Part shown: one piece after another, positions 1 through 64,000 of the stretch | How positions within the stretch are numbered: the stretch's first letter is position 1 | Layout of the letters: each line of letters begins with the position of its first letter | Source: Candidatus Roizmanbacteria bacterium RIFCSPLOWO2_02_FULL_40_13 | GTDB taxonomy: Bacteria > Patescibacteriota > Microgenomatia > UBA1406 > GWC2-37-13 | Direction: 5' to 3' | DNA length: 64,000 nt | Assembly: GCA_001789965.1 (NCBI GenBank) | Contig: MGBA01000001.1 | Location: 1 to 64,000, forward strand | The notes under the pieces: model-generated | Told to the model about the DNA's origin: nothing | The model's database searches: none | Seen by the model: the letters and a program-made list of their open reading frames with translations, nothing else | Translations under genes and position numbers: made by a program

Positions 1-26
1 CCAACTGGAACAGTGGAGAAAGTCAT
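1..26 (-). CDS. possible start of the next minus-strand gene, cut by the window edge
   Basis: An ATG at 26-24 on the minus strand opens a frame (MTFSTVPV) that runs off the left edge. It lies one base after the stop codon of the glycosyltransferase at 28-837, a spacing typical of the operons in this window. Eight codons are too few to name a product, and the ATG may be chance. Confidence 0.3.
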
Positions 27-27
27 A

Positions 28-837
28 CTAGAACGCTTTTATTATTCCCCACAGATTTCTCAAGCGTTCTACAAAAATCGCAGGAAGATTAAGTAGGATT
101 TTCTTAAATCCCCAATTTTTTCCTATTAATAGCATCCAGTTTCTAAAATCAAGATATGCTTTTTTAACTGCGCGTTGAGAAGAAGTTTTTTGACCTTCGT
201 GAGTTACCCGTGCGTTTTTTGTTATTCCAAACCTCATCCCTTGTTTTTTTGCGCGGAGAAAAAGATCAACGTCCTCAAGATACGCAAAAAAGCGTTCATC
301 AAACCCTCCTAATTTGAAAAAACTTCCCGATTTAAAAACAAGAGCAGCGGCTGTCAAACCATCGGGAGTCTTCTTACTATTTTTACTTTTGATAAGTTCT
401 ACTTTTCCGAAAGGCAGGACCAGGAACCCGTAATTTTCTACTGCGTGATGAAGATCAAATAGTATCGGCACAGACGCAACCCACTTATTCCTTTGTATTT
501 TTTTTATGCATTCACCTACCCAGTCTGTATTAAACCGAATGTCGTCATTGAGAAATACCAGATAGTCCGGATCAAATTCTTTTGCTTTTTTTGCGCCGTC
601 ATTTACTGCTTTTGCAAATCCATCATTTTGCTTATTATTGATGAAGGATACCTTTAAACTGAGAAAGTTTTCGAAACTTTCTTCCAAAGGAGCTTTCGGA
701 TCGTTATTTATTACCACAGTTCTGCATTGCGGATAGACGTCGTTAATGTCTTTTAATACCCTCAAAAGACCTTCCCGGTTAGAAAACGTGGGTATTATAA
801 AAACTTTATTCTCGTGTGGGGAGCTTTTTATAGGCAT
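28..837 (-). CDS. family 2 glycosyltransferase
   Basis: This is a GT-A fold glycosyltransferase of family 2, expected to move a sugar from a nucleotide donor to a glycan acceptor at the inner face of the membrane. Visible marks are the opening VFIIPTFSNREGL strand, the NNDPKAP segment, NDGFAKAVNDG, the donor and metal motif LNDDI, and a late GGFDERFFAYLEDVD acceptor motif with the ED pair. It is about 269 residues, normal for a minimal GT2. I chose the ATG at 837 (MPIKSS) because the longer frame from 873 adds a poor leucine-rich start and a deeper overlap. With 837 it still overlaps the flippase stop by 32 bases, so the two are probably coupled. The acceptor and sugar cannot be read from sequence; a rhamnosyltransferase-like role is possible. 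Confidence 0.85.
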   Translation of the reverse strand: MPIKSSPHENKVFIIPTFSNREGLLRVLKDINDVYPQCRTVVINNDPKAPLEESFENFLSLKVSFINNKQNDGFAKAVNDGAKKAKEFDPDYLVFLNDDIRFNTDWVGECIKKIQRNKWVASVPILFDLHHAVENYGFLVLPFGKVELIKSKNSKKTPDGLTAAALVFKSGSFFKLGGFDERFFAYLEDVDLFLRAKKQGMRFGITKNARVTHEGQKTSSQRAVKKAYLDFRNWMLLIGKNWGFKKILLNLPAIFVERLRNLWGIIKAF

Positions 838-2092
838 AGAAAGTAGTAATGGTAAGTACTGCAACAGGAGCAAGTATTGCCAGAAGATTTACGAGAGGAG
901 GTGCTTTAACCCCCATTTGCGGAATAAGGATATAACACCCAACGGTCATGATTAAGAAATAAAGAATATTTCCATACAGTACATATATAGGCTTACGAAT
1001 CGTATACAACACAAATTGGAGAGGAAGACTGCCGAGGGTAAAGATGATATAAGCAGGCACCAGACTTTTGGTGATCATAGCAGCCGGAGCGAACCGGTCA
1101 GTGAAAAAGAAGTAGAATACCCAGTTAGGCGTAAAAAACAATAATATATACAGGGCGGTTGGGATAAGAAGATAAAGAAAGCCGTTTTTAAGCTCGTGGC
1201 GGGCCTGAGATTTCGTATGGACCTTCGCAAAGTTGGGAGATAGTACCTGTGTCACCGAAATAACGGTTGTAAGAATACTCAAGATTATTTTTTGGGAAAG
1301 GCCATAATAACCAACGTCATTTTTCAACAGAAAAAAGGAGAGAAGAAAAAGATCCATCCGGGCGCCAAGATTAAAAAGCTGCGTTGCCGCAAAGTATGTA
1401 AGGGTGTATCCTGCACGGAATTCATCCCTTCGGATTTGCGCCTTCAAAAATACAAACACCGCGTCTTTTCTATCAAGCGCCAACGTAATAAAAAAGAGAA
1501 TCGGACCGATTACTCCAAAAATAAAAAGCACCCATCCTACGGTTACGGATTTAAAATAGATCACAAGAAGAAGAATTCCGGTTTTCAACACATTCTGGAG
1601 ATTATTATGTATATTTGCGACCAGAAACTTTTTCGCAGCAAAAAGAATATTTAAAACAAAATTTTGCCAAATTAAAAAAAGCACCGCAAGCGCGGTGATG
1701 TAGAGTTCTATCTCAGGAGCCCCTGTTTTAAAAAAAACCTTATCTAAATAAGGAAACGTGAGAAAAAGGATAAGAAGAACGGCTGATGAAGAAAGCGATT
1801 GAAAGGCGAAGGTAGTTTTAATAAAGTGATATACTCGCTCACGTTTTTTCTCTAAGAGGAGCGGAAGCGTAGAGTAGATTGCAGCTGTTGCACCAAAATC
1901 CAGTACGTTAGCTAAAACATAGGCAATTCCCAAAAGAACACTCAAGACTCCATACTGTGCCGGCGACATAATCCGGACCAACACTAGGGCAAAAAAAGCA
2001 GTAAACCCTACGTTTAAATAATTGCCAATAGTATTAATAATGACGTTTTTACTATTCGCATTTCTGAGGAATCCGAGAAGCCGTTCTCGCAT
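806..2092 (-). CDS. polysaccharide flippase, Wzx/MOP superfamily
   Basis: A membrane protein of about 428 residues with some 12 to 14 hydrophobic segments and the N-terminal pattern of oligosaccharide flippases: an early amphipathic stretch, then IGNYLNVGFTAFFALVLVR and the MSPAQYGVLSVLLG motif. The family moves lipid-linked oligosaccharide from the inner to the outer face of the cytoplasmic membrane. I place the start at the ATG at 2092 (MRERLLGF). A longer frame from 2170 adds 26 unconvincing residues and would run through the divergent gmd gene. A TACAAT box (2104-2099) with upstream TG sits 6 bases before this ATG, supporting the choice. It is the first gene of an operon continuing into the GT2 gene to the left, and is one of three flippases in the window. 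Confidence 0.87.
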   Translation of the reverse strand: MRERLLGFLRNANSKNVIINTIGNYLNVGFTAFFALVLVRIMSPAQYGVLSVLLGIAYVLANVLDFGATAAIYSTLPLLLEKKRERVYHFIKTTFAFQSLSSSAVLLILFLTFPYLDKVFFKTGAPEIELYITALAVLFLIWQNFVLNILFAAKKFLVANIHNNLQNVLKTGILLLVIYFKSVTVGWVLFIFGVIGPILFFITLALDRKDAVFVFLKAQIRRDEFRAGYTLTYFAATQLFNLGARMDLFLLSFFLLKNDVGYYGLSQKIILSILTTVISVTQVLSPNFAKVHTKSQARHELKNGFLYLLIPTALYILLFFTPNWVFYFFFTDRFAPAAMITKSLVPAYIIFTLGSLPLQFVLYTIRKPIYVLYGNILYFLIMTVGCYILIPQMGVKAPPLVNLLAILAPVAVLTITTFYAYKKLPTRE

Positions 2093-2098
2093 TTGTAT

Positions 2099-2107
2099 AT
2101 TGTAGCA
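2099..2107 (-). promoter_or_regulatory. extended -10 promoter, leaderless start of the flippase at 806-2092
   Basis: On the minus strand the sequence reads TGC then TACAAT, followed by six bases and the ATG at 2092. Transcription would begin at or within a base or two of the start codon. No -35 box is obvious, which fits an extended -10 promoter. Confidence 0.6.
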
Positions 2108-2118
2108 AACTTGTCTGC

Positions 2119-2124
2119 TATAAT
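2119..2124 (+). promoter_or_regulatory. -10 box for the GDP-mannose dehydratase gene
   Basis: A perfect TATAAT lies 10 bases before the ATG at 2135, so the mRNA leader would be only a few bases. It is back-to-back with the minus-strand box at 2099-2107, giving a compact divergent promoter of about 40 bases. Confidence 0.6.
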
Positions 2125-2134
2125 GTATTTTTAT

Positions 2135-3115
2135 ATGGCAAATGCCCTCATCACCGGAATTCTCGGCCAAGATGGTCCGTATCTTGCGAAGCTACTTCTT
2201 GAGAAAAACTACAAGGTTTATGGCATGATAAGGCGCTATTCTACTCCCCAATTCGACAATCTTGATTACCTCGGTATTACTAATAAAATCGAATATATTG
2301 AAGGCGATCTTACAGATGACGCTTCTCTTCTTAACATTATAAAGAATGTACGGCCTCAGGAGGTTTACAACCTTGCCGCACAGTCATTTGTAGGCTCTTC
2401 CTGGGAGCAGGCGAAGCTAACCACGGAAATAAATGCAGTTGGCGTATTGAACCTACTGAGTGCAATCAAGCTCTTCTCTCCCACCAGTAAATTTTATCAG
2501 GCATCAACCTCCGAGATGTTTGGCTTGGGAAACGACAACGGCTATCAGGATGAAAACACTCCATTCCATCCCAGAAGTCCCTACGGGATTTCAAAAGTTT
2601 ATGCTCATTGGATGACGGTCAATTTTAGGGAATCCTATGGTATGTTTGCCTGCAGCGGCATTCTTTTCAACCATGAGTCCCCCATCCGTGGGATACAGTT
2701 TGTAACGCGAAAGATTTCAGATGGCGTTGCGAAAATAAAAGTAGGACTTGCAAAAGACCTTCTACTCGGCGATCTTGAGCCAAAGCGGGACTGGGGATTT
2801 GCCGGAGACTATGTGGAGGCAATGTATAAGATGCTTCAGCAGGAAAAGCCTGAAGATTTTGTGGTTGCAACTGGAGAAACCCACACCGTGAAAGAATTTG
2901 TTGAGTTGGCATTCAAAACTGCAGGCATTGATAATTGGCAAAGTTATGTCAAAAGCGATCCTCGATTTAAAAGGCCGGCAGAAGTACCGCATCTTCAGGG
3001 AAAATCAGATAAAGCACAAAAGGCTTTAGGTTGGAAGCCAAAAACACCTTTTCCTGATTTGGTCAAGATGATGGTCGAGGCTGACATTAAACGCTACCAA
3101 GATAAAAATAAATAA
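2135..3115 (+). CDS. gmd: GDP-mannose 4,6-dehydratase-like SDR
   Basis: A 326-residue extended short-chain dehydrogenase. It carries the Rossmann motif GILGQDGPYL near the N terminus, the NLAAQSFVG segment, the catalytic region TSEMFG, the YGISK Tyr-Lys pair, and RDWGFAGDYVEAM, all typical of GDP-mannose 4,6-dehydratases. The family converts GDP-mannose to GDP-4-keto-6-deoxymannose with bound NADP, the entry to GDP-fucose, GDP-rhamnose and perosamine. No fucose synthase or reductase partner is seen next to it, so the final sugar is unknown. The start at 2135 (MANALITG) gives the family-standard N terminus; the frame could begin at 2093 but those residues add nothing. A methyltransferase follows 7 bases after the stop. 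Confidence 0.9.
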   Translation: MANALITGILGQDGPYLAKLLLEKNYKVYGMIRRYSTPQFDNLDYLGITNKIEYIEGDLTDDASLLNIIKNVRPQEVYNLAAQSFVGSSWEQAKLTTEINAVGVLNLLSAIKLFSPTSKFYQASTSEMFGLGNDNGYQDENTPFHPRSPYGISKVYAHWMTVNFRESYGMFACSGILFNHESPIRGIQFVTRKISDGVAKIKVGLAKDLLLGDLEPKRDWGFAGDYVEAMYKMLQQEKPEDFVVATGETHTVKEFVELAFKTAGIDNWQSYVKSDPRFKRPAEVPHLQGKSDKAQKALGWKPKTPFPDLVKMMVEADIKRYQDKNK

Positions 3116-3122
3116 CTAATAC

Positions 3123-3863
3123 GTGGGTCACTATCAGATAACCGATCTCCAGAATCAGCAGGAACACCTCTCCGCGACTCAATATGACATCCGAATCACG
3201 AATCTTGCCAGATTCATCTTAAGAAAAATAAAAAAACAAGGAACGTTTATAGATATCGGCGCCGGCAATGGTTTAGTCCTGCGATTCTTTAGAGATCGAG
3301 GGTTTAAAGTCGCGGGAATGGAGCTTTCCCAGGAATTAGTTGATGCGATGAAAAAAAACCCTACAATGCGTGGGATAGAACTTAGTCAAGGCAACATCGT
3401 TGAAGAAAATGGAAAAGAAAATTTTGACTATGTCTTGGCGTCTGACGTTATTGAACATATTGAAGACGATAGGAAGGCCCTTAAGAATCTTTTTTCATTT
3501 GTGAAGCCGGGAGGACTCCTGATTCTCACTGTTCCCGCACACTCTCATCTTTTTGGAAAGCGAGATAAAGCTTGGGGACATCATAGGCGGTATGATAAAA
3601 AAGATCTCTTGGATAAATTGAAAGTATTAGACGGAACAGTCGAGTTTGCTACGCAATGGAATTTGCTTGGCTATTTTCCTTATTTTTTTTCAGAAAAGAT
3701 TTTACAAAAGCCGATCAATGAAACACTCCGGCACTCTCAATCTCTGGTTAGCCGTATGGTAAGAAAAATAATCGAATTGGAATTACGAATAGAAGAACTA
3801 TTCGGCTTCTCCCCTATCGGTTTGACACTCGTTGTGGGATTTAGGAAGGCTGTTCGTACTTGA
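3123..3863 (+). CDS. class I SAM-dependent methyltransferase
   Basis: A 246-residue Rossmann methyltransferase, Methyltransf_11/12 type. The SAM site is seen as FIDIGAGNGLVLRFF (motif I), an acidic ME after the second strand, and LASDVIEHIEDD followed by VKPGGLLILTVPAH. The GTG start at 3123 lies 7 bases after gmd, so the pair is one transcription unit. Its C terminus overlaps the convergent rmlC-like gene by 23 bases. The acceptor is not visible; the setting suggests sugar O-methylation or modification of a lipid-linked intermediate. Confidence 0.82.
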   Translation: MGHYQITDLQNQQEHLSATQYDIRITNLARFILRKIKKQGTFIDIGAGNGLVLRFFRDRGFKVAGMELSQELVDAMKKNPTMRGIELSQGNIVEENGKENFDYVLASDVIEHIEDDRKALKNLFSFVKPGGLLILTVPAHSHLFGKRDKAWGHHRRYDKKDLLDKLKVLDGTVEFATQWNLLGYFPYFFSEKILQKPINETLRHSQSLVSRMVRKIIELELRIEELFGFSPIGLTLVVGFRKAVRT

Positions 3864-4482
3864 ATTCATTTGAATTAACGCTTTTACCCCACTGCTCCAG
3901 GGTAAATCCATCTTTATCTTTGTCTTTTATCAAGAGACTATTGTTTTTAATGTTTTCAACTTTACTCAAAAGAGATGGCGAGACTAGCGACCAGTCGATA
4001 TCAGATGCAAAGGGCGATATGCTTGCTTCATTACCCGGGCTCCATTCCGTATCGCACATATATTCAAGGCTTGTATCTTCTAGAAAAACAACTCCATGAG
4101 CAAAGCCCACGGGAATCCATATCCATTCCCCTATGTCAAGGGTGGGATCGGAGCTCATATCGTAGGCTCCTATTTTGCCGTAGGTAGGCGAACCTTTTCT
4201 TATATCTAGAAACAAATCGATCATATGACCTTGCAAAGTACGAATTAATTTTGCTTGAAAGGGATCCCATTGTAAATGGAGACCACGTATAACGCCATTT
4301 TTTGAAAATCCCTCATTTGACTGAGCTATTCCGCCTTTTTTAAAAGCTGCAATTTCTGGATTCTGTTTAAATTCGGTTTTATTAAAAACCTCAGTGTAGT
4401 AGCCTCTATGATCCATAAATCGACGGAACCTGATTACCTGAATTTCAGGGAACGCCAACTTCTTTACTTCAAGAATTTTCAT
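3841..4482 (-). CDS. dTDP-4-dehydrorhamnose 3,5-epimerase family (RmlC-like)
   Basis: A 213-residue cupin of the RmlC family. Family marks are DHRGYYTEVF near residue 24, the SNEGFSKNGVIRGLHLQ segment with the conserved RGLH, GHMIDLFLDIRKGSPTYG, and the substrate-side WIPVGFAHGVVFLED. The usual role is epimerising C3 and C5 of dTDP-4-keto-6-deoxyglucose toward dTDP-rhamnose; relatives act on other 4-ketosugars. It lies 48 bases after a GT2 gene on the same strand, and a TAGAAT box precedes it by about 10 bases with an AAAGG just before the ATG, so it may also have its own promoter. The only RmlB in the window is far away at 35-36 kb. Confidence 0.85.
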   Translation of the reverse strand: MKILEVKKLAFPEIQVIRFRRFMDHRGYYTEVFNKTEFKQNPEIAAFKKGGIAQSNEGFSKNGVIRGLHLQWDPFQAKLIRTLQGHMIDLFLDIRKGSPTYGKIGAYDMSSDPTLDIGEWIWIPVGFAHGVVFLEDTSLEYMCDTEWSPGNEASISPFASDIDWSLVSPSLLSKVENIKNNSLLIKDKDKDGFTLEQWGKSVNSNEFKYEQPS

Positions 4483-4530
4483 ACCTTTTCTTATTCTACA
4501 AGATTAAACGGAGGATTTTTACAAGACTAA

Positions 4531-5274
4531 TTATGAAACGTATCGTTGTTTTAATAGTTGGGCAATCGTTTTTCCGAATGTGCTCAAATGTTTCTCTGCA
4601 TATTTATTCATAGAGGAAAAAAAGAGTTCGCGTTTTTTCTTTTCGTCAAGTAATTGAAAAGATTTTCCGCCTGCGTGTTTCACATCAGACTTAATCCAGC
4701 CAACATGGTATCCGCCGTCATAGAGTCTTTTGGTTAAGTCGGAGTCCTCAAACCATAAGAAAAATTCTTCGTCCCATCCATCAAGCTTCTCAAGAACACT
4801 TCTCTTAATAAAAAGCAATCCTCCTATCAATGTTTTCCTCGGAAACAAAGAAAGTGGAATAAGATATTTTAAGGGAGTGAATTCTGCAAGCAGAGAAAGT
4901 CCTGACGGAAGTGGTTTTCTATAATCCTCTTGGGTTATGAGAGAAAATGCGTCCAGTTTTTTTTCTTTAGCTTGGTCTATTAGATTGAGAATCTCTTTAT
5001 CTGAAACTAAGACATCAGGATTTAAAAAGATCAGCCACTCTCCTACTGAATTGCGTAGTCCCTGATTACATGCTGCAGCATACCCGAGGTTTTTTTTGTT
5101 TTGGATTAGACTTATCCGAGGAAACTCTTTGGATATCCAGGAAACTGACTTATTGGAGTTATTATCTACTGCGGTTACCTGCAGCTTTTTATCAGATTGG
5201 AATGATCTGAGTAATTTCTTAAGAGAGTTGGGAGTATTCCAGTGGATAATTACGACAGATACTAAAATTTTCAT
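4531..5274 (-). CDS. family 2 glycosyltransferase
   Basis: A 247-residue GT2 protein. It shows the VSVVIIHWNTPNSLKK opening, VDNNSNKS, NLGYAAACNQGL, the FLNPDV donor and metal motif, and WDEEFFLWFEDSDL with its ED pair. This pattern is common in rhamnosyltransferase-like GT2 enzymes with short, soluble architecture. It is the middle gene of a minus-strand trio (flippase, GT2, RmlC-like). Between the flippase stop and this start is a strong palindrome at 5290-5330. Donor and acceptor cannot be told. Confidence 0.86.
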   Translation of the reverse strand: MKILVSVVIIHWNTPNSLKKLLRSFQSDKKLQVTAVDNNSNKSVSWISKEFPRISLIQNKKNLGYAAACNQGLRNSVGEWLIFLNPDVLVSDKEILNLIDQAKEKKLDAFSLITQEDYRKPLPSGLSLLAEFTPLKYLIPLSLFPRKTLIGGLLFIKRSVLEKLDGWDEEFFLWFEDSDLTKRLYDGGYHVGWIKSDVKHAGGKSFQLLDEKKKRELFFSSMNKYAEKHLSTFGKTIAQLLKQRYVS

Positions 5275-5289
5275 AAAAACAAATCACTG

Positions 5290-5330
5290 TTCGAGTTTTA
5301 TCGAGAACTTTCTTCTCGACTTCGCTCGAA
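5290..5330. repeat. nested inverted repeat between flippase and GT2 genes
   Basis: Two nested stems are visible: TTCGAG at 5290-5295 with CTCGAA at 5325-5330, and TCGAGAA at 5301-5307 with TTCTCGA at 5313-5319 around a five-base loop. The arrangement is nearly symmetrical on both strands. It resembles small intergenic palindromes that act as RNA-processing or attenuating hairpins. I found no second copy in the window and no T-run directly after it on the minus strand, so a simple terminator is not proven. Confidence 0.55.
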
Positions 5331-5339
5331 GATTAATAT

Positions 5340-6530
5340 TTACTGATTATATAGTTTTCTAGTAAAGTAAAGATTGACAAGTAATCCGGTGATTTCTGTC
5401 GTGAGCATTACCCACGCCGCTGCAACGACTCCAAAAAAAGGTATCAATAAAATATTTAGTGCAATATTTAAAACAGTATTGGCTATTCCAAATGGAAGGA
5501 ATTTTTTAAGCAGTTTTGAGCTTTGGACAATAGTTGCAAGAGGCGCATTGAGGAAAAAAAGAAACACGACTCCAGAAAATATCTTGAGTATCGGTACAGC
5601 CTGAATATACGCTGGACCAATAATGGTCACGATAAACCAGTCTGAAAAAACGTAAAGAACTATTGAAGTCAAGAGTCCAATAAGCATCATAAACAATGTG
5701 ATTTTTCTTAAATGCTGTGAAGTGACTGTAGATTCTTTTGCAGAAAGAGGAAAAAGATTATGAGAAAGCGCTGTAGGTAAAAGACTTAATCCTTCAAGAT
5801 ACCGATATGCTGCTCCATAGATTCCCAGAGCGCTGCTATTTAAGGTATAGCGAACCACAAGAGAGTCTCCTCTACTGTACGCAAACGATGTCGCAATAAG
5901 AAATGCATATGAGGAGGATCCCTTGAGCGTCTTCATGATTCTTGATAAAGGACTAAATTGTAAATGTTTTAGTTGCCCCCAGGGAAAGATCCACGCGGCA
6001 GTTACAAACGAAGAAATAAGATAGAGATATACGGCAACTTCAAAGGTAAATACTTGAAAGGTGAGGATATAGCCTGCAAGATACACGATCATTCTCGCTG
6101 CGGTTTTTAAAGACAACTTCCCGGCTTGTTTTTTCTCGAGGTAGTATCCGTCGACGATTGACGAAAATGCCTCAAAAACAAGAACGATGAGAAAGATTAA
6201 TGATATAGACGTTGAGAAGGAACGGGTAAGATATAAAAAGAGAAAGGATAAAAATAGAGAACTTATAAGTGTAAATATTCTTGCATGAATTATTTTTCCA
6301 AAAAGTTTGTCTTTATTTTCTTGGTGAGCCATCTTCTGATACCATTGATTCATGCCAAAATCTGAAAAGAATGTAATTGTTAAAACAAGAGTGTGAAAAA
6401 GTACAAGATCTCCAAATGAGCTTGGATTGAGCGTTCGGGCAAACAGAATAAAAACAAAAGTGCTTAAGAGACGACTGATCGTAAGCCCGCCGAAGTATAT
6501 TCCAGAATGTTTGAATAAATCACTAAGCAT
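5340..6530 (-). CDS. polysaccharide flippase, Wzx/MOP superfamily
   Basis: A 396-residue integral membrane protein with about 12 hydrophobic helices and the flippase-type N terminus: IYFGGLTISRLLSTFVFILFAR, then LNPSSFGDLVLFHTLV, followed by FSDFGMNQWYQ. It is expected to export a lipid-linked oligosaccharide. It is at the lower end of the usual length range (400-480). It leads the trio that continues with a GT2 and an RmlC-like gene, and is divergent from the GT-C gene at 6594. Upstream on its strand is TGTTAAAAT, a plausible extended -10, about 18 bases before the ATG. Confidence 0.86.
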   Translation of the reverse strand: MLSDLFKHSGIYFGGLTISRLLSTFVFILFARTLNPSSFGDLVLFHTLVLTITFFSDFGMNQWYQKMAHQENKDKLFGKIIHARIFTLISSLFLSFLFLYLTRSFSTSISLIFLIVLVFEAFSSIVDGYYLEKKQAGKLSLKTAARMIVYLAGYILTFQVFTFEVAVYLYLISSFVTAAWIFPWGQLKHLQFSPLSRIMKTLKGSSSYAFLIATSFAYSRGDSLVVRYTLNSSALGIYGAAYRYLEGLSLLPTALSHNLFPLSAKESTVTSQHLRKITLFMMLIGLLTSIVLYVFSDWFIVTIIGPAYIQAVPILKIFSGVVFLFFLNAPLATIVQSSKLLKKFLPFGIANTVLNIALNILLIPFFGVVAAAWVMLTTEITGLLVNLYFTRKLYNQ

Positions 6531-6552
6531 GATTGTAATTAATTAGGTTATT

Positions 6553-6582
6553 TTAACATGTTAGTTCAAACGACTGTATGCT
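6553..6582 (+). promoter_or_regulatory. promoter for the GT-C gene at 6594
   Basis: TTAACA at 6553-6558 and TATGCT at 6577-6582 are 18 bases apart, one mismatch from the -35 consensus and a fair -10. The expected start of transcription is about 5 bases before the ATG at 6594, so the leader would be almost absent. Confidence 0.55.
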
Positions 6583-6593
6583 AGTATTTGAGG

Positions 6594-8021
6594 ATGAGTA
6601 AGTATGCTAAATTCGCTACTTTTATCTTGTTGTTTCTTATTGTTAGTGCAGGACTTTCTTACAAATTAACTTCTTCTTTCAACTTCCATCCTGACTTTGC
6701 CCGAGACATCTACGATATGCTAGCGATAATACAAGGCAACCCAACACTTATTGGTCCCAAACTTAGCTTAGGTGGAATATACTCCGGTCCATATTATTAC
6801 TATTTTTTTGTGCCAATTTTTTATCTATCTAATCTCAATATTGATTCTCTCCTGATGTTTAATACTCTGCTTTTTGTCTTTGCCTTAATGTTTTTTTACA
6901 AAAGCGCTCTTAAAAAACATCCAATCCTCCCGTCTCTTTTAGGAACGTTAACTATTGGTTTGATTCCTGTTTACGTGTTGTATTCAAGAAGTCCTTGGAA
7001 TGGAGCTACATATCTTCCCTTTTTGCTGGTTTTTCTCACGCTTCTCTACTTTGACACTTTTGAGAACAAAAAAATAAAACTATTTCTTCTGGGTTTACTG
7101 GGTGGAGCGATTGTCACGGTCCATCTGGTAAGTATGCCGGTAGTTATCCTTGCTACGCTTTACCTTTTATATTTTATGAAAAAGAAGGTGAATATTTTTT
7201 ATTTCTTAATAGGCGGCATATTGGCGTTTGCTCCTCTAGTTCTTTTTGAACTTAAGCACGACTTCATAATGTTTAAAAATACTTTCATCACGAAATCTTA
7301 CATGACATTTGTCGAGAATAAGAATATCCCCGGCGCTGTGTCCGGCAAAAAAAACATTTTAGAAAACGCTCTATTTATTTTTAATCAATTATCCTCTCAG
7401 CTCGGAGTAAGTCTTCTACTCTACATTGGAGCATTTACAGTATTTTGGAAAAGAGGTAAAAAGAAAGAGCATTTCCTTATTATTTCTTCACTACTGCTGT
7501 TTTTATTTCTCACGTTCTTTTTGCGTTTTCAATTCGGAGCCCATTACCTTCTTCCAATCTCCGTCTTTCTTGTTTTTACTCTTGTTTTGACGATACTTAA
7601 TACAAAATACAGTTGGCTATTAATAGTAATTTTGCTTCTGCAGGCATACTCTTTTCCACGGGGAATCTACTCTGACGCGACTAGAAAAGCTGAAAAATAC
7701 GAAAAAGCAGTTAATTACACAATTGAAAAGAAAATTATCCAGAAAGGTGACTCTTTTAATGTGATTCAAGTTTCAAGAGATTTCGGCGCTTATGTTCCAA
7801 CAGGACATGAATACCGTTTCTTTTTAAGAAGGAATAATTACATACCAAAAACGGAATTTGAATATAATATATCTGACATTCTTCTTATCTTTTCAGATGA
7901 GCCAACTTTTAATTTAGCTAAGTTGGACAACTGGGAAGTCAATCAATTTGGAAGGAGCTATTTCAAGAACGCAAAAAAATATAAAGTAGATCAAACGACT
8001 ATCTATAAAATATCAAAGTAA
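6594..8021 (+). CDS. GT-C type membrane glycosyltransferase (ArnT/PMT-like), unassigned
   Basis: A 475-residue polytopic protein with about 11 membrane helices and a short C-terminal extracellular segment. The first loop after helix 1 contains HPDFARD (residues 32-38 from the chosen start), the kind of acidic loop that carries the catalytic Asp in polyprenol-phosphate-dependent GT-C enzymes, followed by GGIYSGPYYYYFFVP. Such proteins move a sugar from a polyprenyl-phosphate donor to an external acceptor. I prefer the ATG at 6594 (MSKYAK) to a TTG six bases earlier because it fits the promoter spacing. It is alone on the plus strand between two minus-strand units; the next gene converges on it with 5 bases between stops. 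Confidence 0.72.
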   Translation: MSKYAKFATFILLFLIVSAGLSYKLTSSFNFHPDFARDIYDMLAIIQGNPTLIGPKLSLGGIYSGPYYYYFFVPIFYLSNLNIDSLLMFNTLLFVFALMFFYKSALKKHPILPSLLGTLTIGLIPVYVLYSRSPWNGATYLPFLLVFLTLLYFDTFENKKIKLFLLGLLGGAIVTVHLVSMPVVILATLYLLYFMKKKVNIFYFLIGGILAFAPLVLFELKHDFIMFKNTFITKSYMTFVENKNIPGAVSGKKNILENALFIFNQLSSQLGVSLLLYIGAFTVFWKRGKKKEHFLIISSLLLFLFLTFFLRFQFGAHYLLPISVFLVFTLVLTILNTKYSWLLIVILLLQAYSFPRGIYSDATRKAEKYEKAVNYTIEKKIIQKGDSFNVIQVSRDFGAYVPTGHEYRFFLRRNNYIPKTEFEYNISDILLIFSDEPTFNLAKLDNWEVNQFGRSYFKNAKKYKVDQTTIYKISK

Positions 8022-8026
8022 TCTTT

Positions 8027-9592
8027 TTACTCTATTCCCCACGAATAAAGTGTTGCCGGCCAGATTGAATAAGGGTTATCGTCTAAGGGATAATGATCCA
8101 GATAGAGTTCTTTTTTTAGATTTTTCTCCGCATAATCGATCACATCTTTGGGCATTGTAGCGTCGTCTATGAAGATAAATCCATTGGGATACCTTTTCTG
8201 TGCTTTTAGAAGGTCTGTAAGTTCTCCGATAAAGCGTTGGTTTGAGAGTGGTATAATCTTTTCCTCCTCTTTGTTTAAAGTAAATTCTGTTTTCATTGGG
8301 ATGCCATTAGTGAGACCTGGATGATTGATCCATCTGAATAAATACGAATGAGGGAAATCGTGCCCGAGATACCAATTTTGGCGATCCGCCCATGTGTCAA
8401 TAACCGCAGTTTGGCCCTTTTCAAGCTCACCTTTTTTCTTTATAAAGTTGTATACCTGATGGTAATCAATGAGCGCTATTTCTCTAAAATCGTGGTTAAC
8501 TGAATAAAAGGTATTTGGTTTTATGACAAACTTATGTCCATTAGCAATGATAATACCAACAAGTAACAAAGAAAATGTAAGAGATAGATTAGGCGCAGAA
8601 AACCTGAGTCGTTTTACAAAAATTTCGGAAAAAGTTGAAAGTGCATAGGCTGTCCCCATAATTATAAATGGCCAGATTGGAAGCAAGTACCGTGAAGTAT
8701 AGGGTGCAAACAGGAAATTGACGAATATCAAATGTATCATTACGTAGAATAAAATAAGTGAAATTATTTTTCGGTGTCTCAGAAATCCAAGAAGAAAACC
8801 TATGAGCGACAAGTAGCTAAGCAATCCATACTCTCTCCACAGAAAGGAATGGTAATACCATACATTGTTTGCTTTTATGATATCTCCATTTGCATATAGC
8901 GCAATTGTAGAAGACAACAGACGACTGTAGTAGACAAAAGCGAGGATAATTATCATCGTGATATATACTGCAGGCTTCCTCATCCAGAAAGCAACTTTAT
9001 TGAAATTGGCAATCATATAGTGAATTCCCAGGGTGAAAACAAAAATATAAAAAAGTGAGTGCATAAATAATCCGATAGCCATGACTGTTCCGAAAGCGAC
9101 AACATTAAATGTCGATTTTTTGTTGCGTTCAAGTATCTTGATGTAAAAGTAAAGACCTAATAAGATGAGCAATTGTACAAACACATAACTTCTTGCCTGC
9201 CGTGACCAAACTATCTGAAAGTACGAAGTTGTAGCAAGCAAACCCGCGATAATACCTGTATTTAGATTAAAGATTCTATAAGTTATGAGAAATAAAAGCG
9301 GTGGAACAATCGAACCTGCGAGTACACTTGGAAGTCGGGTAATAAACTCGCTTTGACCAAATAGTTTATATAAGCCCCCTATGAGAAAGTGAAAGAGTGT
9401 ATTATGAGGTTCAAAAAAAATATTTGGATTTGTAAAAACTGTCAATCCATTTTCTACCACAAGTCGCGCTTGATTTGCCGTGCTGAATTCATCAACCCAA
9501 AAAGGATGATTGCTCGTGAGTCCGTAAAAACGGTAAGTAAAGCTTATTGTAAAAAGTAGGATGAAAATTACGAAGAGTCTTGCACGAGACAT
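8027..9592 (-). CDS. GT39/ArnT-like membrane glycosyltransferase
   Basis: A 521-residue GT-C protein. After helix 1 the sequence NHPFWVDEFSTANQARLV carries the Asp-Glu pair (residues 34-35) conserved in the PMT_2 / dolichyl- and undecaprenyl-phosphate-sugar transferase families. Then come a PHNTLFHFLIGGLYKLFG loop and about 11 to 12 helices, with a C-terminal soluble part of about 150 residues facing outside. It should use a polyprenyl-phosphate sugar and glycosylate an external lipid, glycan or protein. TAAAAT lies 9 bases before the ATG, so the mRNA is probably nearly leaderless. There is a 79-base gap to the next gene. Confidence 0.8.
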   Translation of the reverse strand: MSRARLFVIFILLFTISFTYRFYGLTSNHPFWVDEFSTANQARLVVENGLTVFTNPNIFFEPHNTLFHFLIGGLYKLFGQSEFITRLPSVLAGSIVPPLLFLITYRIFNLNTGIIAGLLATTSYFQIVWSRQARSYVFVQLLILLGLYFYIKILERNKKSTFNVVAFGTVMAIGLFMHSLFYIFVFTLGIHYMIANFNKVAFWMRKPAVYITMIIILAFVYYSRLLSSTIALYANGDIIKANNVWYYHSFLWREYGLLSYLSLIGFLLGFLRHRKIISLILFYVMIHLIFVNFLFAPYTSRYLLPIWPFIIMGTAYALSTFSEIFVKRLRFSAPNLSLTFSLLLVGIIIANGHKFVIKPNTFYSVNHDFREIALIDYHQVYNFIKKKGELEKGQTAVIDTWADRQNWYLGHDFPHSYLFRWINHPGLTNGIPMKTEFTLNKEEEKIIPLSNQRFIGELTDLLKAQKRYPNGFIFIDDATMPKDVIDYAEKNLKKELYLDHYPLDDNPYSIWPATLYSWGIE

Positions 9593-9671
9593 AGATTATA
9601 CATTTTACATAATCCTGGCGTACTTTGTTTAGGAGTTCGCAAATAATTTCTGCATCTGTGTATGGAGTAAA

Positions 9672-10631
9672 TTACTCTGGAGCATAGCCGTTAATTCTTA
9701 AGGTTTTTTTATCGAGTTTTTTTAATTGTTTAAAATATGCTTCGTCCCCCTCATCCCAACCGTTATCCCGAGAGATTAATTGCAAGCTCACTTTATTGCT
9801 TTTTACTTTTTTTATTTTGCTGTTTTCCGCTTCGACAGACTTTTCGATCCATATCTCGATCTTGCCTTCTTTCCAATGAAGCGGAATGGTAAAAATAATT
9901 TCTGTATCGGTCCACAAATCTATATTAATTTTTCCCGCGCTGTGTCTTAGATTTGCGTCAATATTTCCTTTCCAACCGAATCGGCGCCCGGTTAAGATGA
10001 CTTTTGTGCCATAGTATACAATTTTAGGTTCATGATTTGTTATCGTTGGATATCGAGAAAGAATAATTTTTCGATGGTTATATGCTCGAATTTGAGCGTC
10101 TAGTGCAAAAACCGAGGTATGTAATAATAGAAGCAACGCAAGTCCAAAAAGAAGATTTTCAATTAACGAGAGAGCTGGTTTTTTAACTGACGGAGTTATG
10201 AACAACTTGACTTTATTGAAGTCCACTGAATTGAGATAACCATTTAAAATAGGTAAAAAAAAGAAAAAAAATACAAATATGATTATTAATCCAAAATAGT
10301 CGAGAGTATCGAAGACTGAGAAGAAACGCCATAATATTATAGATATAAATAGCGAAAGGGCAACAAAATACACCTTTTCTTGTTTAAGCAGTTCCAAGAT
10401 ATCAATGAGACTCATTTTTCGTCGGAATAAACTTAAGCAAACCCCAATTGTAGAAAGAGCTATAGTAGAGATAAGAATCGCGGGAAAATCAGGAGTGGTT
10501 TTCAAAAGATTCGAGAAGGCGTTAAGCTCAGGTGAAGAAATCTTAATAAAATAAAGAATAAAAAGAGATGGAAGAACAATGACGAGATACACCCAAATAA
10601 AAATTACAAGACCGTCGATTTTTCTAGTCAT
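9672..10631 (-). CDS. membrane protein with external IPT/TIG-like beta-sandwich
   Basis: 319 residues. The first half holds about five hydrophobic helices (starting VIFIWVYLVIVLPSLFILYF). A soluble segment at roughly 200-275 looks like an IPT/TIG immunoglobulin-like domain: PKIVYYGTKVILTGRRFG, a turn, then DLWTDTEIIFTIPLHWKEGKIEIWI. Such domains usually bind glycan or protein at the surface. The N terminus overlaps the stop of the 166-residue membrane protein by 8 bases, so the two are coupled and may form a complex. I do not recognise a specific function. Confidence 0.6.
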   Translation of the reverse strand: MTRKIDGLVIFIWVYLVIVLPSLFILYFIKISSPELNAFSNLLKTTPDFPAILISTIALSTIGVCLSLFRRKMSLIDILELLKQEKVYFVALSLFISIILWRFFSVFDTLDYFGLIIIFVFFFFFLPILNGYLNSVDFNKVKLFITPSVKKPALSLIENLLFGLALLLLLHTSVFALDAQIRAYNHRKIILSRYPTITNHEPKIVYYGTKVILTGRRFGWKGNIDANLRHSAGKINIDLWTDTEIIFTIPLHWKEGKIEIWIEKSVEAENSKIKKVKSNKVSLQLISRDNGWDEGDEAYFKQLKKLDKKTLRINGYAPE

Positions 10632-11124
10632 TGGATAGAGAGTAATTGTTAAATTCCCCCAATTTCTTTATTACAAATTCAACAAAGTACCATACTACTC
10701 CCACTATTAAGAAAAAATAAGTTATTTTCGAGCTGATTTCAGCAGCAACATAATTTTTCCCTGCAATAAGCAAAGAAGTAATAATAAGAACCATTAAAGC
10801 AAGAAAAAAACTTATACGATATTCCAGTTTGTTAAGATACGCAAATACAAAGAAGGAAGCAAATAATGACGCAGTTACTCCAATGGGTTTTTCCAAAACA
10901 AGAAAAATAATCAAACAGACTATCAAAAAATTATAGTGTTTTGAAGTGAAACGCTCGATATTAAAAAAATGGTGAGCAGAAATTATTTTAGTCTGTCGTA
11001 GAATAAATAGTATCGTAAAAAGGGCAACAGTGGTGATAATGAGCGCGACAAAGACGTTTTGTATAAAAAAAACACTTAAGAAAAAAACAGCATTTAAAAT
11101 CAGTACCAATCCAAGAGAACTCAT
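10624..11124 (-). CDS. small polytopic membrane protein, unknown function
   Basis: 166 residues with about five transmembrane helices and almost no soluble loops. No catalytic motif is seen. It is the first gene of a two-gene unit with the IPT/TIG-bearing membrane protein, and a TATAAT box (11136-11131) lies 6 bases before its ATG, predicting a leaderless mRNA. It may be the N-terminal half of a split O-antigen-polymerase or GT-C-like protein whose other half is the downstream gene; that is only inference from adjacency and helix count. Confidence 0.55.
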   Translation of the reverse strand: MSSLGLVLILNAVFFLSVFFIQNVFVALIITTVALFTILFILRQTKIISAHHFFNIERFTSKHYNFLIVCLIIFLVLEKPIGVTASLFASFFVFAYLNKLEYRISFFLALMVLIITSLLIAGKNYVAAEISSKITYFFLIVGVVWYFVEFVIKKLGEFNNYSLSND

Positions 11125-11130
11125 GATTTT

Positions 11131-11136
11131 ATTATA
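11131..11136 (-). promoter_or_regulatory. -10 box, leaderless start of the membrane protein at 10624
   Basis: A perfect TATAAT on the minus strand, separated by six bases from the ATG at 11124. Confidence 0.6.
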
Positions 11137-11145
11137 TCGAATTTA

Positions 11146-12366
11146 TCATTGCCTAAATTCTATTGACTCGAGTAGAAAAGAAGCGTTGCTTGTATGGGTG
11201 CCAATTCCGCCGGATTCAATTTCATCATCTCTTTTTTCAGACAGTTTTGTAAAATTGACACCATTGGTTGACAAATATCCAGCGATTTTATTACCCGAAG
11301 TTGAGATGCGTAACCATATGGGTTCATTGGTTTTGACTCGAAGATTAGAGAGCAAGCCATTATCTAGTTGAGTGATAGCGCTATTATCAACCGTTTTTCC
11401 TATTTTATAGAGTTGCCATGAACTTAGTCCGATTCCCCCTACTTCTAAATAATATCCGAAATTTGTATCTAAATCCGCTCGGCCACTAATACCGAAAGCT
11501 CCTGGTTTCTGCGGGATGATTTTAGCTGTATATATAAAATCTTTAGCACTGGTGATCTCACTGAAGAGACTAGACTTACCACCGATATCCCAGATATTTA
11601 TATAAGTTTTTTCACCATAGGTCTTAGCAGATATCATTGAATCGTTTGCGCTATTAAAGTCCGTCTTATAATTTTCGCTTTTTTCTGCCCATAATCTATC
11701 TACGGTTACTTCTACCTGACTTTTTGGTAAAGAATCAAGTTCGATAGAAATTTTTTCAATTTTATTCCAGAATAGAAGATTTCCAGTACGGATTTGATTA
11801 TCGAAAGATTTATTTTCAGAACTAAATTTACTCACAAAGGTAAATTTGTCTTTTGAAATCTGAATAATATTCCAACCGGGTTTTATAGTACGAATATCAT
11901 ATTCATAGGAGGAACTATTATCTTTATTCCCTAATCGTAACTGAAATTTTTTTATGCTTTCGATATCTTCTTTATCGGAGTAAACAAGCATTTTAATACT
12001 TGTATAACCTGATAAATCTACATATTTCTGGAGAGATATGATAGTTGGTTTGTTGTTTTTTGAAGAAACTACATAACTGGTTTTGCCTTCCCAATAGTTT
12101 TCTTCATCAGTTACGTAATCCCCGTTCCATTCCTCGTCTTTCTCAAAGCCGGACAGCTCGCTTGCCGTCTTATCTAGTTTTTTAGGGTAGTCTACTTTAT
12201 ATTCTTTCTTATTATATCCAATTCCAACAATATTTTTTGAAGCGATCGTTGCTTTTTTTAGAAAAAACGCAGTTAAACCCTCGTTTTTTTTTACATATGC
12301 TAAAAATATAAAGGTAATTATGAAAATGTAAAAAATTATCGAGCTCATTTTTTTCGTGTTGGACAT
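11146..12366 (-). CDS. membrane-anchored extracellular beta-sandwich protein
   Basis: 406 residues with one N-terminal membrane helix (about 8-25) and the rest predicted outside. The central and C-terminal parts are rich in alternating strands and short turns. The C-terminal ~170 residues (FIYTAKIIPQKPGAFGISGR, then GYYLEVGG, WLRISTSGNKIAGYLSTNG) look like a LamG or DUF1080-type concanavalin jelly roll that binds or cleaves glycans. No catalytic acid pair is clear, so binding is as likely as hydrolysis. TATAAT lies 11 bases before the ATG, so it has its own promoter. It sits downstream of the 855-residue GT-C-like gene and may recognise the polymer that gene helps build. Confidence 0.6.
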   Translation of the reverse strand: MSNTKKMSSIIFYIFIITFIFLAYVKKNEGLTAFFLKKATIASKNIVGIGYNKKEYKVDYPKKLDKTASELSGFEKDEEWNGDYVTDEENYWEGKTSYVVSSKNNKPTIISLQKYVDLSGYTSIKMLVYSDKEDIESIKKFQLRLGNKDNSSSYEYDIRTIKPGWNIIQISKDKFTFVSKFSSENKSFDNQIRTGNLLFWNKIEKISIELDSLPKSQVEVTVDRLWAEKSENYKTDFNSANDSMISAKTYGEKTYINIWDIGGKSSLFSEITSAKDFIYTAKIIPQKPGAFGISGRADLDTNFGYYLEVGGIGLSSWQLYKIGKTVDNSAITQLDNGLLSNLRVKTNEPIWLRISTSGNKIAGYLSTNGVNFTKLSEKRDDEIESGGIGTHTSNASFLLESIEFRQ

Positions 12367-12436
12367 AAGTATTCTAAATTATACTATAAAATGGAATTTA
12401 TAAATTTATAGATCGACCTGCATTTCTCATACTTCC

Positions 12437-15004
12437 TCAATTCTGCTTCCCTTTTCTTCGTTTTACCAAATTTCCAGCCAAGTAGACAAGAGAGATGGCA
12501 AGTGTCGCTCCCGAGATGAGTAAGCCGCCATAGAATAAACGTTGTGGCCAGAACTCAACCACAATCTCAAAATCATAAGTTCCGTTAGTGTTTTTTATGC
12601 AGACAGCTTGACCATGCTCGTTGCAGATTTTATCCGTATTTAAAACCCAGCTATTGGCATAACCGTTGGTCATAATATGATTTTCATTATCCACAATTGG
12701 TTTCTCAAACCAAGTTTCATAATCGGGACCAGGAAGTAGATTGTCGTTTTGAATGGTGTCTTGAAAATTTTTCGATATGAAATCAATAATATAATTTTGC
12801 ACAAAGTCGTACTCTTCACGACCCTCTACCCACTTTTTTTTAATGATTTTCTTTTCTGTACCATCTCCTAAAGTTGACAAGAAACCTTGCTTGAGAAACT
12901 TCTGCACCTCTTCCCTATTTGCCTGTTCTTTATTGTTTCCGTATAGAATTTGATAATTAGTAAGGTTATAATCTTTGATAACTTGAGGTGGTCTCGGATT
13001 TACATATATTTTCCAGCCGGGATGAAAGCTTTCGCTAAAAATAAGCGGAAATTCTCCCGAGGCGTTGTGAATGACTATTCGATACTTGGCAGGATTGATT
13101 TTTTTAAATTCTAGCACTTGATTGTTCGAATCTTGCTTTACCCGAAGCGTTTCAAGATTTTTACCTTTATTTTGGGCCTTATAATATATAGCCGACCGGA
13201 TTTCTTTTTTTACCGAAGCCCACTTAACTATGTTTTTAGGATCCTCGCTGGAAACAGTAATTTTTTTGGGTACATAAAAATGAGGTAAAAACTCAGTTCT
13301 TCCGAACAGATATATAGGGTTAAAGCGATACTCTTCATTCTTTGCTGAAAATATTTTTATCAGCTTTTTTACATTCTCTTCTTCTCTAAAGCCAAAAGCA
13401 GGATGCATGTCATTATCTATAACAATATGCTTGATGTTATAAATATTTAATAAATTTTCCTCTAGCAGTGGGTTTGAAAAATTTGTGAATATATGATCTA
13501 AGTTGCTTGTCGGAGAAGTATAGGCGGCTATGAAGGGCTTGTTTATAGAATACATAAGAGGATCTAATCCTCTATAATATCTATTATCATCGTGATTTAA
13601 TACGGTCACTTGATAATTATTAGAGCCAGGAAGACTAAGAACTCTATAGTCAAGTTTATTGTTATTTAGCAGGTCTCTTGTCTGGAAGTAGCCTTTTTTG
13701 TCTCGATACAATTTCGTTATATATTTGCTATCCGCTTCGAATTTATATTCTGGAAATAAATTTAAGGTGATATGTGGGATACTATTAGCCATTACATATA
13801 CAATAAGTAAGTAGTAGGGCCAGGTATGCTTTGTATTTTTAAAGACCTGGAGCAACCCAATCGTAAGAAGAAATATAAGGAGAACGCTAAACTTCTCCAA
13901 CGGAGATTTAAAAATAATAAAAAATGGTATATGGTTTAACATCCATAGATAAATACCGGTAAATGGTTCATTGACTCCTTTGTTAAGAAATATAACAGCC
14001 AGAATAAAGCCAACAAGCAGGATGGTGCCCATGGTACGCCTATTTTCTTTCTCGCCTGTTTCTTTGAAGAGGTTCCAGATAATAAGACAGAATGGAATAA
14101 AAAGGATCATATTCATTGGAAAACTATTGTAAAAATCTGAAAAAAAAGTATTTCTTTCAGTTGTAACCAAAGTCTTAAGGGAAAATATGCGCCCCATGAT
14201 CCCACTATTTCCGGCAGCCGATATGGCCCAAGAAACCGCAAACTCAGTGGTATAGTAATTTTTTAGATCCTGCATCTGGAATCTTAGAAGGTTTATAAAC
14301 CACCATGCATTAAATAGAACGAAACTTAATTCGGTTATGAAGAGGTTTCTTAGAACTATTTTTAAATCCCACTTAACATTGTGGATGTAGGGAATTATTA
14401 TGATAGATATGAACAAAAAAATGTGAAAAATACCCAGATACGGAATATTTGAAAGTGAAAAAGCAAACAGCGCAGTTAATAAACCGAAAGCAAAAAATAA
14501 CTTGAATTTTTCAAAATAGAATTTATAGAGGCATCCAAAGATTATGGGTAATACAAAAAGCGGTGCGGTATTCCAGAACATCAATCCCTGGAGGTGATAA
14601 GTGGAGAAAGGGTTGAGAGCATAAAACAACGAAAGAATATACGAAGTAAAAAAATCAACTTTCATAATTTTATACAGCATCCACATCATGCATAGAAACG
14701 GTAGAGAGTAGACTAAAAATGCCAGCGTAGCATTGATTAACTTCAACGGAACATCTAATGTTTGCAACAAAGAAAAGAAGTCAAAGATCGCAGTTAAACC
14801 GTTTAATGTTGGGTTTGGGGCACCTGTTCCGGCGTTTATCGATACCCAAGCGGAAGATCCGACAGCTCTTATCAACTTAAAATCCGTAAAATAGTTTCCC
14901 TCGCTTCCTAAGAGAAGATAGTTTTTAGAAGACAAAAGTATCGAGATGAGAAAGAGAAGGCATGTGAGGAAAATAGTTAAAAGACGTAGCGAGTTAATTT
15001 TCAT
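12437..15004 (-). CDS. large GT-C-like membrane protein with external domain
   Basis: 855 residues. About 12 to 14 membrane helices fill the first ~440 residues, followed by a soluble region of about 380 residues, and a last helix (GLLISGATLAISLVYLAG) just before a basic C terminus. This is the layout of large actinobacterial arabinofuranosyltransferases and YfhO-type GT-C proteins that add sugars from polyprenyl-phosphate donors. The first outer loop contains INAGTGAPNPTLNGL. An acidic catalytic residue is not obvious, so the assignment is by architecture. The ATG overlaps the TGA of the preceding glycosyltransferase gene (ATGA at 15004-15001), strong evidence for coupled translation. Confidence 0.62.
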   Translation of the reverse strand: MKINSLRLLTIFLTCLLFLISILLSSKNYLLLGSEGNYFTDFKLIRAVGSSAWVSINAGTGAPNPTLNGLTAIFDFFSLLQTLDVPLKLINATLAFLVYSLPFLCMMWMLYKIMKVDFFTSYILSLFYALNPFSTYHLQGLMFWNTAPLFVLPIIFGCLYKFYFEKFKLFFAFGLLTALFAFSLSNIPYLGIFHIFLFISIIIIPYIHNVKWDLKIVLRNLFITELSFVLFNAWWFINLLRFQMQDLKNYYTTEFAVSWAISAAGNSGIMGRIFSLKTLVTTERNTFFSDFYNSFPMNMILFIPFCLIIWNLFKETGEKENRRTMGTILLVGFILAVIFLNKGVNEPFTGIYLWMLNHIPFFIIFKSPLEKFSVLLIFLLTIGLLQVFKNTKHTWPYYLLIVYVMANSIPHITLNLFPEYKFEADSKYITKLYRDKKGYFQTRDLLNNNKLDYRVLSLPGSNNYQVTVLNHDDNRYYRGLDPLMYSINKPFIAAYTSPTSNLDHIFTNFSNPLLEENLLNIYNIKHIVIDNDMHPAFGFREEENVKKLIKIFSAKNEEYRFNPIYLFGRTEFLPHFYVPKKITVSSEDPKNIVKWASVKKEIRSAIYYKAQNKGKNLETLRVKQDSNNQVLEFKKINPAKYRIVIHNASGEFPLIFSESFHPGWKIYVNPRPPQVIKDYNLTNYQILYGNNKEQANREEVQKFLKQGFLSTLGDGTEKKIIKKKWVEGREEYDFVQNYIIDFISKNFQDTIQNDNLLPGPDYETWFEKPIVDNENHIMTNGYANSWVLNTDKICNEHGQAVCIKNTNGTYDFEIVVEFWPQRLFYGGLLISGATLAISLVYLAGNLVKRRKGKQN

Positions 15005-16281
15005 GAAGTCTTAAGAAGTGTTGTTAAATAATTCCAAAAATCATTTCGTACTTTATTTTCAGAGAAATTTTTTCTTGCAAATTCGCATCCATTCGTGGCA
15101 ATTTGCGTCAGTTCTTTTTGGTGAATTTGATAATACTTTATTTTTTTTTGTAAATCTAGAAGTGACCCATCGTAGGCTATGTAATGTTTTTTGTCAATCA
15201 TTCCAAGATCACTGTACATGGGATGTTTTATACCAATATAGGCGCAACCACAGGCCATTCCTTCAACAGAGTTAACTGACGAAAGTCCGATATTTTCTTC
15301 CGGAGCTATAAACATTTTATACTCATTATATTTTTTTACAATATCCATCTTGTGATACTCTTTGCCTTCAGAAAGAAAGAATAGATCGTAGACCATCCTG
15401 AATAGACTGTTTTTACTGTAGGTCCCGCCCTTAGTTATTTTTTCTAAACGCTCCTTATTGTGAAAGTTAATAAAACAATCGACGATATCTGCAAGCTTTA
15501 CCTTATTTTCATATAGTATTTTTCTCACAGGGTGCAGAGTGTTTGTTTTGAAAAAATCAATATAATCTTTATTTGAACTATCTGACTCGCTTTCAATTAC
15601 TAACGTTCCCAGGGCCAAGCACTTATTTTTCCTAGATTCGAATTTTTTTATATTTATATATTTATCGCGTAAAACGTGAGGCAATATATAAACCTGCTTA
15701 ATGAAACCGAAGAACTTATTGAAATAAGGTGATTTTTTCAGATCTGCTTCTGCCACCATGTGTCTTATACCGACCTTTTTTATATTTTCGGCAACAGCTT
15801 TTGTAGATTTATAAAAATGAGAGGCATGAAGTATTTTTTTTCCTGTAAAAGATTTGATTATGCTTTTTTTAATGAGTTTTTCACTGCGAAAACTGTACGA
15901 GTTAAATGCAAAACTAAATAAGATATCATTTTTACTATTCAATTTGTTTTCATCAAAGATGATAGTTTGTTTGAAAGGGTTTACTTTGTTTATAAGACAC
16001 CAGGCATAGATTTCGATATATGAGATTATTTTATTCATTAAGTAGCTATTTCTTAAAAGTGGGATTTCCTGCAAGACTACTCCAAGCGACGCCCCTGTTC
16101 CATCGACAACGATAGCCGTATTGGGGTCGTTTTTTTGTAAAAAACTTAATAAAAATGCATATTTTAGATTATGAATCCGTAGGTTCTCCTTATTAGTCCC
16201 AAAAATTTGCGCCAGTCTTGACAGACAGGTTATTCCAATAGAATTATAAACTGCGTGGGGATTATAAAAACAAAGTCTCAT
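15001..16281 (-). CDS. GT-B glycosyltransferase-like protein (GT4 type)
   Basis: 426 residues. The C-terminal half has the GT4 donor-binding pattern: FIAPEENIGLSSVNSVEGMACGCAYIG, with the E-x7-E region and the GCAYIG loop, then a helix-rich tail. The N-terminal half is diverged from typical GT4 proteins but begins with a plausible Rossmann strand. It would transfer a sugar from a nucleotide donor at the inner membrane face. TATACT precedes the ATG by about 15 bases, and the leader contains a tandem TAGTCCTAT repeat. It is the first gene of a coupled pair with the 855-residue membrane protein. Confidence 0.68.
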   Translation of the reverse strand: MRLCFYNPHAVYNSIGITCLSRLAQIFGTNKENLRIHNLKYAFLLSFLQKNDPNTAIVVDGTGASLGVVLQEIPLLRNSYLMNKIISYIEIYAWCLINKVNPFKQTIIFDENKLNSKNDILFSFAFNSYSFRSEKLIKKSIIKSFTGKKILHASHFYKSTKAVAENIKKVGIRHMVAEADLKKSPYFNKFFGFIKQVYILPHVLRDKYINIKKFESRKNKCLALGTLVIESESDSSNKDYIDFFKTNTLHPVRKILYENKVKLADIVDCFINFHNKERLEKITKGGTYSKNSLFRMVYDLFFLSEGKEYHKMDIVKKYNEYKMFIAPEENIGLSSVNSVEGMACGCAYIGIKHPMYSDLGMIDKKHYIAYDGSLLDLQKKIKYYQIHQKELTQIATNGCEFARKNFSENKVRNDFWNYLTTLLKTS

Positions 16282-16499
16282 AGGACTAATAGGACTAAGT
16301 ATAGCAAAAATGCGGTGGCTCGTAAGTGCCGACTGACTGAACTGACAGAATAAGCTATTCAGAGCATTTTTTAAGGCTTATAATTTCCTGCTCGCCACTT
16401 GAATCTACCGAAAAGAGACGGATTAGACTGATATGATCTGAAGCGCCTTGGTAAACTTATAGGCAAAATTCCGAAAAATAGTATATGATGATAAATTGT
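16282..16499. promoter_or_regulatory. divergent intergenic region ahead of the 16.5-22.5 kb operon
   Basis: This 218-base gap separates a minus-strand gene from the plus-strand operon. Toward the operon, TATGAT at 16484-16489 lies 10 bases before the chosen ATG at 16500. Farther upstream a TGATATGAT (extended -10 form) offers a second promoter with a leader of about 60 bases. On the other strand a TATACT serves the 15001 gene. I see no gene, tRNA or clear hairpin in it. Confidence 0.45.
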
Positions 16500-17036
16500 A
16501 TGGAAAACAACTCAAGAAAACCAAAAGCTTTTCTTATAGATGTTGACGGAGTTATGACGAGCGGACACTTCTATTATACTGCCGAAGGAAAGGCTATGAA
16601 GGTATTTGGGCCAGATGATAATGATGCGTTGTCGCTCCTAGGCGCATATATAGAGATACGCTTTACAACAGGAGATCGAAAAGGATTTGAAATAACAAAA
16701 AAACGAATAGTTGACGATATGAAGTTTCCTCTGGACCTCGTAAGCACAATAAAGCGAATAGATTGGATCAGAGAACATTACGATCCAAAGGATGTTATCT
16801 ATATGGGAGACGGTATTTTTGACCACTATGTTTTTAAGCACGTAGGATACGCGATTGCCACCGCAGATGCTGACATAAATGCGAAAAAACATGCAGACTA
16901 TACTACTGAGAGAAACGGAGGAAACAGGGCTGTAGCGGAAGCATGTTTCCATATTATGAAAAAGTTTTTCCAGGCATATGACCCGGAAAAAGTACCTGAC
17001 GCACGGATTAAGTTGTCAGGAGAATGGACTGTGTGA
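16500..17036 (+). CDS. KdsC-like HAD phosphatase
   Basis: A 178-residue haloacid-dehalogenase protein of the KdsC / YrbI class. The nucleophile motif is FLIDVDGVMTSG with D14 and D16, followed by KVFGPDDNDAL, FTTGDRKGFEI (motif II Thr), and a late MGDGIFDHYVF where most relatives have GDDxxD. The family hydrolyses the phosphate of eight- or nine-carbon sugar acid phosphates such as KDO-8-P. No KDO or sialic acid synthase is in the window, so another phosphorylated intermediate is likely, perhaps the product of the GatZ-like protein that follows. I chose the ATG at 16500; 16485 would add MMINC without family support. Confidence 0.75.
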   Translation: MENNSRKPKAFLIDVDGVMTSGHFYYTAEGKAMKVFGPDDNDALSLLGAYIEIRFTTGDRKGFEITKKRIVDDMKFPLDLVSTIKRIDWIREHYDPKDVIYMGDGIFDHYVFKHVGYAIATADADINAKKHADYTTERNGGNRAVAEACFHIMKKFFQAYDPEKVPDARIKLSGEWTV

Positions 17037-17059
17037 TACAAAGAAAGCTAGAATCATTC

Positions 17060-18196
17060 ATGGCCAGACGACGTTGTACTTTACTTGGCGTGGGGCCTAT
17101 GAGCAAAAACTGCGTTGACGTGACGATAGAGCTTGCAAATAACTACAAAATTCCCCTCATGTTAATCGCCAGTCGTCGACAGATTGATTCTGCGCGTTTT
17201 GATGGAGGATATGTAAACAACTGGACAACTGAAAAATATGCAAAATACGTCATTGATCGTGATAAAAGAGGGATGACAATTCTTGCCAGGGATCATGGAG
17301 GCCCTTGGCAAAACACAAACGAAAAAGATCAAAACATGAGCCTACGCCAAGCAATGGCATCAGCCAAAAAATCTTTTGAGGATGATATAAAGTCAGGATT
17401 TGAGATTATTCACATTGATCCGAGTATCGATATTCATGGATCGCTTACTGTAGATGATATTCTCGAGCGCGCTTGTGAACTTCTTGATTATTGTTGCGAA
17501 ATTGCAAAACGAGAAAAAAAAGAAATTATTTTTGAAATTGGGACCGAAGAGCAAAGTGGCGGAACTAATACCATGGAAGAGTTTGAGTATTCGCTAAATG
17601 AAGTATTCAAGTTTTGCAAAAAAAATAAGATTCAAAACCCAAGTTTTATCGTTGTCCAAACAGGAACTAAGGTCATGGAGATGCGTAATATTGGTTCATT
17701 TAATTCTCCATTCAGAATAGTAAATGAACTCCCAGCCGAAATACAAATACCCAAGGTAATAGAGTTATGCAATAAATACAACATCTTTATGAAAGAGCAC
17801 AATACCGATTATCTCTCTGATGAGGCGCTTAAATGGCATCCTAAGTTTGGTATTCACTCTGCGAATGTAGCTCCAGAGTATGGACTTGCAGAAACTCAGG
17901 GATTGGTTGAGCTGCTTGAGGCGAATAATATGAAAAAACTTGTGGAGAAATTTTTAAAGATTTCATTCGACTCAAAAAAATGGGAGAAATGGATGTTGCC
18001 AAATACTAAAGCAACGGACAGGGAGAGGGCACTTATCGCAGGTCATTATGTTTTTTCAAAACCGGAAGTTATAGAAATAAAGAAAAAAGCGCAAATTCGA
18101 CTCAAAAATATTAGCATCGATGAATATTTAAAGGCAAAAATAAGCGATTCAATTATGAGATATCTTCGAAATTTTCGATTATTAAATCTCGTATGA
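17060..18196 (+). CDS. GatZ/KbaZ-like TIM-barrel protein
   Basis: About 378 residues resembling the non-catalytic subunit family of class II tagatose-bisphosphate aldolases. Matching points are the start GVGPMSKNCVDVTIELA, ARDHGGPWQN in the place of the family GGDHLGPNxWQ, IIHIDPSIDI, FEIGTEEQSGG (family IGTExPxPGG), EHNTDYLS (family HSTDYQ), and FGIHSANVAPEYGLAE near the end. Conservation of these putative ligand residues argues for a real enzyme acting on a phosphorylated sugar or ketose, but the reaction is unknown. I prefer the ATG at 17060 (MARRRC) because the longer frame starts inside the phosphatase gene. It overlaps the next gene by ATGA, so it belongs firmly to this operon. Confidence 0.7.
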   Translation: MARRRCTLLGVGPMSKNCVDVTIELANNYKIPLMLIASRRQIDSARFDGGYVNNWTTEKYAKYVIDRDKRGMTILARDHGGPWQNTNEKDQNMSLRQAMASAKKSFEDDIKSGFEIIHIDPSIDIHGSLTVDDILERACELLDYCCEIAKREKKEIIFEIGTEEQSGGTNTMEEFEYSLNEVFKFCKKNKIQNPSFIVVQTGTKVMEMRNIGSFNSPFRIVNELPAEIQIPKVIELCNKYNIFMKEHNTDYLSDEALKWHPKFGIHSANVAPEYGLAETQGLVELLEANNMKKLVEKFLKISFDSKKWEKWMLPNTKATDRERALIAGHYVFSKPEVIEIKKKAQIRLKNISIDEYLKAKISDSIMRYLRNFRLLNLV

Positions 18197-19017
18197 AAAA
18201 AGTAGCAACGATCATTTTAAACAGAAATTTACCTGATGTAGCAAATCGTCTCTATGAGAAATTTCAGAACAACGATGCGAAGGAGACAGACATTTTCATA
18301 GTTGAAAGCGGTTCATCTAAGAAAAATTTGTCAAAGCATTATACATGGTGGGCAAACTGGGAAGACTCACTAGAACATGGACTTCGATATCCCCGAGGAT
18401 TCAACTATGCTTTGAGTAAGTTATTAGAAGAAAAAAAGTTTAAAAGTTATGACTATTACTTTCTGGTATGCAATGATGTAGAATTTGAACAAAAACCTAT
18501 AATTAAGACGTTAGTTAACGAGATGATCAAACATCCAAGAGTTGGTATTCTCTCCCCCTGTTCGCCTTTATGGGGCGAAAAAATACTGCTTAGCAAGAAC
18601 GAAACAAAGTATTTTTGGTACGCCCAATTTATAAGCTGGTTTGTAAGAAGAGAATATATGGAGGATGTTATGGCGCTAGAAAAACCCACCTATATGGACT
18701 TTCTTTTTGATGGGGAAAATTTCCGGGGATATGAGGCGGACATAGAACTTATTATAAAAGGGTATGCGAATGATTGGGCAACTGCAATTACTACCAAGGT
18801 GCTCATAAATGAAAACGAAACGTATTTGAAAACAAGAGCAGATCTTATGAAAACTGATCCTTATGACGAGAACCTGAGAAAAGTACTCAAAGAAGGAAAA
18901 AAGTGGTTGCGGACGAAATACGGATTCAATAGCAGGTGGACTATAAACTTGTATTCGAAATTCTTTTACGATCAGTTTTTCGAGTATTACCCCGAACTTT
19001 CAAAGTACAAAGTATGA
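18193..19017 (+). CDS. GT2-like glycosyltransferase
   Basis: 274 residues with a GT-A layout: VATIILNRNLPDVANRLYEKF, IVESGS, PRGFNYAL, then YYFLVCNDVEF as the donor and metal site, and a C-terminal FRGYEADIELIIKGYAN acidic segment. It is diverged from the common GT2 pattern but the order of motifs fits. Its ATG overlaps the stop of the GatZ-like gene (ATGA) and its stop overlaps the next ATG the same way. It probably transfers the unusual sugar or polyol made by the surrounding genes. Confidence 0.72.
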   Translation: MKKVATIILNRNLPDVANRLYEKFQNNDAKETDIFIVESGSSKKNLSKHYTWWANWEDSLEHGLRYPRGFNYALSKLLEEKKFKSYDYYFLVCNDVEFEQKPIIKTLVNEMIKHPRVGILSPCSPLWGEKILLSKNETKYFWYAQFISWFVRREYMEDVMALEKPTYMDFLFDGENFRGYEADIELIIKGYANDWATAITTKVLINENETYLKTRADLMKTDPYDENLRKVLKEGKKWLRTKYGFNSRWTINLYSKFFYDQFFEYYPELSKYKV

Positions 19018-19349
19018 TTATAGATAAATATTTCGTTGCTTTTGGGAACAAAGATATTTTAACCATCGAAAGTCTATTGGCTGATAACATTGTTCTTCAC
19101 GATCCATCACTCGGAATTATTCGTGGGAAGAAAAAAGTTTTGCAAGCGACTCAAAACATTTTTAATTTAGGGGACATCCGACTTAAAATTAGAAGTCGTA
19201 TCAGAGATAATGAAAGAAGCGCGGTTGAGTTTATATTAACCATAAAAAATAAGACTGGGTATACTCAAGAAATTCATGGAGTTGATATTTTTCTTGAGGA
19301 AAACGATAAAATTATCTCAATAAAAGCATTCATAACCATTATTAACTGA
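19014..19349 (+). CDS. SnoaL/NTF2-like small protein
   Basis: 111 residues, start at the ATG of an ATGA overlap with the preceding glycosyltransferase. The sequence MIIDKYFVAFGNKDILTIESLLADNIVLHDPS, read as two short parts, has the helix-then-strand opening and the conserved late HGVDIFLEENDKIISIKAF of the NTF2-like alpha+beta barrel. Members are small-molecule isomerases, cyclases or binding proteins. Here it may act on a sugar or cyclitol intermediate of the operon; no catalytic residue can be assigned with confidence. A longer frame opening at 18936 is inside the previous gene and is not used. Confidence 0.65.
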   Translation: MIIDKYFVAFGNKDILTIESLLADNIVLHDPSLGIIRGKKKVLQATQNIFNLGDIRLKIRSRIRDNERSAVEFILTIKNKTGYTQEIHGVDIFLEENDKIISIKAFITIIN

Positions 19350-19358
19350 TGTAGTATT

Positions 19359-20108
19359 ATGTACGGTGGAAACAAACTTTTGACGTATGATCTGTCAAAG
19401 TCGGGGAAACAAATTTTCGCTCAAGGCGCTTATGATTACTTATATGTCAATATTAAAGCAGGCGAAATATATAAAGTCATCGATCTTCGATCGTTCTCTG
19501 TTTACTTTTTTTCTCTCCCGACAGATACAGAAATAACCATTAACGGAGAAAAATACGAAATTTCCCAGGGCGATGCTCTGCAGGTTGAGGGTGTTTCCCT
19601 CAAATTCTCGGCTACAAGGGATATGGGAATTTTTGTATCAGGAGTATATGAAAAAAAGACCGATAAAACAGGACTTACAGTTAAACAGCATAACGCAATA
19701 TATAAAGTTGAAAAACCGTGGGGTCACGAACTATGGATTAGCGGCGACAATCATCCAAGCTATGCTTTTAAACAGATTTTTGTTAAAAAAGGAACAAAAA
19801 CAAGTCTTCAGTATCACAATGTAAAGCGTGAAACAAATGTGCTCGTAGAGGGAAGATGTTATTTACATTTTAAGAAAAATGATGAGGTCAGTAATGACAA
19901 TGTCAAATCTGATGATATTGGCACAACCGAATTAAAACCAATATCTGTAATTGATATAGTCCCACAAACTTTACATCGACTAGAGGCAATTACCGATATC
20001 ATGTTATATGAAACATCTACCCCATATCTCGATGACGTAATACGTGTTCAGGATGACGCTAAACGACCAGATGGGAGGATTGACGAAGAACATAAAAAAA
20101 TAATATGA
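19359..20108 (+). CDS. double-cupin protein, type II mannose-6-phosphate isomerase-like
   Basis: 249 residues, two cupin halves. The C-terminal half resembles the isomerase domain of type II PMI/GMP proteins: KPWGHELWISG, FKQIFVKKGTKTSLQYHN, then ETNVLVEGRCYLHF, and a late VPQTLHRLEA with the second metal-binding His. The N-terminal half is a second, weaker cupin. The likely role is aldose-ketose isomerisation of a phosphosugar, or sugar binding, at the head of this pathway. Its stop overlaps the next ATG (ATGA). Confidence 0.68.
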   Translation: MYGGNKLLTYDLSKSGKQIFAQGAYDYLYVNIKAGEIYKVIDLRSFSVYFFSLPTDTEITINGEKYEISQGDALQVEGVSLKFSATRDMGIFVSGVYEKKTDKTGLTVKQHNAIYKVEKPWGHELWISGDNHPSYAFKQIFVKKGTKTSLQYHNVKRETNVLVEGRCYLHFKKNDEVSNDNVKSDDIGTTELKPISVIDIVPQTLHRLEAITDIMLYETSTPYLDDVIRVQDDAKRPDGRIDEEHKKII

Positions 20109-21685
20109 ATCGCCTCGTATGCATATTAACTGCTGGAAAAGGAACGAGAATGGGACCTTATGCGTCTTACCTTAACAAGGCAACCCTTCCTATTAAAAAG
20201 AAAGCTATTATTTCGCACATCATTGAAAAATTTCCGAAAAAAACCGAATTTATAATTGGCCTGGGATTCTTGGGAGATCAAGTACGGGATTATCTAGAAA
20301 TAGCTCACGCCGATATACGGTTTCACTTTATTAAAATCGATAAATATGAAGGTCGAGGAAGCGGTCCAGGATACTCTCTTCTGCAATGTAAAGATAAGCT
20401 TAAAAACCCCTTTTACTTTGTTTCTTGCGATACGTTATGGTCAAATAAGATCGATCTTAATGCACAAAATAACTGGATGGGTACGGCACAGGTAAGTACT
20501 AAGGACACGCAAAATTATTGTAATTTTAAAATAGATGCAGGAAGAATAGTTTCCATAAAAGACAAACAAAAGGTTGATCCACTCACTCACGAGGCATTTG
20601 TTGGCTTATGCTTCGTAAAAGACACCGACATTTTTTTTCAGGGACTGGAGAATCCATCTTTAAAAACAGGAGAAGTTCAGGTGTCTGACGGTATTCAGGC
20701 GCTTATTGACAGGTCAACAGTGGAAGCAAGGCATATTGATTGGATTGATGTTGGAGATGAGGATAAGTATAAAAGAGAGGTCAGCAAGTATGAAAACTAT
20801 GATTTTAGTAAATCCAATGAGGTACTGTATATTTTAAACAAGCGTGTGGTTAAATTTTTTGCTGAAAAAAGTTTTGCTGAAAAGCGCGTTAGAAAAGCTT
20901 CTTTAAATCCATCAGTTTTTCCTCATATCGATAAATATATAAATAATTTTTTTTCCTACCCTTTTATTGCTGGTAAGACACTCTATCAATCAAGCACGTT
21001 CCCCACTTTTCATAAGTTACTTACATGGCTTGATAAAAAATTATGGAAGAAAGTAGCGAGTGTCGACAGACAGGCATTTCAAGCAATATGTAAAAAATTC
21101 TATTACGACAAAACGCTCGAGCGACTCGACTTGTATTATAGAAAGTATTCATATGTAGACGCAAAAACTACGATTAACGGTATAAAAACTCCGAAAACTA
21201 GAGAGCTTTTGAAGCAAATACCTTGGAATTCTATGTACGAAGGCATTCCAAGTTTTATACACGGAGATCTTCAGTTTGACAACATCCTGTACAATCATCA
21301 AAAAGACTCGTTTGTCTTATTAGATTGGCGGCAAGATTTTGGTGGAGTCGTTGAGTACGGCGATATGTACTATGATCTTGCAAAAATGTGGGGAGGGATA
21401 ATTCTCAACTATGACCTTATTAAGCTAAATCTGCTCAAGTATGAAGAGGAAAACGACGGGATTTATTTCGACTTTGCACAAAGACATCTTACGAAGAATT
21501 ATTTACAAATACTAGAGGCTTTCATTAAAAAAAAAGATCTCAGTGTTCATAAAGTTAAGATGTTGGTAGGACTCATTTACTTAAACATGTCTCCCCTTCA
21601 TCATTCTCCCTTTGATAAAATGCTTTACTCACTTGGAAGACAAGTACTGTTTTCAACTTTACAAGATCATGGTGAAAATAAATAA
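20105..21685 (+). CDS. fused sugar nucleotidyltransferase and APH-type kinase
   Basis: 526 residues. Residues 1-230 are a nucleotidyltransferase with LTAGKGTRM (9-16) and a Lys at 25 in the position of the PKxLLP motif, plus SCDTLW as the metal-binding region. Residues 235-526 are an aminoglycoside phosphotransferase or choline-kinase-like domain with FIHGDLQFDNILYN (His386, Asp388, Asn393) and LLDWRQDFGG (Asp407). One protein could phosphorylate a sugar or alcohol and then load it onto a nucleotide, as separate enzymes do in phosphocholine (LicA/LicC) or FKP-type salvage. The substrate is unknown. It is coupled by ATGA to the cupin gene and overlaps the AroE-like gene by 17 bases. Confidence 0.8.
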   Translation: MNRLVCILTAGKGTRMGPYASYLNKATLPIKKKAIISHIIEKFPKKTEFIIGLGFLGDQVRDYLEIAHADIRFHFIKIDKYEGRGSGPGYSLLQCKDKLKNPFYFVSCDTLWSNKIDLNAQNNWMGTAQVSTKDTQNYCNFKIDAGRIVSIKDKQKVDPLTHEAFVGLCFVKDTDIFFQGLENPSLKTGEVQVSDGIQALIDRSTVEARHIDWIDVGDEDKYKREVSKYENYDFSKSNEVLYILNKRVVKFFAEKSFAEKRVRKASLNPSVFPHIDKYINNFFSYPFIAGKTLYQSSTFPTFHKLLTWLDKKLWKKVASVDRQAFQAICKKFYYDKTLERLDLYYRKYSYVDAKTTINGIKTPKTRELLKQIPWNSMYEGIPSFIHGDLQFDNILYNHQKDSFVLLDWRQDFGGVVEYGDMYYDLAKMWGGIILNYDLIKLNLLKYEEENDGIYFDFAQRHLTKNYLQILEAFIKKKDLSVHKVKMLVGLIYLNMSPLHHSPFDKMLYSLGRQVLFSTLQDHGENK

Positions 21686-22481
21686 AGACACGATTCTGTG
21701 CATCTCTATCGCCTCAAAACCTAGTAATTTGGGAACTGCGATTCATAATCAAGCATACAAACACCTTGGTCTAAATTTTATATATAAAGCATGTGCTGTG
21801 ACTGACGCCAAAGCCGCTATTCAAGGAGTCCGTGCCTTAGGGATAAGAGGATGTAGTGTTTCAATGCCTCATAAGGAGAAGGTCATAGAGTATCTAGATG
21901 AGCTTGATCCCGTGGCAAAAGAAATCGGAGCAGTAAATACTATCGTAAACACGCACGGAAAATTGAAAGGTTATAACAGTGACGCTCACGGATTTGAATC
22001 GGTTCTCCATGATCTACAGATTTCTCCCGGTTCATCTGTATTGGTATTGGGAGGTGGTGGCGTCGCGAAGGCAATATTATATATTCTTAAAAAGAATAAA
22101 TTTAACTCCGTAAGTATAGCAAATAGAAATAGGAGTCGTGCGGAAGAATTGGCAAAGTCATATAATTTTACCTCAATAAACTGGGGAGATCGAGAAAAGT
22201 CTAATTTTGACTTTTTAATTAATGCTACTTCGATTGGAATGAATCCAAATAGTGATCGTTCTCCCATCAAGCTTAAGAGTGTCCCAAAATATAGCTACAT
22301 ATTTGACGTAGTTATATCACCTACAGAGACGCTTCTCATATCTGAGGCAAAAAGAAAAAATATTGTATGTAGGCCCGGGTACCGAATGACGCTTTATGCC
22401 GCAAAAATGCAGTTCGAACTATATACTGGTCAAAAGACGCCTATTGAGGTGATGGAAAAAACCATACTTGAACTACTTTAG
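21669..22481 (+). CDS. AroE-like (shikimate dehydrogenase family) oxidoreductase with altered substrate motif
   Basis: 270 residues. The dehydrogenase core is clear: SVSMPHKEKV with catalytic Lys69, IGAVNTIV, GYNSDAHGFE with Asp105, the nucleotide loop VLGGGGVAKA and NATSIGMNP. However, the N-terminal substrate loop that reads HSxSP in shikimate dehydrogenases is SNLGT here, so both carboxylate-binding Ser residues are replaced (Asn and Gly). This suggests a substrate other than shikimate. No other shikimate-pathway gene is in the window, and the gene is the last of a sugar-type operon. I prefer the ATG at 21669; the frame could open at 21612 inside the previous gene. Confidence 0.78.
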   Translation: MVKINKDTILCISIASKPSNLGTAIHNQAYKHLGLNFIYKACAVTDAKAAIQGVRALGIRGCSVSMPHKEKVIEYLDELDPVAKEIGAVNTIVNTHGKLKGYNSDAHGFESVLHDLQISPGSSVLVLGGGGVAKAILYILKKNKFNSVSIANRNRSRAEELAKSYNFTSINWGDREKSNFDFLINATSIGMNPNSDRSPIKLKSVPKYSYIFDVVISPTETLLISEAKRKNIVCRPGYRMTLYAAKMQFELYTGQKTPIEVMEKTILELL

Positions 22482-22522
22482 TAGGAGGCTTAGGATTTAG
22501 CGTAACATTATATAATGCGGTA

Positions 22523-22582
22523 ATGAAAGTAACTCTTTTATACGGAAGAGTCTATTGTGTAGTAGAATTACCTGTTGGTTAG
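22523..22582 (+). CDS. possible tiny leaderless gene (19 residues)
   Basis: A TATAAT at 22511-22516 lies six bases before an ATG that opens a 19-codon frame (MKVTLLYGRVYCVVELPVG) ending in TAG. The spacing equals that of the leaderless genes in this window. The frame is short, has no relatives I know and ends just before the convergent methyltransferase, so it may be chance. Otherwise the 109-base gap holds nothing recognisable. Confidence 0.25.
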   Translation: MKVTLLYGRVYCVVELPVG

Positions 22583-22590
22583 AACATTCC

Positions 22591-23469
22591 CTACATCTCC
22601 TTTTTTATACATACGAAGGTTAATGTTTCCCTATCTAGAAACTTTACTACTGGGTATAGTGGATAAAATAAAAATCTTATAGGTGATTTTCTAATTGACC
22701 AAAAAAGATCCAGCGGGTAGTCATAAAACTCATTTACTATAGAGACTAACTTAAAGTTATTTTGCTTACAGAGTTGTTTAATAGCTCTCACTCCGCACAG
22801 TGTTAAGTGTCTTGGAGAGTCTAAGTGAAACCAATACTCTCTTCCAAATTTAAAGCCTAAACTTTTTGGGTTGGGAACTTGAAAAATCAAGACACCTTTT
22901 CTAATAAGAATTTTATTAATTATCATGAATAAGGTATTTGGCTTATCAAGATGTTCAAGTACATGCCAAAGTGAAACAGCGTCGAATTTTTTAGAACCAA
23001 AATTTACTTTTGTGATATCTCCATAGAATACATTTAATCCTTTCTTTCTGCTTACTTCGTATGCTTCTCGGTTTATCTCTACACCATATTTTTTAAACCG
23101 CAAAGGATTAAGAGCAGATAAAAAATTGCCTCTTCCACAACCCACATCTAAAATAGACATTTTTTTATTACTGTTGAAAGTGTTGTAAATTAAACTTTCC
23201 TTTTTTAAGTTTGATAGTTTAGAAATATAGGCTAAAATTTTTTCTAATACGCTGTTTTTATTTACGCCGGATTGATCATAGTAGTCAAGCCTGTAATATT
23301 TTTTGTAATATTCTTTGTTAACTTTAACATTGGGTAAAAAAATAGTTTCACACATTTGACATTGTGAAACTAAAAATCTTTCATGCCTATTAATAACATG
23401 TCTTCCATGCTGATTCACAGAATAGAAAAGACCGTTTATTTTATTTGATTGGCATATTTTACATTTCAT
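22591..23469 (-). CDS. class I methyltransferase with N-terminal zinc-ribbon-like Cys motif
   Basis: 292 residues. The N terminus has CKIC and CQMC pairs about 34 residues apart, a zinc-binding arrangement common in sugar and lipid methyltransferases of glycan loci. Then comes the Rossmann domain: ILDVGCGRGNFLSAL (motif I), GVEINREAYEVS, and SLWHVLEHLDKP. The acceptor is not evident; C- or O-methylation of a nucleotide sugar or lipid-linked glycan is likely. It lies 3 bases after the GT4 gene on the same strand, so the two are co-transcribed. Confidence 0.8.
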   Translation of the reverse strand: MKCKICQSNKINGLFYSVNQHGRHVINRHERFLVSQCQMCETIFLPNVKVNKEYYKKYYRLDYYDQSGVNKNSVLEKILAYISKLSNLKKESLIYNTFNSNKKMSILDVGCGRGNFLSALNPLRFKKYGVEINREAYEVSRKKGLNVFYGDITKVNFGSKKFDAVSLWHVLEHLDKPNTLFMIINKILIRKGVLIFQVPNPKSLGFKFGREYWFHLDSPRHLTLCGVRAIKQLCKQNNFKLVSIVNEFYDYPLDLFWSIRKSPIRFLFYPLYPVVKFLDRETLTFVCIKKEM

Positions 23470-23472
23470 TTT

Positions 23473-24675
23473 TTATATAAACTTATCTAATATAAAACGG
23501 GCCCTTTTATTCCAATCCCAAGTCTCAATTATCAGGCTGCGGGCGTCTTCAGACATGTTTTTATAGAGTCGTGCATTATCTAATAATCTTAAGATATTAT
23601 CAGCAAATTGTCTGATATCACCTGGCCTGGTTTTTATCATTCCTTTTGGATAATATGTTTTAAGCGCTTTAAGATCAAATGAGACTCCCGGTAATCCCCA
23701 TGCCATGGCTTCCGCAGCCGCCATTCCTCCGCTATCATAAGTAGCAGGATGAATCACAATTTTAGAGTTTTTAAAGATTGCGTATTTCCGTTCACCATCT
23801 AAGAAACCAAATAGTTCTACGTTATCTTCTAAATGATATTTTTTAATTTTATCCTTAACGATGTTTTCTAATGGCCCCGATCCTGTTCCAACCATGGCTA
23901 ATTTCGCAGTACTAAGTTTTTTACAAACATGATTCCAGATATCTATCAATTCCGAGACGCCTTTTTGATGATGAAACCTACCGACAAAACAAGCATCATA
24001 CTTTCTTTTACGGGCAGGAATCACTTTGCCACTTTTAAAATATCTCTCAGATTCTGTGATATTAACTCCTCCCTGAGCCACTATAATTTTTGACTCCCCC
24101 CTTCTTCTTGTGATAAATTTTTGTACGTCAGGTTTGCTTGTAACAAAGACATAATCAGCCACTGATTTTATCAATAGATATACTGGAATTTGTGTTAACC
24201 AGTACAAAAAGCCATTAATTACGAAGCGACCTTTGTATGGATTATCTTTTGCCCATGGTGCTGGAGCAAAAAGATACAATGAGGCAAGCAATGTCACATT
24301 TTTCTTATACCTAAGTTTTAATATTAGCGCTGGAAAAAAATCAGCCCAAAAATCAGAAGCGGCGTATACGAAATAACTCTCATTTTTTTTTAGTTCATGC
24401 TTGAACGAAAGCATTGTTCCTTTTATGATGCGAGCTATATAGTCAACCCAAAAATTAATATTCCTCGTAAAGGATGTACTCACTAACATAAGACATTTCT
24501 TATCCACGCCATTTTTTAGGCAGACTTTATAACCATCATCTGAGGCTAAAATAGCAATACTTTTAAAATCTTTATTTTTAAACCACCGTTTTGTACACTC
24601 AATGTGTATCCGTGTTCCGCCGCTTATTCCATCACCTGCAGCTGCCAAATATACGATTACTAAATTTTTTTTCAC
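23473..24675 (-). CDS. GT4 family glycosyltransferase
   Basis: 400 residues with a two-domain GT-B layout. The N-terminal part has a glycine-rich GDGISGGTRIHIECTKRW; the C-terminal donor domain has ACFVGRFHHQKGVSELIDIW, AMVGTGSGP, LFGFLDGERKYAIFKNS and HPATYDSGGMAAAEAMAWGLPGV with the E-x7-E-like pattern. It should add a sugar from a nucleotide donor. The start is GTG at 24675; an ATG two bases upstream is out of frame. A TATAAT seven bases before the GTG gives a leaderless start that supports it. Confidence 0.87.
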   Translation of the reverse strand: MKKNLVIVYLAAAGDGISGGTRIHIECTKRWFKNKDFKSIAILASDDGYKVCLKNGVDKKCLMLVSTSFTRNINFWVDYIARIIKGTMLSFKHELKKNESYFVYAASDFWADFFPALILKLRYKKNVTLLASLYLFAPAPWAKDNPYKGRFVINGFLYWLTQIPVYLLIKSVADYVFVTSKPDVQKFITRRRGESKIIVAQGGVNITESERYFKSGKVIPARKRKYDACFVGRFHHQKGVSELIDIWNHVCKKLSTAKLAMVGTGSGPLENIVKDKIKKYHLEDNVELFGFLDGERKYAIFKNSKIVIHPATYDSGGMAAAEAMAWGLPGVSFDLKALKTYYPKGMIKTRPGDIRQFADNILRLLDNARLYKNMSEDARSLIIETWDWNKRARFILDKFI

Positions 24676-24682
24676 ATGATAG

Positions 24683-24688
24683 ATTATA
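24683..24688 (-). promoter_or_regulatory. -10 box, leaderless start of the GT4 gene
   Basis: TATAAT on the minus strand with a seven-base gap to the GTG at 24675. It shows that the GT4-methyltransferase pair is a separate unit from the phosphonate genes. Confidence 0.6.
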
Positions 24689-24750
24689 GTCTTGAAGCGG
24701 TTTCTTTACAAGGCGCCCGTTGTATAAGTTGGTGGAGTCATTGCAGGCAA

Positions 24751-24778
24751 TTGATTTGGTTTCTTTTTTAACTATAAT
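24751..24778 (+). promoter_or_regulatory. promoter for the LicC-like nucleotidyltransferase
   Basis: TTGATT at 24751-24756 and a perfect TATAAT at 24773-24778 are 16 bases apart. The expected leader is about 26 bases, longer than most here, and has no clear Shine-Dalgarno. Confidence 0.55.
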
Positions 24779-24810
24779 AGAAAGATCAACGATTCTTAAC
24801 TTAATTTTAA

Positions 24811-25527
24811 ATGAAAGCTATCATACTTGCGTCAGGAAAAGGTACAAGATTGGAATCTTTGGGAGATCTTCCTAAAGCTCTTCTTACTGTTAGCGGTAAA
24901 ACCTTGATCGAAAGACAGCTTGATTCATTTCTTGAGAATAAAATACACGATGTCATCATCACTACAGGATTTAAGGCAGATGAATTAAGATCGTTTATTC
25001 GGGGCAAATCAAAATACAAAGATCTTCATATTAATTATGTATTTAATCAACAGTATGACAAGACTAATTATATTTACTCTTTGTGGCTTGCTAAAAAGTA
25101 CATAAAAAACGATGATATAATCCTCGCTCACTCAGATGTGATATATGATTTTTCCTTGTTTAAGCGTATTGTAAATACAAAAAAGAGCCATGTTACTGTA
25201 TCCAGAAAAAAAAATATCAGATCTAAAGATCTGAAGGCCGAAGTTTCCAATGGAAAGGTTATCTATATAGGTTTAAGCCCTAAGGGTTCCAATACTTTTC
25301 TTTGTTCCTCTATATTCAAGTTGTATAAAAAAGATATGGATTGCTGGATGTCCGAAATTGATAGCTTTATAAGGAAAGGTGTCACCGATTGCTACGCGGA
25401 AGACGCCTTTAACAAAGTATCCGCCAAAATGGACCTTTATCCTCTCTATTTTGAGACCGAGCTGGGAATGGATATTGACGATCAGGAAGATTTAATCACC
25501 GTAAGAAAACTTCTAGAACACGAATAG
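24811..25527 (+). CDS. LicC/PntC-like nucleotidyltransferase, probably CTP-dependent
   Basis: 238 residues. The NTP-binding start ILASGKGTRL with LPKALLTVSGK is intact, and FNQQYDKTNYIYSLWLAKKY followed by ILAHSDVIYD resembles CTP:phosphocholine cytidylyltransferases of the LicC type (where the motif is close to YxxxNNIYS). The end ETELGMDIDDQEDL supplies acidic metal ligands. LicC relatives charge phosphocholine, and PntC relatives charge 2-aminoethylphosphonate, with CMP. Its stop lies 2 bases from that of the convergent methylphosphonate synthase gene. Charging of a phosphonate is an inference from this neighbourhood; a sugar phosphate substrate remains possible. Confidence 0.72.
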   Translation: MKAIILASGKGTRLESLGDLPKALLTVSGKTLIERQLDSFLENKIHDVIITTGFKADELRSFIRGKSKYKDLHINYVFNQQYDKTNYIYSLWLAKKYIKNDDIILAHSDVIYDFSLFKRIVNTKKSHVTVSRKKNIRSKDLKAEVSNGKVIYIGLSPKGSNTFLCSSIFKLYKKDMDCWMSEIDSFIRKGVTDCYAEDAFNKVSAKMDLYPLYFETELGMDIDDQEDLITVRKLLEHE

Positions 25528-25529
25528 AT

Positions 25530-26942
25530 TTAATACCAAAGCCCCGATTCTTCAGAAATTCTCTGAAGTGTTTTTGGAGGTAAGGAGGAAAGCTCAAATA
25601 ACGTATCTCCCGACAGGTTCCCACCGACCCGAACGATCATTAACTTACTTGGTTCCCGTTCATATCGTAATGCATGATTTACAAGCGGTTTAATATAAAA
25701 TGAGGCCTTGGGTTCTATAAGGTTTTCTTTGATTCTTCCACATTTTCCTTCCCAGAACAATATCGTCGGTTTATTCCCATAATTAAAGCCAAAGGTGTGA
25801 GAGGTAGACACCAAATCCGATTGTTTAGATTCTGCTGCCCGTAGTGGCTTAATTGAAAAGCTTTTTGTTGCGGCTGTTTTCGTTGATCCAGCAAGCTCTA
25901 AGATTTCATAACTTCTATTGTTATGATCAGGAAAAAATCTTGGTTGGCTCTCATTGTATTTTTTGACTACAACCTCCTCAGAAATTACGACGTCAGGCGG
26001 TAAAAGATCTCTGACATTAATTCCAAGTTCTCTGGCTAATATTTTGAGTTCCGTATCGTTGGGAATAGTTTCTCCTTTTATAATTTCCTCTACCCGTCTT
26101 TGATCGAGGTATGTCTCTTCTTCGGGGAAATGCAACGGGGAGAGGAGGGACTCGTTTAATTTTTGAGCAAGGAGATCTCCAAAAGACTTTCGAGAATCGG
26201 TTAAATCTATGAGCGCTCGCGACACTTGGTCGGGATGCAGTGTCGATAACTCTTGCTGAACGGCAATGTCAAGCTTTGAGCCAAAGGTTACAGCCATAAT
26301 ATATGCCTCGTCATGTGGATCACGATTTGTAAACGTGTGAGGAATATATGGAGTCTTATAGCTTGAATCTCCGGTGGAAAGCTCGACAACATGAGCTCCT
26401 TCACTATCTTTCCAATACAGATTAACAGGTCCTACATATAATGTAACCTGATGAAGAAAGTGACCATTGTTATAAACAGCCTCAGGATTTAAAGGATCGC
26501 TATCTTTTACGGTTCTTAAAGGATGAATACGTTCAGGTCTGAAAGGCCCCATTGCGCTCATTGCGGAATCAAAATAATCATAGTACTTAACCTTTTCCCC
26601 TCTGCCGTTGATTCTTTCAAAGGTACGCTTAGTTCGCTCTGCATTGATCGGGTCCATGATAATAATTCCCTCATCCGTATCATCGCGTACTACCTCAAGA
26701 CTGAGACGTGAAACAGGATATGCACCGGTAATCCCACCTATTACTTCCTCTACCTGATCCGTGGGCGCCCCGCCTGTTAAAACATTATTTACTACAGAGG
26801 GGTCTAGATCAAGTTCGTCTGCAAGAACGGTTGGTCCACGTTTTATATCTGCAGTTATACGCGCTATCTGAGTACCTTGTCTTTTTGAAAAAGTTGCATC
26901 TTTTTCTTTCCTATGTTTTGGTTCTCGTTCTAGTAGAGGCAT
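25530..26942 (-). CDS. mpnS: methylphosphonate synthase-like non-heme iron oxygenase (HEPD/MPnS family)
   Basis: 470 residues: N-terminal helix-turn-helix-like segment (about 20-60), first cupin (about 120-225), a second HTH-like segment (about 250-315) and a degenerate cupin at the end, the layout of 2-hydroxyethylphosphonate dioxygenase and methylphosphonate synthase. Iron-site residues are in YNNGHFLHQVT (His161, Gln165) and YKTPYIPHTF (His202). The H-x3-Q pair plus the later His matches the 2-His-1-Gln site known for Nitrosopumilus MPnS (His148, Gln152, His190). At the position of the HEPD ligand Glu176, six before the last His, there is Lys196. The enzyme would cleave 2-hydroxyethylphosphonate with O2 to give methylphosphonate. 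The three genes for making that substrate follow directly upstream. It has its own leaderless promoter. Confidence 0.85.
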   Translation of the reverse strand: MPLLEREPKHRKEKDATFSKRQGTQIARITADIKRGPTVLADELDLDPSVVNNVLTGGAPTDQVEEVIGGITGAYPVSRLSLEVVRDDTDEGIIIMDPINAERTKRTFERINGRGEKVKYYDYFDSAMSAMGPFRPERIHPLRTVKDSDPLNPEAVYNNGHFLHQVTLYVGPVNLYWKDSEGAHVVELSTGDSSYKTPYIPHTFTNRDPHDEAYIMAVTFGSKLDIAVQQELSTLHPDQVSRALIDLTDSRKSFGDLLAQKLNESLLSPLHFPEEETYLDQRRVEEIIKGETIPNDTELKILARELGINVRDLLPPDVVISEEVVVKKYNESQPRFFPDHNNRSYEILELAGSTKTAATKSFSIKPLRAAESKQSDLVSTSHTFGFNYGNKPTILFWEGKCGRIKENLIEPKASFYIKPLVNHALRYEREPSKLMIVRVGGNLSGDTLFELSSLPPKTLQRISEESGLWY

Positions 26943-26949
26943 GTTTAGG

Positions 26950-26958
26950 ATTATAGCA
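26950..26958 (-). promoter_or_regulatory. extended -10 promoter, leaderless start of mpnS
   Basis: On the minus strand TGC then TATAAT, then seven bases, then the ATG at 26942. The box lies in the 18-base gap after the alcohol dehydrogenase stop, so mpnS can be transcribed separately from the long upstream operon. Confidence 0.65.
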
Positions 26959-26960
26959 TA

Positions 26961-28091
26961 CTAGTAAATTTTCGCTAACATTTCTTCTAGCTCATTATGA
27001 CTTGGTATACGAGGAGCGTTTAAAGCGCGTTCAGGATCGTAGCCCTCCTTTACAATTGTTTTAATCCCCTTTCTGGGAATACCGAGTTCAGATAGTCGAG
27101 TTTTTAATCCAACAGAACTTATAAGGCTTCTTATCTTTTCCGATGCCTGTTTCGTATTTTTTACTCCTATCGCATCTAGGATCCTTTTTTTCCTTTTGAT
27201 GCTTAAAATGGGGAATGTATATTCAATAAAAAGAGGAAGTGTTATAGATGTAGCCTGGCCATGGGCAATTTTCCAATGAATTGTCATCGGATATGAAATT
27301 GAATGACAGATCGTGGTTTGGGTATTTGAGAAAGCAAGTCCTCCGAGAAGCGACCCTTTTGCAATCAGATCCCGTGTTTTTTTTGTAGGTTTTCTAACTA
27401 CGTTTTTTAGATTTGTCGTAAGTAAAGCGATTGCTTGAAGAGCATATTTATCAGTTGTCGGGTTGGAGTGTATATTCCAGTAGGCTTCTATAGCTTGACA
27501 CAGCGCATCAATACCTGAAGTAGCTGTGATTTTTGGCGGCATACTGTCGGTAAGCTCGGGGTCTACGAGTGCTATTGTTGGAAACATTAATTTTGTTGAA
27601 GATAAAGAAAATTTTTTATTCTTGCTCCATACCACAGCCCAAGGTGTAACTTCGCTACCGGTACCCGCTGTAGTTGGTACTGCGATATATAAAATTCCTT
27701 TGTTTTTTAATGTTTCGCCCTTTTTTGTATAGTCCTCGACTTGACCGTTATTGGTAGCAAGGATTGCCGCCGATTTTGCACTGTCAAGAATCGCTCCTCC
27801 ACCAACGGCTATGATTCCATCATATCCTTTTCGGGCATATGTACTAAGCTGGTTTATCGTAGCAAAATCAGATGTTGTTATTTTGAAGGGGTAATTAAAA
27901 ACTTTTTTTGTTTTATGCAATCCGTTCTTTATCTTATGATTTGCAAGGTGAGATCCTGTCACTAATAAAAACTTTTTCTGTTTTTGTTTCCTTATAATAT
28001 TCGATAGTTTACCGAGAGTTCCCCGACCAAAGTAGATTTCCGTCGGCATTTGATATCCACTTTTTCTTGTTTCGATTATTATTTTCCTCAT
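26961..28091 (-). CDS. iron-type alcohol dehydrogenase, phosphonoacetaldehyde reductase
   Basis: 376 residues of the Fe-dependent alcohol dehydrogenase family. Marks are the nucleotide motif AVGGGAILDSAKSAA, PTTAGTGSEVTPWAV, ALVDPELTDSMPP, SGIDALCQAIEAYW with the metal-binding Asp, and the His-containing CHSISYP and HGQATSITLP segments. In phosphonate clusters this family reduces phosphonoacetaldehyde to 2-hydroxyethylphosphonate (PhpC in phosphinothricin, the pdh-type gene in methylphosphonate clusters). That role is assigned here because the ATG overlaps the stop of phosphonopyruvate decarboxylase (ATGA) and a HEPD/MPnS-family gene follows. By sequence alone it could reduce other aldehydes. 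Confidence 0.85.
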   Translation of the reverse strand: MRKIIIETRKSGYQMPTEIYFGRGTLGKLSNIIRKQKQKKFLLVTGSHLANHKIKNGLHKTKKVFNYPFKITTSDFATINQLSTYARKGYDGIIAVGGGAILDSAKSAAILATNNGQVEDYTKKGETLKNKGILYIAVPTTAGTGSEVTPWAVVWSKNKKFSLSSTKLMFPTIALVDPELTDSMPPKITATSGIDALCQAIEAYWNIHSNPTTDKYALQAIALLTTNLKNVVRKPTKKTRDLIAKGSLLGGLAFSNTQTTICHSISYPMTIHWKIAHGQATSITLPLFIEYTFPILSIKRKKRILDAIGVKNTKQASEKIRSLISSVGLKTRLSELGIPRKGIKTIVKEGYDPERALNAPRIPSHNELEEMLAKIY

Positions 28092-29224
28092 TTCTTTATT
28101 TGTTTGATGTATTGCATGAACGAAGCTTTATTTTCCTGAGGAGTCGTAAGAGGTCTACCAAGATTTTTGCGGGATCCTTTTTGACACAGCACCTCGACAA
28201 ATACAGGACCTTGTCTTCTTTTTGCACGCTGCAATTCTTTTTTCAGTTCTCTTCCCGTCTTGACCGACGCTGTTGAGATATAGCCGTTCCCCTTTGCGAT
28301 TGTAGTAAAATCAATTGAATCAGCCGCGGTGGGCTGTCCTCCTACAGAGTCGTGTACGAAGTTATTAAAAAGCACATGTACAAAGTGCTTAGGTTTTTGT
28401 TGACCTATCACCGCCATCGATCCCATATGCATTATCATCGAACCATCTCCATCTAGACACCAGATCGTTTTTTTTGGCTGTGTTTTTGCAAGTCCCAACG
28501 CTATAGAAGAGGCATGTCCCATATTGCCTACGCAAAGGAAGTCTATCTTAGGATCTTCTTTGTTCGAAATTCTTAATTTATAGAGTTCTCGCGATGTTTT
28601 ACCGGTTGTCGAAACCACTATGTCATTTTTTCCCAATAAAGAGAGGATCGTAATAAGTGCAGCTTCCCGAGTCATTGGATACTTTTTTTGTTTCCTGTCC
28701 TTACTCTTGTATTTCGAAAATGAATGAGTACTTACAATAATTGCAAATGGAGAATTTTTCTTTTTGAAATGCGCTTGCGCCTTTCTTACGGCAGATGAAG
28801 CACTTCGTTTTGTATTTCCGAGTTTTGCATACGGAATATCCAGAATTTTTAAGAGTTTGTTTTGAACTTTTCCCATCGGTTTATGCTGCGGTTCATCTTG
28901 CTTGCCAGGTTCCCCCCGCCATCCGATAAGAAGCAGAATTGGAATTCCATAGACCTGTGATGATGTCAGGGAGGTCAAAGGGTTTACGGCATTTCCCAAA
29001 CCCGAATTTTGTAGGTATACCAGAGCAGGTTTTCCGGTTGAGAGATAGTAGCCTGTGGCGATAGCTACAGCATTTCCTTCATTAGCGGCTATTACATGCC
29101 TTGAGGTATCTATGTGATCGACTACATACGCGCAAAACTCTTTCAATACTGAATCCGGAACTCCAGTATAAAATTGAATATCTTTTTCTCCAAGGATTTT
29201 AAAAAAGATTTTAGGATTAATCAT
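28088..29224 (-). CDS. ppd: phosphonopyruvate decarboxylase
   Basis: 378 residues, a thiamine-diphosphate enzyme. It begins with the FYTGVPDSVLKEF segment, has the catalytic-Glu motif ANEGNAVAIATGYYL, PLTSL, a WRGEPGKQDEPQH loop, the ThDP site LDGDGSMIMHMGSM, and NNFVHDSVGGQPT, a pattern specific to phosphonopyruvate decarboxylases. It drives the unfavourable PEP mutase equilibrium by turning phosphonopyruvate into phosphonoacetaldehyde and CO2. It lies 5 bases after the PEP mutase gene and overlaps the dehydrogenase gene by 4 bases, so the three are one translation-coupled block. Confidence 0.93.
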   Translation of the reverse strand: MINPKIFFKILGEKDIQFYTGVPDSVLKEFCAYVVDHIDTSRHVIAANEGNAVAIATGYYLSTGKPALVYLQNSGLGNAVNPLTSLTSSQVYGIPILLLIGWRGEPGKQDEPQHKPMGKVQNKLLKILDIPYAKLGNTKRSASSAVRKAQAHFKKKNSPFAIIVSTHSFSKYKSKDRKQKKYPMTREAALITILSLLGKNDIVVSTTGKTSRELYKLRISNKEDPKIDFLCVGNMGHASSIALGLAKTQPKKTIWCLDGDGSMIMHMGSMAVIGQQKPKHFVHVLFNNFVHDSVGGQPTAADSIDFTTIAKGNGYISTASVKTGRELKKELQRAKRRQGPVFVEVLCQKGSRKNLGRPLTTPQENKASFMQYIKQIKK

Positions 29225-29229
29225 ATGTA

Positions 29230-30948
29230 TTAACTGTTGCGGTAAAATTTACCCGCAAGTTTAATATCATCTTCGTTGTGAATTTCCATCCACCCCTTGT
29301 ATGTTTTTAGAATTTTTACTTGATATCCTCGGTCAACAATTTCTTGGACGACATCAGTGAATGAAGACAAACGGGCCCTTTTTTTCGTAAGTGAATGATA
29401 TACTTCTTTTAAGACAGTAGCTCCCTTTTTAGAAAAGTAGGCAATTCCAATGAATTCATAATGAACCATTTTATCTGTTAGGTTTTTTCCTATATAAACA
29501 ACTTGTTCATCTAAACTATCAGTTAATTTTCGTATAGGTTCCATAGCATTGGTTTTATTAGTTCTTACAAGATCAAGTTTTTTGTACTTTGAATGTCGAT
29601 GATTTTTATACGATTCATCAACTACAAGGACAATATCTGCTTCTGCTTGAGCTGATTGAACAACTAAATTATTTATTATGCTTTGATTAAAGAGCACATC
29701 TGAAAATAAGGTTACAAATGGTCCATTCATCTCTCGTTCTGCTTTAAATAAAGTGGCAAGAACTCCAGTTGTGCCGTAGTCCTTATTTACATAGTATCTA
29801 AGGTTTTCTAAACCGAACTTATCTTTTTCAAATCCAGTTACAACGATAATATTATCTATTCCAACCTTGGCAAGCACTTCTATCTGTCGTTGGAGCACTT
29901 TTTTCCCGTTTATGTCGATTAGAGATATTGAAGATTTTAGCTTCTTTGTTAAGTCTGTTATTCCAGCGGCAGGAATTATAACTTTTATTTTCGATTTAAG
30001 TTTGTCAGCTGCTTTTTTATCTTTTTCCTTGACCGTCATAAATCCAACTTTATGAAATATTTTTCGAATCGTTGCTAATTCGCCTTCAACCTCAAAAGAT
30101 CTGTCATTAAGAAGGATTTTTTTTGCAGTATTTTCTATAGCTATAAAGGAGGATCTGAGAAGATGGTTTGCGTGAATTACTATATGAAAGCCGTTTTTAT
30201 TAAGCTCAGAATCAGTTATCGTATTGTAAGTAGTAGGAACAGCAATCAAAACTTTATCTTTGAGTAGTTTTTTAGGAAATTTTCTATAATATTCTTTTGC
30301 AAATTCTAAAATTTCTGTAGGTTCTGTTCGTTTAGAATGTATCATAATACCATCGGCACCGGCCTTAAGACATATTCTGGCTCTTCTAAGAGCTTCTTTA
30401 ATTCCGTGCCCTACGATAAGACTTTCCATACGAGCGACTATCATAAAATCCTTATGTATTTTAATTTTCTGACCTCTTTTAATTTTTTCAGCAAACACCT
30501 CGATTTTTTCTAAATCCTGCTTTGTTCCTGCTTCCAGACTATTGCGCTTAGGAAAAGTTTTATCCTCTATAATAACCATTGAGACACCAGCTCTTTCCAA
30601 TCGCTTTACAGCATATTCAAACTGGTTGAAATCTCCTCCTGTGTCTCCATCCACTATTAAAGGCTTACTGGTAACTTCTAAAATCTCGTTTATGGTATGT
30701 AGTCTTGAATCAAAACTTACGACCTCAATATCGGGGAATCCCTTTGAAGCTGAGTCTGTCAGACTACTTTCCCAAATAGCATCGAACTCCTTTTCTCTAC
30801 CAGTCTCTAACTTAATTTTTGTATCATTGGCAAGGAGGGCACTTAAACCATTATGTGCCTCTATTACTCTTATAAATTTATTTTTTTTAATCAGCCTTCT
30901 CAAAAGACGTATCCGCGTTTTGTTGTCGATAATATGACGAAGAGACAT
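29230..30948 (-). CDS. pepM: PEP mutase fused to nucleotidyltransferase-like domain
   Basis: 572 residues. Residues 15-300 are a PEP mutase/isocitrate lyase TIM barrel with VDGDTGG (99-105) and the diagnostic EDKTFPKRNS at 128-137, which marks true phosphoenolpyruvate phosphomutases. The enzyme forms the C-P bond by converting PEP to phosphonopyruvate. Residues 321-572 resemble a sugar-phosphate nucleotidyltransferase (VIIPAAG, NVLFSDV-like FVTLFSDVLF, GWMEIHNEDD), but the GxGTR loop and KPK lysine are not conserved (ITDLTKKL follows AAG). PepM-nucleotidyltransferase fusions are known in other phosphonate clusters. Here the catalytic capacity of the second domain is doubtful. It lies 3 bases after the CDP-alcohol phosphotransferase gene. 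Confidence 0.93.
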   Translation of the reverse strand: MSLRHIIDNKTRIRLLRRLIKKNKFIRVIEAHNGLSALLANDTKIKLETGREKEFDAIWESSLTDSASKGFPDIEVVSFDSRLHTINEILEVTSKPLIVDGDTGGDFNQFEYAVKRLERAGVSMVIIEDKTFPKRNSLEAGTKQDLEKIEVFAEKIKRGQKIKIHKDFMIVARMESLIVGHGIKEALRRARICLKAGADGIMIHSKRTEPTEILEFAKEYYRKFPKKLLKDKVLIAVPTTYNTITDSELNKNGFHIVIHANHLLRSSFIAIENTAKKILLNDRSFEVEGELATIRKIFHKVGFMTVKEKDKKAADKLKSKIKVIIPAAGITDLTKKLKSSISLIDINGKKVLQRQIEVLAKVGIDNIIVVTGFEKDKFGLENLRYYVNKDYGTTGVLATLFKAEREMNGPFVTLFSDVLFNQSIINNLVVQSAQAEADIVLVVDESYKNHRHSKYKKLDLVRTNKTNAMEPIRKLTDSLDEQVVYIGKNLTDKMVHYEFIGIAYFSKKGATVLKEVYHSLTKKRARLSSFTDVVQEIVDRGYQVKILKTYKGWMEIHNEDDIKLAGKFYRNS

Positions 30949-30951
30949 ATG

Positions 30952-31704
30952 CTATTTTTGAAAATGATCAAGATATGAAAAAGTTGCGTATTTTTTTGAG
31001 AGAGCAGGTTTAGCGTAATGAAAAGACAATATAAGATACATACTTAAAGATCTAACAATAATAGCTATTCCGAAAAGAATAAATGTATATTCGAGAATAT
31101 TAAGAAAAATTCCAACAAGCATATAGAGTCGTAGAGTAAATAAACTAAGAAAAAAAATATCTGTTGGCGCAATCATATTCTTCATAAAACGGTCAAATAA
31201 TGACCTATTTTTTTTAAAGAGTTTTTCAAGTGTGACATTACCAATGTACGCATCTATATCAAATTCAAGAGTAAGTCTCATTCCTAAAACATTCGCTATT
31301 CCTTGTCCGAATAATGGCAAAAGCGCCATTAATCGCCACATTTCATTTCCACTCATGAGAATGTTGAGTGTAATGACAAACATGATAGTGGTTTGGAGCA
31401 TTGTGTCAAGGCTCATGTCAAGCCAACGACCTAAAGATGACTGGATATTTTTCTTTCTAGCTAGTCCTCCATCTACCAAATCAAAAAAAGAATAGATTAC
31501 GATTGCAGTTAGCCCTAAGATATTATTTGAAAAACCGCCCCTAAAGAAAAAATATGCAGAGAGAGGAGCAAAAATGAGGAAGTTGCAAATTGTAACTTGA
31601 TTTGCTGTTATGGGAGTATCGCTAAGGAATGTTATGATCGGGTTAGCTAATTTTTTTTGAATTATTAATGTAGGGTCAGTTGTTTTTCTTGAGGATTTTT
31701 TCAT
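30952..31704 (-). CDS. CDP-alcohol phosphatidyltransferase family protein
   Basis: 250 residues with about six membrane helices. The catalytic signature DG-x2-AR-x8-G-x3-D-x3-D is complete: Asp78, Gly79, Ala82, Arg83, Gly92, Asp96 and Asp100, with Asp75 before it. The family displaces CMP from a CDP-activated alcohol or lipid. In this setting, between glycosyltransferases and phosphonate genes, it could transfer a CMP-activated phosphonate or phosphoalcohol to a lipid or glycan, or simply make a phospholipid. It overlaps the upstream GT4 gene by 29 bases, so it is not an isolated housekeeping gene. Which alcohol it uses cannot be read here. Confidence 0.86.
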   Translation of the reverse strand: MKKSSRKTTDPTLIIQKKLANPIITFLSDTPITANQVTICNFLIFAPLSAYFFFRGGFSNNILGLTAIVIYSFFDLVDGGLARKKNIQSSLGRWLDMSLDTMLQTTIMFVITLNILMSGNEMWRLMALLPLFGQGIANVLGMRLTLEFDIDAYIGNVTLEKLFKKNRSLFDRFMKNMIAPTDIFFLSLFTLRLYMLVGIFLNILEYTFILFGIAIIVRSLSMYLILSFHYAKPALSKKYATFSYLDHFQK

Positions 31705-32842
31705 ACGTTTGAGTTATTATTCTACCAAGCTTTGGGCCGAATTGACGAGCAAATTTTATCGATGAAGAAGACATCTGTTTCGCAATTTCAGGATTCTTAC
31801 TAAGGTAAATAATCTTTTGTCTTATCTCTTTTGGATTCGGTTTTAAAACGTATCCTACGTCTTTAGTCAAGCGGTATACTCCAGAGCCCTGATTGCTGTT
31901 TATTACAGGAGTTCCTGCTGCCATAGACTCAAGGAGGACACGTGCCAAATCCTCATTGTAAAGTGCAGGATATATATAAACATCAGATGCCGCAAAATAT
32001 TTACCGATCTTTGTATTTGGAATTTTTCCTAAATATTCTGTGTTTGAAAGTTTTGCCACGGTACTCTTAACATAATCCAACTCAGGTCCCCCGTCACCAA
32101 TTATTTTAAACTGAATGGAAGGACCCACTTGTTTTGCAACATCGATAAAAACTCTAATTCCTTTAATCCGGATCAACCTGCCGACGTAAAGCACGGTGAA
32201 TTTGTTTTTCCAACCGAGTTTTCTCTTAAGCAGATCTTTATTTGCAGGCTTGAAATTTTTAAGTCGTATCCAGTGAATATAGACAATAATCTTTTTTTTT
32301 GGAAGACCTAATTTAACAAACTCATCGCGTGATTCTTCAGATCCAACGAGGATCGCATCAAGATCCTTCAATACCCAGCGGGCAACTTTAGCAAAAAAAC
32401 TTCCGGGTACAAAATCATATAAAGCCTCCGAGGACATGACTATTTTTTGATTGAATACAAGCTTAAGAAAACGTCCTATAAAGGAGGCGTTAAGTCCAAA
32501 AACATGAATTAAGTCATATTTGTTTTTGTTTAAAAGCATATGTATAAAAGATCTGACTAAAAGATACGGAGTAATATATAGGAAATTAAAAATAGGAGGA
32601 TATGACTCAAACTTCGCAAATAGATTCTCTCCAAACCACTGATATCGGTAGATCGTTAAGTTTTTTTTCTTTTCAATTGATTTGGTATCCACTCTTCCTA
32701 CGAGCGGTTTATAGGTCAGCAGGGTGACATTGTAATTTTCATGACGGAGATATTCATACAGATCTTCGAGATGAGTTTCGGCTCCACCCAGTTGTGGTGG
32801 AGCAAATGGAGTTATGAGAAGTACCCGCTTGATATGAGTCAT
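31676..32842 (-). CDS. GT4 family glycosyltransferase
   Basis: 388 residues. N-terminal ITPFAPPQLGGAETHLEDL is the classic GT4 acceptor-side glycine motif. The donor domain shows TVLYVGRLIRIKGIRVFIDV, FKIIGDGGPEL, YLGKIPNTKIGKYFAASDVYI and PALYNEDLARVLLESMAAGTPVI. It should be a retaining glycosyltransferase using a nucleotide sugar. Overlaps the CDP-alcohol phosphotransferase gene at its end and follows a methyltransferase gene by 9 bases. Confidence 0.9.
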   Translation of the reverse strand: MTHIKRVLLITPFAPPQLGGAETHLEDLYEYLRHENYNVTLLTYKPLVGRVDTKSIEKKKNLTIYRYQWFGENLFAKFESYPPIFNFLYITPYLLVRSFIHMLLNKNKYDLIHVFGLNASFIGRFLKLVFNQKIVMSSEALYDFVPGSFFAKVARWVLKDLDAILVGSEESRDEFVKLGLPKKKIIVYIHWIRLKNFKPANKDLLKRKLGWKNKFTVLYVGRLIRIKGIRVFIDVAKQVGPSIQFKIIGDGGPELDYVKSTVAKLSNTEYLGKIPNTKIGKYFAASDVYIYPALYNEDLARVLLESMAAGTPVINSNQGSGVYRLTKDVGYVLKPNPKEIRQKIIYLSKNPEIAKQMSSSSIKFARQFGPKLGRIITQTYEKILKKNN

Positions 32843-32851
32843 GAGTAGGGT

Positions 32852-33562
32852 TTATTTTTTAAAGACAAAAGATCTAGTTGAGCCGGGAATGCGTAAAAAG
32901 CGGAATAAACTTTCTAACTTGTAAAAAACTTTTGGGCCAAATAATTTTCCGACAGCATCTGCGATGATATTTATACTGTAAAAATGATTTGAAGGCTTGT
33001 ACGATATAAGCCGAAGAGGCTTAAACATTTCAATTAGCTCCTTCTTTGATCTGAACTTCCAATTTTTCCAAAACATTGTGCTTATAAGCCACATAAGTGA
33101 AGGTCTTTGCATGTCAAGTACGATAAGTACTCCTCGAGGTTTTAATATCCGCTTGACTTCATTAATGATTCGAAACCTACTTTCATCATCAGGCAAACAG
33201 AATAGAATGTTCATAAGAGCTATGACTTCGTAACTTTTGTCCGGAATTTTTTGAAGTCCTATATTGCTCGGAGAATCCAAAACGAGTTTTAAATTAAGTC
33301 CCACTTTTCTTGCTTGTTTCGGCGTATATTTTACTTCTTTCCTTTCAACGTCAATTCCCACGACATCTTTTATGCCGAGAGCTTTATATATCTCAAAAGT
33401 TCTTCCCCTTCCTACTCCTACATCTAAAATTGTTTTTCCTTTAAAATTAAAGGCGGTCATATAAGCCGCTTCATACGTCGCAATCATGTACTCCTGTGTC
33501 CAAAAATACATATAACTGTTTTTCTTATGAATGTCGAAATCGAAGTTAAAATTACGTGCCAT
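32852..33562 (-). CDS. class I SAM-dependent methyltransferase
   Basis: 236 residues, Methyltransf_11 type: ILDVGVGRGRTFEIY (motif I), VVGIDVERKEV, VIALMNILFCLPDDESR, then ILKPRGVLIVLDMQRP. The N-terminal stretch with YMYFWTQEYMIATYEAAYM precedes motif I. It lies between an aminotransferase gene (11-base overlap) and a GT4 gene, so it probably methylates a sugar or lipid-linked intermediate of the locus. Confidence 0.8.
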   Translation of the reverse strand: MARNFNFDFDIHKKNSYMYFWTQEYMIATYEAAYMTAFNFKGKTILDVGVGRGRTFEIYKALGIKDVVGIDVERKEVKYTPKQARKVGLNLKLVLDSPSNIGLQKIPDKSYEVIALMNILFCLPDDESRFRIINEVKRILKPRGVLIVLDMQRPSLMWLISTMFWKNWKFRSKKELIEMFKPLRLISYKPSNHFYSINIIADAVGKLFGPKVFYKLESLFRFLRIPGSTRSFVFKK

Positions 33563-34649
33563 AGAAATTATTTACCTCTCGGGCAATATATTCTACCTCT
33601 TTTTTACGGAGTTCGGGATAAATAGGAAGAGACAAAATAGTACTTGCCAGTTTTTCAGCTACCGGAAAGTCTCCCTTTTTGTATCCTAGACGTTTATAGC
33701 ACTTTTGAAGGTGAATCGGCACAGGATAATGTATCTGCGCTTTTATTCCTTTCTTTAGAAGATATGCTTGTAGTTTGCTACGATGTTTACACTCAATTAT
33801 TAAAAGATGGAAATTGGATTTGGAGTCCTTTAATATTTTTGGAAACTTTAAATCCTTAAGCATTTTTTTATAGATTTCTGCGAGTTTGTTCCTTTTTTTA
33901 TTCCAATCATCAAGATGTCTTAATTTAACAGAAAGTACTGCTGCCTGAATGTCATCCAGTTTTGAGTTGTGGCCAACTGAGTCATGATAATACCTCTTTT
34001 GCTGACCAAAATTTCTAAGTTTAAGGAGCTTCATATAGAGACTTTTACTTTTTGTCACGATTGCTCCACCATTGCCGTATGCTCCAAGATTTTTTCCTGG
34101 GTAAAAACTAAATACACCAGCGACGCCAAACGTGCCAAGCTTTTTCCTTTTATAACTCGATCCCTGCGCTTGACAGGCATCTTCAACGAGAAAAATTCTG
34201 TGTTTTTTACAAATTTTGACGAGGGATTCGATATCGCACGCAGCGCCATATAAATGGACTGGTAAGATAGCACGTGTTTTTTTGGAAATCTTTTTTTTGA
34301 CTTGATTAATGTTCAGCTGGTGAGTGTCGGGATCTACATCTACAAAAACCGGTGTAGCTCCGGCGTTGGTTATGCAGAAAGTAGTTGATATAAAACTATT
34401 GACAGGGGTTATTACTTCATCACCCTTCCCAATACCAAGAGCCTCTAGTGCTAAATTAAGTCCGTCTGTGCCATTATCTACCCCTACCACATAAGAGATT
34501 CCCAAGTAAGATGCAAATGAAGACTCGAATTTTTCCAGTACGTTTCCCAGTACGAAAGTCTGGCGGGACAAAACATTCGAAATCGCCTTACTAACTTCTT
34601 TATTGATAGTGGCGTATTGCCGTTTCAGATCTACAAACTCCACTATCAT
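33552..34649 (-). CDS. DegT/DnrJ/EryC1 sugar aminotransferase
   Basis: 365 residues, PLP-dependent. The Schiff-base Lys186 is in FSFYPGKNLGAYGNGGAI, Asp157 is in VEDACQAQGS, and the DNGTDGLNLALEALG opening and TPVNSFISTT segment are normal for the family. It aminates a 3-keto or 4-keto nucleotide sugar using glutamate. With the adjacent cupin and RmlB it would give a dTDP-amino-6-deoxy sugar, for example of the Fuc3N or Qui3N type. One base separates it from the cupin gene. Confidence 0.92.
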   Translation of the reverse strand: MIVEFVDLKRQYATINKEVSKAISNVLSRQTFVLGNVLEKFESSFASYLGISYVVGVDNGTDGLNLALEALGIGKGDEVITPVNSFISTTFCITNAGATPVFVDVDPDTHQLNINQVKKKISKKTRAILPVHLYGAACDIESLVKICKKHRIFLVEDACQAQGSSYKRKKLGTFGVAGVFSFYPGKNLGAYGNGGAIVTKSKSLYMKLLKLRNFGQQKRYYHDSVGHNSKLDDIQAAVLSVKLRHLDDWNKKRNKLAEIYKKMLKDLKFPKILKDSKSNFHLLIIECKHRSKLQAYLLKKGIKAQIHYPVPIHLQKCYKRLGYKKGDFPVAEKLASTILSLPIYPELRKKEVEYIAREVNNFYGT

Positions 34650-34650
34650 A

Positions 34651-35037
34651 CTATTTCTCTACTTCTAGCCTGATCGTATCTGCCTCGTATTTAGACTGAA
34701 CTCTAGATTCAGTTGTTACCACTACCATAAAGGAGTCTTCAAGAAAGACAACTTTATGAGCGAGTTTAGGAGGCGTAACAACGATTTCACCGGCTTTAAT
34801 GACAATGGTCTTTGATTTGGATTTCTTTTTTCCCAGGACTCTGGTGATGTACTTAAACTTTCCTTTTATAAGATAAATGAGGTGGGTATCCTTTTTATGA
34901 TAGTGATTGGCTCTGACAGCGCCTTTTTTTGAAGAGATTGCAAGTACATCCTTTATCCTCATTTTCTCGTGGGTAAGGTAGCTGAGCTTTCCTCTTTTGT
35001 CTTTGTGAAATGCTTTAACTTTTCTTATGTGTTTCAT
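34651..35037 (-). CDS. RmlC-like cupin, possible 3,4-ketoisomerase (FdtA/QdtA type)
   Basis: 128 residues, single cupin. KDKRGKLSYL near the N terminus, RANHYHKKDTHLIYLIKGKF, and VVTPPKLAHKVVFLED with the late His fit the sugar cupin pattern of FdtA/QdtA proteins, which move the keto group of dTDP-6-deoxy-hexos-4-ulose to C3 before amination. The position between RmlB and a DegT aminotransferase supports this. Unlike RmlC epimerases it lacks RGLH, so epimerase function is less likely. Confidence 0.68.
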   Translation of the reverse strand: MKHIRKVKAFHKDKRGKLSYLTHEKMRIKDVLAISSKKGAVRANHYHKKDTHLIYLIKGKFKYITRVLGKKKSKSKTIVIKAGEIVVTPPKLAHKVVFLEDSFMVVVTTESRVQSKYEADTIRLEVEK

Positions 35038-35067
35038 CGGTAAGGTGCTATTGTATATTAATTTTGT

Positions 35068-36186
35068 CTAGATTTCATCGGGATTATCTTCCTGTACCCA
35101 ATGTCGGTGATAATTCTTTGCTTCTTCGAAGGTATAGTAGCCTTTTGCTTGCTTATCGTAATGTTTTGAAAAATCGGGATTTTTCTTAATTTTTTTCCAC
35201 CACTTCACATTCGTTTCGTACCATGAAATTATATCCCCGATGCTTTCTTTGTAGGAATTCAATGGTTTCCAGCCAAGCTCTCTTGTAATTTTTTTATGAC
35301 TTTGCGCATATCGAAAATCTGGTCCGGGGCGGTCGTGTACATGATATATAAATTTTTTATAGTTAACTTTTAAAATACGAGCTATAGTGCGGATAACCTC
35401 AAGATTATTTTTTTCTTCGCCCGAAACATTGTAAATCTCAAAACTTTTCCCTTTATGAAGAATGAGGTCCAATGCAGTGCAAAAGTCCTTGACATTGAGC
35501 CAGCTTCTTTCATGATTCCCTTTACCATGAATTGGAATTTGCTTTCCCTCAAGAAGATTAGTGATGACCAGCGAGTGAAGTTTTTCCGGGTTTTGATGAG
35601 TACCATAGTTATTTGAGCTTCTTAGAATGATTGCCGGAACCTTATGGGTCTTAATATAGGATTGTACCATCAGATCGGCACTTGCCTTTGACGCGGAATA
35701 GGGATTTGTTGGCTGCAAGGGGGACAATTCAGTGGCTTTCCTCCCCATTGGGATATCTCCGTAGATTTCATCCGTAGAGATGTAGATGTACCGAGGTACA
35801 TTCAGTCTGTATACGAGATCCAACAAAATATATGCTCCTTGAATATTTGTCCGTATAAATTCGATTGCGTTGAGGATAGATCTGTCCACATGTGATTCGG
35901 CAGCAAAATTTATCACTACATCGAACTGCTCTTTTTTTATCAGAGATTCAAGAAGCACCTTGTCATTGATGTCGCCTTTTATAAACTTATATCGCCGATT
36001 TTTCTTTAGAAGTTTTTTTTCTTTTTCTACAATATCTCTTAAATTGTCTAAATTCCCGGCATATGTCAAAAGGTCGTAATTGTAGATTTTATATTTCGGA
36101 TATTTTGTATAAATATGCCGGGTGAAGTGTGAGCCCATAAAACCTGCACCTCCGCAAATTAGAATTTTTTTTGAATTCTTCTTCAT
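35068..36186 (-). CDS. rmlB: dTDP-glucose 4,6-dehydratase
   Basis: 372 residues, extended SDR. Seen are ILICGGAGFMGSHFTRHI (cofactor loop), NFAAESHVDRSI, ISTDEIYGDI with the catalytic Asp-Glu, and YSASKASADLMVQSY with Tyr-Lys, followed by NNYGTHQNPEKL and GNHERSWLNVKDF. This is the standard RmlB pattern. It converts dTDP-glucose to dTDP-4-keto-6-deoxyglucose. It overlaps the C-methyltransferase gene by 4 bases. It probably feeds the cupin and aminotransferase beside it and perhaps the RmlC-like gene at 3841. Confidence 0.93.
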   Translation of the reverse strand: MKKNSKKILICGGAGFMGSHFTRHIYTKYPKYKIYNYDLLTYAGNLDNLRDIVEKEKKLLKKNRRYKFIKGDINDKVLLESLIKKEQFDVVINFAAESHVDRSILNAIEFIRTNIQGAYILLDLVYRLNVPRYIYISTDEIYGDIPMGRKATELSPLQPTNPYSASKASADLMVQSYIKTHKVPAIILRSSNNYGTHQNPEKLHSLVITNLLEGKQIPIHGKGNHERSWLNVKDFCTALDLILHKGKSFEIYNVSGEEKNNLEVIRTIARILKVNYKKFIYHVHDRPGPDFRYAQSHKKITRELGWKPLNSYKESIGDIISWYETNVKWWKKIKKNPDFSKHYDKQAKGYYTFEEAKNYHRHWVQEDNPDEI

Positions 36187-37415
36187 AGCACCTCTATTTC
36201 ATCCCCCACGGGTATGATAAACTTTCCACCCTTTTTCCTGAACTTTTTCTCTTTTTCTAAAATCGCTTTTTTATAATTCCATGCAAGCATAAGATAATAA
36301 TCAGGTTCGTGTTGTTTGGCGTAATCAGGAGGAACGACTGGAATATGTGTTCCAGGTGTGTAAAGGCCCTGCTTCGAAGGTAAGTGTTCAATGGCAAAGT
36401 CCAGGATGTCAGTCCCAATTTTATAGTAGTTTAATATAGTATTGCCCTTGGCGGGAGCTCCGTATCCGGCTATTGTTCTCCCTTGCTTTTTAAATTTCTT
36501 TAAAAGCGCCATGAGTTTACTTTTGGATTCTGAGACTCTTAAAGCAAGTTTTTTATAGGTACCCAGTTTATCCAATTTACAGCTCAACTCTTTTTTTATA
36601 AGTTTTTTTACAATAGGTTTTATGTTATGTCTTCCCTTTTTTCCGGCAAAAACGCGTATAGACATACCCTGCACTGGAACTACTTGTACATCAAAAATTT
36701 CTAAACCATGGAGGTTGAATAAATAACTTAACGGACGAATTGCTAAAAAAGAGAGGTGTTCGTGGTAGACTGTATCAAAAGTTAGATTTTCGAACATATC
36801 GATAAGATACGGCGCCTCAAGAATAAAGACTCCATCTTCGGACAGAAGTGCATTAAGTCCCCTGCACAGATCTTGATGATCGTCTATGTGCGCCACAACG
36901 TTGTTTGCCATAATAATCTTGGCTTTTCCATACTTTTTCGCTATTTGCTTTGCTAATCGCTCACTAAAGAACTTTGGAATCGTTTCAATTCCCAATTTTC
37001 CTGCCACTTTTACGATATTTAATGCTGGTTCGATACCTAATGTTTTGAACCTTCTTTTTTTAAAAAACTCCAAAAGCACACCGTCATTACTTGCTATTTC
37101 TACTACGAAGTCATTTGGCTTAAGAAATTTTTTTATTACATGAAGTGCATAGTTTTTAAAGTGATCTGAAATTTTCGGCATACCGGAAGTAAAATAAATA
37201 TAATTTCTGAAAAGTTCTTCTTTACTTACTATGTCAAGAAGTTGGGCAAGATTACACGTATGACAGAAATATACATCCAAAGGATAAAATTTTTCGCGTT
37301 TTTTTAAATCCTTTTTTCTCAGGAATGCATTTGCCGGAGGTTGTGGACCGAGAATGAGAAATTTTGTAAATTTTCGCCTTGAGCAAATTCTACATTTGGT
37401 ATTCTTTTTAACCAT
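36183..37415 (-). CDS. NDP-hexose C-methyltransferase-like protein
   Basis: 410 residues with three parts, the layout of TylC3-type C-methyltransferases: an N-terminal zinc site (CRIC and CHTC), the SAM domain with VVEIASNDGVLLEFF and NNVVAHIDDHQDL, and a C-terminal domain with IAGYGAPAKGNTILNYY. The family methylates C3 of a 4-keto nucleotide sugar to make branched sugars. Next to RmlB this predicts a C-methylated, perhaps aminated, deoxy sugar in the glycan. An AGAGGATC before the ATG is a weak ribosome site, and a TATTCT box lies upstream in the 101-base gap, so a promoter may start here. Confidence 0.87.
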   Translation of the reverse strand: MVKKNTKCRICSRRKFTKFLILGPQPPANAFLRKKDLKKREKFYPLDVYFCHTCNLAQLLDIVSKEELFRNYIYFTSGMPKISDHFKNYALHVIKKFLKPNDFVVEIASNDGVLLEFFKKRRFKTLGIEPALNIVKVAGKLGIETIPKFFSERLAKQIAKKYGKAKIIMANNVVAHIDDHQDLCRGLNALLSEDGVFILEAPYLIDMFENLTFDTVYHEHLSFLAIRPLSYLFNLHGLEIFDVQVVPVQGMSIRVFAGKKGRHNIKPIVKKLIKKELSCKLDKLGTYKKLALRVSESKSKLMALLKKFKKQGRTIAGYGAPAKGNTILNYYKIGTDILDFAIEHLPSKQGLYTPGTHIPVVPPDYAKQHEPDYYLMLAWNYKKAILEKEKKFRKKGGKFIIPVGDEIEVL

Positions 37416-37516
37416 ATTGATCCTCTTAGAATACTAAATAGAGTAAGTAAAATCAAATATTACTACAGGACTTCGTAAAGAGTTTCAACCATGACTAATA
37501 TCAAGTCGGACAGTTT

Positions 37517-38350
37517 TTATTTTATTTTGGAAATAATATATTGTATTCCGACAAGAACACGAAGTATGAGCATTTTTATTGTAAGAAAAGGGTGTCGGAG
37601 GGATCTTTGCCACTTACCTCGTTCTGTAAAAACGCCGATATATCTATACCACAGTCCAAGCTGCTTTCTTATATCTGGGTCATCACGGCCCCATTTCTTT
37701 ATGTATTTTTTAAGGCTTTTCGAGTAGTAACTTTTTTTACTAAGGTATTCACTTAAACTGAACCCTGTTTCGTTATGATAAAGAGGAGCCTTAATAATAC
37801 TGGTTTTACCAATTAATCTAATTCTTTTATCAAAATCCCAATCTTCGGGGCCAGACATTGCGTCATCAAATCCACCAATAACTCTAAACTTACTTATTCT
37901 TATAAAACGAACGCAATCAATGACCGTTGAATTATAAAAAGATCTCTCAAATCTTCTAGCTTTTAACCAAAATCCTTCTCCTATTATAATCTCAGGAATG
38001 TATAGCGCAACAAATTCTTTATTTTTTTCCATTTTTTTCACACATTCTTCAATTACGCTTGGAGAGAGCGCCATATCTGCATCAAGATATAAATAATACT
38101 TACCTTTTGCTTTTCTAGCTCCGTAATTTCTTTGTGCTGATCGTTCCGGTCCTTTTTGATAAATCTGATGAGTATACTTACGAGTAATAGTAGTTGTATC
38201 GTCCGTAGAATGATTGTCAACGACAATTATTTCAATCTGGCTTTTTGGAAATTTTTGTCCTTGAATTGACAGGAGACAATTTTCGATATTTTTCTCCTCA
38301 TTTTTAGTAGTTATTATTACGGAAACCAGAGGGAAATCTTTACGACTCAT
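37517..38350 (-). CDS. family 2 glycosyltransferase
   Basis: 277 residues. Opening PLVSVIITTKNEEKNIENCL, VDNHSTDDTT, GPERSAQRNYGARKA, the donor site LYLDADMAL, and a later GGFDDAMSGPEDWDF acidic motif are seen. The soluble form with one hydrophobic C-terminal stretch suggests membrane association. It overlaps the preceding methyltransferase gene by 11 bases. The 101-base gap to the C-methyltransferase gene is the largest break in this long unit. Confidence 0.88.
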   Translation of the reverse strand: MSRKDFPLVSVIITTKNEEKNIENCLLSIQGQKFPKSQIEIIVVDNHSTDDTTTITRKYTHQIYQKGPERSAQRNYGARKAKGKYYLYLDADMALSPSVIEECVKKMEKNKEFVALYIPEIIIGEGFWLKARRFERSFYNSTVIDCVRFIRISKFRVIGGFDDAMSGPEDWDFDKRIRLIGKTSIIKAPLYHNETGFSLSEYLSKKSYYSKSLKKYIKKWGRDDPDIRKQLGLWYRYIGVFTERGKWQRSLRHPFLTIKMLILRVLVGIQYIISKIK

Positions 38351-38987
38351 GTAGGTTGGTTATAAACAAAAGGCCATCTTTTGTGATAAATGATAGTTTC
38401 ATGCCTTTTGGAACAATGTTCCTAATTTCGCTGCGGGTATGCTTATATGCCCCTGGACAATTTTGCGAAATAAGATAAATGTTATGAAGCAAATTGAAGA
38501 GTGAGAATTTCTTTTCAAAGCAAGAAAACAAATATGGTTTTTTTCCTATCATTCTAAACAAATTTTTTAATTGCGGGAGGGTAAGATAATCAATGAAACC
38601 AAGTCCAATGACGATGTCGCTTTCGGGAAGTTTTTTTGTCTTGACTACATCAGATACTTCAAACCTAACTTTTCCATGTATCTTCTTTTTTTTTGCAAAA
38701 AGTCTCGCTTGCTTAACTGCGTTTGGTGAGATATCAAGTGCGATTACTTTTTTTGGTTTGTAACGAAGAATCCCAAAAGCAAATTCACCCAGTCCGCAAC
38801 CCAGGTCTAAAATAACTTTATTTTTTATCAAAGGTGAAATAATTTTAATGGCTGCATCTTTTCTTTTATCAACAGAGCGGAAGTAAGTAGCTACTTTCTC
38901 CAAGAAACTTATGCTAGATTTTCTGCCGTAGGAAGCTGAAGACCATTCAGTTATTTTCTTATCCCAGTAATCCTTTTGAGAAGTCAT
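38340..38987 (-). CDS. class I SAM-dependent methyltransferase
   Basis: 215 residues: VILDLGCGLGEFAFGIL (motif I), VIALDISPNAVKQA, and SDIVIGLGFIDYLTLPQ. Small single-domain protein. It lies 6 bases after the deacetylase gene and overlaps the GT2 gene. Substrate unknown; a glycan or lipid intermediate is likely from context. Confidence 0.8.
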   Translation of the reverse strand: MTSQKDYWDKKITEWSSASYGRKSSISFLEKVATYFRSVDKRKDAAIKIISPLIKNKVILDLGCGLGEFAFGILRYKPKKVIALDISPNAVKQARLFAKKKKIHGKVRFEVSDVVKTKKLPESDIVIGLGFIDYLTLPQLKNLFRMIGKKPYLFSCFEKKFSLFNLLHNIYLISQNCPGAYKHTRSEIRNIVPKGMKLSFITKDGLLFITNLHES

Positions 38988-38993
38988 AAATGA

Positions 38994-39749
38994 CTATTTT
39001 AACAAATTTTTCATAGGAGCAATACTGAGCTTTTTTAGCAAATACTCAAAACTCCGAAAGCAATCAGTCAAATAAGGGAGATAATAAGGATGAGTGATAA
39101 TATGCAAAGTCGTAGGAAAGGTTGGTTTATGGGCTCTTACAACCTGCCAATTATGTATAAAGGAAATAACCGGTACATTTTTTTTATTAACGGTTCTATA
39201 CAAAAGGTTTACGTTCTTGCCTAGCAAGCCAATAAAATATCCAGAGCCGATAGGAATTTTACCTATCGCGCTTACAGGAAATTCATAAACGCCGTCAATC
39301 TTCCTTTTTTCAGAGAAAGGTCCATATGTAGAAGAATCATATTTGAAACCATACTTTTTTAACACATGTAAATGAGAAGTATCCATGTAAATTCTGGGTG
39401 CCCTAAATCCAATAGGTTTGTATCTTTGCAAGAATTTTTTTGAAAGATTAATGCTTCTTACTAAAGTAGTTTTGTCCTCAAGTACATCATGAGCGTGAGT
39501 ATGATACGCGATTTCATGACCATCTGTCGCTATTTTTTCTACTACTTCCGGATACCATTCGTAGAGTTGTCCTACTACAAAGAATGTAATTTTAATATTA
39601 CTTTTTTTCAAAATTTCTAGAATCGCCAGGGCTGATTTTTTTATATGTCCCTTATCTAGCGCTTTTTTCTTTTTGCTGGGGAGATTTACAAATTCCGGAA
39701 GATTTGGCGATGCCCAGGATTCTAAGTCTACAGAGAGGTAATTTACCAT
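38994..39749 (-). CDS. polysaccharide deacetylase (NodB/CE4 family)
   Basis: 251 residues. The family motifs are visible: YLSVDLESW (motif 1 with Asp), HEIAYHTHAHDVL (motif 2, the two metal-binding His), and FRAPRIYMDT (motif 3 with Arg). It matches the subgroup found in exopolysaccharide loci. It should remove acetyl from an N-acetyl sugar of the glycan or its precursor. No signal peptide is visible, so it may act inside. TGTTAAAAT lies seven bases before the ATG, a leaderless arrangement. This is the first gene of the long minus-strand run that ends in the phosphonate genes. Confidence 0.85.
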   Translation of the reverse strand: MVNYLSVDLESWASPNLPEFVNLPSKKKKALDKGHIKKSALAILEILKKSNIKITFFVVGQLYEWYPEVVEKIATDGHEIAYHTHAHDVLEDKTTLVRSINLSKKFLQRYKPIGFRAPRIYMDTSHLHVLKKYGFKYDSSTYGPFSEKRKIDGVYEFPVSAIGKIPIGSGYFIGLLGKNVNLLYRTVNKKNVPVISFIHNWQVVRAHKPTFPTTLHIITHPYYLPYLTDCFRSFEYLLKKLSIAPMKNLLK

Positions 39750-39756
39750 GCTAGAT

Positions 39757-39765
39757 ATTTTAACA
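39757..39765 (-). promoter_or_regulatory. extended -10 promoter, leaderless start of the deacetylase operon
   Basis: TGT followed by TAAAAT on the minus strand, seven bases before the ATG at 39749. It probably drives the long unit that runs toward the phosphonate genes. Confidence 0.5.
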
Positions 39766-39811
39766 AAATAGTACCAGTTGAAATGACGAAATTAGAGATC
39801 TTATCATAGTA

Positions 39812-39817
39812 TATAAT
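39812..39817 (+). promoter_or_regulatory. -10 box for the TPR membrane protein gene
   Basis: A perfect TATAAT 18 bases before the GTG at 39836, giving a leader of about 12 bases that contains AAAGGTGG merging into the start codon. Confidence 0.5.
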
Positions 39818-39835
39818 TACTCAATATTTATAAAG

Positions 39836-41494
39836 GTGGAATACGCTAATAATCTATTAAAAAATAAAAAAATAGTTTTTCTTACTCTGACAATCCTCGT
39901 TTTTATTGTCTACGTAAATTCTTTAGGAAATAATTTTGTAGTAGACGACATCACCTCTATAGTCGAAAAGTCGCAAACTGAGTCATTTAAATCGTTAGCA
40001 AATAAGGACCTTCGATCTACCCAGCTGGTTCAATACTTTACAGTGATCAATATTTTTGGTCCCAACTCCTCAGTGTTTAGGTTGGCTAATATTTTGTTTC
40101 ATCTGGGATCAGTATATTTAGTCTTTTTACTTTTGTCGATTTTGACAACTTCTACAATCGCTTTCGTTACAGCCTCTCTTTTTGCCGTACATCCAATTTT
40201 AACAGAGTCAGTAACGTGGATATCAGGGGGCCCATATGTAAAGCACAGTTTTTTCATACTTGCTTCTCTTCTCTGTTATGTTTTATCCATTAAAAAAAGA
40301 AATGTTTATTTGCTGTCAGTCTTATTTTTTTTTCTCGCTTTATTTACGTCAGAAAAAGCAATAGTGTTCCCCTTTATACTAATGGTCTATGAAATAGCTT
40401 TTGGCAGTATCCAAAGACATTGGAAAAAAATTATACCCTTTTTTTTCCTGGCCTTTTTCTTTTTTTTCCTGGTCGCTTTTCCGGCACTAGATAGCCGTTT
40501 ATTAGAGATTCAGACCAAATATGATAGAAAACCAATCATTAACAATTCCTTGATACTTATTCCCTACTCGATTAGTTCCTATTTAGAGTTAATCATATGG
40601 CCGGATAAATTATCGATCTATCACTCCCAAATCAAAATAAGCGTGCTGGATTATATCTTAAGACTAAGTATTTTTATAGGATTTCTAGCTGCTATCGCTA
40701 TCGCCTTCAAAAAAAATAAACATTTATTTTTCTGGTTATTTTTTTTCCTCATCAGTTTATCTCCTACACTCTCACCGTTTGGTATCAATTGGATAGTGGC
40801 AGAGAGATATGTCTATCTGGGAAGCTTGGGAATTATTTTTTTAGCAGGATATTTACTAGTCAAATTAATTGAAAAGGAAAAAGCGAGAAATCTCGGGTGG
40901 GCGCTTTTTATCATTATTATGATTGCTTTAATGGCGCGGACCATGGTGAGAAATACGGATTGGAAAAATTCAGAAACATTGTGGCTTGCAACTGTAAACT
41001 CCTACCCGAACTACTACCAAGGACATTATAGTTTAGGAGTTGAATACGAAGAAACAGGGAGGCTTAAGGAGGCTCAAAGAGAATATGAAATCGCTATCAG
41101 GTTAAATTCGCAAGAACCAAGAGCATATGCAAATCTTGGATCGGTATATTTAAAAACTAATAATACTTCAAAAGCTCTTGAAATGTCAGAAAAGGCGGTA
41201 AAACTTAATCCATGGGCGTGGGAGCCGTATCAAAATATCGGGGTAATTTATTACATACGAGGCGCTTACGATAAGGCTGAAGCGTATACGAAAAAAGCGA
41301 TAGAAAGACTGCCAAAAAATTCAGATCGCTATATTAAGGCAAGCTCTGAGCTCTATTTTAATTTAGGAGCTATTTATTACCAAGAAGGAGATAGAGTTAA
41401 AGCCAGAAAATTTTTTACCAAAGTCTTGGAGTTTGAACCTACTAATGAACGAACACAGAAGCTTTTACATGATTCCGCGCTTTGGAGTCAGTAG
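39836..41494 (+). CDS. TMTC-like membrane protein with C-terminal TPR repeats
   Basis: 552 residues. About 10 to 11 membrane helices fill residues 12-370, with an acidic first loop NNFVVDDITSIV (Asp37-Asp38) as in PMT-type GT-C enzymes. The C-terminal ~170 residues contain about four tetratricopeptide repeats (YSLGVEYEETGRLKEAQREY, AYANLGSVYLKTNNTSKAL, YQNIGVIYYIRGAYDKAE, YFNLGAIYYQEGDRVKAR). The same order is found in eukaryotic TMTC O-mannosyltransferases and bacterial relatives. Glycosylation of a protein outside the membrane is a reasonable guess. The start is GTG. The gene stands alone between two minus-strand units. Confidence 0.75.
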   Translation: MEYANNLLKNKKIVFLTLTILVFIVYVNSLGNNFVVDDITSIVEKSQTESFKSLANKDLRSTQLVQYFTVINIFGPNSSVFRLANILFHLGSVYLVFLLLSILTTSTIAFVTASLFAVHPILTESVTWISGGPYVKHSFFILASLLCYVLSIKKRNVYLLSVLFFFLALFTSEKAIVFPFILMVYEIAFGSIQRHWKKIIPFFFLAFFFFFLVAFPALDSRLLEIQTKYDRKPIINNSLILIPYSISSYLELIIWPDKLSIYHSQIKISVLDYILRLSIFIGFLAAIAIAFKKNKHLFFWLFFFLISLSPTLSPFGINWIVAERYVYLGSLGIIFLAGYLLVKLIEKEKARNLGWALFIIIMIALMARTMVRNTDWKNSETLWLATVNSYPNYYQGHYSLGVEYEETGRLKEAQREYEIAIRLNSQEPRAYANLGSVYLKTNNTSKALEMSEKAVKLNPWAWEPYQNIGVIYYIRGAYDKAEAYTKKAIERLPKNSDRYIKASSELYFNLGAIYYQEGDRVKARKFFTKVLEFEPTNERTQKLLHDSALWSQ

Positions 41495-41501
41495 AAATTT
41501 C

Positions 41502-43232
41502 CTAAAGATTTACTGCACTGTCGGCTAGACGTATTGCTGATTTCTCTGCATCAACTGAAGTTTTGGGAGAGAAAAAGTGCTTACTGAGTTTCTTGTAAGC
41601 GTTTTTCCAAAATTTAGGAGATCTCCAACTTACTTTAGTTTGGTTTGGGTCAAAATCTAAAAGATGACCAATAAGCTTCCATCCCATGTAAAAAAGATAC
41701 TTAAAGTCATGAAAACTCCGTATTCCCGCTAATTTTCTAAAAATATACTGCGGAGTCATAAAAGCCGAATAAAGATCCTGTTCGAGTTCATAAATCTTTT
41801 TAACAGGAAACGGTGTTTTCATGACGGACTGTCTCATGTCAAATTTATCGTAGTCGTCTGTCAGAAGCCAACCTTTTTCTTTACATTCCTGATAAAGAGG
41901 CGTTCCTGGATACGGGATAACTATTGTCGCTTGCATCGTCTCGTAATAGCCTTTTTTAAAGGCATATTTTGCAATAGCAATGGTTCTTTGTGCTTCCTTG
42001 TAGGTTTCCCATGGATACCCAAGCATGATGGTTATATGCGGATCTAGACCGGCTTTTCTTGCCATGCGGGGACCGTTAATGGCGTCAACTTCTTTGGTTC
42101 CCTTATCAAGCTTATCAAGGGTTCTTTGGTTTCCCGATTCCATGCCGTACAGAATAAATCTAAAGCGGGCTTTACCTAAAAGGTCGTAATACTCTTGGTT
42201 GAGGGCGTTAAACCTCATATTGCAGCCATAACACACTTTTTTATTGTAGCCGCTCTCGATTAGGAGCTCGCAAAATCTCTTTAATTTGGGTCCGATAAAC
42301 ATGGTTCCTGCATCATCAAAAATCTCTTTAACACCGTATTTATCCACTACGTGTTTTACTTCGGCAAATAATCGCTCTGGAGAAAAGCTTCGATATGATC
42401 CGAGCGGATTTATGGTGTGATCCCAGACACAGAACGTGCAACGGTTCCACCAACAGTCGCGTCCCGAATACATGTAGGTTGCCGGTGTATATTTATAATT
42501 GCCGTTTTCATAGGCGTAGAGTTCCCATCTGGTAAGATCGCGATCAACAAACGGCAGATCGTCAAGGTTGTGACGTAGCGATGTAGACCCGCTATTATGT
42601 ACGGTAGTACCGTTTTTTAATGTGTTACTTGCTGTTGGCTTTGCCTTTACATCTTTATTTGTTGATCTCCAATATACGCCGCCTTCAAGTTCCTCTCCCT
42701 TATATATATGATTGAGCAGATTTACGATGACAAAGTCATAATCTCCGCCTGTAATTGCGTAATCAACATTACTGTTTTCAAAAAGCTCAAGCGGAATGTA
42801 CGTAACATGATCCCCCACCCAAATCAGCTTAAGGTTAGGTAGTTTTTCCTTGAGATCATTGATTTGTTTCCAGTGGGTCTTCACGATCGGGGACTTGGTT
42901 TCTACCAGAAGATAGTCAGCCTTGCTTTTTTTCAGCTCCTCAATCCATACGTCGTATTCTTTTCGCTCAGAAATACCATCCATCCAGTAAACTTTGTATC
43001 CTTTATGCTGAAGATTTGAGGCTGCGTAGGCAGGAACCATGGGGTAGATATACGTGGCTGCATTGAAGTACTGAAATTGTCGGTTTTGAGAAAGAAGAGG
43101 TACTCCTTTAGCAGACTTGATTGGAGGATATCCGACAACTACTACAATATCCTTAAGACGCTTGATCTTTTCTCCGCGCGTGTTGGCAGTTTTCAGAAGA
43201 CCATTGACTGATCTTTTTTGAGACTTCGTCAT
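41502..43232 (-). CDS. B12-binding-domain radical SAM protein
   Basis: About 576 residues. Residues ~30-180 form a cobalamin-binding-like Rossmann domain (VVVVGYPPIKSAKG, IWVGDHVTY, YAITGGDYDFV). The iron-sulfur motif is GRDCWWNRCTFCVW with three Cys spaced C-x4-C-x2-C, one residue longer than the standard C-x3-C-x2-C. GMESGNQRTLDKLDKG and IMLGYPWET follow. Such enzymes do difficult methylations or rearrangements; substrate unknown. Two adjacent ATGs exist at 43235 and 43232; I chose the second because TATACT lies 7 bases before it. It shares the strand with the iron permease and ferredoxin genes, but the promoter suggests separate transcription. Confidence 0.8.
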   Translation of the reverse strand: MTKSQKRSVNGLLKTANTRGEKIKRLKDIVVVVGYPPIKSAKGVPLLSQNRQFQYFNAATYIYPMVPAYAASNLQHKGYKVYWMDGISERKEYDVWIEELKKSKADYLLVETKSPIVKTHWKQINDLKEKLPNLKLIWVGDHVTYIPLELFENSNVDYAITGGDYDFVIVNLLNHIYKGEELEGGVYWRSTNKDVKAKPTASNTLKNGTTVHNSGSTSLRHNLDDLPFVDRDLTRWELYAYENGNYKYTPATYMYSGRDCWWNRCTFCVWDHTINPLGSYRSFSPERLFAEVKHVVDKYGVKEIFDDAGTMFIGPKLKRFCELLIESGYNKKVCYGCNMRFNALNQEYYDLLGKARFRFILYGMESGNQRTLDKLDKGTKEVDAINGPRMARKAGLDPHITIMLGYPWETYKEAQRTIAIAKYAFKKGYYETMQATIVIPYPGTPLYQECKEKGWLLTDDYDKFDMRQSVMKTPFPVKKIYELEQDLYSAFMTPQYIFRKLAGIRSFHDFKYLFYMGWKLIGHLLDFDPNQTKVSWRSPKFWKNAYKKLSKHFFSPKTSVDAEKSAIRLADSAVNL

Positions 43233-43265
43233 CATCTATAGTATAGGCGCTTCTTTAAGTCAATG

Positions 43266-44087
43266 TCAAGCTGGGAGGCTATTCTTTTTTCTTTTAAAGA
43301 ATAAAAATCGAATCATGAAGAGTGTATAAGCAGAGTAAAAAACAAGCTGCATGGCATCCATTGTTTTAGTCAGTCCAAACACTATCTGTATCAGACTGCC
43401 CATAAAAGAAGACGTGTGTGGAATAAACGCGAGCGTAATTTTACCCATTTCCGGGAAAAAGCCCACCTCGGTGAATTCATGTGCACCCCGTCCCAGTAAG
43501 CCCGCGGCAAACAAAACAAGGAGAATACTTGTCGTTCTAAAGGCATAGTGTAGCGGAAGTTTTACGAGTGAGGTAAAGAGAGCAAAAGAAACAACCAGCG
43601 CAACTAGAGCTCCGCTAGTAAATCCTATAAAAATACTCGTTGGATTAGAAGAAAAATATATGGTCGAAAGAAATAATGCGATTTCGAATCCCTCCCGAAA
43701 AACAGCCGTAAAGACAAGGAAAAACAAGCCTTTCTGTTCCTCTGTCTCAATTTTTTCCTTAACGCTTTTGAGCAAATGAATTTTATACCGGGAAAACGAC
43801 TTATGTAAGAAAAAGACTGCCCATGTAATAAATACGGCAGAAAGAATCATCAATACACCCTCGATAAGTTCCTCTGTCCTTCCGGAATAGAGTTTTTGCA
43901 TCTGGAATCCCAAAAGACTCCCAATCCCAACCAGAGCAATACTCGCTACAGCGGCTGCCGTCGTCGCATATATCACTGTTTTTATCCCCTTCCCTTGATG
44001 AAGCTTCACGAGGATTCCCAATATTGTTACGACAATAAGCGCTGCTTCGATTACTTCGCGGAATGTAATGAGAAAAGCCGGTAGCAT
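43266..44087 (-). CDS. FTR1/EfeU family iron permease
   Basis: 273 residues, seven membrane helices. The two iron-binding REXXE motifs are present: REVIE at residues 10-14 and REGFE at 131-135. The family takes up iron together with a partner oxidase or EfeO/EfeB; no such partner is nearby. A radical SAM enzyme and a ferredoxin lie on either side. The promoter is TGG then TATACT (44104-44096) eight bases before the ATG, close to the leaderless spacing. Confidence 0.9.
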   Translation of the reverse strand: MLPAFLITFREVIEAALIVVTILGILVKLHQGKGIKTVIYATTAAAVASIALVGIGSLLGFQMQKLYSGRTEELIEGVLMILSAVFITWAVFFLHKSFSRYKIHLLKSVKEKIETEEQKGLFFLVFTAVFREGFEIALFLSTIYFSSNPTSIFIGFTSGALVALVVSFALFTSLVKLPLHYAFRTTSILLVLFAAGLLGRGAHEFTEVGFFPEMGKITLAFIPHTSSFMGSLIQIVFGLTKTMDAMQLVFYSAYTLFMIRFLFFKRKKNSLPA

Positions 44088-44109
44088 ATATTCTTAGTAT
44101 ACCAACAAT

Positions 44110-44358
44110 TTACTTAGGGTAAATTCTCTTTCCCTTTTGGTATACCTCTATAGCGATAGTAGGACAGGATTGAGCCGCAGCTATAATCTTCTCGAGTCTA
44201 TCCCAATTTCCTCCTTTTATGATTGCTATATTTTCTTTGTCGAGGTCAAAGGTGCTTGGAGCATATACGACACATGTCGCCGCACTGATGCACTTATCCC
44301 GGATGATCTTGATTTCGATATCGTCTTTTTTAACCGTTTGTATGTTTGGGTCAGTCAT
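44110..44358 (-). CDS. small ferredoxin, probably [3Fe-4S]
   Basis: 82 residues with three Cys likely to bind a cluster: Cys23 and Cys29 in CISAATC and Cys65 in QSCP. Where a [4Fe-4S] ferredoxin has the second Cys there is Ala, as in [3Fe-4S] types. It is a soluble electron carrier. Its partner could be the radical SAM enzyme at 41.5 kb or an oxygenase, but no direct evidence links them. It overlaps the stop of the GT2 gene upstream by 8 bases. Confidence 0.82.
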   Translation of the reverse strand: MTDPNIQTVKKDDIEIKIIRDKCISAATCVVYAPSTFDLDKENIAIIKGGNWDRLEKIIAAAQSCPTIAIEVYQKGKRIYPK

Positions 44359-45385
44359 ATATGCTTTGCGTTTTATCTATTCCTTTTCGGTATCCTTTTA
44401 TAAACATTATGCCATATGTTACATGAGTTAAAATAAGAACTCCCATGGCTCCCAAACCTATAATTGGGTTGCGGGTGTTAAAAATTGATTTTACAAAAAG
44501 ATGGCTCATTAGTAAACCGTAAGCGACCGCAGGAGCGAATGGAAGGAGAAAAACTTTAGAGTTAGGAAGTTTTAATAAACTTATAGCAAAATAATATAGT
44601 ACTAGTGCAATTAAATATAGAATAAAGAAAGTGGGAGCAAGATACGCAACATCCCTAGAGTTTTTGTCTCCATGTGCGAAAAAGGCGCCCCGATGGAATC
44701 CGTAATTCGCATGTTGTTTGAGAAAACCCTTTAGTTTATTTCTCCTATGGTGGTAAACAAGAATTGAAGGATCGTAAAGAATCCTTCCCTTTTCTTTTAC
44801 GATAAGATCATTGCAAAGCTTACTATCTTCACCAGGCCAGTAATCGCTATTAAATCCTCCAAGCTTCAAAAAGGTTTTTTTAAGAATTATGAAATTCATG
44901 GAAGGATAATCGTCGACATACCGCTTTTTCCCGGGTGTAAATCTATATGTAAATCCACCTGATCCAATCCACGTTTTCAAAACTTCATCAAAGATTTTTT
45001 CCCACAGATTGACTTCTTTTGGGATTGCCCCGGGTCCACATACCGCCAATGTTTTTTTTCCTTTGAACGATTTTGCGGCGTTTTCCAGCCAATGTGGATC
45101 AGGATATGCATCGTCATCCAAAAAGGCGATTATTTTTCCTTTTGATTCTTTAACTCCGATATCTCTTTTTTGCGCAGGCCGCGTAATCTTTCCCGTTGGG
45201 ATTATGCGCAATTTTTTATATCTCTTTAATAGCGTGATGTCATACAAAGAGGGGTTATTGGGAAGGACTAGTACTTCATAATTTTTATATGTTTGACGGA
45301 ATAATTCCGGAAGATTTTCATGAAGAAGGTAGTATGAAAGCGCTTTAACAGGAACGACAACAGAAACAAAGAGATTTTTTGCCAT
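44351..45385 (-). CDS. GT2 glycosyltransferase with C-terminal membrane helices
   Basis: 344 residues. The GT2 domain shows VSVVVPVKALSYYLL, FLDDDAYPDPHWLE as the donor and metal site, and FNSDYWPGEDSKLCNDL with its GED motif. After residue ~245 come three to four membrane helices, which make it a membrane-anchored polysaccharide synthase-like or lipid glycosyltransferase. It follows the next GT2 gene by 5 bases and is part of the minus-strand unit starting at 48083. Confidence 0.87.
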   Translation of the reverse strand: MAKNLFVSVVVPVKALSYYLLHENLPELFRQTYKNYEVLVLPNNPSLYDITLLKRYKKLRIIPTGKITRPAQKRDIGVKESKGKIIAFLDDDAYPDPHWLENAAKSFKGKKTLAVCGPGAIPKEVNLWEKIFDEVLKTWIGSGGFTYRFTPGKKRYVDDYPSMNFIILKKTFLKLGGFNSDYWPGEDSKLCNDLIVKEKGRILYDPSILVYHHRRNKLKGFLKQHANYGFHRGAFFAHGDKNSRDVAYLAPTFFILYLIALVLYYFAISLLKLPNSKVFLLPFAPAVAYGLLMSHLFVKSIFNTRNPIIGLGAMGVLILTHVTYGIMFIKGYRKGIDKTQSIYD

Positions 45386-45390
45386 GATTT

Positions 45391-46185
45391 TTATGTACGT
45401 ACAACCTTTAATCCTTTGGGTTTTGCAAGTTTCTTAGGCTGTTTACGATAGTGAGAGATAAAATTTTTACGATAATAAATAGAGAGAGTGTCAACAAGAA
45501 TGCCAACGATCGCTTTTAGCGTCGCAGCTGAAGTTACCGGCGACATACTGTAATCAAGTTTTATCGGAGCCTCGTATATCCGGTTAAATCCCAGCGTGTC
45601 TGCTGCAACTAGAAACTCAAGGTCTCCTGCAAACTGACGTTCAATTAGACGTGGAAGGATCTTTTCAAGAGCTCTTTTCTTAAACACCTTTATTCCAGCC
45701 TGTGTGTCGCGTACCTTAATACCAAACAACATTTTGACCATATAGTAGTATCCATAACTCAGAACTTTTCTTAATAAGGGATACTTTACCCGGGATGCAA
45801 GATGTCTTTTTGACCCCACGATAATGTCAGCATCATACCATTCCATATGCTCAAGCAGCATGGAGATTCCATTCGGGTCGATCTCCATTCCTGAATCAAT
45901 GAACATCACATAGTCCCCTTTTGCTTTGGTCATGCCGAGGCGAATAGCGTAGGACTTTCCTTGGTTTTTTATGTAAGCAAGTGTTAAAACTTTTGCCAGC
46001 GCTGCGTCCTTAATCTTCCTTAAAGATTTGTCGACAAGTCCGTCAATAACCGCAATGATTTCGTAATCATAACGAATGTTGTCGAGAACCGACTTGAGTC
46101 TCTTAATATTTTTTACGATCGTTCTCTCCTGTTTATAAACCGGAATAATAAGACTTAAGAAGTGGTTTGGTTGCTTTACTTCCAT
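45391..46185 (-). CDS. polyprenyl-phosphate glycosyltransferase-like GT2
   Basis: 264 residues, DPM1/GtrB-like: LIIPVYKQERTIVKNIKRL, NQGKSYAIRLGMTKAKGD, the catalytic VMFIDSGMEIDP, KVFKKRALEKILPRL, and the FAGDLEFLVAA with EAPIKLDY at the end. These enzymes load a sugar onto undecaprenyl phosphate and supply GT-C transferases. Several GT-C proteins here (6594, 8027, 12437, 39836) would need such a donor. The C terminus is basic. It overlaps the flippase stop by 10 bases. Confidence 0.87.
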   Translation of the reverse strand: MEVKQPNHFLSLIIPVYKQERTIVKNIKRLKSVLDNIRYDYEIIAVIDGLVDKSLRKIKDAALAKVLTLAYIKNQGKSYAIRLGMTKAKGDYVMFIDSGMEIDPNGISMLLEHMEWYDADIIVGSKRHLASRVKYPLLRKVLSYGYYYMVKMLFGIKVRDTQAGIKVFKKRALEKILPRLIERQFAGDLEFLVAADTLGFNRIYEAPIKLDYSMSPVTSAATLKAIVGILVDTLSIYYRKNFISHYRKQPKKLAKPKGLKVVRT

Positions 46186-47450
46186 TGGGGCATATTATAG
46201 AGAAATCTTGAGCTTGCCGCAATAAGATAGAGACAGGCCACACATAAAGAAAAGTAAATATTAAGAGTCATGATACTACTGATCTCCTTTGGTATGAGGA
46301 AAAGTAAAGTTGCGTATATAGGTATAGTAAGTGGTAAAAGTAATGAAAAATTGCTTTTTTTTGCAAGAAAGTAACTATTAATAAATGTAATCACAGAGTA
46401 TAACGAGCCAAAGATACTCGCTTGCGGAAGATAAGGAGAAACAGAAAGGAATCTTTTGCCGAAAAACATCTGAATAAGGAGTGTGGGGAAATACTTATAC
46501 GCAATAAAGCTTCCAAGGGCAACGAGAAAAAGAGCTCCGAGAGATAACAAAAGCACTTTTTCACTGCCTTCATGCCGTCTTTTACCGGAAAAGAATATGT
46601 AACTCACCGTAACAGCCGGACCGACGACATACGTAATAATCTTTGCCATCAAGCTCCACGATCCGTAAATACCAGTGCTGCCCGCGCTGAAGAACTTTTT
46701 TACAAAAATTACATCGAGATTATTAAATGAAGTAATTGCAAGAACGGAAAAAAATGTCACGATCACCTGCTTGTTGAATAAAGCATCTTTCAATCTTTTC
46801 TGGATTGCCGTTTTTTTTGGAGATATCGAAGAAACTACGTATTTTTTCATAAAGGTATGAAGTAGGAGTATTCCTGCAACGCCTGAAATTACCAGAAAAA
46901 CCACCATTGTTAAAAGTCCATCAACTCCTACGAGGACAAATATCGGTCCGAGGAGTTTTAACACAATTGCAGTTATACTTATAAGTGAAAATGAAAGAAA
47001 CAATCGTAACCCCTGGAAAATGGCTCCGTAAAATGCTCCGATAAAAGTAAGGATTGCAAGAGGTATGAGCGTATAGCTACTTATAGGAGAGAGGTTTGTC
47101 ACCCGCGGAATAATTGGAGAAAGTATTAAGGAAAGTATTATTAAAAACCACCAGCGTTTTACAAGAGCAAAAAACCAAGTCTGAAGAGAGAGAGCAAATC
47201 GTTCTGACTCGTGACCTTTTGATCCAACTTTTTGAATTACTACAAGAGTCATTACTATAGTTGGAACAGAAAAAATTGTTATATATGAGAATAGCGCGGT
47301 AATTTCACCAAATCCTGCAGGACCTAAAGCACGCGCTGCGAAAAAATTGAAAAGATAATTCAGGAAGCTTGAAATAAACGAAAAAACTGTAAAAACAAAA
47401 CCTCCTTGTACGAATTCATTTTTCCAGTATTTCGATAAGGTTTTCTTCAT
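46176..47450 (-). CDS. polysaccharide flippase, Wzx/MOP superfamily
   Basis: 424 residues with about 12 to 13 helices. N-terminal FVQGGFVFTVFSFISSFLNYLFN and RALGPAGFGEITALFSYITIF match the flippase pattern. This is the third one in the window and is grouped with two GT2 genes and a small secreted protein. Its ATG is 6 bases after the stop of the membrane-anchored protein upstream. Confidence 0.87.
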   Translation of the reverse strand: MKKTLSKYWKNEFVQGGFVFTVFSFISSFLNYLFNFFAARALGPAGFGEITALFSYITIFSVPTIVMTLVVIQKVGSKGHESERFALSLQTWFFALVKRWWFLIILSLILSPIIPRVTNLSPISSYTLIPLAILTFIGAFYGAIFQGLRLFLSFSLISITAIVLKLLGPIFVLVGVDGLLTMVVFLVISGVAGILLLHTFMKKYVVSSISPKKTAIQKRLKDALFNKQVIVTFFSVLAITSFNNLDVIFVKKFFSAGSTGIYGSWSLMAKIITYVVGPAVTVSYIFFSGKRRHEGSEKVLLLSLGALFLVALGSFIAYKYFPTLLIQMFFGKRFLSVSPYLPQASIFGSLYSVITFINSYFLAKKSNFSLLLPLTIPIYATLLFLIPKEISSIMTLNIYFSLCVACLYLIAASSRFLYNMPQWK

Positions 47451-47456
47451 GAGAGC

Positions 47457-48083
47457 TCATTCTATCACCTCTTCTCCTTCAAAGATTATATCACTGTCTC
47501 CAGCGCTTCCTCCCGATGAGTCTTCAGGAACAGCATTTGCAGGTGGAGGAGTAAGTGAAAAAGTCTTCACGACGGCCTCATATGCTTCCTTCCAAAAATT
47601 CTTATCATCTTCAGGGGTGACACTAATTGTGAACAACACTCCTTGGTCGAGGGATACGGTTACGGTCTTACCATCAGAAACAAATTGTTGAGCAGTAAGA
47701 TCTCCGAGTTTTATCTTTTTGACTTCGGAATCTTTTAATGTTATCTCGCTTGCCTTTTTCCATTGTTCAAAGGTTTTGAGGTCGGTTTGCGAAACAGTAA
47801 TATTAATTGAACCTTCAAGGTCTTCTGAGACGATCTCCAGTTTTGAATAAATATCCGGATCTTTTGTTTCTATGGTAGTAAGTTGAAGGTTGTCCGCATA
47901 GCTGAATTTAAATCCGGAAGAATCAGTAAACGTCTTCAGCTTTTTTGAAAGTGTCGGCTTGTCTTGGGTAAGATCCTGTTCTGGGGAAGGAGCGGGTCTA
48001 TTTCCCAGACTTTTGAAAATAAATACAAATGCACCGATCACCGCAAGAATAATAAGGATTACTACTACTTTTTTTTTCGTCAT
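47457..48083 (-). CDS. membrane-anchored extracytoplasmic protein, PsbP-like fold suspected
   Basis: 208 residues with a lysine-led N-terminal helix (about 4-24) and the rest outside. The soluble part has FTDSSGFKFSYADNLQL and a late FWKEAYEAVVKTFSL, a pattern I associate with small PsbP-like proteins of CPR genomes, but this is a weak match. It ends in an acidic, Ser/Gly-rich low-complexity tail. TGT then TATAAT ends 7 bases before the ATG, a leaderless arrangement. First gene of the unit with flippase and GT2 genes. Confidence 0.6.
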   Translation of the reverse strand: MTKKKVVVILIILAVIGAFVFIFKSLGNRPAPSPEQDLTQDKPTLSKKLKTFTDSSGFKFSYADNLQLTTIETKDPDIYSKLEIVSEDLEGSINITVSQTDLKTFEQWKKASEITLKDSEVKKIKLGDLTAQQFVSDGKTVTVSLDQGVLFTISVTPEDDKNFWKEAYEAVVKTFSLTPPPANAVPEDSSGGSAGDSDIIFEGEEVIE

Positions 48084-48090
48084 CGGATTT

Positions 48091-48099
48091 ATTATAACA
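48091..48099 (-). promoter_or_regulatory. extended -10 promoter, leaderless start at 48083
   Basis: TGT followed by TATAAT on the minus strand, then exactly seven bases (48090-48084), then ATG. Transcription is expected to begin at the start codon itself. Confidence 0.65.
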
Positions 48100-48148
48100 A
48101 GTATATCAAAGACTTGATTTCAATCATAATTTTGAGTACTCTAAGAGT

Positions 48149-48577
48149 ATGAAAAGAGTCATAGCTATTTCCCTTTTTCTTTTGGCTGTTGGAGTGTTTA
48201 ATAACCCCGTTGAAGCAAAAGGTATACTTCCTCAATTTAGAAATCTATCGGTTAAAGGTCGCGGGGTTGCAACCGGAGCTTTTGTTTCACCACGTATGCG
48301 AGCGGATAGACGAGCAATAGTCGTTGCATTTGGAAATCTAAAGAGCGTTCGAAGTGTAAGCTACGCACTGATCTATCAGACCGACAGTAGTCAAGAAGGT
48401 GCATCCGGCTCTATTGATTCTTCGGTAGGAAATAGCGCAACAAGAGAACTTCTTTTTGGAACATGTTCTGCGGGGGTGTGTCGGTACCACACTGGCATAA
48501 AAAATGCCAGGCTGGAGGTCACTACCTTTTTAAAGAACGGAAAAAAATCTATCAAGAGATTCCGCATCAGAGTTTAA
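48149..48577 (+). CDS. small secreted protein, unknown function
   Basis: 142 residues. The N terminus MKRVIAISLFLLAVGVF with EAKG after residue 20 is a signal peptide. The mature part has two Cys close together (FGTCSAGVC) that could form a disulfide, and a basic C terminus. A CATAAT box lies about 18 bases upstream. I do not recognise the family. It is divergent from the membrane-anchored gene at 47457 and convergent with the glycoside hydrolase gene, 6 bases away. Confidence 0.65.
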   Translation: MKRVIAISLFLLAVGVFNNPVEAKGILPQFRNLSVKGRGVATGAFVSPRMRADRRAIVVAFGNLKSVRSVSYALIYQTDSSQEGASGSIDSSVGNSATRELLFGTCSAGVCRYHTGIKNARLEVTTFLKNGKKSIKRFRIRV

Positions 48578-48583
48578 TCTTAT

Positions 48584-50074
48584 TTACGCAGCTTGTTTTA
48601 AAGATTCGTCCGCCAAGACGACTGCGTCGTGGACTCCCCACGCGATATTCCATCCTTGCCATTGACAGGCTCGGACTTTACCGTCTTCTGAATAAGGTCT
48701 ATAGCAGCCGTTATGTTTCGCACCACCATTTCCACCGTTATATCTTTTGTGCTCTTCTGTGTCATGGACGCCTGTCTCAGAAAAATTTTTCAAGTACTCA
48801 AGCAACAAGACATTTCCTTTTCTTACGTTATTTGCCCCTTCAACTTGACCAAAAGTTGCAATTCCTACTCCAGTTGCGCTCGTTGCATAAGGCCATTGAT
48901 CATCGTTTTCTCGATGATAAGCGCCGGTATATCCTTCAAACTGACCTCTCTCAAATGTTCTTATTCCTGCATGTTCATCAAAAAAAGCAGGATCGAGCAA
49001 TCGTGAAATAACATCCGGAATAAATTTATCATCAATAATTGATTCTTCATTAAAATCAGCCCAAAGACACAATCCTACGTTAATCGTTTGGTTTTTTATC
49101 TGTCTCCCTTTCCCGTCTATCCCTTGGGCAAAAAAGAACCCTTTTTCATCTCTTGTAAGGAATGCACTATTAAACGCACGTTTCAATCGATCGGCGTGCA
49201 TTCGTAACTCTCTTCTAAATTGAGAATCAGGATGTATTTCAGCCCATTCCCGCAACGTCTGCCACGCTTCAGCTTGGACCTCTACCAAGGCAATTGGATC
49301 GGGCGGAACATGACCTATTAAATTATTGTTTTTATCATAGACAGGGTGTGTATCTAGATTTCTGTCACCATGGAGGGTGGAATCCCAGCTGTCCATCCAG
49401 CCTTGGATTGTGAGTTTTCCATAGTTAAAGCTGAGCCAACCATTATTACTATCCATTTTTGCAATCATCCGCTTGAGAGCTTTGTCAGCGTGAGGTAAAA
49501 ATTCTTGGAATTCTGGAGAATCACGATGAAATAGCCGCGGGACCTGACCAAGAATGAGAGGAGCTGCATCAACGGAGTCGCGATTTATATAGCGCCCGTT
49601 CACACGCGCAAAAAAATCACTCGTTTTATCAATGTTCGGAGAGTCGGTAAAAGGATCTTCTTCATGTACGAAATCTCCATAATCGATTACCGTGCGCATC
49701 ACGAATGAAAAGAACGATGCTTTGGACTTCTCGTATAACGGTTCAAAAACGTTTCTAAGTCCTGGTAAAGATTTGGTAAGATTCAATAATTCATTTGTAC
49801 GACGAATTGCGTCTATCTCAAAGACTTGATCTCGTGAAAAAAAATGCTTGAAGAGTGGATCTAAAGAGGCAAATATTCCCTCTTTCACGATCAATCTATC
49901 CATTAAGGGAATCCCACGTTCTATGACCGAAGCGTATCGCTCTACTTCAGGTGATTGCGGCAAGAGGAGGGTCGATTCTGTTCTTCCAACGAAGGTATTT
50001 GGTACAGGTTGCAAACTATTCATGTCGAGTGGTTCTCTAAATCCAACACCTGGACGATGCTCGATTTTGGTCAT
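48584..50074 (-). CDS. glycogen-debranching-like (alpha/alpha)6 glycoside hydrolase
   Basis: 496 residues, no signal peptide. Fold marks typical of amylo-alpha-1,6-glucosidase C-terminal and related six-hairpin domains are GWMDSWDSTLHGD, VEVQAEAWQTL, DEKGFFFAQGIDG and WPYATSATGVGIATF. The family cleaves alpha-glucosidic links in glycogen- or maltodextrin-like substrates inside the cell. Candidate catalytic acids are among the Asp in GWMDSWD and the Glu of VEVQAE; I cannot choose. It has its own promoter and is divergent from lepA. Confidence 0.76.
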   Translation of the reverse strand: MTKIEHRPGVGFREPLDMNSLQPVPNTFVGRTESTLLLPQSPEVERYASVIERGIPLMDRLIVKEGIFASLDPLFKHFFSRDQVFEIDAIRRTNELLNLTKSLPGLRNVFEPLYEKSKASFFSFVMRTVIDYGDFVHEEDPFTDSPNIDKTSDFFARVNGRYINRDSVDAAPLILGQVPRLFHRDSPEFQEFLPHADKALKRMIAKMDSNNGWLSFNYGKLTIQGWMDSWDSTLHGDRNLDTHPVYDKNNNLIGHVPPDPIALVEVQAEAWQTLREWAEIHPDSQFRRELRMHADRLKRAFNSAFLTRDEKGFFFAQGIDGKGRQIKNQTINVGLCLWADFNEESIIDDKFIPDVISRLLDPAFFDEHAGIRTFERGQFEGYTGAYHRENDDQWPYATSATGVGIATFGQVEGANNVRKGNVLLLEYLKNFSETGVHDTEEHKRYNGGNGGAKHNGCYRPYSEDGKVRACQWQGWNIAWGVHDAVVLADESLKQAA

Positions 50075-50091
50075 ATATAGCCCTTAATTTC

Positions 50092-50121
50092 ATTCTAGAC
50101 ACTTCTTGTGGGGGTTGTCAA
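50092..50121 (-). promoter_or_regulatory. promoter of the glycoside hydrolase gene
   Basis: On the minus strand TTGACA (50121-50116) and TAGAAT (50097-50092) are 18 bases apart, the only near-consensus -35/-10 pair I found. The leader would be about 11 bases. Confidence 0.65.
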
Positions 50122-50146
50122 GTGTGTTTTGGAGCTAGGTATAAAA

Positions 50147-50155
50147 TGATATAAT
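50147..50155 (+). promoter_or_regulatory. extended -10 promoter of lepA
   Basis: TGA followed by TATAAT, 12 bases before the ATG at 50168, so the leader is about five bases. Confidence 0.6.
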
Positions 50156-50167
50156 TTGAGATACCTT

Positions 50168-51883
50168 ATGAAGAATCTTCGGAATTTTGCAATCATAGCG
50201 CATGTTGATCATGGAAAATCTACGCTCGCCGACCGTTTTCTAGAGCTTACCGACGTTGTTTCACCAGGTAAACATGAGGAGCAGCTATTAGACAGAAATC
50301 CTATATCTCGAGAACGCGGCATCACTATTAAATTAGCACCCGTTCAAATGGCATATAAAGAGTTCATACTGAATCTTATTGATACACCAGGTCATGTAGA
50401 TTTTTCTTATGAAGTTGACCGCACTCTTTCATGCGTAGAAGGAGTAATTCTTTTGGTCGATGCTACAAAAGGGATTCAGGCTCAAACTATATCAAACGCA
50501 TACAAAGCACTGGAAAAAAACCTCACAATTATTCCAATCGTGAACAAGATTGATCTTCCTCATGCGGATGTGGAAAAAACAAAAAGCCAGATGGTAGATT
50601 TTTTAGGAGTGAAAAAAGACACTATTTTTGAAATATCTGCAAAAACCGGCTTGCATGTTCCAGAACTCCTTGAAAGTATCTCAAAAAAGATTTTAAGTCC
50701 TCCTCAAAAAACAGAAGAGCCATTACAGGCTTTAATTTTTGACTCTTATTATGACCCGCACAGAGGAGTCATCGCGTTTGTTAGAATTTTTACCGGAAAG
50801 GTTAAGAGAGGAGATTCGCTACTGCTTCTTCAACAAGGCGTTTCCTTCGACGTCTTAGAAACAGGTATCTTTGCGCCGGAATTAAAAGCTAATGAGAGCC
50901 TGGGTGCTGGTGAAATTGGATATATCGTGACCAATCTCAAAGATATTCACAAAGTACGGGTTGGAGATACGATCACTGTGAAAAAAAGTGATTTGCCTCC
51001 GCTTCCAGGTTATAAAAAAGCACAGTCAATGGTATATGCATCTATATTTACGACAGACACAAATGATTACCTAAACTTAAAAAAAGCTCTTGAAAAACTG
51101 TATTTAAACGATTCTTCTTTAGAGTTTACCGGCATACACAGTAAGGCACTTGGAGCAGGTTTTCGCGTAGGATTTCTTGGTCTTCTGCATGCAGATGTAG
51201 TAAGAGAACGGTTGGAGCGAGAGCATGATCTTAGTTTAGTTTTGACTCCTCCAAAGGTTGAATATAGAAAAGCAGAAAAGCAGGGCGAGATCATGGAGCC
51301 ATATGTCAAACTTCTCATAGTTACTCCGCGAGAGTATATGGCAGACGTAATGAGATTATCTGAACAGCATCGGGGTGTTTTTATAACCATGGATAACAAA
51401 AATCAGATAACGCTTACATATGAAATGCCCTTGTCGGAGATGATCACGGATTTTTTTGACGATTTGAAAAGCGTAAGTTCGGGATTTGCCTCCCTTGACT
51501 GGGAGTTTCTTGAATACCGAAACGTATCCGCAGATAAAATGACAATTCTCCTTAACGAAGAGCCGATTGAAGAATTCTCAGAGGTTGTTGTTGCCGAACG
51601 CGCATATGAAACAGCAAGCAAACTCGTGAAAAAACTAAGAGAGATCATCCCAAGACAGCAATACGAAGTAAAGATTCAAGCTCGCTATAAAGGAAAGATA
51701 ATTGCGTCAGAGCGTCTCTCCCCCTTCCGGAAAGATGTCACGCAAAAGTTGTACGGAGGTGATAGAACCAGAAAAGACAAATTATTAAAGAAGCAAAAAG
51801 CAGGTAAGAAGAAAATGAAGCTGGTTGGTCGTGTCGAAATCCCCAAAGAAGCCTTCCTGAAACTTTTTAAAAGATCAGATTAG
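50168..51883 (+). CDS. lepA: elongation factor 4 (LepA GTPase)
   Basis: 571 residues from the ATG at 50168. The order of domains is full: P-loop AHVDHGKSTLADR, switch I RERGITIKLAPVQM, DTPGHVDF, NKIDLP, domain II after residue ~190, the LEFTGIHSKALGAGFRVGFLG region, the EF-G-like elbow, and a basic C-terminal domain typical of LepA (RKDVTQKLYGGDRTRKDKLL). EF4 back-translocates or remodels stalled ribosomes. Its frame could open 12 bases earlier (MRYLMKN) but MKNLRNFAIIAH is the usual start. It converges on the nucleotidyltransferase gene with a 4-base overlap. Confidence 0.96.
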   Translation: MKNLRNFAIIAHVDHGKSTLADRFLELTDVVSPGKHEEQLLDRNPISRERGITIKLAPVQMAYKEFILNLIDTPGHVDFSYEVDRTLSCVEGVILLVDATKGIQAQTISNAYKALEKNLTIIPIVNKIDLPHADVEKTKSQMVDFLGVKKDTIFEISAKTGLHVPELLESISKKILSPPQKTEEPLQALIFDSYYDPHRGVIAFVRIFTGKVKRGDSLLLLQQGVSFDVLETGIFAPELKANESLGAGEIGYIVTNLKDIHKVRVGDTITVKKSDLPPLPGYKKAQSMVYASIFTTDTNDYLNLKKALEKLYLNDSSLEFTGIHSKALGAGFRVGFLGLLHADVVRERLEREHDLSLVLTPPKVEYRKAEKQGEIMEPYVKLLIVTPREYMADVMRLSEQHRGVFITMDNKNQITLTYEMPLSEMITDFFDDLKSVSSGFASLDWEFLEYRNVSADKMTILLNEEPIEEFSEVVVAERAYETASKLVKKLREIIPRQQYEVKIQARYKGKIIASERLSPFRKDVTQKLYGGDRTRKDKLLKKQKAGKKKMKLVGRVEIPKEAFLKLFKRSD

Positions 51884-52417
51884 CTCTGTATTACTTGACC
51901 CCTTTCAATGAAATCGGTGGTATGAATATCTACTGTGTCGCCGAGAAAAGCCACATTAATTCCGAGCTCTGATAGCGTTTGCCTTGTATATTTTGTCAAG
52001 TCGTCCCATGTCTTATCTATTCCTTTAACAAATAAATCGGGTTGAAGAGCTTGTAGAATACTATCTGCTCTAAGCGTTTCAGTCAAAGCGATAGCGTAAT
52101 TTACACAATCTAGTCTTGCGATTGCACTTAACCTTTGGGTTTGTATTTGACAGGGTCTTCCTTCCCCCCTTTGTCCTTGCATAAGCATCTGTACCGACAA
52201 GTACACACAAAACGTCGCCTTGAGCTTTTGCATGTTCGAGACTTGTACGATGTCCATCATGAAGGAGATCAAATATACCTTCGGATACTACTACTCTTGT
52301 TTGTTCTGGAAAACTGGCTTTTATCTTCGGGATAGCGGTCGGAAGAATGATTTTTCTAAAAGGATCTACGACAGGAATTTCAATGTGAGTTTTTCGCGCT
52401 TCAATTTCTCTAAGCAT
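51880..52417 (-). pseudogene. RfaE/HldE-C-type nucleotidyltransferase split by a -1 frameshift
   Basis: Two overlapping frames together make one cytidylyltransferase-fold protein. The first (start ATG 52417, MLREIEARK) gives VVSEGIFDLLHDGHRTSLEHAKAQGD, seen in two parts, and TDAYARTKG; the second continues GRPCQIQTQRLSAIARLDCVNYAIAL and PDLFVKGIDKTWDDL. The frame changes in a run of six G at 52169-52164 (minus strand). Removing one G restores a single protein reading TKGEGRP, which matches the usual KGPGRP. HldE-C-like enzymes adenylate a sugar phosphate. A homopolymer sequencing error is most likely, then a true pseudogene, then slippage. A TATAAT upstream supports the start. Confidence 0.75.
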
Positions 52418-52436
52418 AGGATGACGGAACGATCTT

Positions 52437-52442
52437 ATTATA
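52437..52442 (-). promoter_or_regulatory. -10 box for the split nucleotidyltransferase gene
   Basis: A perfect TATAAT on the minus strand, 19 bases before the ATG at 52417. It lies downstream of the miaA stop, so the gene need not depend on readthrough from miaA. Confidence 0.5.
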
Positions 52443-52476
52443 CTACAGATTAGCCTATTCCTACGGTCCAAAATAG

Positions 52477-53331
52477 CTAATCTACCATTTTCCATTTAAT
52501 GTTTTTATCTTTTTTCATAAACGTGTATTGACGCTTAGCATACCGGACTTCTTTACTAATCCATTCTTTGATCGCCTCATCTTTTGTCAATCTTCCCTTT
52601 ACCAAAGCAATAAGCTGCTTATAGCCGATCGTCTGAAGACCGGGGTCTTTTTCAGAATAGCCTTTTTTAAAAAGACTCCTTACTTCTTCTATAGCTCCAT
52701 TCTTCATTCTTTTTTCTACTCTTTCTCTGATCTTCTTTATCAAATCCTCTTTTCTTTTGAAACGAAGTCCTATGAATCGGACTTTGTACTTTTTTATCAG
52801 TGAGTTTTGTAACATTTTTTTTGCAGTTGGAATTTGTGAGAGTTCAATCTGTCGGATTAAACGGTGAGGATTAGCTCTATCGCTTTGATTCATCTGTTTT
52901 AATTTATCGGGATTTTTTAAACGGAGCATTACTTGAAGTTCTTTTATGGATTTTTTATTTAGTTTATTTCTTAATTTCCAATCAGCCTCTTGAGTTGTTG
53001 CGATTCCATAGATAAGGTGTTTTAAATAGAAATATGTTCCTCCGACGATGATCGGGGTTTCCCCTTTGTCTTCAATTGTTTTGATTGCTTTTTTTGCGAA
53101 GACTGTAAAATCGTATGATGAAAAACGTTTTTTTGGATCAACGATATCATATAGATGTACCGTTGATGTCTGTAAAATATCAAGATCTTTTCCGGTCACT
53201 ATATCTAGATGTTTATATATCTGACGGGAATCGGAGTTAATGAGTTCCCCGTTTATCTTTTTTGCAAAGGAAACCGCAAGTGAAGTTTTTCCGGTTGCTG
53301 TTTGGCCTGTTATGACAAGTAAATTCTTCAC
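52477..53331 (-). CDS. miaA: tRNA dimethylallyltransferase
   Basis: 284 residues. P-loop VITGQTATGKTSLAV, the substrate loop SDSRQIYKHLDIVTGKD, PIIVGGTYFYLKHLIYG, and LQTIGYKQLIALVKG are all as expected. It puts the dimethylallyl group on A37 of tRNAs reading UNN codons. It is slightly short (family about 300). Start is GTG at 53331, 12 bases after the folD stop, suggesting co-transcription. It overlaps nothing else except its stop near the next gene. Confidence 0.95.
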   Translation of the reverse strand: MKNLLVITGQTATGKTSLAVSFAKKINGELINSDSRQIYKHLDIVTGKDLDILQTSTVHLYDIVDPKKRFSSYDFTVFAKKAIKTIEDKGETPIIVGGTYFYLKHLIYGIATTQEADWKLRNKLNKKSIKELQVMLRLKNPDKLKQMNQSDRANPHRLIRQIELSQIPTAKKMLQNSLIKKYKVRFIGLRFKRKEDLIKKIRERVEKRMKNGAIEEVRSLFKKGYSEKDPGLQTIGYKQLIALVKGRLTKDEAIKEWISKEVRYAKRQYTFMKKDKNIKWKMVD

Positions 53332-53343
53332 AGCAATTCTGCA

Positions 53344-54219
53344 TTACGAATTTTTTTGCATGTCAGCCGCATCAAGAAGATTTTTGTAAAGGTATAGGAC
53401 GTCTATCGGTCCGGTTCCCTTTGGAGTTTCGGTATAGTAGCTTGCAACTTTTTTTACTTCTTTTTCGTCATAGTCTCCCTTGAGTTTTTTTCCTTCACGT
53501 CGGAGTCCTACATTTACTAACACAACTCCATGTTTTAGCATCTCATTAGATAGCACTTTTCTTCCGACGGCTGTAATAATAACATCAGCCTCTTTGTAAT
53601 ATTGTTCAGGATTGTGAGTTTGAGAATTAATATTAATGTAGTTTATTTTAAACTCGCTGAGCGTTTTACCTATTGGTTGTCCTCCGGTTGCACCTCTTCC
53701 TACAAGAACGATTTTTTTATGTTTAAAAGCCTGTTTGAAAAACGCAGCGTCAGAATTGTTTTCTATCACCAGATTCTTTGAGAGTTTGTTTTTTTGAAAA
53801 ATATACTTGAGCACGGTAAGTACTGCGAGTCCTAACGGTGGAAAATGTGGAGACTTCTCTCTGTGTCTTTCGATTTCCTTGACTGGTGGAACAAAGTTGT
53901 AAATCGTATTTGTGTGCAAATGTGAAGGAAGTGGTTGTTGGACGATGACACCGGTAGTTTCCCTTTCTCCTGACTTTTCTTTGAGAAGATTAATGAACTC
54001 GAAGAACGTAGGAGTTTTTTTTAAATGAATAAACTCAAACCCGACTCCTATTTCTTTAGCTACCTTTTGCTTTATTTTCACAAAAGAAAGTTGTTCGGGT
54101 GATTCCCCGACCAAAATGGTTATCAGTTTTGGGCGGATCTTCTTTTTTTTAAGCTGTGAAGCCTTTTTTTTAAGATTTTTCTTAAGAAGACGGGCAATCT
54201 CAATGCAAGGGACTTTCAT
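53344..54219 (-). CDS. folD: FolD-like methylenetetrahydrofolate dehydrogenase/cyclohydrolase, diverged
   Basis: 291 residues. VGESPEQLSFVKIKQK keeps the catalytic Lys50, but the usual Tyr before it is Phe46. GVIVQQPLP is conserved, and the cofactor domain has IVLVGRGATGGQPIGKTL, DVIITAVGR and VNVGLRREG. The KDVDG motif, which carries the conserved Asp near the folate, reads KEIERH at 114-119, so catalysis may be altered or partly lost. The family interconverts methylene-, methenyl- and formyl-tetrahydrofolate. A TATAAT 22 bases before the ATG gives it a promoter separate from gyrA. Confidence 0.8.
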   Translation of the reverse strand: MKVPCIEIARLLKKNLKKKASQLKKKKIRPKLITILVGESPEQLSFVKIKQKVAKEIGVGFEFIHLKKTPTFFEFINLLKEKSGERETTGVIVQQPLPSHLHTNTIYNFVPPVKEIERHREKSPHFPPLGLAVLTVLKYIFQKNKLSKNLVIENNSDAAFFKQAFKHKKIVLVGRGATGGQPIGKTLSEFKINYININSQTHNPEQYYKEADVIITAVGRKVLSNEMLKHGVVLVNVGLRREGKKLKGDYDEKEVKKVASYYTETPKGTGPIDVLYLYKNLLDAADMQKNS

Positions 54220-54241
54220 ACATATAAAAATTGGTCTTCAT

Positions 54242-54247
54242 ATTATA
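54242..54247 (-). promoter_or_regulatory. -10 box of folD
   Basis: TATAAT on the minus strand about 22 bases before the ATG at 54219. The 111-base gap after gyrA also has a small palindrome GTTCAA / TTGAAC that could end gyrA transcription. Confidence 0.5.
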
Positions 54248-54330
54248 CCATATTCGCCTCAGATTTGATATAGTTGGAGCGTTTCTATGGAGAAAAGGTG
54301 AGGTATCGTTCAATCAACTTGAACATTAAA

Positions 54331-56817
54331 TCAGACTAGTGCGGCTCCTACAATCCGGTCATTTGCCTTTGAAAACCGCATCAATATGACCCCTTTTGCC
54401 GAGCGTGAACGCGAAGGGATTGACTGAACTGGAATCTTTACGACTTGACCATGGGTGCTGGTTATAATGACCGTGGTTTTTCCCGGCTGAATGATCTCTG
54501 CAAAAGCGATTTTTCCCATTTTATCGTCGACCGAAGCTACCTTAACACCCTTACCTCCTCGATGTTGTCCTCTAAACAGAGAGAGTTTTGTTTTCTTTCC
54601 TACTCCTCTTTCTCCGGCAACCATGAGGTCTTTCGTAAACTCACTATCTCCAAACGCATCTGCTGAGGTCACTTCATTGTCTTTTTCGATATTTATACCC
54701 CGAACTCCCATTGAAGCTCTTCCGGTTGGCCGAATTTCCTGCTCCTTAAAGACGATTGCTTTTCCGTCACGTGTCGTTAAGATCACGTTCTTTTTTCCAT
54801 TCGTAAGCTTTACCCATAAAAGCTCATCTCCTTTATCTAATTTTATCGCGACTATTCCATTGTTTCGGATATTTGCAAACTGCGTAAACGCTGTTTTCTT
54901 AACCGTTCCTTTTTTAGTTGCCATGAGAATATAAAGTTCTTTTTCCTCAGTCTCTGCGGTTCCAAAGGTGAGGATTGAAGTTACGTTTTCCTCAGGACGG
55001 AGCGTGAGGAGATTTACAATCGCTTTCCCTTTTGAGGTGCGTGTTCCCAGAGGGACGTCCCATACCCTCGTTTGGAAAATACGTCCTTGATTGGTGAAAA
55101 AGAGCATATAGTCATGAGCCATAGCTGATTGAATATAGGTAACGTTATCGGTCTCCTTGGTTTCGATTCCCGAGACACCTTTACCTCCCCGGTTTTGCAC
55201 TCTAAAAGTCTCACGTGGAACCTGTTTAATGTAGCCTTCCTGAGTCATAACGACGATAACCTCTTTATTTTCAATAAGCTGTTCGTCTGTGATCTCTCCC
55301 GGTCTTGATTTGATGACTTTAGTACGTCTCTCATCTCCGTACTTTTCTTTAAGATAGAGAATCTCGTCTTTAATAACCTTAAGGATTTTCATGACATCCT
55401 TGAGAAGGCTTTCAAGATAGTTGATTATCTTTTTAAGCTCTTTTAACTCCTCTTCAATCTTCGACCTCTCAAGTCCTGTGAGTCGTTTTAATTGCATGTC
55501 AAGAATTGCTTGGGCCTGAATTTCCGAGAGCTTGAACCGCTTTACCAACTTGGCTTTTGCATCGGGTTCGTCTTTAGCTTTTTTAATCGTATCTACCACT
55601 TTATCAATATTGTCGAGCGCGATTAAAAATCCTTCCAAAATATGCGCTCTGGCTTTGGCTTGGGCAAGTTCGTATTCACTTCTTTTGGTGACGACAACCA
55701 CGCGGTGCTTAATATACTCTCTCAAGATTGTAGTCAGAGAAAGCGTTTGGGGAACTCCGTCAAGAAGCGCGACGATATTTACCGGAAAAGAGGTTTGAAG
55801 TTCAGTGAACTTAAAGAGATTGTTTAGCACTTTTTTATATGAGGCGTCTTTTTTAAGCTCAATTACGATGCGGATTCCATCCCGATCCGACTCATCGCGC
55901 AGGTCAGAGATTCCGACAACTTTTTTTTCGGTTGCAAGGTACGCAATCTTTTCCACAAGATTGGATTTATTTACCTGATATGGAAGTTGGGTAACGATGA
56001 TCGCCTCTCGTCCTTTTGTAACCTCTTCTTCTTCGACGACCGCGCGGATGAGGATCTTTCCTTTTCCGGTCTCATACATCTCTTTTATCTCCTTCGCTCC
56101 GTATATGACACCTGCGGTTGGAAAGTCAGGTCCTTTAACGAACTCAAGAAGCTCATCAACCGTTATTTCATACTCAAGATTTCCTTTTTTATCTTTTTTT
56201 GCTTTGTCAATCATGTAGCATATCCCATCTACAATTTCGCTTAAGTTATGAGGAGGAATTTTAGTTGCCATACCGACTGCGATACCTTCTGCGCCCATCA
56301 GAAGAAGATTGGGAAGTTTTGCAGGAAGATACACTGGCTCTTTGAGTCTTCCGTCAAAGTTGTCGGTCCATGCGACGGTTTCTTTGTCAATATCAACAAG
56401 CAGTTCTTCTGCAATCTTGGCAAGCTTTACTTCTGTATATCGCATAGCAGCAGGTGGATCTCCATCAATAGACCCGAAGTTCCCCTGTCCGCGGACCAGT
56501 GGATAACGAAGTGAAAATTCCTGAGCCATACGGGCAACAGCTTCGTATACTGGCGAATCTCCGTGTGGGTGATACTTGCCAAGCACTTCTCCCACGACCG
56601 TTGCGGATTTTGAGAATTTGGCGCTTGAGGAAAGTCCCAACTTGTGCATTGCATAAAGTACGCGACGGTGTACTGGTTTTAGTCCATCGCGTACATCAGG
56701 AAGTGCTCGTGAGACGATGACAGACATCGCGTAATCAAGATACGCTCGCTTCATCTCAGTTGTAATCTCGGTGTTCTGTACGTTCTGGTGAATTATCTTT
56801 TTATCTTCATCTGCCAT
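54331..56817 (-). CDS. gyrA: DNA gyrase subunit A
   Basis: 828 residues. N-terminal [21 protein letters not shown], the active-site Tyr127 in PAAMRYTEV, and the quinolone loop [17 protein letters not shown] with Ser88 and Glu92 (Asp87 in E. coli). The C-terminal beta-pinwheel has NRGGKGVSG in the place of the GyrA box (QRGGKGR in E. coli). It makes gyrase with GyrB at 57-59 kb. ppa lies between the two subunit genes. No Shine-Dalgarno is seen; TATATC lies very close to the ATG. Confidence 0.96.
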
Positions 56818-56838
56818 ATGATATATGTGAAGGAGGAG

Positions 56839-57357
56839 CTACTTTTTAAGAGCCTTTTTAATGGCTTCAAGTGCGTCTTTTTTAGAAAGGAAATTCTTGG
56901 TTTTTACCCATTTTCCCGCTTCCAACTCCTTGTAATGGTTAAAGTAGTGTTGAATTTTCTTTTTTAAGGTTTCGTCAAGATCCGCGATGTCTTTAATATG
57001 CGCCATAAATGGATCTACTTTTTCGCTAGGAACAGTAATAATCTTTGTGTCGATTCCTGCTTCATCTTCCATCTCAAGCATCCCAATGACGCGCGAAGAA
57101 ATCGCAGTCCCCGGTGCAAGTGGATAGGTTGCAACGACAAGTGCGTCAAGCGGATCTCCATCCTCACCTAATGTCTGCGGGATAAACCCGTAGTTTGCGG
57201 GGAACGCCATTGAAGTAAACGCAAAGCGATCTACCATCATAACTCCAGAATCCTTATCAAGTTCGTACTTTATAAAAGATCCTTCTGGAATCTCAATAAA
57301 TACATTCACTTCTCCTGTTTCTGGATTTTTGCCTGCTGGTAGTTTTGAGATGTTCAT
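56839..57357 (-). CDS. ppa: family I inorganic pyrophosphatase
   Basis: 172 residues. The signature EDGDPLDALV holds the metal-binding Asp residues; AFPANYGFIPQTLG, VPSEKVDPFM and HYFNHYKELE are also typical. It hydrolyses pyrophosphate released by nucleotidyl and tRNA reactions. It sits between gyrA and gyrB. TATACT lies 10 bases before the ATG, so it may be transcribed from its own nearly leaderless promoter. Confidence 0.95.
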   Translation of the reverse strand: MNISKLPAGKNPETGEVNVFIEIPEGSFIKYELDKDSGVMMVDRFAFTSMAFPANYGFIPQTLGEDGDPLDALVVATYPLAPGTAISSRVIGMLEMEDEAGIDTKIITVPSEKVDPFMAHIKDIADLDETLKKKIQHYFNHYKELEAGKWVKTKNFLSKKDALEAIKKALKK

Positions 57358-57375
57358 AGAAAAATAAGTATACCT

Positions 57376-59307
<1,932 letters not shown>

Positions 59308-59313
59308 TTATCA

Positions 59314-59319
59314 ATTATA
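59314..59319 (-). promoter_or_regulatory. -10 box, leaderless start of gyrB
   Basis: A perfect TATAAT on the minus strand between the rplL stop and the gyrB ATG, with six bases between box and start. Confidence 0.65.
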
Positions 59320-59328
59320 CTGAAAAAA

Positions 59329-59724
59329 TTATTTCAATTCTACCTTAGCTCCAGCGGCTTCCAGCTTTTTCTTTGCTTCTTCAGCTGGTTCCTTTTTGAC
59401 ATCTTTTAAGATCTCTTGAGGAGCTGATTCCGCGATTTTTTTAGCTTCCATAAGCCCTAGATTAGAATCAATTTCTCGGATCGCCTTAATAACACCAAGC
59501 TTGTTGTCTCCTGCTGCTGCAAGGACGACTGTGAAGCTGGTTTTCTCTTCTGCTGCTTCCCCACCTTGCGCTGCTCCTTGTGGTGCGGCTGCTGCGACAG
59601 GCATTGCGGAAACTCCGAATTTTTCTTCTAAGTAAGATGAAAGTTCAGCTGCTTCAACGACCGTAAGTCCTTCGATTTCCTTTGCGATTTTTTCTACTTT
59701 ATCTGAAATTTTTTTATCTGCCAT
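59329..59724 (-). CDS. rplL: 50S ribosomal protein L7/L12
   Basis: 131 residues. An N-terminal helix pair ([16 protein letters not shown]), an Ala/Gly-rich hinge, and the C-terminal factor-binding domain with [20 protein letters not shown] and [12 protein letters not shown]. It forms the ribosomal stalk with L10 from the gene just upstream. It has the clearest Shine-Dalgarno of the window. Confidence 0.96.
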
Positions 59725-59729
59725 TTCTA

Positions 59730-59740
59730 ATCACCTCCCT
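59730..59740 (-). promoter_or_regulatory. strong ribosome-binding site of rplL
   Basis: The minus strand reads AGGGAGGTGAT, an almost full complement to the 16S 3' end, five bases before the rplL ATG. It shows that the organism does use Shine-Dalgarno pairing, at least for this internal high-output gene. Confidence 0.8.
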
Positions 59741-59743
59741 AAC

Positions 59744-60283
59744 TTAATTACTTTGTTTACTTCGTGCTTGAAGTACGTGAACTAATTTTGAAATATTAAA
59801 CTTCAATGAATAAACCAACATGCTTTGAGGCGATTTTAAAAATCCTGCAATCCTTTCCACAATAACTTCTTTACTTGGAAGTTGGGCAAGTTGTTCGAGC
59901 TCGATGCCTGGATAAAGCTTTGCGTCAAGTATCCCAAATTTGAACGAGAGTGTTTTTTCAGCTTTCGCAAATTTAAAAAAAGCAGAAAGCGTGTTATGAT
60001 AATTCTCATTCATTGAAAGTAACGCTGAGTTTTCCTTAAGCGGCAGGACGCTTTTGGCGAGTTCTTTGAAATCTTTTTTTGTTTTACTGAGATTCTCCAC
60101 TGTTTTTTCAAAAAGAGTATTTTTTAATACTTTGAAAACAGCATCATCTTTTTTCAGCTCTTTTCTAAGCTTTTCAAGAGTTTGGTGTGAAGTGTTGTCG
60201 AATTTTACCAATACGAAGTGTTTGGTGGTTGTGAGAAAAGTAGAAAGATCCTCTACGTATGTTTTTTTCTTTTGACTTGGCAT
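59744..60283 (-). CDS. rplJ: 50S ribosomal protein L10
   Basis: 179 residues. The N-terminal globular part has VLVKFDNTSHQTLEKLRKEL, FKVLKNTLFEKTVE and a loop with SKEVIVERIAGFLKSP, followed by an amphipathic C-terminal helix that binds L12 dimers. It is the base of the ribosomal stalk and usually represses its own operon by binding the leader RNA. A hairpin leader and a promoter of its own precede it. rplL follows after 19 bases. Confidence 0.94.
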   Translation of the reverse strand: MPSQKKKTYVEDLSTFLTTTKHFVLVKFDNTSHQTLEKLRKELKKDDAVFKVLKNTLFEKTVENLSKTKKDFKELAKSVLPLKENSALLSMNENYHNTLSAFFKFAKAEKTLSFKFGILDAKLYPGIELEQLAQLPSKEVIVERIAGFLKSPQSMLVYSLKFNISKLVHVLQARSKQSN

Positions 60284-60343
60284 AGGTTCACTACTTGGGG
60301 AAACTGACTTTTACTCTAAAAAGAAACCCAAGGTCTTCGTGAG
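60284..60343 (-). promoter_or_regulatory. L10 leader-like hairpin
   Basis: The about 60-base leader from the predicted start to the rplJ ATG contains CTTGGG (60332-60327) that pairs with CCCAAG (60299-60294) on the minus strand, around a loop of about 27 bases. Autoregulatory L10 leaders in bacteria have this position. I infer that L10 binding here controls rplJ-rplL. The consensus kink-turn was not verified. Confidence 0.5.
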
Positions 60344-60349
60344 CTTTTG

Positions 60350-60358
60350 ATTATAACA
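60350..60358 (-). promoter_or_regulatory. extended -10 promoter of rplJ-rplL
   Basis: TGT followed by TATAAT on the minus strand, just before the rpmE stop. It gives a leader of about 60 bases, much longer than most in the window, which fits a regulated leader. Confidence 0.6.
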
Positions 60359-60360
60359 GA

Positions 60361-60669
60361 TTAAGCCTCTCCAAGCAATTCCTTGAGAGATTTGGTCTGT
60401 CGTTCTCCTTCTTTTCCCAGTTTGCCTGATTTTTTGCTTGCAAGTTTCTCTTTCATCTGCGCTGCAATTTTTTGTCTGCTTTGGAAGTTTTCAACGCGTC
60501 CTTTGACGTCAATAAATCGATGTTCACCGGTAAAATACGGATGACATCGGGAACACACGTCGACCGTGATAGTCTTTTTCGTCGAACGGGTTGTGAACAT
60601 ATTGCCGCACGCACATACAACCTGCGCATCATCAAAATATGTCGGGTGAATGTCTTGTTTCATATCCAT
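60361..60669 (-). CDS. rpmE: 50S ribosomal protein L31, zinc form
   Basis: 102 residues, or 100 if translation starts at the third codon (MKQDIHPTY), which is the usual N terminus. Four Cys in CACG and CSRC pairs form the zinc site of the C+ type. HPYFTGEHRFIDVKGRVENF is the family end. A basic tail of about 30 residues after it is longer than in E. coli. It lies downstream of prfA, whose stop overlaps its promoter. Confidence 0.92.
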   Translation of the reverse strand: MDMKQDIHPTYFDDAQVVCACGNMFTTRSTKKTITVDVCSRCHPYFTGEHRFIDVKGRVENFQSRQKIAAQMKEKLASKKSGKLGKEGERQTKSLKELLGEA

Positions 60670-60705
60670 AAAGAAGCAAAAACTTTAGCGTTTGCTGGAA
60701 ATAAT

Positions 60706-60714
60706 ATTATACCA
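60706..60714 (-). promoter_or_regulatory. extended -10 promoter of rpmE, overlapping the prfA stop
   Basis: TGG followed by TATAAT on the minus strand; the TATAA part supplies the TAA stop of prfA. The leader is about 30 bases. Confidence 0.55.
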
Positions 60715-61405
60715 TATTACTCTGAAAGATTTTGTCCCATTTCCCTTGTGATATTACATCGTCAAGATTGTGAAAGCTTTTTCCGATCCGGTGATCCGTT
60801 AACCGGTTCTGCGGAAAATTGTAGGTACGGATTTTATCTGCGCGCTCTCCTGTCCCAATATTTTGCACGTATGAAAACATCATCCCTCTTTTTTTCTCTT
60901 CCTCAAGTTGATACAGTTTTCCCATAAGTAAATCGAGCGCGATTTTTCGATTTGCATCTTGGTATCGCTCCTGGCTTGCGGTTACAACAACCCCTGTTGG
61001 TTTATGGGTAAGCCGTACTGCTGTTGAGACTTTGTTTACGTTTTGGCCGCCATGGCCTCCTGCACGGAAAAACTGCCATTCCAGATCGTTCTGATTAATG
61101 CGTACATCTGACTGGAGAATTTGAGGAAGAACCACGATAACACATGTTGAAGTATGAATCCTTCCTTTTCTTTCCGTATCGGGAATTCTTTGTACTCTAT
61201 GAACTCCAGTCTCGTTTTTAAAAAAAGGAAATGCGTTTTCTCCTGTTATTTTTACAATAGTTTCGTCAAGGTAGACGTACTTAAAGTTTTTTCTTTGTGC
61301 AAATTTAATATAAGAAAGAAGAAGTTCTTTCGCCCATAGTTTAGACTCGTCGCCGCCGACACCGGGAAGCGCCTCTATAATTACAACGTTTGAATTAATC
61401 TGCAT
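60707..61405 (-). CDS. prfA: peptide chain release factor 1 lacking domain 1
   Basis: 232 residues against about 360 for the family. It begins where domain 2 starts ([19 protein letters not shown]), has the stop-codon-reading tripeptide PDT at 75-77 in [16 protein letters not shown], the form of RF1 (PxT, reads UAA and UAG), and the GGQ of [11 protein letters not shown] at 119-121. The N-terminal coiled-coil domain 1, which binds RF3 or is the methylase and GTPase contact side, is absent. hisS ends only 18 bases upstream, so no room exists for missing sequence. It probably still terminates translation; it could also be a rescue-type factor. Confidence 0.88.
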
Positions 61406-61423
61406 AAGGTATGTTCAAACTAT

Positions 61424-62695
61424 TTAGATTGAAGGATTCAGAGTTTGTAAAAGTTCACCCTGTGAAAGTTCTTTTTGTTCCCGGGTTTTCATATTGCGCA
61501 AAACAACCTTGTTGTTATTAATTTCTTCAGGCCCTAAAAGTATCACAAAAGGAAATCCTTTCTTGTCTGCATATTTTAGTTGTTTTTCATAGGGTTTTTC
61601 CTCAAGAAATAATTCACAGCTTATTCCCAGCGCTCGTATGTTTGCCGCAAGTTCCATGCTTTTACTTTCCAAACCGGGCCATGTGGTTACCAAGACCCTT
61701 GTTTTGTTTGCATCGACTTCCTTTATTTTCAATTCTGTGAGCGCATCGCAGATCCTATCAAAACCAAACGTTGTTCCAGTACCAGTAACATCCGGTCCGC
61801 CCAGAAGAGAAACCAAGTTATCGTATCTGCCACCTGCCGCCACACTTCCGAGTGACAAATTGTCGATAACTGTCTCAAATACAGGACCGGTATAATAATT
61901 TAACCCTCTTACCATATACGGAACAAATTCATAACCGGACTGTTTTTTTGTTTTTGGCAATACTCCCATAAACTCAACCGCCTGCTTCATACTGTTTAAT
62001 CCACTGTCGTCTTCAATCTTTGCAGTCTCAAGAAGGGAAAAGACTTTCTTTATCTTTGAATTTTCCAGCCCTTTTTTTCCAAGTTCCGCAGAAACTTCCT
62101 GTTTTGATTTTTTATCCAACTTGTCGATTGTTTGCAAAACCGAAAGCTGTTGTTTTTTATCAGCTATCCCCGCTTTCTTCAAAAGATTAAAAAGAATTGT
62201 GCGGGAGTTTAATTTTATCGTAAAGTTTTTAAAACCAAGCGTCGTAAGAAGAGTGTAGGTTACTGCAAGAATTTCCGCGTCGGCAAGTGGCGACTTGACT
62301 CCGAAAATATCAATGTCACACTGAGCAAACTCACGGTATCTGCCCTTTTGAGGTTTATCTGCTCTCCAGACCCTTTGCATTTGATATCTTTTGAACGGAA
62401 GCTGAATTTTTCCCGGATACATCGCGAGGACTTTTGCCGTTGGAACAGTAAGGTCATAAATAAGACCTACGTTACGGTCACCTTTATCCTTAAATGTGTA
62501 AACTAGCCGATCAGCCTCGTCTCCATATTTTTCAAGAAGAGTCGAAGCATATTCGAGCGTGGGCGTTTCCAAAGGATCAAAGCCAAAAGATTCAAAGACC
62601 TCTCGACAGGCATTGATAACTGCGTTTCTGATTTTCATCTCTTCAGGAAGAAAATCTCGAAATCCTTTTAGCGTTTGGGGTTTTATTTTAGACAT
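61424..62695 (-). CDS. hisS: histidyl-tRNA synthetase
   Basis: About 423 residues. Class II motif 1 near RDFLPEEMKIR, motif 2 with FKRYQMQRVWRADKPQKGRYREFAQCDID (seen in pieces), histidine-binding PYMVRGLNYYTGPVFE and AGGRYDNL, motif 3 GTTFGFDRI, and a C-terminal anticodon domain with TWPGLESKS. The start is the ATG at 62695; a TTG 6 bases earlier is inside the promoter spacing. TGA then TATAAT lies six bases before the ATG, a leaderless arrangement overlapping the racemase stop. Confidence 0.96.
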   Translation of the reverse strand: MSKIKPQTLKGFRDFLPEEMKIRNAVINACREVFESFGFDPLETPTLEYASTLLEKYGDEADRLVYTFKDKGDRNVGLIYDLTVPTAKVLAMYPGKIQLPFKRYQMQRVWRADKPQKGRYREFAQCDIDIFGVKSPLADAEILAVTYTLLTTLGFKNFTIKLNSRTILFNLLKKAGIADKKQQLSVLQTIDKLDKKSKQEVSAELGKKGLENSKIKKVFSLLETAKIEDDSGLNSMKQAVEFMGVLPKTKKQSGYEFVPYMVRGLNYYTGPVFETVIDNLSLGSVAAGGRYDNLVSLLGGPDVTGTGTTFGFDRICDALTELKIKEVDANKTRVLVTTWPGLESKSMELAANIRALGISCELFLEEKPYEKQLKYADKKGFPFVILLGPEEINNNKVVLRNMKTREQKELSQGELLQTLNPSI

Positions 62696-62701
62696 GGTCA
62701 A

Positions 62702-62710
62702 ATTATATCA
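62702..62710 (-). promoter_or_regulatory. extended -10 promoter, leaderless start of hisS
   Basis: TGA followed by TATAAT on the minus strand, then six bases and the ATG at 62695. The box overlaps the last codons of the racemase gene, so hisS has independent expression. Confidence 0.65.
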
Positions 62711-63409
62711 ATTTATATTGTTAAAATAATCTTTAAGTAATCGATCTGCCAGTATTTCGAGAGAATTAAATACAGGGACATTGAAACGCTTTGGAAATAC
62801 GAGGGGAAGTTCGGTGCAACCAAGAATAATTCCTTCTGCGCCCTTATTCTTTAGAAGCTCGGCCGTTTTTTTTAAAGTTCTTATATCTGACTTTTTTACT
62901 TTCCCCGCTAAAACAGCTCTAATAACGCCATCAATCATTTTTCTCTGATTCACATCAGGCGTTATGGGAATAATTCCCGCCCTTATTAACTCCCGCTGGT
63001 ACAAACCGGTATCTAACGTCACAGGCGTTGCGATGACTCCGACTTTTGATAAGTTTTTATCTTTTACCGAGTCTATAACGGTTTCGATAAGTGAAACGAA
63101 CTCGTTCCCTAATTTTGATTTCAAATCTTTTACAAATAGGTGAGCAGTGTTGCAGGCAATAGATATGGAGCCGGGCTCGAATACTTGCACTTTTTGAATA
63201 ATTGACCGCAATAAATCAACAGTTTTTCCAAAATTTGTTCCATTGGAAATTATATCCGGCGCAGCCAATGAGTAGATTAAGATCTCAGGAAAATCTTGGT
63301 CGGCTTTTGCGCCATATTGGGAGATAGACTTCTCAATGAGAAGGCGATAAAGCTCGTTTGAGGCTTGAGGCCCCATACCTCCGATTATGCATATTGGTTT
63401 GTTTTTCAT
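62708..63409 (-). CDS. aspartate/glutamate racemase family protein
   Basis: 233 residues. The family's two catalytic Cys are seen in SIACNTAH and ILGCTELPL; IGGMGPQASNELYRL is the N-terminal start and GVIATPVTLDTGLYQ the middle loop. It is of the Asp/hydantoin racemase superfamily (YgeA type), likely giving D-aspartate or D-glutamate for the cell wall. A terminator hairpin and a small leader frame lie just upstream, so its expression may be attenuated. Confidence 0.85.
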   Translation of the reverse strand: MKNKPICIIGGMGPQASNELYRLLIEKSISQYGAKADQDFPEILIYSLAAPDIISNGTNFGKTVDLLRSIIQKVQVFEPGSISIACNTAHLFVKDLKSKLGNEFVSLIETVIDSVKDKNLSKVGVIATPVTLDTGLYQRELIRAGIIPITPDVNQRKMIDGVIRAVLAGKVKKSDIRTLKKTAELLKNKGAEGIILGCTELPLVFPKRFNVPVFNSLEILADRLLKDYFNNIN

Positions 63410-63421
63410 ATTTTCAGGTAC

Positions 63422-63446
63422 AAAAAAACCCGCCTTCCGGGCGGGT
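63422..63446 (-). terminator. intrinsic terminator before the racemase gene
   Basis: On the minus strand a 7-bp GC-rich stem (ACCCGCC with GGCGGGT, loop of five bases) is followed at once by seven T. It lies 13-16 bases before the racemase ATG. On the plus strand a shorter T-run follows, so it may work in both directions. Confidence 0.85.
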
Positions 63447-63468
63447 GGTTTTTAATAACTATTTAAGA

Positions 63469-63549
63469 TTATCTATTCATACAAATACCATCCGCCCTTG
63501 ACGGGGAATAATGATGACTCCAACCTTGAGACGTAATGGTATTGCTCAT
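63469..63549 (-). CDS. possible leader peptide, 26 residues
   Basis: A frame from ATG 63549 to TAA 63469 encodes MSNTITSQGWSHHYSPSRAD then GICMNR. The ATG is 7 bases after an extended -10 box, the leaderless spacing of this genome. It contains a Trp, two tandem His and a Tyr. It ends about 20 bases before the intrinsic terminator that precedes the racemase gene. Bases AATACCAT and ATGGTATT in it are complementary and could form a long hairpin. A leader peptide, an unrelated small protein or a structured RNA are all possible. Confidence 0.4.
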   Translation of the reverse strand: MSNTITSQGWSHHYSPSRADGICMNR

Positions 63550-63556
63550 AAAACTA

Positions 63557-63565
63557 ATTATAACA
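63557..63565 (-). promoter_or_regulatory. extended -10 promoter ahead of the leader frame and racemase gene
   Basis: TGT followed by TATAAT on the minus strand, inside the short gap after the protease stop. Seven bases separate it from the ATG at 63549. Confidence 0.6.
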
Positions 63566-63577
63566 CAGGAAGAATCG

Positions 63578-64000
63578 TTATGGAGCCGATTCCAGTGTGA
63601 CAGTGACGGTTCTCGATTGTCCCGATCTCCAGACGTTAAGCGCAACGCGGTCTCCTACCTTTTTTTGCGCAGTCATTTTTATAAGGCTGTCATTTACATC
63701 ATCCTGTACTTTCTTGCCGTCAAAAGTTGTAATGACATCTTCATCTCGAATGCCGGCCTTGTCTGCAGGAGAACTAGCTATCACTTGAATAATGTAGGCT
63801 CCTTGGACAAGATCATTTAAAACTGCGGTTTGCCCATCTATAAATTTATAGCGGATTCCCAGATACGGTCGTTCAAAACTACTGCCATTTTTCTGAAAAT
63901 TATCAATCAGGTCTTTGACCACATTTACCGGAATAGCGAAACCGATATTTTGTCCCCCCTCGGCAATCGCCACATTTACACCGATCACCTGCCCTTTCGA
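63578..64000 (-). CDS. HtrA/DegP-type serine protease, C-terminal part
   Basis: Runs off the right edge. The visible ~140 residues comprise the end of the trypsin-like domain (VIGVNVAIAEGGQNIGFAIPVNVVKDLI) and a full PDZ domain (PYLGIRYKF, GAYIIQVIASSPADKAGIRDEDVITTFDGKKV). The catalytic triad would be outside the window. HtrA proteases act on misfolded proteins outside the cytoplasmic membrane. The stop at 63578 is followed by the promoter of the leader frame. Confidence 0.9.
   Translation of the reverse strand, partial: SKGQVIGVNVAIAEGGQNIGFAIPVNVVKDLIDNFQKNGSSFERPYLGIRYKFIDGQTAVLNDLVQGAYIIQVIASSPADKAGIRDEDVITTFDGKKVQDDVNDSLIKMTAQKKVGDRVALNVWRSGQSRTVTVTLESAP

Follow-up and report, generated by a model that had tools for sequence, protein, structure and literature searches.

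A clustered route to 2-hydroxyethylphosphonate and a divergent MPnS/HEPD-family oxygenase, with methylphosphonate as its likeliest product, in a CPR bacterium

The locus and its genomic setting

The window, a stretch of 64,000 nucleotides from a Candidatus Roizmanbacteria genome (contig MGBA01000001.1), carries on the minus strand between positions 25530 and 30948 four intact ORFs encoding a PEP mutase (PepM), a phosphonopyruvate decarboxylase (Ppd), an Fe-type alcohol dehydrogenase (Fe-ADH) and an oxygenase of the MPnS/HEPD family (Table 1). A preliminary description had presented these as four consecutive genes, the first three tightly packed, and the uninterrupted order, the positions and the packing were all borne out. 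PepM and Ppd are separated by 5 nt and Ppd and Fe-ADH overlap by 4 nt, while the gap of 18 nt between Fe-ADH and the oxygenase indicates that the latter gene is operon-like as well.

Table 1. Features of the phosphonate locus and its surroundings (positions in the window)
Feature	Position	Strand	Basis
LicC/PntC-like cytidylyltransferase, separate gene	24811..25527	+	PDB LicC 1jyk, PntC 6pd1
MPnS/HEPD-family 2-hydroxyethylphosphonate dioxygenase (predicted), third (CPR) subtype	25530..26942	-	6b9s match, AF2/Foldseek, own clade with G587
Codon of His202, third predicted iron ligand (N. maritimus H190)	26337..26339	-	alignment
Codon of Lys196 (AAG) = Ile184 in MPnS, Gly in class II HEPD, Glu176 in S. 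viridochromogenes HEPD	26355..26357	-	alignment
Codon of Leu175 (CTG) = Phe162 in MPnS, Tyr in class II HEPD	26418..26420	-	alignment
Codons of His161 and Gln165, two of three predicted iron ligands (N. maritimus H148, Q152)	26448..26462	-	alignment A1
Fe-type alcohol dehydrogenase, probable phosphonoacetaldehyde reductase forming 2-HEP	26961..28091	-	PF00465/PF25137; TIGR03405
Ppd, phosphonopyruvate decarboxylase	28088..29224	-	TIGR03297
PepM, PEP mutase with C-terminal NTP-transferase-like domain	29230..30948	-	TIGR02320, PF13714, PF12804
CDP-alcohol phosphotransferase	30952..31704	-	PF01066 E 3.3e-13; motif DGGLARKKNIQSSLGRWLDMSLD
Glycan genes, contiguous, upstream, same direction	31676..37415	-	Pfam matches

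The genome comprises 925 kb with a completeness of 94.3% and lacks uL30 (PF00327), which was absent from all 36 genomes tested (this one and 35 relatives) and present in 13 of 14 controls; small size and loss of uL30 place it within the CPR (Patescibacteria), in agreement with the earlier impression of a CPR-like genome. It encodes a superoxide dismutase, consistent with exposure to O2. The C-P lyase protein PhnJ was looked for and none was found. Carriage by a virus was considered and discarded, as no phage record matched; the one IMG/VR contig holds, in the part that was read, only glycan and metabolic genes and does not resemble a virus.

That the contig might be chimeric, with the cluster derived from another organism, had been raised beforehand, and the risk is real, since the sole further MPnS labelled 'Patescibacteria' in the named collection (CRAIB_MAG54, L012) is exactly such an error: over its full length of 8976 bp, that contig shares 95.3% identity with one from Thaumarchaeota, for which reason it was rejected as a second CPR MPnS. 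No other public MPnS under a 'Patescibacteria' label was found, and this one is misbinned thaumarchaeal DNA. The genome corresponding to this record (G540) contains a second MPnS fragment. Here, by contrast, the cluster shares its 171-kb contig with the 16S gene, housekeeping genes occur within the window, the composition of the cluster is the nearest to the contig mean among 29 segments, with foreign loci lying far off, and the nearest relatives of both the oxygenase and PepM belong to another CPR genome (G587). With no sign of a chimera, this explanation is considered a negligible one.

From PEP to 2-hydroxyethylphosphonate

The mutase part of PepM (aa 1-312) contains EDKTFPKRNS, an instance of the EDKxxxxxNS motif of PepM-type phosphonate biosynthesis, and scored 339 bits against TIGR02320 (cut-off 319.6). 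The NTP-transferase-like domain fused to it (aa ~320-565) is degenerate, the GxGxR...PK nucleotide-binding signature being gone when aligned with fused and separate relatives. Ppd, encoded by the adjoining gene, scored 473 bits against TIGR03297 (cut-off 312.5). Both identities proposed earlier were confirmed in this way, as was the assignment of the third protein to the Fe-type alcohol dehydrogenases. The best NCBIfam match of the latter is TIGR03405 at 232 bits, below the model cut-off of 423.7, and its predicted metal site (D195-Q199-H263-H277) represents the D-Q-H-H set common to 27 of 37 Fe-ADHs encoded beside phosphonate genes; it is probably a phosphonoacetaldehyde reductase producing 2-hydroxyethylphosphonate (2-HEP). 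As judged from these sequences, a complete clustered route from PEP to 2-HEP in a CPR genome is well supported: PepM would convert PEP to phosphonopyruvate, Ppd would decarboxylate it to phosphonoacetaldehyde and Fe-ADH would reduce the latter to 2-HEP.

Among 380 CPR genomes sampled, PepM scored above the curated cut-off in six. The CPR genome G587, of the same class, carries on its contig 7 (L124) all four genes in the same order PepM-Ppd-FeADH-oxygenase, with identities of 61% (PepM), 35% (Ppd), 50% (Fe-ADH) and 45% (oxygenase); the block does recur in a second CPR genome, a point on which the preliminary description had asked for a comparison. The G587 locus differs in that PepM is unfused and the oxygenase frame stops early, at most 75 bases from the contig end. 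In several other CPR genomes (G122, G191, G200, and G143) PepM-Ppd-FeADH occurs without the oxygenase. The remaining CPR matches, at E ~1e-3 to 1e-5, were short and weak, lay in otherwise unrelated frames and are not oxygenases, those with A1 falling on the helix-turn-helix part of the profile. No report of MPnS in CPR was found in the literature searched, which consisted largely of papers outside subscription.

A third lineage of MPnS/HEPD-family oxygenases

The oxygenase is a full-length frame of 470 aa that matches the methylphosphonate synthase 6b9s (E 1.4e-74) ahead of the Streptomyces albus HEPD 6b9r (E 8.9e-55). Its predicted structure (AF2 pLDDT 92.5) is closest in fold to the crystal structures of MPnS (6b9s/6b9t; Foldseek TM 0.87-0.94), among them the one in complex with 2-HEP. 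His161 and Gln165 are invariant across 44 sequences and complete with His202 the His-Gln-His triad, and the phosphonate-binding residues K34, R110, Y123, and N158 correspond, in our own reading of the comparisons, to K16, R90, Y98, and N126 of HEPD. A predicted two-domain cupin fold, a 2-His-1-Gln site and the Lys/Arg/Tyr/Asn set together characterize the protein as a member of the MPnS/HEPD family, as had been claimed; a non-phosphonate cupin was ruled out, with the MPnS crystals on top in both sequence and fold and oxalate decarboxylases far weaker.

The Nitrosopumilus maritimus MpnS shares the fold and the triad and is preceded by the same enzymes, with a cytidylyltransferase near the pepM-ppd cluster as in the window, but is 36% identical to the window protein. 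Moreover, the window holds a compact single-strand operon with a PepM-NTP fusion and an undivided Ppd; in the thaumarchaeal loci that were found, Ppd is split and the gene order divergent. The S. albus class II HEPD has the same family assignment and triad at 30% identity. S. viridochromogenes HEPD (PhpD; 3g7d, 4yar) resembles the window protein in fold and substrate-binding residues, at only about 18% identity.

The residues that mark the product are altered. At positions 162 and 184 (MPnS numbering), Phe-Ile occurs in 34 of 34 MPnS-type rows and Tyr-Gly in 20 of 20 HEPD-type homologs, while the window protein has Leu175-Lys196, matching neither N. maritimus MpnS nor the S. albus enzyme, and would fail the published MPnS motif test (PMC11978286). 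The Tyr-Gly motif of class II HEPD is named in PMC8976061, its mapping onto these columns being deduced from the spacing; besides both papers, the residue reasoning rests on alignment counts and general background on these enzymes. Leu at 162 is hydrophobic like the Phe of MPnS, and the window protein carries the MPnS-type residues at 151 (His) and 185 (Thr). Position 184 corresponds to Glu176, the third metal ligand in S. viridochromogenes HEPD. The structure 4yar is the E176H variant of that enzyme, and mutation at this site is known to change which of hydroxymethylphosphonate and methylphosphonate (MPn) is formed.

Phylogenetic analysis placed the oxygenase and its G587 homolog in a clade of their own (support 100/100), and a branch with support 100/99 sets the oxygenase on one side with the MPnS-type rows, away from HEPD. 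These rows are not monophyletic: the CPR pair branches alone between the marine-bacterial type and the Nitrosopumilus plus HEPD side, and its grouping with the Nitrosopumilus type was rejected (p 0.015). Placement within the HEPD clade, an outcome that the preliminary description had singled out as adverse, was rejected by AU tests for the oxygenase alone (p 0.009) and together with G587 (p 0.0039), and with residues 151, 162, 183, and 185 this speaks against its identity as a HEPD. On this evidence the oxygenase is best described as a third lineage of predicted 2-HEP dioxygenases, a CPR clade separate from canonical MPnS and HEPD.

Product, surface destination and implications

It had been claimed that the locus encodes a complete methylphosphonate pathway. 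The part that stood is the PEP to 2-HEP route with a dedicated MPnS/HEPD-family oxygenase; MPn as the product is not established, given the Leu175-Lys196 pair and the separate CPR clade. With the marking pair altered, MPn is likely and not proven, and we regard it, with modest confidence, as the likeliest product. With Fe(II) on His161-Gln165-His202 and O2, the enzyme would cleave 2-HEP between C1 and C2, and MPn, as in MPnS, is the most probable outcome.

HEPD activity, by which 2-HEP would give hydroxymethylphosphonate and formate, with the former or a downstream product on the surface, is suggested by the Gly at 184 in the G587 relative (Leu-Gly pair), like that of class II HEPDs, and by the absence of the MPnS Ile from both CPR proteins. 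It appears unlikely, however, as the oxygenase falls outside the HEPD clade, both CPR proteins have Leu and not the HEPD Tyr at 162, and the window protein has neither Tyr/Asn/Phe at 151 nor Leu/Val/Lys at 185. The CPR clade could instead perform another oxidation or accept another phosphonate, so that the end product would be neither of the two. Both members differ from both characterized classes at the diagnostic pair, the clade sits on a long separate branch (stem 0.79, tip 0.87) and, of 50 nearly invariant columns, the window protein deviates at five (including R124F and W138R), more than any other row compared; still, it retains every known residue for binding iron and phosphonate, and the adjacent Fe-ADH and Ppd would supply 2-HEP, the usual substrate, which makes this rather unlikely. 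The divergence at conserved positions, together with the CPR clusters that end at Fe-ADH, might indicate a decaying or inactive oxygenase and 2-HEP as the real product, yet the intact frame, the retained metal and substrate residues, the confident MPnS fold prediction and the ortholog at the same place in G587 render this very improbable. A further, tentative view is that the third lineage (Leu162, Lys/Gly at 184) controls its product unlike either characterized class, the phosphonate likewise serving surface decoration.

The surroundings point to the fate of the product. The LicC/PntC-like cytidylyltransferase (LicC 1jyk 6e-13; PntC 6pd1 1.1e-7) is convergent with the oxygenase gene, 2 nt apart on the opposite strand, and shows the intact signature LASGKGTRL...PKALL of its family. 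In the CPR cluster of G200, the gene that comes after Fe-ADH encodes a protein 39% identical to it. The CDP-alcohol phosphotransferase, one of four in the genome, lies 3 nt upstream of PepM with its motif DGx2ARx8Gx3Dx3D intact, and further upstream in the same direction are genes for a GT4 glycosyltransferase, a methyltransferase, a DegT aminotransferase, an FdtA-like cupin, an NAD-sugar epimerase and a sugar C-methyltransferase. LicD gave no match among the neighbors scanned. This glycan-locus setting and the two adjacent enzymes make decoration of a glycan or lipid the probable role of the product. The locus resembles the PntC/LicC phosphonyl-tailoring systems in the PepM-NTP-transferase fusion, the second nucleotidyltransferase and the logic of CMP activation (PMC6697681), but three points set it apart: the domain fused to PepM is degenerate, the phosphonate is one other than aminoethylphosphonate, and transfer would likely fall to a CDP-alcohol phosphotransferase.

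While enzyme families, catalytic residues, clustering and CPR origin are read directly from the DNA, we infer flux, product identity, CMP activation and acceptor. The LicC/PntC-like enzyme would activate the phosphonate as a CMP ester, and the CDP-alcohol phosphotransferase would then pass the phosphonyl group on to an alcohol, either in the locus glycan or in a lipid; both the acceptor and the place of CMP activation in the sequence of steps are guesses from the neighboring genes. Altogether, the explanation slightly favored is that this CPR bacterium makes a small alkylphosphonate, most likely MPn, and links it to a glycan or lipid at its surface.

Phosphonate synthesis, as judged by PepM, is present in about 2% of the CPR genomes sampled. 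Whatever the product, the window oxygenase is a natural variant at exactly both residues held to decide between MPn and hydroxymethylphosphonate, so that this structure-function question is directly testable with one purified protein, and sequences of this kind would be lost under the published check for the Phe/Ile motif. If the product is MPn, which other microbes convert into methane, CPR bacteria would join the producers of this aerobic methane precursor, and an organism with a genome of 0.93 Mb would invest PEP, NAD(P)H and O2 in making a phosphonate that is presumably destined for its surface.

Cluster, host genome and genetic context

The genes encoding PEP mutase (PepM), phosphonopyruvate decarboxylase (Ppd), an Fe-type alcohol dehydrogenase (Fe-ADH) and an oxygenase are genuine and intact, and form an operon-like block on the minus strand with spacings of 5, -4 and 18 nt, respectively. 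The four consecutive phosphonate genes of the preliminary description, including its PepM and Ppd identities, are thus borne out. The unusual D-Q-H-H metal site of the Fe-ADH is not a defect, since it is common to 27 of 37 Fe-ADHs adjoining phosphonate genes.

Cluster genes and neighboring features in the window
Feature	Position	Strand	Remarks
PepM	29230-30948	minus	EDKTFPKRNS motif; passes TIGR02320
Ppd	28088-29224	minus	passes TIGR03297
Fe-ADH	26961-28091	minus	best NCBIfam match TIGR03405 (phosphonate Fe-ADH model), under that model's strict cut-off
Oxygenase	25530-26942	minus	closest solved relatives MPnS 6b9s (E 1.4e-74) and Streptomyces albus HEPD 6b9r (E 8.9e-55)
LicC/PntC-like cytidylyltransferase, intact	24811-25527	opposite to oxygenase	2 nt past oxygenase; LicC 1jyk 6e-13, PntC 6pd1 1.1e-7
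CDP-alcohol phosphotransferase			3 nt upstream of PepM; overlaps a glycosyltransferase gene; full catalytic motif
FTR1-family iron permease adjoining a radical SAM protein	43266-44087 and 41502-43235		the host CPR genome also encodes an iron-dependent oxygenase

The CPR-like nature proposed for the genome (925 kb, 94.3% complete) was upheld. Absence of uL30 is a CPR hallmark, and it is missing here and in 35 relatives (present in 13/14 controls); the only 16S gene found lies on the same 171-kb contig as the window, which itself contains gyrA, gyrB and hisS, and the tetranucleotide make-up of the cluster is closer to the contig mean than that of any of 29 similar-length segments. Therefore the CPR assignment stands, with no sign of a chimera. 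Loci for phosphonates from other genomes were about 2 to 5 times more distant from the mean of the window's contig.

PepM is a fusion, unmentioned previously, in which the mutase precedes a MobA/LicC-like domain (aa 320-565) whose nucleotide-binding signature is gone (PAAGITDLTKKLKSSISLID vs LAAGxGxRL...PK), as it is eroded in fused domains of other clusters. With a separate intact copy nearby, such a domain is possibly a structural pseudoenzyme. A relative of the intact cytidylyltransferase (39%) comes after Fe-ADH in the CPR cluster of G200, and most of the window between 22.6 and 47 kb is a glycan locus. Surface phosphonates are known to involve both PepM-nucleotidyltransferase fusions and activation with CMP (PMC6697681). 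From the neighboring genes we infer that the phosphonate would be activated as a CMP ester and then moved onto a glycan or lipid.

The oxygenase: methylphosphonate synthase or hydroxyethylphosphonate dioxygenase

By established family chemistry PepM, Ppd and Fe-ADH would yield 2-hydroxyethylphosphonate (2-HEP), and the steps to this point are well supported; the oxygenase likely cleaves 2-HEP with O2. A superoxide dismutase in the genome fits O2 exposure, and PhnJ is absent from the genome, which speaks against cleavage of the C-P bond by C-P lyase in this cell. The iron triad (H161, Q165, H202) and the residues that we equate with HEPD K16, R90, Y98 and N126 are all conserved in the window protein and do not vary across 44 sequences. 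The AlphaFold model (pLDDT 92.5) best matched MPnS crystals (TM 0.85-0.94 for most chains).

Scanning 84,980 genomes yielded 56 loci. All 20 Gly184 (HEPD-type) proteins, including S. albus HEPD, grouped in the tree as a single clade (support 100/99), and membership of the window oxygenase in it was rejected (AU p 0.009). In a column-by-column alignment, positions 162/184 (Nitrosopumilus maritimus MPnS numbering) divide the family cleanly, being Phe-Ile in 34/34 MPnS-type rows, Tyr-Gly in 20/20 HEPD-type rows, His-His/Thr in three actinobacteria and Leu-Lys (Leu175, Lys196) in the window only. Glu176 of S. viridochromogenes HEPD, a metal ligand of that enzyme (4yar being the E176H mutant), falls at position 184 in the alignment. 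Judging by spacing, 162 and 184 appear to be the columns of the Tyr-Gly motif diagnostic of class II HEPD (PMC8976061) and of the Phe and Ile adjoining the Gln that an MPnS call needs (PMC11978286).

Methylphosphonate is favored as the product, at somewhat better than even chances, because the tree, His151, Thr185 and the hydrophobic residue at 162 lie on the MPnS side; confidence goes no higher because Lys184 is without precedent among the compared rows and the CPR sister protein has Gly. Hence, of the complete methylphosphonate pathway first proposed, the cluster, the steps to 2-HEP and a family oxygenase outside HEPD hold, whereas methylphosphonate formation is only probable, the pair being Leu-Lys instead of Phe-Ile.

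The actinobacterial His-His or His-Thr proteins (L005, Amycolatopsis acididurans; L006, Ca. Frankia californiensis; L058, Pseudonocardiaceae) adjoin PepM, split Ppd and Fe-ADH and represent another uncharacterised subtype. Canonical MPnS of the Phe-Ile type, together with Ppd and Fe-ADH, is encoded on two DPANN contigs (L019, Pacearchaeota; L031, Woesearchaeota); in L019, PepM is present as well, separated from MPnS by a radical SAM-SPASM gene, and a gene for a CDP-alcohol phosphotransferase lies close by. A viral-collection contig (L075, IMGVR_UViG_3300030107_006534) carries Phe-Ile MPnS, PepM and a short Fe-ADH-like gene; its other genes in the part read (LicD, epimerase, panB, TPP enzyme) look cellular, and the viral call is probably false. 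In the complete Elusimicrobiota genome CP096137.1 (L047, 9001-10330) MPnS is split over two frames by a frameshift or sequencing error.

Phosphonate clusters across CPR bacteria

In a phylum-wide sample of 380 genomes the oxygenase was found in one, that of the window, and a class-wide set of 373 gave two credible genomes. PepM exceeded the curated cut-off in 6/380 genomes of the phylum sample and in 3/72 genomes of the window's family. The class-wide search gave one further true relative, in G587 (94% complete, another family; locus L124), with identical gene order and identities of 61% (PepM), 35% (Ppd), 50% (Fe-ADH) and 45% (oxygenase). Its oxygenase frame stops early, <75 bases from the contig end, leaving the C-terminus unsure. 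Both oxygenases form one clade (support 100/100) outside HEPD (AU p 0.004) and share Leu162, which is therefore common to a CPR lineage and not a single-assembly error; position 184 varies within this lineage (Gly in G587). A candidate CPR MPnS in G540 (CRAIB_MAG54; L012, JANWIZ010000035.1), the one entry in the named collection that carries a Patescibacteria label, was rejected as a binning error of thaumarchaeal DNA, being 95.3% identical to Thaumarchaeota contig L009 over its full 8976 bp.

Some CPR clusters consist of PepM, Ppd and Fe-ADH without the oxygenase (L104, L106, L107, L108 and L109, in G197, G122, G191, G200 and G143), with PepM fused to nucleotidyltransferases in some; these presumably end at 2-HEP, and 2-HEP surface phosphonates in CPR are likely. 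In other clusters, judged from sequence only, Ppd seems to be followed by an aminotransferase or an aldehyde dehydrogenase. In L076 and L077 (G445 and G030, window's family) a ~370-aa gene precedes PepM-Ppd and an aldehyde-dehydrogenase-like gene follows, suggesting a different phosphonate end product.

Altogether, the observation is confirmed and its interpretation partly supported: a CPR lineage of 2-HEP dioxygenase within a surface phosphonate cluster would represent a new variant, its product being predicted from sequence.
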